From IMG/VR virus record IMGVR_UViG_3300020411_003841, positions 1 through 26,114 of that record: DNA of 26,114 nt; one strand, given 5' to 3'. This stretch comes from a virus. The translations under genes and the position numbers were made by a program. The notes under the pieces were generated by a model that was given only the letters and a program-made list of their open reading frames with translations, was not told the origin of the DNA and made no database searches. Each line of letters starts with the position of its first letter. The stretch's first letter is position 1. Shown here in pieces: positions 1 to 26,114 of this stretch.

Positions 1-12
1 GATGTCTAAAGT

Positions 13-33
13 ATATCAAGCGTTCCTTGATAT
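13..33 (-). terminator. Hairpin after the last gene of the baseplate unit, possible terminator
   Basis: A perfect 8-bp inverted repeat (ATATCAAG / CTTGATAT, 5-base loop) begins 9 bases past the stop codon of the tubulin-like gene. On the minus strand it is followed only by a short ACTTTAG tract rather than a long U run. It may therefore be a weak terminator or an mRNA 3'-end stabilising/processing hairpin. The position at the end of the operon supports a 3'-end role. Confidence 0.4.
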
Positions 34-41
34 CTAATGTA

Positions 42-905
42 TCACTCTTGCTCTAGCTTGTCAAGAGTCTTTTGTTGAATTACGTTGGTATGGGCAACGC
101 AAAACCCAAAGTCTGATTCGAAAGGCGATTCATAGATTGCATACGTAACATTCTTGAATGCATTTCGTGGTTTATTTTTTAAATGTTTAATAATAGTGCT
201 GTGTAGATCTCCGTCGTTCTCTAACTTATCACCCGATACACAAATATAATAACACACGTCGCGAGAGTTGTCAAGTTCAAAATACCAATTTTCTTCAAGA
301 GTGCGTGGATTAATTCTGCCGATTGAGCGTATTCTTTGTATCTCCGATGGCGTTGTTAAATTACCGATAACGGGGTTTGTGTGGTCAAATAAATTTTTGT
401 AATGTACACTATAATAAATAGTTTGATTGATAGTATCAAAGTACTTTTTAATGGGTATTGAGCCAATTGTTTTCTCGATTTCACAATTGGCAAAAATTGT
501 AAAGGAATTGAACAATCCGGAGCGAGCATATTGTTGCAAAATACCGAATATTGCTCTCTCTTGCAATTTGGGAATACCGATTAAAAGATCTGTATCAGGT
601 TGAATATAAAAAATGTCTATCTTTTTGTCTTTTATGTGCTGGAGAATCGACAAGGTTGCATTAGCTGTGCGCCCCGATCCACACAAAAAAACCTGCACAT
701 GTTGATCAACTGTGCTAAGAAATTTCTTGAGCTTTGGATTTGGTTTGTCATATTCTTCAATATTATCATAATTTTTAATTTTATATTTATACTTAGAAGT
801 TCTAGCAACGTTATCAGACAACGAATATACATTGTATTCCTTATTATTACGGAACTGTTCGACAATATTTTCACCAGCAGTACCGATGCCTACCATAGAA
901 ATCAT
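42..905 (-). CDS. Divergent tubulin/FtsZ-like protein (putative)
   Basis: Protein of 287 aa. Order of elements seen: an N-terminal Rossmann-type glycine loop (VGIGTAGEN, residues 5-13); a strand plus glycine-rich loop FLCGSGRTAN (73-82) where FtsZ/tubulin carry GGGTGTG; a helix; a strand ending in QPD (about 97-104); a helix; and a strand ending in FAN (138-140) followed by a helix. This order and spacing resemble an FtsZ/tubulin GTPase domain, but the T4-loop signature is degenerate, so GTP hydrolysis is uncertain. The start chosen is ATG at 905: it overlaps the polymerase stop as ATGA and has AAAGG ten bases upstream. An open frame reaches 956, but its first 17 codons lie inside the polymerase gene. 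It is the last gene of the unit and probably translationally coupled to the polymerase. Alternative: another Rossmann-like phage protein. Confidence 0.55.
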   Translation of the reverse strand: MISMVGIGTAGENIVEQFRNNKEYNVYSLSDNVARTSKYKYKIKNYDNIEEYDKPNPKLKKFLSTVDQHVQVFLCGSGRTANATLSILQHIKDKKIDIFYIQPDTDLLIGIPKLQERAIFGILQQYARSGLFNSFTIFANCEIEKTIGSIPIKKYFDTINQTIYYSVHYKNLFDHTNPVIGNLTTPSEIQRIRSIGRINPRTLEENWYFELDNSRDVCYYICVSGDKLENDGDLHSTIIKHLKNKPRNAFKNVTYAIYESPFESDFGFCVAHTNVIQQKTLDKLEQE

Positions 906-2083
906 AATGACAACACCTTTAAATCGTAGTAGTTTTGGCCGGCATTTAGATTGCATAAAAATTTGCCAATCTTATTGTTTTCAAAAAGTTTCTTAATTTG
1001 CGGCACTAAATCACGTTCTTTGTTATCTAAATCTATAACTATCTCATCATGTACAATATGAGACACATAAGATGTTTTGTCTCTCAAAAAATTATCAATT
1101 GCTACAGCGCGATCAAGTACGATGTCAGCTGTAGTGCTCTGTATCAAATAATTTAATGCTCTTCTCTCGTCTACTTTTATAGTTCTATTCATTGGCGTAC
1201 TGACCGTTTCATCATTGTAATATTTTTCTAATACCCTTTTTCGATCATAAATTGAATGTTCTACCGCATCTGATTTAGGATTATAAAGCCATGCAAAAAA
1301 TTTCTCCTTTGCTTCCTCTCTCGACAACAATCCAGCAAATACGTTTTTAGCATTCCATTGATGAATATCGTAGTCTGGCTGTTCTTCATTGATCAAAGCA
1401 AGAAGAGTCCTCAACTCTGCACCGTTGTAGTCCAATGACAGAAACCAATCATTATGAGGTTTGATAATTTTGCGATATTCTTTTTTCATAGTCAAAATAG
1501 GTACACCTGTGCCTGCTGTGGTAAGGCGACCGGTCACAGTGCCAAACAAATTATAATCAATATGTTGAGAACTTGCAAGTATATTTTTTATTTTTTGTCG
1601 ATCCGAAGTCGAACTAAATAAACTCCTACAATCTCTTATATCTAAATTTAGTTCTCTATATTTTATCTTGTGTAAAAGTTTGTGAACATCAGCTAAATGC
1701 TGATAATTACTAGGAATTTCAAAGTTTTCAAACACGTGTTCTGTAATTTTGTTTTTAATTTCGCAAAATTCTAGCAAAAAATCTTTTGGGACCAGATCAA
1801 AAAAACAAAATTCATGAAGATTGATTTTGGCGATTTTAAATGATTTTAAGTAAGCTTTAAATTTTAATTGTGCCTTGTGTAATTCTTCTTGCATCTCAAC
1901 AGGGCACACCTCAGACAATTGCTTGCCGCCGCCAACAATCCAAGCATATTCGGCATTGTCAGGTGAAAAACCACTATGGCGCCACGTTCTTACCAGTCCA
2001 GCAGGCGGTGAGTCAAAAAATAATTTACCATCGGTATAAACACCGACACACTCTGTCTTGTCATCGAGGCTCTGATAATACAA
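902..2083 (-). CDS. Short family A DNA polymerase without exonuclease domain
   Basis: Protein of 393 aa with the palm/fingers motifs of family A (Pol I/T7-type) polymerases. TGRLTT (184-189) matches the conserved Arg motif. Motif A is DYNGAELR (218-225) with the catalytic Asp and Glu. The O-helix has R255, K259, F263 and Y267 at exact Pol I spacing (R754/K758/F762/Y766), with Asn where Gly is usual. N311/Q315 match the NxxxQ motif, and motif C is HDE (345-347). All catalytic residues are present, so it should be active. The roughly 180 residues before the Arg motif show no 3'-5' or 5' exonuclease motifs; full Pol I-type phage enzymes are usually 550-900 aa. The start is TTG at 2083, preceded by GGAG and six A residues, and overlaps the previous gene by 23 bases. 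T4 itself uses a family B polymerase. Confidence 0.85.
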   Translation of the reverse strand: MYYQSLDDKTECVGVYTDGKLFFDSPPAGLVRTWRHSGFSPDNAEYAWIVGGGKQLSEVCPVEMQEELHKAQLKFKAYLKSFKIAKINLHEFCFFDLVPKDFLLEFCEIKNKITEHVFENFEIPSNYQHLADVHKLLHKIKYRELNLDIRDCRSLFSSTSDRQKIKNILASSQHIDYNLFGTVTGRLTTAGTGVPILTMKKEYRKIIKPHNDWFLSLDYNGAELRTLLALINEEQPDYDIHQWNAKNVFAGLLSREEAKEKFFAWLYNPKSDAVEHSIYDRKRVLEKYYNDETVSTPMNRTIKVDERRALNYLIQSTTADIVLDRAVAIDNFLRDKTSYVSHIVHDEIVIDLDNKERDLVPQIKKLFENNKIGKFLCNLNAGQNYYDLKVLSL

Positions 2084-3287
2084 TTTTTTCTCCGAAACCT
2101 TTTTCGCCTTGTTTATAAAGATAACTCACTGAACCGCGATAGTCAAACGGTTGGTTAATTATTTTTTCAAAAACTCGCAAACTTCTTGGGCCACCCGAAG
2201 TGTCCAATATATCCATACACTCTCTCATAATACTACTTTTTTTCTCATTTGTAAAGTGTTTTGGATCCTCTTTAAATCTAATTTCGGCGTAAAGCTTTAA
2301 TAAATCAGCATCATTTAGTTTTTCAAAAATTTGTTCAAGAGTGTAGCGTTCGCTTTTTTTGTAATCAACAATTAAAGAATTTCGGCATTGTTTTAATTTT
2401 ACTACTTCATCATCAATGACTCTATTATAGACATTTAACAAGTATTGCCTAAAGTCTTGTAGAAAAAAAATTTCTGGACGTGAAAAGCCTGTATTTAATA
2501 TTAAGTCGGTGTGCCCAAGATCGTATGCAGCAGCTATTTCTAGCATTGGTTGAGAAGATATATCTGCCACCAACCTCCACGGTATGTTTTTGTCAACCAT
2601 AAAACCATAAGATCTACAAGCGTTTAAAAAATAATCCCAATTTCTATTGTTGTAAAACATTTTTATTTTTTGATCATCATTGTGGTATTCCAAATCTGCG
2701 ATCTCTATAACAAGCCCGCTAACAGTCATTGGGCAGTATTTGCTTTTTAAAAAAGCCGGAAAGGTAAATGGTATCTCATCGCTACTTTTTAATACGTACT
2801 TTTTAAAATGCAACAAAAAATCATCAAAATTATCAATATCGACTTCATCACCCCTTATCTTAGCTACAAGGGCATCAGTTAATGTAATAAAATGCTCATT
2901 AAATACCGTTATTGGGCTGCTATACGCTTTATAGACTTTTAGGCGACTGAGATATTTTTCATTACCATATATCTTATTGTCAGAAACAGCTTTGGAGAAT
3001 TGTAGTGCTAATCTTTCAAATGCATCAGCCACAAAACCCATAACAGAAAAATACTGACCGTCAGTTACAGATGTGCTTAGCGCTTTAAGCTCAATGCCAT
3101 CGCCGTCAAAATACATGGGCACAAAATCTCTTTGTACTTTGCCATAAAAGAATTTTTCTCCAAAATTAAAATCTACTAAATTAGCATATTTTTTTTTGCT
3201 TAACTCGGTGTCAGCTTTATATACAATTCTTTTATTAAATGATTTTAATGAACCTTCTGCTTTTTTTTCAACATATAAATCTGACAT
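2061..3287 (-). CDS. Conserved phage protein, probably virion structural, unknown function
   Basis: Protein of 408 aa. It is soluble, with no signal peptide, membrane segment or catalytic motif that I recognise. Its most distinctive block is at about residues 210-245: an Asn/Arg/Trp/Asp/Tyr-rich stretch followed by a 'YGFMVDKNIPWRLVADISS' core. From memory this resembles a family of unassigned structural proteins in marine T4-like phages, but I cannot verify that. Start ATG at 3287 has AGGAAG upstream, formed by the end of the preceding gene, with only 3 intergenic bases. Its 3' end overlaps the polymerase start. The context (after baseplate genes, before a polymerase) does not settle whether it is a virion component or belongs with the downstream cassette. 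Confidence 0.7.
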   Translation of the reverse strand: MSDLYVEKKAEGSLKSFNKRIVYKADTELSKKKYANLVDFNFGEKFFYGKVQRDFVPMYFDGDGIELKALSTSVTDGQYFSVMGFVADAFERLALQFSKAVSDNKIYGNEKYLSRLKVYKAYSSPITVFNEHFITLTDALVAKIRGDEVDIDNFDDFLLHFKKYVLKSSDEIPFTFPAFLKSKYCPMTVSGLVIEIADLEYHNDDQKIKMFYNNRNWDYFLNACRSYGFMVDKNIPWRLVADISSQPMLEIAAAYDLGHTDLILNTGFSRPEIFFLQDFRQYLLNVYNRVIDDEVVKLKQCRNSLIVDYKKSERYTLEQIFEKLNDADLLKLYAEIRFKEDPKHFTNEKKSSIMRECMDILDTSGGPRSLRVFEKIINQPFDYRGSVSYLYKQGEKGFGEKIVLSEPR

Positions 3288-3290
3288 TTT

Positions 3291-6200
3291 CTAGCTTCCT
3301 TGTGGTGGTTTTGATACAGTATCTTGGACTGGAGCCGCGGCCAAATTTTCTTGACTGACAGCGTTTGTTACGGACGCCAATTCACGTAAACCCAGCTTTT
3401 TGCGTTTTGCACTACATTTGGATTTAACCATTTTATTTTTACCGCCGCCTTGTTCAACTATCTGATTTTTGCCTTGAGAATCTTTAGAATGAACCCAAAC
3501 TGCTGTTAGTCTACTATTAGCGGTGCCGGGGGCAAACTCATGCTCGCTCCGAATAATCATATAGTACCCACCAATACCCATATCAGTTAAATCAAATCCT
3601 TGCTGATCAAATGCAGCCATGTTAGGTGCAAAACCTTTTGGATCAACAAATATGTATGCGCCCGGGAATGCTTTCACATTAACATAACTATCTATTTCAA
3701 CATCGTATATCACTCTTAATTGTTGCAACTCTTTAAACCCTTCAGACTCAAATCTAACCTCGGCTAATCCCGGTGTTTCTGTTTTATTAAGTTGTATGTT
3801 TTTAACAATTCCTGAATCTTTACCTAAAAGGTAATGAAAAATGCCGCGGTTTTCGTCGGCATCGCGATCGCCGTTCATTAAATTTGTGGGCTGTACTCTT
3901 CCAGCATAGAAAATATAGTGATTAAACTCTGCATCGAGTCCAGGGTTTGGCATGTTAAAGTCGCTTTTACCTGATACATTTAAAAATGGAACAGCGCCGG
4001 CACCATAATTAGCATTTTGAACAAACAATCTAGGTCCTGAATCATATTTATCTATTTGATTTACAATAGCGTATGTTATACCGTCGACATATGCGTTTTT
4101 CTTACCTTCGATGGGATTGCCGTAAGCGGTAATACAAGATTCAAATAGTCTTGTCTTTTGTTTAACATCAACACCCTTGCATGTCGTTTTATTTAAGTAA
4201 TTTTTAATTAATAAATTAAAGAAATCTTTTAAAAATTGATTTAAAGGATAAATAGCCTGATCTTTTTGTAACAATTTAGATGTTAAAAATTCAGTAAATT
4301 GCGCAACAGTGATTGGAACATCAGCAAAATTGACATTTACATGTTGAAGTGTTCCTGTGCCACCGCCGCCAGCGCCATGATTTTCTAATTCTAAAGGACC
4401 TAAAATCAGTCTAAATTTTTTATATTGTTCAATCATTACATCAAGATTTTTAACTTCAATGTTTTTAAGCGCTGGGTCAACTTGGATATCTTCATACCTC
4501 TGCGTGTTGGCTATAAACTCTCTTGTTTGTTCTAAAAAAGATTGCATGTGTTTCATTATAACGTCGACAATATCACCGGCATATAAAAACGGTATTTGGA
4601 CTTCATTTTCATTAACAGGGCTTACTAATACGTTTTCTAATGCTGAGTTTTGTGTTTCTGTTTCTTTTTGAAAGCTTTTCCACTGTTTATCTAAATCCTC
4701 TTTTAATGTTTCCGCAGCAGATTCTGAGGGGGCTGTCACATTATCCTGATCAAACTTAAAAAATGCAGTTTCTTTAACCACACGCTTCAGTTCATCTCGG
4801 GTAAATTTTAAAATATGAATTTTATCTTCTCGAAACATTTGAGTTATCAAGTGGTTCATCATGCACGTTTTTTCTTTTTCTATTTTTTCCGCATCGGCTT
4901 TTTCTCTTTCTGCTTTCTGTTCGGTAGTATTATCACTACTTCCCTCGCAAGCTGCGGTCAACTCAAGTGAGCTATAGGCTAAACGACGTGCTAGGATTTT
5001 TGAAAACACAGTTGAATCGGTAAAAATATTATAACTTGGCTTTGAAAGTAATTCTTCAATATATGCAAAATATTCAATTGTGAAAGTAACGCGTCCCTGT
5101 TCATCAAAATCAAAATAATGTTTTACCGGCGTTAAGTTAATTGAAACAAACGACTGGTTTAGTGCTTCACGTGATACACCAATATTTTTTGCGTTTGGGT
5201 TCCATCCAAACACAGCCTTGAGTCTAAAATTAAGTTCATTCATAGAGGATGAATATTTTTCTATCTCAGAACCACCAGTTTTGAGCGCCAAATCAATATA
5301 TCGATATTGTCCGGTTTTGTAACTGGCGCCGTCTTTAGATTTTGCGGCCACGGACTTAGATTCTCTTTTTACTAAAAGCTCATCAAAACTATTCGCTTGA
5401 ATTTTTAATTTTGCTTTTATAGAACGCGTTGCAGCAAACATATCTTGGCCCTCAAAAGATACATTAAATGACTTAAGACCAACACCAAAGCCGCGGCGCT
5501 CTTTGTTGTTAAAAATGTCGCTAATGTCGCCATATTCATTTGAAGCAAATGAGTCAAACGCTATTTCATGTTCAGCTATTGATTTTTTACCTTGTTCTGT
5601 TTCAGTTTCTATTACTTTGTAAAATCTTATTAAAGGTTGCAGACTAGCGAGGTCGGCATTTTTCATATTAAAAAGCTCTCGATATCGATTATCTTGTGTT
5701 AATCGATTAATAAATCCATAAGCCTCTCCATCTACATATAAGGGTGCATTTTCATTTGGTGTACTGCCAAAATACGGCAATCTTGCGACATGGGGGCTAT
5801 CTGAATTTGAGGTTATAGAACGGTGGTAGCGAGCTAGTGGCACAATTTGGCTCAGCAAGATGCACTGCTCGTTATATTCGATTTCTTCATCAACCCCAAA
5901 TCCTTCACGTGTTTCTGGATCTCTTTCTCTCAGAGCTGCAGCCGCGGCCCGGGCGCGTTCGGCAGGGTCCACGCCCATCATATTAGCAGACACACCACCG
6001 GCGTTTCCTAATGCTGTCTGCATTTCTTGTTCAATTTTATCAAAATTCTCGGCACAAGAATTAAAACCTGATCCTTGGCTCGATGCGGCCGCTATTTTAT
6101 TTATATTGCCTTGTGCTAATCGTAAATAATCGATGTCGTCTGGTGTGAGGCTTCCGTCTTGTCTGCCCGCAATTAGCTTCTTAGAGCCCTCTTCTTGGGC

Positions 6201-6650
6201 ATCTCCTAGTGCTTGTGCCATCCGCCTGCGATCGGCGGTCTCGTCTGCTTCCGCAGCACCAGTGGCAGACGCCTTAAACCTACTTTTCACACCAGCATTT
6301 GCCTTGGAGCTATCGTACCCAACTTGCCAACCAATTATTGCCTTAGTGGTCTCAACACGCATTGCCGTGTCATCTTCAGCATACGGATCGGAACCTATAT
6401 TTTTTATTTTTCGTTCAGCAATGGCGCTGAGGGCGCCACCGTACCATTCATCTACGGTTTGACCATTGGAGAGCACATAATCGGCAACCAAAGATACCTC
6501 ATCTATGTTTCTATTAAGATTTTGTGCAGCTTCATGAAAACATTTTTGGTTTTCAATAATAGCATCACAGTTTTCTTCAAGTTTTTCTTTGTAGCGTTCT
6601 GAACCAGCACCGAGATCTGGATTAGGCGTACATTTGCGCTCAGAAGCCAT
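3291..6650 (-). CDS. Very large baseplate-associated structural protein, hub-like C-terminus (putative)
   Basis: Protein of 1119 aa. Regions seen: an N-terminal acidic/helical part with an Ala/Arg-rich helix near residue 237; a block near 385-440 (GFGVGLKSFNVSFEG followed by a KAKLKI strand) of a type I associate with large baseplate proteins of marine T4-like phages; a Lys/Glu coiled-coil stretch near 580-600; a Gly-rich linker near 760; a beta-rich region around 1020-1050 (GGYYMIIRSEHEF, then an alternating strand) like the closing strands of gp27/gpD-type hub proteins; and a basic Pro/Lys tail. Start ATG at 6650 has GGGAG eight bases upstream, and the gene begins 3 bases after the gp53-like stop. 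It sits between the wedge gene and a structural-type gene, so a baseplate role is likely. The hub assignment is inference. Confidence 0.7.
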   Translation of the reverse strand: MASERKCTPNPDLGAGSERYKEKLEENCDAIIENQKCFHEAAQNLNRNIDEVSLVADYVLSNGQTVDEWYGGALSAIAERKIKNIGSDPYAEDDTAMRVETTKAIIGWQVGYDSSKANAGVKSRFKASATGAAEADETADRRRMAQALGDAQEEGSKKLIAGRQDGSLTPDDIDYLRLAQGNINKIAAASSQGSGFNSCAENFDKIEQEMQTALGNAGGVSANMMGVDPAERARAAAAALRERDPETREGFGVDEEIEYNEQCILLSQIVPLARYHRSITSNSDSPHVARLPYFGSTPNENAPLYVDGEAYGFINRLTQDNRYRELFNMKNADLASLQPLIRFYKVIETETEQGKKSIAEHEIAFDSFASNEYGDISDIFNNKERRGFGVGLKSFNVSFEGQDMFAATRSIKAKLKIQANSFDELLVKRESKSVAAKSKDGASYKTGQYRYIDLALKTGGSEIEKYSSSMNELNFRLKAVFGWNPNAKNIGVSREALNQSFVSINLTPVKHYFDFDEQGRVTFTIEYFAYIEELLSKPSYNIFTDSTVFSKILARRLAYSSLELTAACEGSSDNTTEQKAEREKADAEKIEKEKTCMMNHLITQMFREDKIHILKFTRDELKRVVKETAFFKFDQDNVTAPSESAAETLKEDLDKQWKSFQKETETQNSALENVLVSPVNENEVQIPFLYAGDIVDVIMKHMQSFLEQTREFIANTQRYEDIQVDPALKNIEVKNLDVMIEQYKKFRLILGPLELENHGAGGGGTGTLQHVNVNFADVPITVAQFTEFLTSKLLQKDQAIYPLNQFLKDFFNLLIKNYLNKTTCKGVDVKQKTRLFESCITAYGNPIEGKKNAYVDGITYAIVNQIDKYDSGPRLFVQNANYGAGAVPFLNVSGKSDFNMPNPGLDAEFNHYIFYAGRVQPTNLMNGDRDADENRGIFHYLLGKDSGIVKNIQLNKTETPGLAEVRFESEGFKELQQLRVIYDVEIDSYVNVKAFPGAYIFVDPKGFAPNMAAFDQQGFDLTDMGIGGYYMIIRSEHEFAPGTANSRLTAVWVHSKDSQGKNQIVEQGGGKNKMVKSKCSAKRKKLGLRELASVTNAVSQENLAAAPVQDTVSKPPQGS

Positions 6651-6653
6651 GCA

Positions 6654-6989
6654 TCAGACTCCCAATACTCTAGTAGCTTGTTCTAAATTAAGAGGTATTT
6701 CTATAACAGAACCATTTGGAATACTCGCTTCCGTTGGGTATCCGTTATACCAAGCAATTACCCACCACAAATGAGGATCACCATAGTAGTCAAATGCTAA
6801 TTTGTAGAATCTATCGCCATATTTCCAAATATACGCCTCGCTGCTTACTGTGCGGCGATCTGAAACGCTTGGGTGATATAACCGGGGTGTTTCATAATGC
6901 TCTATAACGTCAACGCCTCTGGACTTGCGTATGGGCTTATAATATTCACTTGAATTTGCTAAAATTCTATCGTCATCGTTTCTTGCCAT
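6654..6989 (-). CDS. gp53: Baseplate wedge protein, gp53-like (LysM-type fold)
   Basis: Protein of 111 aa with the compact gp53/LysM-type signature in its second half: a YIWKYGDRFYKLAFDYYGD run, LWWVIAWYN, and a closing GSVIEIP strand. In T4, gp53 joins adjacent baseplate wedges, and short LysM-like homologues are usual in related phages. Two adjacent ATG codons exist (6992 and 6989). I chose the second because AGGAG lies 6 bases from it but only 3 from the first. The ribosome binding site overlaps the TAG stop of the preceding gene, so translation is probably coupled. Confidence 0.85.
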   Translation of the reverse strand: MARNDDDRILANSSEYYKPIRKSRGVDVIEHYETPRLYHPSVSDRRTVSSEAYIWKYGDRFYKLAFDYYGDPHLWWVIAWYNGYPTEASIPNGSVIEIPLNLEQATRVLGV

Positions 6990-6998
6990 CATTTACTC

Positions 6999-8240
6999 CT
7001 AATCGTATGTTCCCCAGTTGATGTCACCCGAATCGACAACACCCTGCGCAACACCTCCGCCAACTTGACCAGCAAAGTAATCAGACTTGGCTTGCTGATA
7101 TGCTGCGCGGTTTTCGTTACCTCTTGTTCTTGCAGCCTTCGCTCGATTGTGGGCACGTCGGGCTCTATTAGCATCACGCTGAGCGCGTCGTTTCCCAAAC
7201 ATTCCGTTATATCTTGCTTCGGCATTTTCTTTTTGTTGCTGATTTGCGCGCAAATTATTTTCATGGCGTTCTGCATCAGCATACGATTCTGAGCTGCGTA
7301 TATGCTCTTCAACTGGCGATGAGGTGACGACGCCATATGGAAAAACTTCTCCACTATGGCGATTATCTGTTTGGCTTTGCTCGTAAGAAGAACAGCCAAA
7401 TCTATCAGTATTGTCCCAACCAAGCGGATGTTCATGAATTGGAGTAAACGAAATCACTAATTCAATATTTTTAGGTAAAATAGTGTTGACCACGGGAGTA
7501 CCACCGCCGGCCGGCGCAGACAAAAAGTCTGAATCAGGCGCTGTTGCTTCTTGCAAGGTTTTCGAGTCTATTTTTTCAAATACACCAGCATCCCTGTTTT
7601 CTAAATTATGATTAACTGTCAAGGAATTGATGAAACCTAATTGTCCATAATTAGGATCAACACCTAATGATTTGTATGATTTATAGAACTGTTCTGGTGA
7701 TTGTCCAAAATTAGAATTCATGGCTGGATCAATATTATCTACATTTTGTAGCAAGTTCATCACTTTTAAACGCACAAGTGGTCCTTGTGAAATTGTTTGA
7801 GCTTGCTGTACATTTGTATAGTTTGGATATAAAAATTGAATCAATTTTTGGACCCTTCCAAGGTTTTCGAATGCTTCACTTTCGCTGGCGGCCGGCACCA
7901 TAAGAGACAAGTTAATTTGACGTCCAGTTTGGACAAAACTATGAATGGGATCAGCACGACCGAAAACTTCTTCTGATTTCCAATTTGACGTATAGGTCTC
8001 GTTAAATGATGTAATAAAAGCTTTGAAAAAGACACTATTAGCTGATGGAACATGTAAAAAAGAAATAAATTGCTTTTTAACATTTGCAAGCTGATCTGAG
8101 CCATCAGCAAAATACACCCTGCGAGGTGCCCGGGCATATCTTGCGCCTCTAAGTTGTGTTTCTGGTTTAAATTTCGCAGTATCGAATATTTGATTGTAAA
8201 AATGATTTGCGTTATTTTGACTATATTTTTTGCCACTCAT
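6999..8240 (-). CDS. Baseplate tube/cap-like protein (gp48/gp54 position)
   Basis: Protein of 413 aa. Residues about 65-140 carry a recognisable phage baseplate block: FKAFITSFNETYTSNW, then FGRADPIHSF, a TGRQINLSL strand, VPA, and a helix ending LIQFLYPNY. It continues with strands of the type PLVRLKVMNLL and LGFINSLTV. The C-terminus (about 345-390) is a strongly basic Arg/Ala/Asn helix, unusual for this family and perhaps a nucleic-acid or partner-binding tail. It follows the tape measure gene directly, the place of gp48/gp54 in T4, which cap and start the tail tube. Start ATG at 8240 has AGGGGG nine bases upstream; the stop TAG forms part of the next ribosome binding site. Which T4 gene it matches is not certain. 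Confidence 0.72.
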   Translation of the reverse strand: MSGKKYSQNNANHFYNQIFDTAKFKPETQLRGARYARAPRRVYFADGSDQLANVKKQFISFLHVPSANSVFFKAFITSFNETYTSNWKSEEVFGRADPIHSFVQTGRQINLSLMVPAASESEAFENLGRVQKLIQFLYPNYTNVQQAQTISQGPLVRLKVMNLLQNVDNIDPAMNSNFGQSPEQFYKSYKSLGVDPNYGQLGFINSLTVNHNLENRDAGVFEKIDSKTLQEATAPDSDFLSAPAGGGTPVVNTILPKNIELVISFTPIHEHPLGWDNTDRFGCSSYEQSQTDNRHSGEVFPYGVVTSSPVEEHIRSSESYADAERHENNLRANQQQKENAEARYNGMFGKRRAQRDANRARRAHNRAKAARTRGNENRAAYQQAKSDYFAGQVGGGVAQGVVDSGDINWGTYD

Positions 8241-8243
8241 ATC

Positions 8244-10922
8244 TTATGACCCCCTACTTGCTATATAATTTTGAGCGTTTTCGCCGTTTATCCTTTCAAC
8301 GACTGTTGCTAATTTGTCTCTATCTAACATGAGGTTTACTGTAATTTCTTGCGACTCTCTGTTAGCTTGTTGAATGTTAGTAACATTCTCTGTTTTGGTT
8401 TCTGTTTTTAATAGATCTCCTACAGCGCCGGCGGCTGCTGAGCCCATTGCTTTTACAGACGTGGCTGCAGCATCGACCGTTGCCATTCCAGCCGCGGCCG
8501 CCATTGAAGCAACAAATTCTAAATTCTTGGTTGTGGGAATAGCTGTTATTGCCTCTGCTATCTCTTTTATATTTTGTGCCGCTTCTGGTGCGGTCAGCAC
8601 GGCAAAAAAGCTTGAAATGCTATCTATAACACCAGACATTGAGTTGCTTACGTCTTGCATCAGCGATGATATTCCCGTTAACATTGAATCTATAGCAAGT
8701 TCTATAGTAGTACCGAGGCTTTCGATAAATACTTCAACTTCAGACATTGAACCAACTATTGCATCTAAAACTTGAGCAAATGAGTTGCCCAATTGTGATA
8801 CCAATTCTTTCAGCGATGTTATAGGATTTAAAATTGGTAGTATTTTTTCAGCAATTGATCCAAAAGCGTTTGCTAACTTAACAACACCGTCTAAAAAGTT
8901 AGATGCAAATGTCTCTTTAAAAAGTTTATTACCCAAAGCCGTAAAAGCAGAAACAACAATCATGACTACAGCACCAACTTTTATCATAGCTGCTGAAATA
9001 CCGACTATTGGTGCAAGAAGAGCAGCCAAAGGAACCAGAAGCCCTGCTCCTATAACCATTCCAAGATATTTAAACTTGTTCCCAGCATCTTCAATAGTGG
9101 GCAACATGGGTGACAGGTACTCGTTCCAGAGTTCTTTAACATAGCCAATCAGCGAAACAATTGGGCTTACAATTGCTCTAAATGGAAACAACAGACCTTC
9201 TATAACTTGACCAAAAACTGTCGTTTGTTCAACGGCATTACCAAATGTAAGTCCCAGTGTGCCTAATGCACCAATAACGGCGCCGAGCGGGCCACCCACA
9301 CCAAAGCCAATTAGAGCAGCACCTAAAACTTGGATAACCTGTACATTTTCAGACAGAAATGTTGCAACACTGCTCAACATATCTATTAATGGTGTTAGAA
9401 TTGGTATCATTTGGGCAAACACAGCATTCAGTTGTTCTTGAAAGCTTGCAGTTTCTCTGGCCCGATCTCTCAACTCTTTCATTTCTTGAGAAGATTTCAT
9501 GGTCGCGTCGGTCACATCATCCATATCACCACTCAAAAGGGCTGCTAAATCTGATACATCTCCAAGTCCAAGTGCATCTTTATAAAAATTGCGCTGGTAA
9601 TACGACATCTCATCAAAACTTAGACCCGCATCTAAAATTGAATCTCTCATCATATTTAATCTTTCAGCGGGGTCCGTTTCCATCATTAGATCCATAGCGT
9701 TTACGAAGTTGCCACCAAGAGCAGCGTTCAGTTTACCCGCTGATCTTGCGGCGCCCTCAAACGTATCAAATTGTCTGGTAAGGTTTAGAATCTTGTTCAT
9801 TTCAAGTCCTGTAACCTTCATGGTTTTGGCTAGCCCTTTAAACGCCTCCATTCCATTATCGCCCAGTTTAGCTAAATCGCCGCCGGCGGCTTGAAAATCG
9901 GAGCCTAATTTCTCAAGCGGGACACCAAGATTTGTAGAAAATTTCTCCAAGTTTGTTAATTGTTTAACACCCTGCTTACCGGTCATTCCAAAGCTCTTTG
10001 TCATGAGTTGTAATGAGCTTGCCACCGACTCATTGCTTAGTCCCATTTTATCTAACGCTGTGGTGGCGTACACTATGTCTCTCTGCGCTTCTTGCGTTTG
10101 AAAAGTAAAGTCAGTAAATGCTCTTGTTAATGCAGCTGCTGAATCAAACATATCGTCCGATGTTTGTGCAAATTTACGTCCCTCTTCATAAGTAAGAGTT
10201 ATATTACGAGCAAAGTCTTTCGATGCGTTTGTGGCGCGCATAAATGAGCTTTCGCCATCTTTTAGTTTTACGGCCAATTTTGCCGTTTGTGAAACAAGAG
10301 CCGTAATTCCTTTGAAGGCAACATTTCTTCCTAACATTGACATTGCCTTAGCAGCCCCTATTCCGCTAGCCTTGAGGTTTTGAAAACCTTTGATGCCCTT
10401 TTGCAAATTTGCAGGATTCAATAAACTATCAATGCTTGGCGCTGATCCGCCAAGCATATTACCTATAGAGCCACCAAGATCGTCTATTATACCCTCAAGT
10501 TCTTCAGCAGAGTCGGCAACCTCGCCAAGTTCTTTTTTCTGCTCCTTGAGTGCTGCAATATTCTCGCGGATTGCGTCGGTCATGCCTTCTTCAGACTTAG
10601 AAAGCAATTCTAATTTTTGAATTTCAATGTCAAGTAATTCAGCTCTGGAACGAGCAATATCAGACTCTTTGCCCATTGTTTCCATTTTAGATCTTATTGC
10701 CATTTCTTGATCTTCTAATGTTTTTGAAGCCTGTTCACGAAATGCTATTTCCTGTTTCAGTGCTTTCTGGGCTCTATTTTCGGATATGTCAGCGGCTCTT
10801 GCAGCTGCCTCTGCATTCTTTAATTGTGCATCCGTTAAAGCGTCCAATTTAGCATTAAGATCAGCGGAAACCGCACCTTGGGCAGTTAACGCTTCTATTA
10901 GCTTTTTAATTTCTTCATCCAC
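8244..10922 (-). CDS. Tail tape measure protein
   Basis: Protein of 892 aa. The first 150 residues are almost continuous charged coiled coil. A long helical middle follows, then two hydrophobic Gly/Ala/Val/Ile segments (about 534-570 and 616-660) typical of tape measure proteins, which help the tail tip cross the host membrane. The C-terminus ends in a short beta/helix segment. It is encoded between the tail-tube/chaperone genes and the baseplate tube gene, as in T4 gene 29 and lambda H. With the usual rule of about 1.5 Å per residue it suggests a tail of roughly 130 nm. The start is GTG at 10922 with GAGG nine bases upstream; an ATG two codons in is out of frame. An ACTATTTA box ends 22 bases before it, so it probably opens its own transcript. 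Confidence 0.88.
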   Translation of the reverse strand: MDEEIKKLIEALTAQGAVSADLNAKLDALTDAQLKNAEAAARAADISENRAQKALKQEIAFREQASKTLEDQEMAIRSKMETMGKESDIARSRAELLDIEIQKLELLSKSEEGMTDAIRENIAALKEQKKELGEVADSAEELEGIIDDLGGSIGNMLGGSAPSIDSLLNPANLQKGIKGFQNLKASGIGAAKAMSMLGRNVAFKGITALVSQTAKLAVKLKDGESSFMRATNASKDFARNITLTYEEGRKFAQTSDDMFDSAAALTRAFTDFTFQTQEAQRDIVYATTALDKMGLSNESVASSLQLMTKSFGMTGKQGVKQLTNLEKFSTNLGVPLEKLGSDFQAAGGDLAKLGDNGMEAFKGLAKTMKVTGLEMNKILNLTRQFDTFEGAARSAGKLNAALGGNFVNAMDLMMETDPAERLNMMRDSILDAGLSFDEMSYYQRNFYKDALGLGDVSDLAALLSGDMDDVTDATMKSSQEMKELRDRARETASFQEQLNAVFAQMIPILTPLIDMLSSVATFLSENVQVIQVLGAALIGFGVGGPLGAVIGALGTLGLTFGNAVEQTTVFGQVIEGLLFPFRAIVSPIVSLIGYVKELWNEYLSPMLPTIEDAGNKFKYLGMVIGAGLLVPLAALLAPIVGISAAMIKVGAVVMIVVSAFTALGNKLFKETFASNFLDGVVKLANAFGSIAEKILPILNPITSLKELVSQLGNSFAQVLDAIVGSMSEVEVFIESLGTTIELAIDSMLTGISSLMQDVSNSMSGVIDSISSFFAVLTAPEAAQNIKEIAEAITAIPTTKNLEFVASMAAAAGMATVDAAATSVKAMGSAAAGAVGDLLKTETKTENVTNIQQANRESQEITVNLMLDRDKLATVVERINGENAQNYIASRGS

Positions 10923-10943
10923 AGATTTACACCTCGTATATTT

Positions 10944-10951
10944 TAAATAGT
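10944..10951 (-). promoter_or_regulatory. ACTATTTA box, putative late promoter for the tape measure/baseplate unit
   Basis: Exact ACTATTTA on the minus strand, 8 bases after the U tract of the preceding terminator and 22 bases before the GTG start of the tape measure gene. It is the same octamer in the same relative position as five other intergenic copies in this window. Confidence 0.65.
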
Positions 10952-10958
10952 TTTATAC

Positions 10959-10987
10959 AAAAAAACAAAGGGGTTTAACCCCCTTTG
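10959..10987 (-). terminator. Rho-independent terminator after the tail tube/gp26-like/gp51-like unit
   Basis: On the minus strand an 8-bp stem CAAAGGGG / CCCCTTTG with a 6-base loop is followed by seven U residues. The TAA stop of the small gp51-like frame lies inside the loop. It separates this unit from the tape measure promoter box. Confidence 0.85.
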
Positions 10988-11217
10988 AATGAATCCGGTA
11001 TTGAAGGTGCATTATGTGGTGTTAGTGTATGTGTAGAGGAATTACGCCCACCATTCCCCTTAGATGCATCTTCTATCGCTTTTTTCTCCATCTCAAGCTG
11101 CGCTATTAATCTTTGCGTAAACCAGTTTCTTAGACCTATTGGCAGATTGTAGGCTTCGCTGAATGACCAACCACCTGAGTATTTCAAAAAGAAAAACTGC
11201 TCATATACATTTTCCAT
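10975..11217 (-). CDS. Small gp51-like tail/baseplate assembly protein, probably a frameshift extension of the gp26-like gene
   Basis: From the ATG at 11217 this frame encodes 80 aa: MENVYEQF, then a GGWSFSEAYNLPIGLRNWF core, a charged helix, and a disordered Ser/Thr/Pro tail. The core is of the small-chaperone type found between tail tube and tape measure genes. In T4 the gene after 26 is 51, a baseplate-hub assembly factor. No ribosome binding site precedes the ATG at 11217, or the earlier in-frame candidates at 11277 (ATG) and 11298 (TTG). The frame runs open back through the T7 run at 11236-11242, where a +1 or -2 shift from the gp26-like frame would give a 362-aa fusion. I infer that much or all of its expression is as that fusion; independent initiation remains possible. 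Confidence 0.65.
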   Translation of the reverse strand: MENVYEQFFFLKYSGGWSFSEAYNLPIGLRNWFTQRLIAQLEMEKKAIEDASKGNGGRNSSTHTLTPHNAPSIPDSFKGG

Positions 11218-11221
11218 GTAT

Positions 11222-12064
11222 TCATCGGTCAGGCCAAAAAAAGTCCGCAGAGAGCGGCACCTCCATGTCCTGTTCATGATTACATGCAGAACATTCAAAA
11301 TGTTGTGTTAAATCAACATTAGGTGCTGTTTGGCGATATGCCAATCTGAGATGTCTTGAGTCAACCGATGGCAGGTTCTCTACCAAGTAGTTAATCGCTT
11401 GAGCAGATGAGTCTCCATTAGCAGACACAAGCATGGCTGAAAGCTGTCTAGTGACATTGCGTTCAATTTTTTGCTTTTTGTCCATCTCTGCACCGGAAGT
11501 AATCTTTTTCTCATCATAACCGTTTAAAAGTCTAAATGTGGCTGTAATACCGGTGCGAGGTAAAACAACATCAAAAGTGCCGTCGTTGTTGCTCGTAACG
11601 TCAATGTTGTCATCGGTGCCGGAATATATCTCAGCGGCATTTAAATCAAATGAATATTCTTGCGCCTCACCGCATGCAGGACAGTTTACTTTGGTTGAAT
11701 AAATGTTGCCATAACCAGAAACTCTGGTTGCAACTATAACAGCATTGCGATCTCCAATTAGCAAAGAATCAGGATCAATTGATTTATCACTAATAACACT
11801 CGCCAATACTCTATCCAGCGCTACTCCTTTCTTAAGCAATGTGCGCGAAGTAAGCATATCTTCTTCCTTAGCAGTCATTTGCTTGATTTCAACAGAAGTC
11901 TCACCACGCAATGGGTGTCCTTCTGGATAATGTTTGCCTTCAGATGGCAATTCAACAAATTCAGTCGGGACGACGAACGAAAACCCACCCTCATTCATAG
12001 TTTGTGGCGGGGGTGTCGTATCGGGCTGTTGAACTCCACCAAGACGATCTTGGTTTCTAGACAA
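11222..12064 (-). CDS. gp26: gp26-like baseplate/tail-assembly protein with CxxC zinc knuckles
   Basis: Protein of 280 aa. A disordered Pro/Gln N-terminus is followed by a VVPTEFVELPS strand (31-41), a helix MTAKEEDML (63-71), and a YG-rich strand leading to CPAC (128-131). A second knuckle, CSAC (258-261), lies near the end; together the four cysteines probably bind zinc. This layout is that of the T4 gp26-like family (baseplate hub subunit/assembly factor) in marine T4-like phages. Start is TTG at 12064, with AGAGGTGA just upstream. The gene ends with a T7 run four codons before its stop, then runs into an overlapping +1 frame with no ribosome binding site. That suggests the protein exists in a short form and an extended form, as tail-assembly chaperones do. 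Confidence 0.75.
   Translation of the reverse strand: MSRNQDRLGGVQQPDTTPPPQTMNEGGFSFVVPTEFVELPSEGKHYPEGHPLRGETSVEIKQMTAKEEDMLTSRTLLKKGVALDRVLASVISDKSIDPDSLLIGDRNAVIVATRVSGYGNIYSTKVNCPACGEAQEYSFDLNAAEIYSGTDDNIDVTSNNDGTFDVVLPRTGITATFRLLNGYDEKKITSGAEMDKKQKIERNVTRQLSAMLVSANGDSSAQAINYLVENLPSVDSRHLRLAYRQTAPNVDLTQHFECSACNHEQDMEVPLSADFFWPDR
11236..11242 (-). promoter_or_regulatory. T7 slippery run, candidate programmed frameshift site
   Basis: On the minus strand the gp26-like frame reads GAC TTT TTT TGG with a stop four codons later. A peptidyl tRNA on the second TTT can re-pair perfectly one base forward (+1) or two bases back (-2). Either way it enters the frame that encodes the small gp51-like protein. 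A miscalled homopolymer length in the assembly would give the same appearance. Confidence 0.55.
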
Positions 12065-12096
12065 TGTTCACCTCTCGTTTAATTAATTGTCGTACT

Positions 12097-12690
12097 TTAA
12101 GCTCCAGACTTAAAGAATTCTTTCTGACCTGTGCCAGCCTTAGCTTCGGATGGGTTGTCAGTTACAACTATAGCCCAATCGTACATAACCTCAAGCGTGG
12201 TAACAGTTAATTCGTCGTCACCGTATGCCAAAGTGCCAAGTTGGAAATCTTTAATAAATCCATTCCAAAGAGTCCAAGTTTCAAGTGGGTTACCGTCAGA
12301 ATCAATTTGAGTAATTGTAATCTGACCCAAAGCTTTGGCTGCTTTGGCCTTAGAAATTGAGCCTAATGAATTTGAGTTAGCAGGAGGCTTATAGCCAGAT
12401 TGTTGAAGAATATCAGAAAATGTAGCTGTAACGTCAGGCTGCGCAGGGTCAACCAATTCTATTGTAACAGTATTCCACGTAACCGCACCCGGATAATAAA
12501 ACTTGTGATTCAAATAAGCATGTTCAACGTTTTCTACTGTAAAACTAGGCTTTGTTACACTTTTTGCATACCATGCTAGCGCTCCAGAGTCACCCTCAAT
12601 TCCATCGAATTCTACCTTAAATCTAAAATTTCTTTTCGGGTCCTTTAACGGGGCTCCCTCGGCTCTAAAGTTTGTTGACCAAAACGGCAT
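12097..12690 (-). CDS. gp19: Tail tube protein, gp19-like
   Basis: Protein of 197 aa, close to the 163 aa of T4 gp19. It has the family layout: an N-terminal NFRFKVEF strand, a KSVTKPSF segment, a pair of strands around HKFYYPGAVTWNTVTIELVD, then a helix, a LWNGFIKDFQLG strand, and a final TVTTLEVMYDWAIV strand. Hexamers of this protein form the rigid inner tube of the contractile tail. It lies directly after the sheath gene, as in T4. Start ATG at 12690 has AGGAG ten bases upstream. A one-mismatch promoter box sits 26 bases before it. Confidence 0.92.
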   Translation of the reverse strand: MPFWSTNFRAEGAPLKDPKRNFRFKVEFDGIEGDSGALAWYAKSVTKPSFTVENVEHAYLNHKFYYPGAVTWNTVTIELVDPAQPDVTATFSDILQQSGYKPPANSNSLGSISKAKAAKALGQITITQIDSDGNPLETWTLWNGFIKDFQLGTLAYGDDELTVTTLEVMYDWAIVVTDNPSEAKAGTGQKEFFKSGA

Positions 12691-12716
12691 TTTTTATGTT
12701 CTCCTGTTTTCTAAAG

Positions 12717-12724
12717 TATATAGT
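12717..12724 (-). promoter_or_regulatory. Degenerate ACTATTTA-type box before the tail tube gene
   Basis: Minus strand reads ACTATATA, one mismatch to the octamer found before the other units, 26 bases before the tail tube ATG. Position and orientation fit a weaker or variant late promoter. Confidence 0.4.
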
Positions 12725-12727
12725 GAT

Positions 12728-12744
12728 GGGGAAATTATTTCCCC
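12728..12744 (-). other. GC-capped hairpin between tail sheath and tail tube genes
   Basis: A 7-bp stem (GGGGAAA / TTTCCCC) with a 3-base loop lies 5 bases past the sheath stop codon and just before the promoter-like box. On the minus strand it lacks a U tract, so it may be an mRNA 3'-end or processing hairpin rather than a full terminator. Confidence 0.45.
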
Positions 12745-12749
12745 TTATT

Positions 12750-15700
12750 TTAATCATCAAATGACGCACCAGTTCTGGCAATCACAAAGTCAATTGCAAT
12801 GAATTCGATAGCACGCGCTGGCTTAATCATGATTTTTGCATATAAGACGTTTTGATCAATCAAATCAGGTGTTGTAGTTGTTTCATCAAGAATCAACTTA
12901 TATTCGGTAATACCGAATCTAGTTTGGACATTTGCCAAGAATGGCTCAATTAATCCCTTAAATCTATTCCAAGTTTGTTGTACGTTTTGTTCAAACAAAA
13001 TTTGTGTCGAAAGAATTGAAATTTGCTTCTTCATGAAGATGACCAATCTACGTACGTTAATTCTATCGAGTGCAGAACGTCGTTCTTGAAGTGTCTTTTG
13101 ACCAAACAATACAATGCCAGTGCTAGGGAAGGATGCAATTGGATTAATGTTGTAGTCGTATAGTGTGTCGCGATCCTTGGATGTCAATCTCTCGGTAATT
13201 CCTGTAATTGGAATTCCAGCAGCACCTTCGGTAAGTCCGCCGCGGTTAAATCCGGCCGGGGCGAACCAAACATCAGATTTAGCTTCAGAACTTGCAAGAA
13301 CACCCATCATCGCAACAGATGGCGGAATCCAAAGTAGTTGTCCAGTTTCTTCATCGCGGGTTTGAACCCATGGGTAGAAAGTGGCACCGTACGATGAATC
13401 AATTCTTCTGTCGCTGAGATCCTGTGCTGCACCTAGTGGTGTAGTACCACGTGTTTCAGTGACGTCACTCTTGTAAGACTCATGTGCCGGAATGTATACA
13501 TTTGGAAGATCAATAATTCCAAGCGCATCACCTCTTTCTTCACAGACATCAACAATGTGTCCAGTGAGGCTAGGCAACGTGAGACCGGGAACAGACAGAA
13601 TGTTCATATCAACAAACTCAGGATCAGTCACAGTGTCAATCGCACGTCGAAGTGTGTGGAACACATAGCTGTTCTTTTCAGTAGATGAGCCATCGGTCAT
13701 AAGTGAGTTAGCAAAAGGATCAGGAATTGTAATATCCACTCCGTCAAAGCCACCCCAGAAAGGCGCCGTGAAGCGATCATAGCCGGCATTCAGAAGAGAT
13801 GTATACGAACCAGAAGTTTTTGATGTTCCTGCTTTTCTAGAGCCAGACTCGTATGTATAAATGCCACTAGCTTCCTTGATATCATCCATTGAGAAGATAT
13901 ATGACCATGCGTTAACACCAGAAACCGTATACTCGCCGGTCGTTGGATCATCAGGAAATCCGCTATACCACAGTCTTCCATAATCCTGCAACCCTCTAAC
14001 ACCACGTGTCGAAGTTTGTGTTCGAGAACTAGCAAGCCCAAAATAAGCATTCGTGGGGTCTTTTAAGCCACCATCAGAAGCGTTGACCCTAAGCGAAGCC
14101 GTAGGGAAAAGTAGTGTTCCACTCATGTACGCTTGTAAGTGGTTTGCTTCATCACCCGTTGAACCAGAGCACAACGGAAAATCGTAACCATATTTTTGGG
14201 GAAGTCGTCCGCCGGCGCTCGAACCGGTCATAACGTTGGCCTTATTAAGTAATACAAAGGAGTCAAGGTATTGACGGGTTGAAATCGAGCCTGTGAAAGT
14301 CAGCCCTTTAGGAACGGGTGGACCATAATAACCAAATGGGAGCAGACTTGCTTCGGTGGCGCCGGCTTTAACATCTTCATTTAACTCAACATATACGTAT
14401 GTCGACATGTTTGGATAGTCGCCATATTCTCTAAGGCGCTTATCGGCTTGAGACCATTGCTGGTATTTTGTTCCGATTTTGCGTCCAATAAAGTTTGGTG
14501 ATCTTGGATCTAAGTTTAGATTATCGAACCTTTCGAGAACTTGCACTTTTTGATCAGTATCGGTAATACTTCTAATGACCACAGAGAAAGATCCGTAATC
14601 ACTGTTCTTTGAAGTAGAGGCTTTAATTCTTTCAATAGAAACTTTTGCATTGTTGCTAAGCCACGCACCGTGTCCGCGCCCTTTAAGACGGAAAAGTTTT
14701 TGCACATTGTTCCATGGCTCATAGCTAGCTGCGGGTCCTAAATGTTGTCCGATAAACCAACCGGCGCGGGCTTCAGTAGCTGCTTGACCCTTCATTTGTG
14801 CAGGGTTTGCAGTCGACGTCGTACCAGCGACACCACCACCGAGACCAAGAGGGTATATGACACCAACCGCTCCACCGCTAGCTTTGCCTGCTGCCCTTAG
14901 TGACTGCTCATAGGTCTCTCCGAGCCAATAATCTCTTTTAAGTCTATTTGGGAAATAATTTGACGCGGTTGTATTGTTGAGTTGAGGATTGGTATTAAAA
15001 CGTTTGCGCGCAAAGTTTTCGCTACCATCATCAAAATTGAATCTAACTTTTTCTATTTTGGAGCCTGAAATTACAACAGTAAATAATCCGTCTGAATCAG
15101 TCGAGATAGGCATACCCATTCCCGCGGCTTCTAATTGGGTTGCGGTCTTATCACCGAGTCCAGGATAAAGAGTACCGCTGAGTTGTATCTCTGCCTTGGT
15201 TGAAGCATCACCGCCGGGGTTGTTCAAATACCAAATAGCGGCTAAGTGCCCGCGTCCGAGTTGCTGTGCCGCCTCGGTACCAGTCGTCAAGCCTGAACCA
15301 GAAGGGAAAACAAATAAGCCAAATGCGCCTCCATTTGTAGCGCCGCGGGTATTAACCGTATTATCGGCAGTTGGAATTGCATCAGTTTTCCAGCCGGCTT
15401 GTCCTGCGGCTGTACCATCGTTATCTGAGTGCTGTTGTCCTAAAAGACGAATGTATGTGAGAGGTGCCACATTCGCACGAAGAAAAGCTTTTGCAGCGTA
15501 CGTACCATACATTGGTGATTGATAGTTACCTTCGCGATAGATATCACCACCGCCGGCTCCCGGTACAGTGTTGCCGAATGATCTAACAAAATCTGAATAT
15601 GACCCCACCTTAATAGGCTGCATGGCCAAACCTCTTTCTGAACGACCAATTACAACTGGTCCAATATTTTCCGCATCGGCAGGAATAAAGGAATCATCTA

Positions 15701-15752
15701 TCTCGTTGATAAACACTCCGGGCGATACAAATTTAAAATTCTTAACTGACAT
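12750..15752 (-). CDS. gp18: Tail sheath protein, gp18-like
   Basis: Protein of 1000 aa. The N-terminus (KFVSPGVFINEIDDS) is the typical sheath start that forms the handshake strands. The C-terminal domain is strongly conserved: WIPPSVAMMGVLA; a FAPAGFNRG motif; a FGQKTLQ segment; NVRRLVIFMKKQI (about residue 897 on), a long helix with FEQN; and a closing strand pair. T4 gp18 has 659 aa, so this protein carries several hundred extra residues, mostly in the middle (about 130-600), probably surface domains on the contracted and extended sheath. I chose ATG at 15752, which has GAGAGGGA six bases upstream; the frame stays open to a TTG at 15800 without a ribosome binding site. It forms its own unit after an ACTATTTA box. 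Confidence 0.95.
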   Translation of the reverse strand: MSVKNFKFVSPGVFINEIDDSFIPADAENIGPVVIGRSERGLAMQPIKVGSYSDFVRSFGNTVPGAGGGDIYREGNYQSPMYGTYAAKAFLRANVAPLTYIRLLGQQHSDNDGTAAGQAGWKTDAIPTADNTVNTRGATNGGAFGLFVFPSGSGLTTGTEAAQQLGRGHLAAIWYLNNPGGDASTKAEIQLSGTLYPGLGDKTATQLEAAGMGMPISTDSDGLFTVVISGSKIEKVRFNFDDGSENFARKRFNTNPQLNNTTASNYFPNRLKRDYWLGETYEQSLRAAGKASGGAVGVIYPLGLGGGVAGTTSTANPAQMKGQAATEARAGWFIGQHLGPAASYEPWNNVQKLFRLKGRGHGAWLSNNAKVSIERIKASTSKNSDYGSFSVVIRSITDTDQKVQVLERFDNLNLDPRSPNFIGRKIGTKYQQWSQADKRLREYGDYPNMSTYVYVELNEDVKAGATEASLLPFGYYGPPVPKGLTFTGSISTRQYLDSFVLLNKANVMTGSSAGGRLPQKYGYDFPLCSGSTGDEANHLQAYMSGTLLFPTASLRVNASDGGLKDPTNAYFGLASSRTQTSTRGVRGLQDYGRLWYSGFPDDPTTGEYTVSGVNAWSYIFSMDDIKEASGIYTYESGSRKAGTSKTSGSYTSLLNAGYDRFTAPFWGGFDGVDITIPDPFANSLMTDGSSTEKNSYVFHTLRRAIDTVTDPEFVDMNILSVPGLTLPSLTGHIVDVCEERGDALGIIDLPNVYIPAHESYKSDVTETRGTTPLGAAQDLSDRRIDSSYGATFYPWVQTRDEETGQLLWIPPSVAMMGVLASSEAKSDVWFAPAGFNRGGLTEGAAGIPITGITERLTSKDRDTLYDYNINPIASFPSTGIVLFGQKTLQERRSALDRINVRRLVIFMKKQISILSTQILFEQNVQQTWNRFKGLIEPFLANVQTRFGITEYKLILDETTTTPDLIDQNVLYAKIMIKPARAIEFIAIDFVIARTGASFDD

Positions 15753-15803
15753 TATGTGTCCCTCTCTATAGTATAATGCTCTAAATGCTTGCGCAATCAA
15801 AAA

Positions 15804-15811
15804 TAAATAGT
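15804..15811 (-). promoter_or_regulatory. ACTATTTA box, putative late promoter for tail sheath
   Basis: Exact octamer on the minus strand, 51 bases before the sheath ATG, in the gap left by the gp15-like gene and just after its 3' hairpin. Confidence 0.65.
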
Positions 15812-15823
15812 ATTTTTAATCCC

Positions 15824-15844
15824 AAACACACTTCAGGAAGTGTT
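15824..15844 (-). terminator. Hairpin after the gp15-like gene, possible terminator
   Basis: Directly after the TAA stop, arms ACACTT (15828-15833) and AAGTGT (15838-15843) form a 6-bp stem with a 4-base loop. On the minus strand it is followed by GTTTGGGATT, a poor U tract. Weak terminator or processing hairpin. Confidence 0.4.
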
Positions 15845-16750
15845 TTAAGAGCCAAAAAAATCTGGATCGCCGGGTCGAGGGACGGTTTCGCGTGGATATG
15901 AAACTTCTACAAAATTCTCATCGACCCTAACAATCGGTCGGTCGTCGTTTTTGCCTTCACCCATTAAGTAACCAAGAACTCTAAGATTTATCTCTGACGT
16001 AAACATTCTAATATCTTCGTTCATGTTAGATACGTTATTATTATGTGTAAAACTTTGATCAACAAACGCTTCATACAAATGTCCATTTCTTCTCATTACA
16101 AAAGCGTTAATTTGCCCTGTTTTCGTAATAAACGGCGACATGAGATCATTCATTTGTTGTTGATATTCAGTTTTTATAATAATCTTATAATCAACATTAA
16201 TATAAACAGGTATTGGAATAGACAATGTTTGAACAATAATCCTTTTATTTTTTCTTTTAGTATTAAGCTGGTTTGCCGGCAAATTACTTCTATTTCTGTT
16301 CGCTTGAGCAACTGCAAAATTACGAGTCTTATCTTGCTTAATGCGGCGGCCTATAACCATTCTTCCAGTTGTTCCGTTAAGTGCTCCATTTTTATTTTTT
16401 GGTTCACCGGGCGCAGAATAGAGGTGTGCTTGAAAACCACCTTTGCGAGCAGGATCTTTTGCAATATTCGTGCGCTCAATACTTACGATCGGCAAAGTGA
16501 GGGAACCATTGTCATCCCTTAGCTCTTTTTTGTTTTTAATTTGATATGCTCTCTCTGGAGTTTGCCACAAAACCGGCACATTAGTAAAACCTTGATTTGT
16601 CATGGCCATCAAAGCTAAGTCTTCCTTCATCCAAGACATAACAGAGTAATCAATATTCTCAATATCAGAAGCCAGCATCCCAACTTCTTTTAAAGTTAAA
16701 CTATCAGCCTCATCGGGAATTTGGGCAAAGTCAAAATTATCAGGTAGCAT
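15845..16750 (-). CDS. gp15: Tail terminator/sheath stabiliser, gp15-like (putative)
   Basis: Protein of 301 aa. Helical N-terminus (1-50), then VPVLWQTPERAYQI (58-71) and LPIVSIER (86-93), reminiscent of the 'VP..YGP...LPRMSFEI' block of gp15. Next come a basic Asn/Arg-rich middle, a strand/helix segment IIIKTEYQQQMNDLMSPFI (about 186-206), and a disordered Pro-rich C-terminus. T4 gp15 (272 aa) caps the tail tube and sheath and meets the neck. Position between the gp14-like gene and the sheath gene agrees. Start ATG at 16750 has AAAGGGA upstream and overlaps the previous gene by 11 bases; an open frame extends to 16900, but those codons lie inside that gene. The match to gp15 is by pattern and place, not close identity. 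Confidence 0.68.
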   Translation of the reverse strand: MLPDNFDFAQIPDEADSLTLKEVGMLASDIENIDYSVMSWMKEDLALMAMTNQGFTNVPVLWQTPERAYQIKNKKELRDDNGSLTLPIVSIERTNIAKDPARKGGFQAHLYSAPGEPKNKNGALNGTTGRMVIGRRIKQDKTRNFAVAQANRNRSNLPANQLNTKRKNKRIIVQTLSIPIPVYINVDYKIIIKTEYQQQMNDLMSPFITKTGQINAFVMRRNGHLYEAFVDQSFTHNNNVSNMNEDIRMFTSEINLRVLGYLMGEGKNDDRPIVRVDENFVEVSYPRETVPRPGDPDFFGS

Positions 16751-17234
16751 CGAATAATCCCTTTCTTGCGCGCTTGCAGGTTGCAGCGATCTCAAACGTT
16801 TCGTCGACTTGACCAAAAAGCTTGCGAGGCTGTGAAAGCTTGGTAATCTCATAGTAAGTATCACCATATAACACAAAATCGCCTTCTCTAACATACACAT
16901 CCTGATCTTCTTCTAATCTACGTTTATGAAACTGCACTGTGATTTGTGATACCTTATCTATTCCTGCATTTTCCATATAGTGTGTAGATTCGTCATCAAA
17001 CTTAACAAGAGCGTAAACTCGTATTGGTGGTAAGAAGTTTTTTTTCATGGCTTCGCCATACATGTCGTGAAATTGAGTTGTTGTTAGATCAATTGAATAA
17101 TATAATATTTGTTGTCCAATAATCTTTTCAACAAGCTCGTCGTTGACTTGCTTAACGAGATCTCGCTCTTTTTTACCTAAAAACAAAGGCGGGGGAGGGG
17201 CGCTAGGTTTTGACCAGTTGTTATCGTCTGACAT
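16740..17234 (-). CDS. gp14: Neck/head-completion protein, gp14-like (putative)
   Basis: Protein of 164 aa. After a Pro-rich start comes a helix with KKERDLVKQVNDELVEKIIGQ, then LYYSIDLTTTQFHDMYGEA and LPPIRVYALV, and a C-terminal beta domain with EGDFVLYGDTYYEITKL and a KLFGQVDETFEI strand. This last domain resembles the closing domain of T4 gp14-type head-completion proteins, which bind gp13 in the neck. T4 gp14 is longer (256 aa). Start ATG at 17234 has AGGAG seven bases upstream; it begins 10 bases after the gp13-like stop and overlaps the gp15-like gene by 11 bases. The assignment rests mainly on gene order. Confidence 0.65.
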   Translation of the reverse strand: MSDDNNWSKPSAPPPPLFLGKKERDLVKQVNDELVEKIIGQQILYYSIDLTTTQFHDMYGEAMKKNFLPPIRVYALVKFDDESTHYMENAGIDKVSQITVQFHKRRLEEDQDVYVREGDFVLYGDTYYEITKLSQPRKLFGQVDETFEIAATCKRARKGLFDAT

Positions 17235-17244
17235 TTACTCTCTC

Positions 17245-18522
17245 CTACCCCACAAATATTGGCAATGGTGATCTTCTTAAAGTTTCCTCCGCTGCGGTAG
17301 CCTTTTCTTGATCTTTCTTAGCCAATTCCGGATATTCAACTTCTTTTAGTACTTCTGCTAGCTTATCTTTAAGCTGTTGCTGCTCTTCTTTTGCTTGACT
17401 AAGCAATTCTGAGTGGTTTAAAGTCACACTTTCACCGGGAATTGGAATTGTTGTAAATTTACCACGAATTTGACCCAACATTTCTTTACAAAGCGACAAA
17501 GCATATTTTCTAATCCACTGTTTACCTATAGCGTTAATATTTTCGTACGGAATGTTGCCAAACGGCAGTGTATTAAGGTTATTGATGCCCTCAATACCGG
17601 TGTCAGTATCGCCTTCTTCGTCAAAAACACTTGATTTAATTCTAAACTTGAACCAAACTCTATCAAGATAGCCAGCAAAGTTATCAGTTCCTCTTGGAGT
17701 CGGATATAGTCTTAATTTATTATTGATAATCTCGTATGAATAGTGCGAAACTCTAGTATATAATGAATCTTCGTACATAATAGCTTGTAGTTTGTTCTGC
17801 CAAGTTGGTACAATCTCAAAAGTCGTATCGTCAGCGTATTGTCCATACGTGTTATAATTGCCAACTACACCAATTCCGCCATAATACCCATAAAAACGCC
17901 ACATTGCAATTGGTGAGCGATAAAAAACTCTATCTACAATGATTCTTTTATCTGTTACCTTCCCTGCATATGGCACTGCTGTGCCATCATCATTGACGCC
18001 TGAAGCGGAAGAGCTGGATATAATTGTTTGCAAGTCATAATCTTGCTGATTTTTGACAGTGGTGAAGGATGCCGAATATATTGTAGTTGTCCCACCAACT
18101 CCCGCCATTGTGGACATGCCATCAGCAATTTTATTAGTATAATTCGCCTCGACACGTGGAAATTTAAGGCTTGCATTTGCTGGCCCTGATGTGCGTTGTC
18201 CTAAGTGATTAAATGTGCCCGTAACATCCCCAAGCGCATCTGATATAACGTTTTTGCCTTGATGAAGATTAAATATGTATGAATATTCGAGTACAGCTTC
18301 TTCATAAGCAGCATAAACATTCGCTGGTGTAAGCTCAATATCAACAACATCGCCACCAAGCTTCTTATAAACATATGCTACTTGGGAAGCAGCGCCTGAA
18401 CGGAATGCTGCTGAGCCCGTGTACATTCCAAACGGCACAGCGTCTGAAACTAACTCCGCTGAACCGGTTGAAGTTAGAATTATTGCACTTGTTTGTGATT
18501 TCGGACTTAAGTTTGTAGGCAC
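17245..18522 (-). CDS. gp13: Neck protein, gp13-like
   Basis: Protein of 425 aa; T4 gp13 is 309 aa. The early helix VYAAYEEAVLEYSYIFNLHQ (69-88) and the late block WIRKYALSLCKEMLGQIRGK (about 331-351) followed by IPGESVTLNHSELL and a charged helix are the recognisable gp13 signatures. Gp13 and gp14 form the neck ring that seals the filled head and receives the tail. The region around 95-230 (Gly/Ser/Tyr-rich, with YYGGIGVVGNYN) accounts for the extra length. The start is GTG at 18522 with AGGAGG eight bases upstream. An ACTATTTA box ends only 19 bases before the start, giving a very short leader. Confidence 0.78.
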   Translation of the reverse strand: MPTNLSPKSQTSAIILTSTGSAELVSDAVPFGMYTGSAAFRSGAASQVAYVYKKLGGDVVDIELTPANVYAAYEEAVLEYSYIFNLHQGKNVISDALGDVTGTFNHLGQRTSGPANASLKFPRVEANYTNKIADGMSTMAGVGGTTTIYSASFTTVKNQQDYDLQTIISSSSASGVNDDGTAVPYAGKVTDKRIIVDRVFYRSPIAMWRFYGYYGGIGVVGNYNTYGQYADDTTFEIVPTWQNKLQAIMYEDSLYTRVSHYSYEIINNKLRLYPTPRGTDNFAGYLDRVWFKFRIKSSVFDEEGDTDTGIEGINNLNTLPFGNIPYENINAIGKQWIRKYALSLCKEMLGQIRGKFTTIPIPGESVTLNHSELLSQAKEEQQQLKDKLAEVLKEVEYPELAKKDQEKATAAEETLRRSPLPIFVG

Positions 18523-18541
18523 GCACGGACCCTCCTATTGG

Positions 18542-18549
18542 TAAATAGT
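18542..18549 (-). promoter_or_regulatory. ACTATTTA box, putative late promoter for the neck unit
   Basis: Exact octamer on the minus strand, 19 bases before the GTG start of the gp13-like gene, with the AGGAGG ribosome binding site beginning 5 bases past it. If transcription starts some 6 bases after the box, as in T4 late promoters, the mRNA would begin at or inside the ribosome binding site. Confidence 0.6.
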
Positions 18550-18585
18550 TGATCATAACCAAAGATATAGACTTATGTAATATAT

Positions 18586-18903
18586 TTACGAAGTCTTCTT
18601 AGTTGACTTGGTTTTTCTGGTCTTTGGGGTCGATGTTGCTTTTTTGGCTTTAGTTGTTTTCGCTGTTTTTGCTTTAATAACTGGCTTAGTAGTTGTTTTA
18701 ACAGTTTTGGCGGATTCAGCCTTTGTTTCTGCAATAACTGTTTCGGCCTTGCCGTCGTATGATGGAATAATTTTTGTGGGTGTAGTTTCAACAGTTTCCG
18801 AAACGGATTGTTCGTTTGTAATTGTAGTTTCCACAGTCTTGGCAAGCTGTTCTTGTTTGGCTCTTGCTTTAAGTTTTAAAGCTAATCTTCTACGTGGGTT
18901 CAT
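18586..18903 (-). CDS. Lys/Ala/Thr-rich basic protein, histone-H1-tail-like
   Basis: Protein of 105 aa. It begins with a basic stretch (MNPRRRLALKLKARAKQEQL), has a Thr/Glu-rich middle, then a C-terminal half of repeating Lys-Thr/Ala-Lys units (about 60-105). Such low-complexity basic tails occur in histone H1-like and HU-tail proteins and bind DNA or RNA non-specifically; a packaged internal head protein or DNA-condensing role is an inference. Start ATG at 18903 has GAGGA six bases upstream and an ACTATTTA box 29 bases upstream, so it is a genuine, separately expressed late gene. Its place between a capsid accessory gene and the neck genes fits a head-associated role. No close family recognised. 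Confidence 0.75.
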   Translation of the reverse strand: MNPRRRLALKLKARAKQEQLAKTVETTITNEQSVSETVETTPTKIIPSYDGKAETVIAETKAESAKTVKTTTKPVIKAKTAKTTKAKKATSTPKTRKTKSTKKTS

Positions 18904-18932
18904 AATATGTCCTCTTTGTTAAACCTGTAACA

Positions 18933-18940
18933 TAAATAGT
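18933..18940 (-). promoter_or_regulatory. ACTATTTA box, putative late promoter for the basic protein
   Basis: Exact octamer on the minus strand, 29 bases before the ATG at 18903 and downstream of the terminator of the preceding gene. Confidence 0.65.
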
Positions 18941-19004
18941 TACTAAACAATAAAAGCGAAAATCTGGAAAAATTGGCGCCGAAATTTTTTGGCAGATCGC
19001 CATT

Positions 19005-19037
19005 TTTAAAAACAAAAACCCCCTCAAAAAGAGGGGG
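19005..19037 (-). terminator. Rho-independent terminator after the 185-aa capsid-associated gene
   Basis: Minus strand: 7-bp stem CCCCCTC / GAGGGGG with a 5-base T loop, then TTTTTGTTTTT. It lies 30 bases past the gene's stop. A second AT-rich inverted repeat around GGCGCC (18970-19004) follows and could act as backup. Confidence 0.88.
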
Positions 19038-19067
19038 CAAAACATAAAAGATATATTTTGAATTTAA

Positions 19068-19625
19068 TTAAGCATTTACAGCAGTAGCAGCAAAGTGTGT
19101 AGCTAAAGTTGCTGTATCAACATTACCAATAAGGTTACCTCTGTAAATAATTACATTTGCAGCACCGGTGTACCAGAAATCTAATATTGTGCCGGCAGCT
19201 CCGCCAGCTTTACCAGCAGCATCGACATCAAGTTCGACTCTGTGGTTTTCTGTTCCGACTGCTGATACCGCAATCGCAGTATTAGTAGAGCAGTGACCCG
19301 TAGCAGTTCCATCGGAATGAGCCGAAGCACCACCCACAAGGAAACTGTCAACAACACCAACTAAAGCAGTAGCTGCTGGAGCAACGGCGAAAATTACCTG
19401 AATGTGCATACCTGCATTTGCAGCGGTTGCCTCTGGTAATCGGATATATTTTCCGTCAGCTATAGCAGCATTAACCAAAATAGTTGTGTTACCGGTAAGA
19501 TCACTAAAATCTTGATCCGTAGTAGTTGTAACGTACTTAGTTTGATATCTTAAGCCGGATAATTCTCTTTTTAAGTTTTCGATTAGGGCCTCGGTTCTAG
19601 CGAGACCAACTCTTTTACTTCCCAT
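19068..19625 (-). CDS. Probable capsid-associated or other structural protein, unknown function
   Basis: Protein of 185 aa. A short basic helix (MGSKRVGLARTEALIENLKREL, 1-22) leads into a Gly/Ala/Thr/Val-rich beta domain with several strands and small-residue loops, ending in an Ala-rich tail. No enzyme motif or membrane segment. The gene follows the major capsid gene and has its own promoter box, hairpin leader and strong terminator, which suggests strong, separately tuned expression. A decoration or surface protein of the head would fit, but I do not recognise a named family. Start ATG at 19625 has GGAGGG nine bases upstream. Confidence 0.7.
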   Translation of the reverse strand: MGSKRVGLARTEALIENLKRELSGLRYQTKYVTTTTDQDFSDLTGNTTILVNAAIADGKYIRLPEATAANAGMHIQVIFAVAPAATALVGVVDSFLVGGASAHSDGTATGHCSTNTAIAVSAVGTENHRVELDVDAAGKAGGAAGTILDFWYTGAANVIIYRGNLIGNVDTATLATHFAATAVNA

Positions 19626-19674
19626 AGTTTAAAACCCTCCATTTTTAATCATGTTAAAAACATAATAGGACAAC

Positions 19675-19695
19675 GACAGAGTATAGTTCTCTGTC
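19675..19695 (-). promoter_or_regulatory. 5' leader stem-loop of the 185-aa gene
   Basis: Minus strand GACAGAG / CTCTGTC, a perfect 7-bp stem with a 7-base loop, begins 7 bases past the ACTATTTA box. If the box works like a T4 late promoter, the transcript would start almost exactly at this hairpin, which could protect its 5' end. Confidence 0.5.
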
Positions 19696-19701
19696 ACGCC
19701 A

Positions 19702-19709
19702 TAAATAGT
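19702..19709 (-). promoter_or_regulatory. ACTATTTA box, putative late promoter for the 185-aa gene
   Basis: Exact octamer on the minus strand, 76 bases before the ATG and directly after the U-rich tail of the capsid-gene terminator. Confidence 0.65.
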
Positions 19710-19715
19710 TTAGGT

Positions 19716-19750
19716 ATAAAAGAAGACCCCCACCTTTTTCAAGGTGGGGG
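19716..19750 (-). terminator. Strong rho-independent terminator after the major capsid gene
   Basis: Minus strand: 10-bp perfect stem CCCCCACCTT / AAGGTGGGGG with a GAAA tetraloop, then TCTTCTTTTAT. The GNRA loop and long GC stem make it the most stable terminator in the window. It isolates the highly expressed capsid unit from the genes that follow. Confidence 0.92.
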
Positions 19751-19807
19751 CTTTCCGTGTCACGTTTATCGTGGTTTTTTACTCAATATATGTCAAATGT
19801 TTATATA

Positions 19808-21703
19808 TTAAGATGTAGCTCCAGATTCACCTAACAGTCCGCGACAAATTACTAGTCCGTACATATCAGGACGTACCATCTTCTTCGCATAACGAGTCAT
19901 CACACCCTTGCGAGGCACGAAGTCTTCTGGTCCGAAGATTGTAGGAGTGGTTTGCAGTGGTACATATGGTGCGTACACATATCCGCTTTCAAGGAAAGAG
20001 GAACCGCGACGTCCAACAAGGACCACGTTGCGGAGGAAGTAAGGATCGACAATAACATCGAACTTCTTGCTCAGCGAACCAACATTGACAGCACCAACAG
20101 TACCAGTCTCAGCATCAGCAGTTACGTTAGCACGATATCCAGCGGTGAACTCAAGAATGTTAGCGACTTCAGGTCCAACGACGATGAAGTTAGCGCCACC
20201 ACGAAGAGTCTTGCGGTGAATTTGTGCAGACACATCGTTGATAGTTTCAACAAGAGTCTCGTACCACTCAGATACAGTACCGGTGAAGTCAGGAGCAGCA
20301 GAGCTAGCACCAACTTCGGCGCCAGTCGACTTATCCAAGAAAAGACCGGGCGAGCGCGACCAGTAATAGGTAGCTGCTGTAGCACCGTTAACAAGGTCAG
20401 CAACAATCTCACGATCGATTTCGAGAGCAATTTGCTCCGAAAGGATGCTGGTCAACTCAACTTCTGCGTCAAGGTTGTGGTAGGCGTTAAGGTCTTGACC
20501 TAACTCCGGTGTCCACTTGGCCTTGAGCTTCTTAGTTTGAGCGGTAACAGCAATGCTGTCGACCTTGATGTCGATCTCGGGGATATCTGGGTTTCCTTCA
20601 AGTCCCCAAACAGTAGTACCCTGAATGGAACCAATTCCACCAGCGGTAGAGTTTTCGAAGTCATCAGTCTGTGGGAAAGAAAGCTTAAGACCATGTGCAC
20701 TAGATGCAGTATAATCAGTAAGCGGTACTCTACCACCATACTCTCCGGTAGCAGCGCGAACTTCGTCCGCACCAGTAGAACCAGTTTGTCCAACAATCGT
20801 AAGCAGAACCATCTTACCGTGACGGTCTTGAGAACCAACGGAAGTGTCACCAGTATCTGGAAGAAGTCGTGACAAGCGGCGGACCTGCTGGGCGCCCTTT
20901 GTGCAGATAATGTCATCTGCGCCACTACCCATACCAGAGAAACCACTGTTAGCTTCTGCGGATGATGTGATAGCAGAAAGGTTATCAAGATCAAGCTGAT
21001 CCATCAATGATGCCGAAACGCGAATAATTGCATATGCATGCGTTGCAGTAGCAAAAGTCTTGTCATTAGCACCAAGAGAAAGTAAATCAGGGTCATACTG
21101 AATGTTCTTTCTGTCTTGCTCGGTCATTGCTCTAGAAATACTAGAAGCAGTAACGAAAGTAGCTCTCAAGTGTGTCGAGCCAGATGGAGAACCATATGAG
21201 TAACCGCGGGCAGATGCGCGAGGACCAGAAAGGTCACCACCAGCAGCGCTTACGAGGTCGACACCACCAGTAATTTGTGCACCGACACGATCAGTACCGT
21301 AAATTGACTGACCGGCAACGTTACCAAGCTTACCAGTTTGGGTTGTTGCACCACCAAGATCTTCCGAGAACGTAAAATCAAGGAAGAAAATGAGTCCACT
21401 TGGGAGGCTCATTGGCTGAACAGAAACAAGATCGTTTGCGATCAAGCCTGCAAAAACACGACGGACAATGGGGAAAGCGACTGCTGCAAAACCTTGCACA
21501 TCACTGGCGGCCATCGAGGTTGCTTCGCGAAGAAGCTCCTTAGCTTGGTTTTCAAGAAGACGAGCCATACCGTTCTTGGTACGTTCGTTATCGAGACCTT
21601 CTAAGAGTCCGGTTTTTTCCCACTTTGATAATAGGGCGTGACCTTCAGCACGCATATCACGATTGACAACCCCTTCTGTCAATCTTTCGATAATACTAGA
21701 CAT
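19808..21703 (-). CDS. gp23: Major capsid protein, gp23-like
   Basis: Protein of 631 aa (T4 gp23: 521). The N-terminal block LLENQAKELLREA (49-61), then FAAVAFPIVRRVFAGLIANDLVSVQPM (72-98) and the PSGLIFFLDF strand, are hallmark gp23 sequence. The C-terminal half has the typical EVELTSILSEQIALEIDREIV helix region and a closing PYVPLQTTP segment. A prohead-protease site is likely after E60 (LxE|A), which would remove a 60-residue propeptide, as gp21 does after residue 65 in T4 gp23. About 110 extra residues, mostly between 140 and 340, probably form an enlarged insertion domain on the capsid surface. Start ATG at 21703 has AAGGAG ten bases upstream. It shares a transcript with the scaffold gene, 19 bases away. 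Confidence 0.96.
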   Translation of the reverse strand: MSSIIERLTEGVVNRDMRAEGHALLSKWEKTGLLEGLDNERTKNGMARLLENQAKELLREATSMAASDVQGFAAVAFPIVRRVFAGLIANDLVSVQPMSLPSGLIFFLDFTFSEDLGGATTQTGKLGNVAGQSIYGTDRVGAQITGGVDLVSAAGGDLSGPRASARGYSYGSPSGSTHLRATFVTASSISRAMTEQDRKNIQYDPDLLSLGANDKTFATATHAYAIIRVSASLMDQLDLDNLSAITSSAEANSGFSGMGSGADDIICTKGAQQVRRLSRLLPDTGDTSVGSQDRHGKMVLLTIVGQTGSTGADEVRAATGEYGGRVPLTDYTASSAHGLKLSFPQTDDFENSTAGGIGSIQGTTVWGLEGNPDIPEIDIKVDSIAVTAQTKKLKAKWTPELGQDLNAYHNLDAEVELTSILSEQIALEIDREIVADLVNGATAATYYWSRSPGLFLDKSTGAEVGASSAAPDFTGTVSEWYETLVETINDVSAQIHRKTLRGGANFIVVGPEVANILEFTAGYRANVTADAETGTVGAVNVGSLSKKFDVIVDPYFLRNVVLVGRRGSSFLESGYVYAPYVPLQTTPTIFGPEDFVPRKGVMTRYAKKMVRPDMYGLVICRGLLGESGATS

Positions 21704-21722
21704 TTTTAATTTTCTCCTTATA

Positions 21723-23168
21723 TTAATTAATACCTGCTAGTTTCTTCATTCTATTAGCCAAGGGATCGACCTTAACGGTTTCTTTACGGCTACTAGCGCG
21801 AAGAATGGAAGAGCGACGATTGATTGTTTCGCTCAGTGATTGCGGTCCACGCGTAGGTGTGGACTCCACTGTGCTTTGAAGCGTTTCAAATATTGTCTTT
21901 GCTTCCGGAACAGAACCAGCTTTAGAAATCGCTTCGGCAACTTTATCTTTTTGCCGCTCATTTAAGGAGGTATTTCTTAACACACGGTTCGTGTATAATA
22001 AACGAGCATTTGAAAGATTAACGTCAGTGACGCTTTCCTTTAACTGCTCAACTACGTTTTCGTAGTCTTGAAGCTTCTCTTTGAGTTGGTTATTTTCGAA
22101 AACCAATTCTTCTTGAGCTTGTTTCAAATCTTCTAATTCTTTCTGTGGGTCGGTGTCCGTTCTGTCGGCCATTCCACGACCCAAAGTAGAATCTTGTTCA
22201 AGTGATGTAGATCTGCGGGCTGCGAGTTCTTTTTCCATCTCGTACATCTTATCTTCGGCTCTGCGTCCTGCCCAGCCTGAGAGGTCAGCGCCCATATCTA
22301 CGGTAAGTTTTTCCATAACTGCATCGATAAGTGAATCTGCGTCAATTTCTTCCCTCTGCATTCTTGTGCGCATACGAGCCTTAGTGTTTTGACCATATTT
22401 TCTGGATGGGTCGACGTCATCTTTTCGAGCTTGTTGTTGAGCAGCCTCCTTTTCTTTGGCTGCTTTTTCTTTGGCACGGGCTGATGCTACGTCATCCGGC
22501 GAGCGTGCAGATCCGTGACCGCGGAACTCGCTTTGACGCATATAATAATCGCGCATTTCATCGTCCATAGACTCTTCAAATTCTTCTTCAGATTCATCTA
22601 GGTCAAAGTTTTCCATGACGGCAGCAACAAGCGCAGAAAGGTCAAGTTCTTCGTCAACCTTATCATCGGCATCATCATTGCTATCGTCATCGCTATCAGA
22701 GTCACCTCTAGCTCCACCCTGCTCTGCGCCTAAATCAGCACGTGTAAATTCTTCGTTGTCGTCAAGTCCTGCCTCGACACTATCGGTACCCTGAGTTTTG
22801 CCATCGCCTAATTTTTCTTCAATTGAATCAGAGTCAAGTTCTTCTTCAAGCTTTTGCAGCGCCTCTGCCAACTCGTCAAACTTAATTTCAACTTCTTGTA
22901 CATCATCTTCGTCAGGACATGGGCAAACATCGTCACCATCAGTTGCAGCAAGGGGTACATCGACATCCGCATCAGCAACAGCAGGGGCGCCCATTGGATC
23001 GCCACCCAAGCCGCCGCCGAGCCCCAATTCATCTTGTTCTAATAATCTATTCAAAGTTTCCTTAACCTCATCCGAGTATTTTTCAACAATAGTGGATTCG
23101 GCGTTTTTTAAGGCCGCCTCCTTAAGCGCCTTGGCGTCGACAAATGCTTGCTCAAGTAAAGATGACAT
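21723..23168 (-). CDS. Prohead core/scaffold protein, gp22-like position
   Basis: Protein of 481 aa, very acidic. It has an N-terminal helix (MSSLLEQAFVDAKALKEAAL), a Gly/Asp-rich linker with CPCP (about 81-85), long Asp/Glu/Ser-rich stretches (110-210), and a basic/acidic helical part. A coiled coil follows (about 335-385; ELEDLKQAQEELVFENNQLKEKL core), and the protein ends in RMKKLAGI, an ending I associate with scaffold-type proteins of T4-like marine phages. It lies 19 bases upstream of the major capsid gene, where T4 has gene 22, the main prohead core protein. Several LxE motifs could be protease sites. Start ATG at 23168 has AGGAG eight bases upstream and a promoter box 34 bases upstream. 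Sequence match to T4 gp22 itself is not visible; the role is inferred. Confidence 0.72.
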   Translation of the reverse strand: MSSLLEQAFVDAKALKEAALKNAESTIVEKYSDEVKETLNRLLEQDELGLGGGLGGDPMGAPAVADADVDVPLAATDGDDVCPCPDEDDVQEVEIKFDELAEALQKLEEELDSDSIEEKLGDGKTQGTDSVEAGLDDNEEFTRADLGAEQGGARGDSDSDDDSNDDADDKVDEELDLSALVAAVMENFDLDESEEEFEESMDDEMRDYYMRQSEFRGHGSARSPDDVASARAKEKAAKEKEAAQQQARKDDVDPSRKYGQNTKARMRTRMQREEIDADSLIDAVMEKLTVDMGADLSGWAGRRAEDKMYEMEKELAARRSTSLEQDSTLGRGMADRTDTDPQKELEDLKQAQEELVFENNQLKEKLQDYENVVEQLKESVTDVNLSNARLLYTNRVLRNTSLNERQKDKVAEAISKAGSVPEAKTIFETLQSTVESTPTRGPQSLSETINRRSSILRASSRKETVKVDPLANRMKKLAGIN

Positions 23169-23202
23169 GTATTAAACTCCTAAATAAAACAGTAATTCAC
23201 TG

Positions 23203-23210
23203 TAAATAGT
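23203..23210 (-). promoter_or_regulatory. ACTATTTA box, putative late promoter for scaffold and capsid genes
   Basis: Exact octamer on the minus strand, 34 bases before the scaffold ATG. A short inverted repeat (ACAGT / ACTGT) overlaps its downstream edge. Confidence 0.65.
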
Positions 23211-23260
23211 GTTGAGCATTACAAAAGTCAGTTTTGTGGTAGTAGATTATCAAAACTAGC

Positions 23261-26114
23261 TTATGTTGTTCTAGTATCATACTCCCAAACACATGTTAGC
23301 GTAATATCGCCGGGGTCACTTGATGGTTCGACTTTTACAGATACAATATCGCCTGCTGCAAACTTAGACGTTCCCGGATCAAACATAAACGTATAGCTTG
23401 TATCAGCCGACGACATATTAACAGTTACAGTTTCTACTGCAGTCCCATTAGGTGTCGCACTGCCATCGCCTGCTTTGTGGAAGCTAATGGTAGTGTTGCC
23501 GGCTGCGCTTGTGCCACGTGCAATAATTTTATCAAGATTCCCAAGATAAGGTTTTACCATAATAACTTTTTTGTCGAAAGCTGTATTGCGGCCAGGCTCA
23601 TAGAAGCGGACATAGCTAGCTTGCGTGTCACCGGGTGCGTAGGTGTGGATTGTTTCTCTAAGTAATGGTGCCCTAACAGAGCCAGACGAGGTGAATGAGC
23701 CACTGTTAATTGTGTCGCCTTTGATAAACACTTCCCCAGAGCCACTAACATAAAAAGCGGGGTTGTGCAAATCACTTTTAGCGCTAATTAATTTTTCAAC
23801 GCCAGAGCCGCTAGCGTTCAAAACAGCGTCTAAATGACCACCACCACATGCAACCTTTCCTGAGCCCGTTACTGCAAAAATAGTTCGCATGTCTGTTGCT
23901 TCTGAACGCTGACAGAGAACCAAAAGTTTATTATTTTCCGCGTCGGCAAGATCGCCAGAAGGTCTAATAGCCAACATTCCAACCATGCCGGTGCCCTTGT
24001 GATCTCCAATTGCAACATTTGCTTCTGATCCGGTGGCATGGAAACCAAGAGAACTGCTAATGTAGCTTGTTGCATTAATTCCGCCAATAAGTTCAATGGT
24101 TCCGCCGCCGGCTGGAATAGTGTTGATCTCTTGAACCGTCAATCTGTTGGTTTGCATATTGTGCAGTGTTGCAGTCGCAGATGACGACAACACACCATTT
24201 ACAATCAGCGAGTTAGGCGCTAGTGCCATGAGATCAGTGTCGCCAGATGTACCTATTGTTGCAGCTGCATCCAAAACAATTCCTAATCCAGATAGTCCTA
24301 AAGATGCCGAGAGATCACCTATCACAGAACCAACTTGCAGTCTATCAAGGTTAACTTGATCAAGCGTGCTAACACCTGAAGCAGAAAGAATGCCGTTCTG
24401 CGCTTTGAAAAATGGACTAGTACCACCACCCTCGGCGTAAAGTTCAAAAGAGCTACCAGTAATACCGAGAGAAGCCGAAAGTACATTTGCGCTGACCTTG
24501 TCGATAAAAGCACCTTCAGCGGCAATAACCTTATCAGTTGTAACATTCAAAGATGTCAAAGCAGCAGATGAAGATAAAGTGGTGAATTTACCGGCGGCCT
24601 GAGTCGAATCACCAATGACGGCGCCATCGATGTTTCCACCGTTAATGTCAACAGTCTGAAGAATCGCAGTATCAGCGCGAACATCATAAAGATTAGCAAC
24701 ACCGGAAGAGCTAAGCTGTCCATTAAGCGCCCTAATGAAAGGTGTGCCACCGCCTTCAGAATAGATCTCTAATGAGCTACCAGTTAGACCAAGAGAAGCC
24801 GAAAGGGTCGCAGCGCTAAAAGTGCTCGTTACAGTAAGCTTTTCGGTTGTAAGCTCATCAGCGTCAACACTGTGAATTGTGGCTGCGGCAGAAGATGTGA
24901 TAGCACCGGTGTTTGAAATTTTAGTGTATCCTGCAAATCCAAAAGACGTTTCATGTGCAAAGAAATTTTGACCTGAAGAAGAAACTGCAGTAAACTTGCC
25001 TGAGCCGGGTGCGGTGTCACCAATTCTGCAGTTATCAAGGCTTCCGAATGTAGCATTGAAAGATGTAAATTTTGCCTGACCAATAGTTGCTTGGTTAAGG
25101 GTGGCTGTGTGAGCCATGATGGGTGCAGAAGATGAAAGAAGACCGACAGCAGAAACTGTGGTTTGGTTCTCTGTACCGAAACGTGCTGCACCAGCAACGT
25201 CAAGAGTGCTTGAAGCTGAAAGTGTGGTAAATTCTGCTGCTGCCGGCACAGTTGAACCGATGGATACGTTATCGATAGTTCCGAGCGGCGTGTATTGATG
25301 TCCAATATTAACATATTCAACCGTAAGTCTATTTGCATCTATATTGTGAAGAAACGCGTTGCTTGAAGCCGAAACATTGTTGGCTTTTAATGAGCTAGCT
25401 ACAGTTACTCCATCGGTATCAAGAGTCATTATGTCATATGCGGGAATTTTAATTGCTCCACCCTTCGATATGACCAAATCGAGTCCGCGGAAACCATTCG
25501 ATGCTGAAACTATATCTGAAACGATAAGCGTACCGGTGATTTGAGCATCACCATTATGATTTCCATCCCATTCGCCAGTTACACCTGTCAATCCAGAACC
25601 ATCACCAGTAAAACTAAGCGCTGAAACGCCTTGTGATGCCGATACAGTGCCGGCTACTGTAAGTGTGTGAGGGATTGTTGTAGTTCCAATTCCAATATTA
25701 CCGGAGTTGTTGATTGTCATGCGTTGTACAGGGTTAATAGTTCCTGTAGGGCACGTCCAGAACGACATGCGGCCAGGCTTCGATTCGGCGTTGTGTTCAG
25801 AGCCATCTGCCTCAACAAGAATTCTAGCACTCCTAGGTGAAAGTTCGGCGGCATTGTTTCCATCGCGGGATGTATCACCGCGTGTGTTGAAATCAATCTG
25901 CCCTATATCATCACCATCGACTAAATACGTGGATCCAGTTCTAGAAACCATCAAAACAGGATTCGCAGGACTTGTTCGAGTACCGTTTGATATAAATAAA
26001 TCAGCAGATGACCAAGTGCTGCCCACGAAAGCGCTAACGGCTGCGCCCATGGAATTTGCACTAAACGCTGGTGTGGCAACCAATTTTGTTGCCTTAGAGC
26101 CACTAACTTGTAGT
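23261..26114 (-). CDS. Tail-fibre-like structural protein, 5' end outside the window
   Basis: At least 950 aa; the frame is open to the window edge, so the true start is not seen. The first candidate start inside, a TTG at 26083, has no special support. The N-terminal part has the fibre motif SGNIGIGTTTIPHTLTVAG. The shaft has recurring IGxxxPxxxxFTTLSxS units and two long near-copies of LSASLG..TGSS..(E/L)LY.EGGGT, 108 residues apart. The last 110 residues form a different beta-rich domain (KVIMVKPYLG, then GNTTISFHKAGDG, a FMFDPGTSKFAAGD strand and VWEYD). No intramolecular chaperone (S74-type) domain is visible. Such proteins form trimeric fibres or whiskers that touch the host; the exact place on the virion is unknown. 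Confidence 0.8.
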   Translation of the reverse strand, partial: LQVSGSKATKLVATPAFSANSMGAAVSAFVGSTWSSADLFISNGTRTSPANPVLMVSRTGSTYLVDGDDIGQIDFNTRGDTSRDGNNAAELSPRSARILVEADGSEHNAESKPGRMSFWTCPTGTINPVQRMTINNSGNIGIGTTTIPHTLTVAGTVSASQGVSALSFTGDGSGLTGVTGEWDGNHNGDAQITGTLIVSDIVSASNGFRGLDLVISKGGAIKIPAYDIMTLDTDGVTVASSLKANNVSASSNAFLHNIDANRLTVEYVNIGHQYTPLGTIDNVSIGSTVPAAAEFTTLSASSTLDVAGAARFGTENQTTVSAVGLLSSSAPIMAHTATLNQATIGQAKFTSFNATFGSLDNCRIGDTAPGSGKFTAVSSSGQNFFAHETSFGFAGYTKISNTGAITSSAAATIHSVDADELTTEKLTVTSTFSAATLSASLGLTGSSLEIYSEGGGTPFIRALNGQLSSSGVANLYDVRADTAILQTVDINGGNIDGAVIGDSTQAAGKFTTLSSSAALTSLNVTTDKVIAAEGAFIDKVSANVLSASLGITGSSFELYAEGGGTSPFFKAQNGILSASGVSTLDQVNLDRLQVGSVIGDLSASLGLSGLGIVLDAAATIGTSGDTDLMALAPNSLIVNGVLSSSATATLHNMQTNRLTVQEINTIPAGGGTIELIGGINATSYISSSLGFHATGSEANVAIGDHKGTGMVGMLAIRPSGDLADAENNKLLVLCQRSEATDMRTIFAVTGSGKVACGGGHLDAVLNASGSGVEKLISAKSDLHNPAFYVSGSGEVFIKGDTINSGSFTSSGSVRAPLLRETIHTYAPGDTQASYVRFYEPGRNTAFDKKVIMVKPYLGNLDKIIARGTSAAGNTTISFHKAGDGSATPNGTAVETVTVNMSSADTSYTFMFDPGTSKFAAGDIVSVKVEPSSDPGDITLTCVWEYDTRTT
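24294..24805 (-). repeat. Repeated modules within the fibre-like gene
   Basis: Two near-copies of a 42-residue module (24355-24481 and 24681-24805, 324 bases apart) share LSASLG, TGSS, EGGGT and the SxSGV turn. A third, partial copy (LSASLGLSG) begins at 24313. This points to internal duplication in the fibre shaft. Confidence 0.65.

Follow-up and report, generated by a model that had tools for sequence, protein, structure and literature searches.

A probable shifted late-promoter box ahead of virion-gene units in marine Far-T4 phages and its most likely reader, a diverged gp55 homologue

Late transcription in phage T4 starts at promoters carrying the box TATAAATA and involves gp55, gp33 and gp45 (PMC2988020, PMC7892883). 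In T4 gp55, pockets for individual bases of this box have been described, with N13 and H95 for base −9 and T99 for base −8, while base −12 stacks on Y97 (PMC7892883). Variants of the box have been reported: the late promoter of Aeromonas phage Aeh1 has a/gC at −13/−12, its sole departure from the T4 consensus as reported (PMC2988020), and that of cyanophage S-PM2 is NATAAATA (PMC2984593). As for the Far-T4 phages, none of T4's transcription-control genes was found in their contigs by Roux et al. in 2015 (PMC4360716).

The window analyzed here, 26,114 bases in length, is one whole IMG/VR contig with all its genes on the minus strand. These include genes for a gp23-type major capsid protein (19808..21703; PF07068, 6.5e-72), a tail sheath (12750..15752, with its ATG at 15752; phrog_23, 8e-64), a tail tube (12097..12690; phrog_4542, 1.9e-27), an Ad2-like head-tail adaptor protein (17245..18522; phrog_211, 2.7e-12), baseplate hub and wedge proteins, and a fragment of a family-A DNA polymerase. 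The capsid protein is 42–45% identical to those of the nearest named phages (Flavobacterium phage immuto, Microcystis phage Mel-JY01, and Rhodothermus phage RM378), and 80 environmental contigs reach 56–87% capsid identity to the window. On the basis of this gene content and these relatives, the window was placed among the Far-T4 phages. The window being the entire contig, the genome-wide motif test was run on relatives, using a set of 81 loci (0.93 Mb) and a set of 11 long contigs (66–191 kb), in which genes were called as simple longest ORFs with start refinement. In the literature searched, which is a part of the whole, no paper was found on the promoter or the sigma family described below, or on the promoters of immuto or Mel-JY01.

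Several other features of the contig and its relatives were observed. The tail sheath of the window has about 1000 residues, far more than the 496 positions of the phrog_23 profile that it matched, and contains a large insertion. The family-A DNA polymerase seems to be split, the window gene (902–2083) corresponding to the C-terminal polymerase part alone; in immuto, two separate family-A polymerase genes are annotated far apart (1–1326 and 37854–40187). Among relatives from named bacterial assemblies, the closest (L164; capsid identity 58%) is binned in the Acidiferrobacteraceae MAG RS826, which gives a weak hint of the host. In a single-cell contig of Prochlorococcus sp. AG-409-L21 (L176), a gp55-like gene was found some 7 kb from a capsid gene of Far-T4 type (41% identity); the presence of these genes in this assembly may reflect either a host link or a co-sorted phage.

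The original prediction placed the octamer ACTATTTA on the minus strand in six intergenic gaps, each before the first gene of a unit, and all six positions were found to be correct. The copy at 23203..23210 lies 34 bases before ORF 21723–23168, a gene that precedes the one for the major capsid protein and is also boxed in the relatives G018 and G030. The copies at 19702..19709 and 18933..18940 lie 76 bases before ORF 19068–19625 and 29 bases before ORF 18586–18903, respectively, and that at 18542..18549 lies 19 bases before the adaptor gene. The remaining two are found 51 bases before the sheath ATG (15804..15811) and 21 bases before ORF 8244–10922 (10944..10951), a gene that is boxed in most relatives (39/45, as counted in the stretch that served as control for the gene before it). 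All these distances, measured from ORF starts, fall in the predicted range of 19–76 bases. As also predicted, a one-mismatch copy, ACTATATA, is located on the minus strand at 12717..12724, 26 bases before the tail tube gene, and two copies closely follow terminators, starting at 10951 and 19709, each 7 bases past a T-rich tail. The first of these minus-strand terminators is an AAAGGGG/CCCCTTT hairpin (10967..10986) with its T-tail at 10959–10965; the second, the hairpin of the capsid unit (19727..19750), has its tail at 19717–19726, and its 3' end doubles as the sequence GGTCTT (19723–19728) of an upstream element described below.

In total, the window contains seven exact copies of ACTATTTA on the minus strand and none on the plus strand, and none of 100 dinucleotide shuffles, for which 1.39 copies were expected, reached seven. 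The seventh copy (minus strand, 415..422), overlooked in the original prediction, lies within ORF 42–956 and is probably due to chance. Intergenic DNA makes up only 828 bases (3.2%) of the window, yet it holds six of the seven copies (binomial P 7e-9), and 2000 dinucleotide shuffles of the gaps gave a mean of 0.09 copies and a maximum of 2. This enrichment was specific to the exact octamer: one-mismatch forms were seen 34 times against 33.9 expected, and the signal inside the window is therefore carried only by ACTATTTA itself. The proposed preference for A or C just before the box held in the window (A, A, A, A, C, and T), but this position is not conserved among relatives.

The orientation expected of a promoter signal was clearly observed among the 81 loci, where ACTATTTA occurs 210 times in sense and never in antisense in intergenic regions. 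Octamer counting ranked it first upstream of genes, with 196 occurrences compared to 0 in the reverse complement. Only the fifth base of the box is free, as ACTAATTA, ACTACTTA, and ACTAGTTA were found in sense/antisense ratios of 59/5, 38/0, and 9/1, respectively; of the other single changes, T as the first base is tolerated best (21/2), and nearly all the rest are near background. The true consensus is thus ACTANTTA rather than a fixed octamer. In the 11 long contigs, 153 of the 162 intergenic sites combine the sense orientation with a distance of no more than 130 bases from a start. Box sites are related by descent, so that these counts are not independent events, a caveat that affects to a lesser extent the orientation bias within a single genome (47 versus 7 in G018). 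The T4 box TATAAATA was also considered as the promoter of this clade and was rejected, as it is found 5 times in sense and 41 times in antisense in the intergenic regions of the same 81 loci.

The presence of the box was also compared among orthologous genes. It was found before all 52 sheath orthologues and 75 of the 89 adaptor orthologues, and ACTANTTA precedes 37 of the 51 tail tube genes. By contrast, and as anticipated for a signal confined to the first gene of a unit, genes inside tightly packed units lack it: no box was found for the 49 orthologues of the baseplate hub gene, an internal gene, or for the 73 orthologues of ORF 16740–17234, and only 2 of the 50 major capsid genes have a box of their own. 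The major capsid gene is presumably co-transcribed with ORF 21723–23168 and seems to rely on the box of this preceding gene.

In G018, phoH, the sheath and adaptor genes, and the gene preceding that of the capsid protein are boxed; in G030, so is the tube gene. Orientation, position, and conservation thus fit a promoter, and the gene content fits a late class. These sequence comparisons suggest that ACTANTTA, placed before virion-gene units, is almost certainly a late-gene switch. However, the DnaG primase gene of G018 and phoH, which do not encode virion proteins, are also boxed, and the class may therefore be middle-plus-late.

A second type of promoter was detected in upstream regions devoid of the box, where the pattern TTGACA-N16-18-TAnnnT occurs 65 times, compared to 4 times in the reverse complement and 1.2 in shuffles. 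In G018, it precedes the genes for DnaB helicase, SSB, and GroEL, and clusters of small ORFs. In immuto, virion genes are preceded by ACTATTTA, and early-type genes by TTG-N17-21-TATATTTAG, which we take to resemble the housekeeping promoters of Bacteroidota. Copies of ACTATTTA in immuto, which infects Flavobacterium sp. LMO8, are located at 117560, 120551, 122433, 145300, and 153782. The region between 60 and 76 kb of immuto (MW353176.1) contains more than 12 near-identical early-type promoters, AGTTGc-N17-21-TATATTTAGGTAT, before small genes. The occurrence of one box alongside two different host-type promoters indicates that the box is independent of the host promoter type, and points to a phage-encoded reader.

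The window contig stops short of its own gp55 gene, and the gp55 homologue is thus known from relatives alone. It was reached through a weak match of immuto to the late-sigma family (E 0.008). An initial set of marine contigs gave no match to profiles phrog_234 and phrog_12791, probably because these contigs end before the gp55 region. A gp55-like family of about 230 residues was found in every near-complete marine genome tested and in the cultured phages immuto (gp152, listed as hypothetical) and Mel-JY01. Taken singly, 31 of 32 family members match phrog_234 (late sigma), at best with 1.5e-8, and the family profile aligns with T4-type gp55 over 109 columns (probability 95.4, E 1.9e-8), beginning at the N-terminal N-Y-V-N-N-K segment. 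Both region-2 homology and the conserved N-terminal aromatic segment, by which membership of the gp55 family was judged, are therefore present. A profile search of the PDB returned only SigA, SigA1, and gp55, all weakly. The AlphaFold model (mean pLDDT 80.5, pTM 0.44) is helical in its N-terminal half and has, at the C-terminus, a helical domain whose spacing resembles that of a helix-turn-helix; in a Foldseek search with this model, sigma factors ranked first, none of them significantly. The C-terminal half is unalignable to gp55 and ends in an RxRYxEFKxxWD-type sequence, and in sequence comparison the family lacks the C-terminal hydrophobic/acidic clamp-binding tail. The C-terminal domain was considered as a sigma region 4, but such homology was unsupported.

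The residues of the marine family aligned with N13/H95, T99, and Y97 of T4 gp55 are K/F, S, and Y, respectively. Compared to T4, the box is free at −9 and changes from A to T at −8 and from A to C at −12, so that two of the three changes coincide with changed pockets. The conservation of Y97 in the −12 pocket despite the change from A to C counts against the pocket match. Nevertheless, the presence of a diverged gp55 homologue in every near-complete relative examined supports the original view that a shifted late box implies a diverged late sigma factor, and the reader of ACTANTTA is most likely such a diverged, mostly unannotated version. The ECF-like sigma factor annotated in RM378 was also considered as a reader and discarded, as phmmer found no homologue in marine contigs; its PHROG merely revealed the stand-alone region-4 proteins described below.

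In G018 (33940–34632) and G030 (41501–42196), the gp55-like gene belongs to a long series of genes with the same direction that follows the boxed phoH gene, and no promoter of either class was found just upstream of it in these two contigs. Early expression of the gp55 homologue is not accounted for by such an arrangement, which counts against the explanation that we prefer.

Alternatively, the phage might have borrowed the box from its host, either as the −10 element of an alternative sigma factor or as a weak housekeeping promoter. Use of host sigma factors is frequent among phages, and the same genomes hold host-type TTGACA/TAnnnT promoters. This explanation nevertheless appears highly improbable. 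The same box is shared by phages whose early promoters are of different host types, with TTGACA/TAnnnT for the marine clade and TTG-N19-TATATTTAG for the Flavobacterium phage; the box is a poor match to TATAAT; and all near-complete phage genomes tested encode a homologue of the late sigma.

Alignment of the sites on the box revealed a purine peak 6–7 bases past it (13–14 bases after its first base) and AT-rich DNA just downstream. Assuming that transcription starts at this purine, the box would extend from about −13 to −6, its position in T4; transcripts from T4-type late promoters begin 5–7 bases past the box. A fixed distance of this kind bears on a reading of the box as an RNA-level signal (a processing site, a leader, or a translation element) or as part of a terminator. 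The location of the box 19–76 bases before start codons and the several copies found directly after terminator hairpins are in agreement with such a role. However, the spacing between box and start codon is highly variable among relatives (5–83 bases), whereas the purine peak keeps its distance from the box; most sites (166/238) score low for a terminator hairpin; and the box marks units rather than genes, internal genes with their own starts being devoid of it. We therefore consider a signal of this type to be slightly less probable still than a borrowed host promoter. Recognition by a phage-encoded RNA polymerase is the least probable of all, as single-subunit (PF00940) or multisubunit (PF00562) polymerases gave no match above cut-off in 9 long genomes, which have a gp55 homologue in their place, even if some large phages bring their own RNA polymerases and promoters, as described for AR9 (PMC5312081).

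We thus regard it as very probable that ACTANTTA is the −10-type late-promoter box of the marine Far-T4 clade, read by a diverged gp55 homologue on the host RNA polymerase. According to this model, the phage-encoded homologue would bind the host enzyme and read the box at about −13 to −6, and transcription would start 6–7 bases downstream, at a purine, before the first gene of a virion unit and presumably late in infection.

A second element, GCnTTT, was found 13 bases upstream of the box, at −19 to −14 relative to it. Because many boxes follow terminators, themselves a source of G and T, near-duplicate and hairpin-bearing sites were dropped; the element kept the same fixed position in the remaining 166 sites, and its interpretation as a mere by-product of terminators was rejected. 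In 132 low-structure sites, the enrichment was highly significant for G at −19 (P 6e-14) and T at −15 (P 6e-22), and the joint G...TT pattern was found 33 times at −19, 21 times at −20, and 0–12 times at the remaining offsets. In the window, two of the six boxes have G at −19 together with TT at −15/−14; before the box at 23203..23210, the element, as defined on the relatives, reads GACTTT (minus strand, 23224..23229). A clear upstream element was not found in immuto. In the marine clade, it would be located around −32 to −27 from the start, and would help to position the polymerase.

Eleven marine contigs encode a stand-alone sigma-region-4 protein about 80 residues long, the N-terminus of which contains Cys in most members; searches of immuto and Mel-JY01 gave no homologue. 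Three members score above the gathering cut-off of PF04545 (E 2e-10 to 3e-8). In G018 (117165–117438), G003 (16343–16751), and G015 (54260–54545), its gene is the last of an upstream unit, and a late box comes directly after it. As the protein and the upstream element both occur in the marine clade, and immuto yielded neither the protein nor a clear element, the small protein may read the element. The gp45 clamp was searched for with phrog_223 in 9 long genomes, giving no match at E ≤ 1, a threshold that a strongly diverged clamp could escape. Tentatively, and with somewhat more doubt than belief, we propose a split sigma working without a sliding clamp, in which the gp55-like protein would read ACTANTTA, and the small Cys-containing protein or the C-terminal helical domain of the gp55 homologue would sit on the beta flap, read GCnTTT near −30, and replace the mobile enhancer formed by gp33 and gp45 in T4. 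The co-activator gp33 is itself a poorly conserved protein.

Far-T4 phages are common in the sea and in fresh water. The present analysis provides them with a probable late promoter and with a candidate for their late sigma factor that has mostly gone unannotated so far. Late units become predictable in hundreds of metagenomic contigs, and the joint change of sigma pockets and promoter bases offers a natural experiment. If the clamp is truly absent, the T4-style link between replication and late transcription must work differently in these phages.

Among the known promoters, the T4 middle promoter has a MotA box near −30, 12–13 bases from its −10 box. It shares with the marine clade a short GC- and T-rich element about 30 bases before the start, but the partner box of the clade, unlike that of T4 middle promoters, is not TATAAT. 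The phages immuto and Mel-JY01 have the same gp55-like family, with ACTATTTA before virion genes in the former and ATATTTAT in the latter, which looks like an intermediate form. Cyanophages also have a gp55-type late class and a −10-type box only, but their box retains AAATA, and they retain gp33 and gp45 (PMC2984593). Aeh1, going by its published description, and the Far-T4 box both have AC at −13/−12, and the latter is also altered at −9 and −8; since AC was already reported for Aeh1, the real departure from T4-type boxes lies at −9/−8. The late promoter of T4 itself (TATAAATA, used with gp55, gp33, and gp45; PMC2988020, PMC7892883) and that of the clade both consist of a single 8-base −10-type box at about −13 to −6, followed by AT-rich DNA and located ahead of virion genes, with a phage sigma of the gp55 family. 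They share T-11, A-10, T-7, and A-6, whereas the clade has A-13, C-12, any base at −9, and T-8 where T4 has T, A, A, and A. The clade also differs by its fixed upstream element in the −35 region, its stand-alone region-4 protein, the lack of a detected gp45 clamp in 9 long genomes, and a gp55 homologue that ends in a helical domain rather than in the clamp-binding tail of T4. The Far-T4 box thus adds a new variant to the late promoters of T4 type, and, as judged from the genomes compared, the fixed GCnTTT, the stand-alone region-4 protein, and the absence of a detectable gp45 clamp appear to be new relative to T4-type systems.
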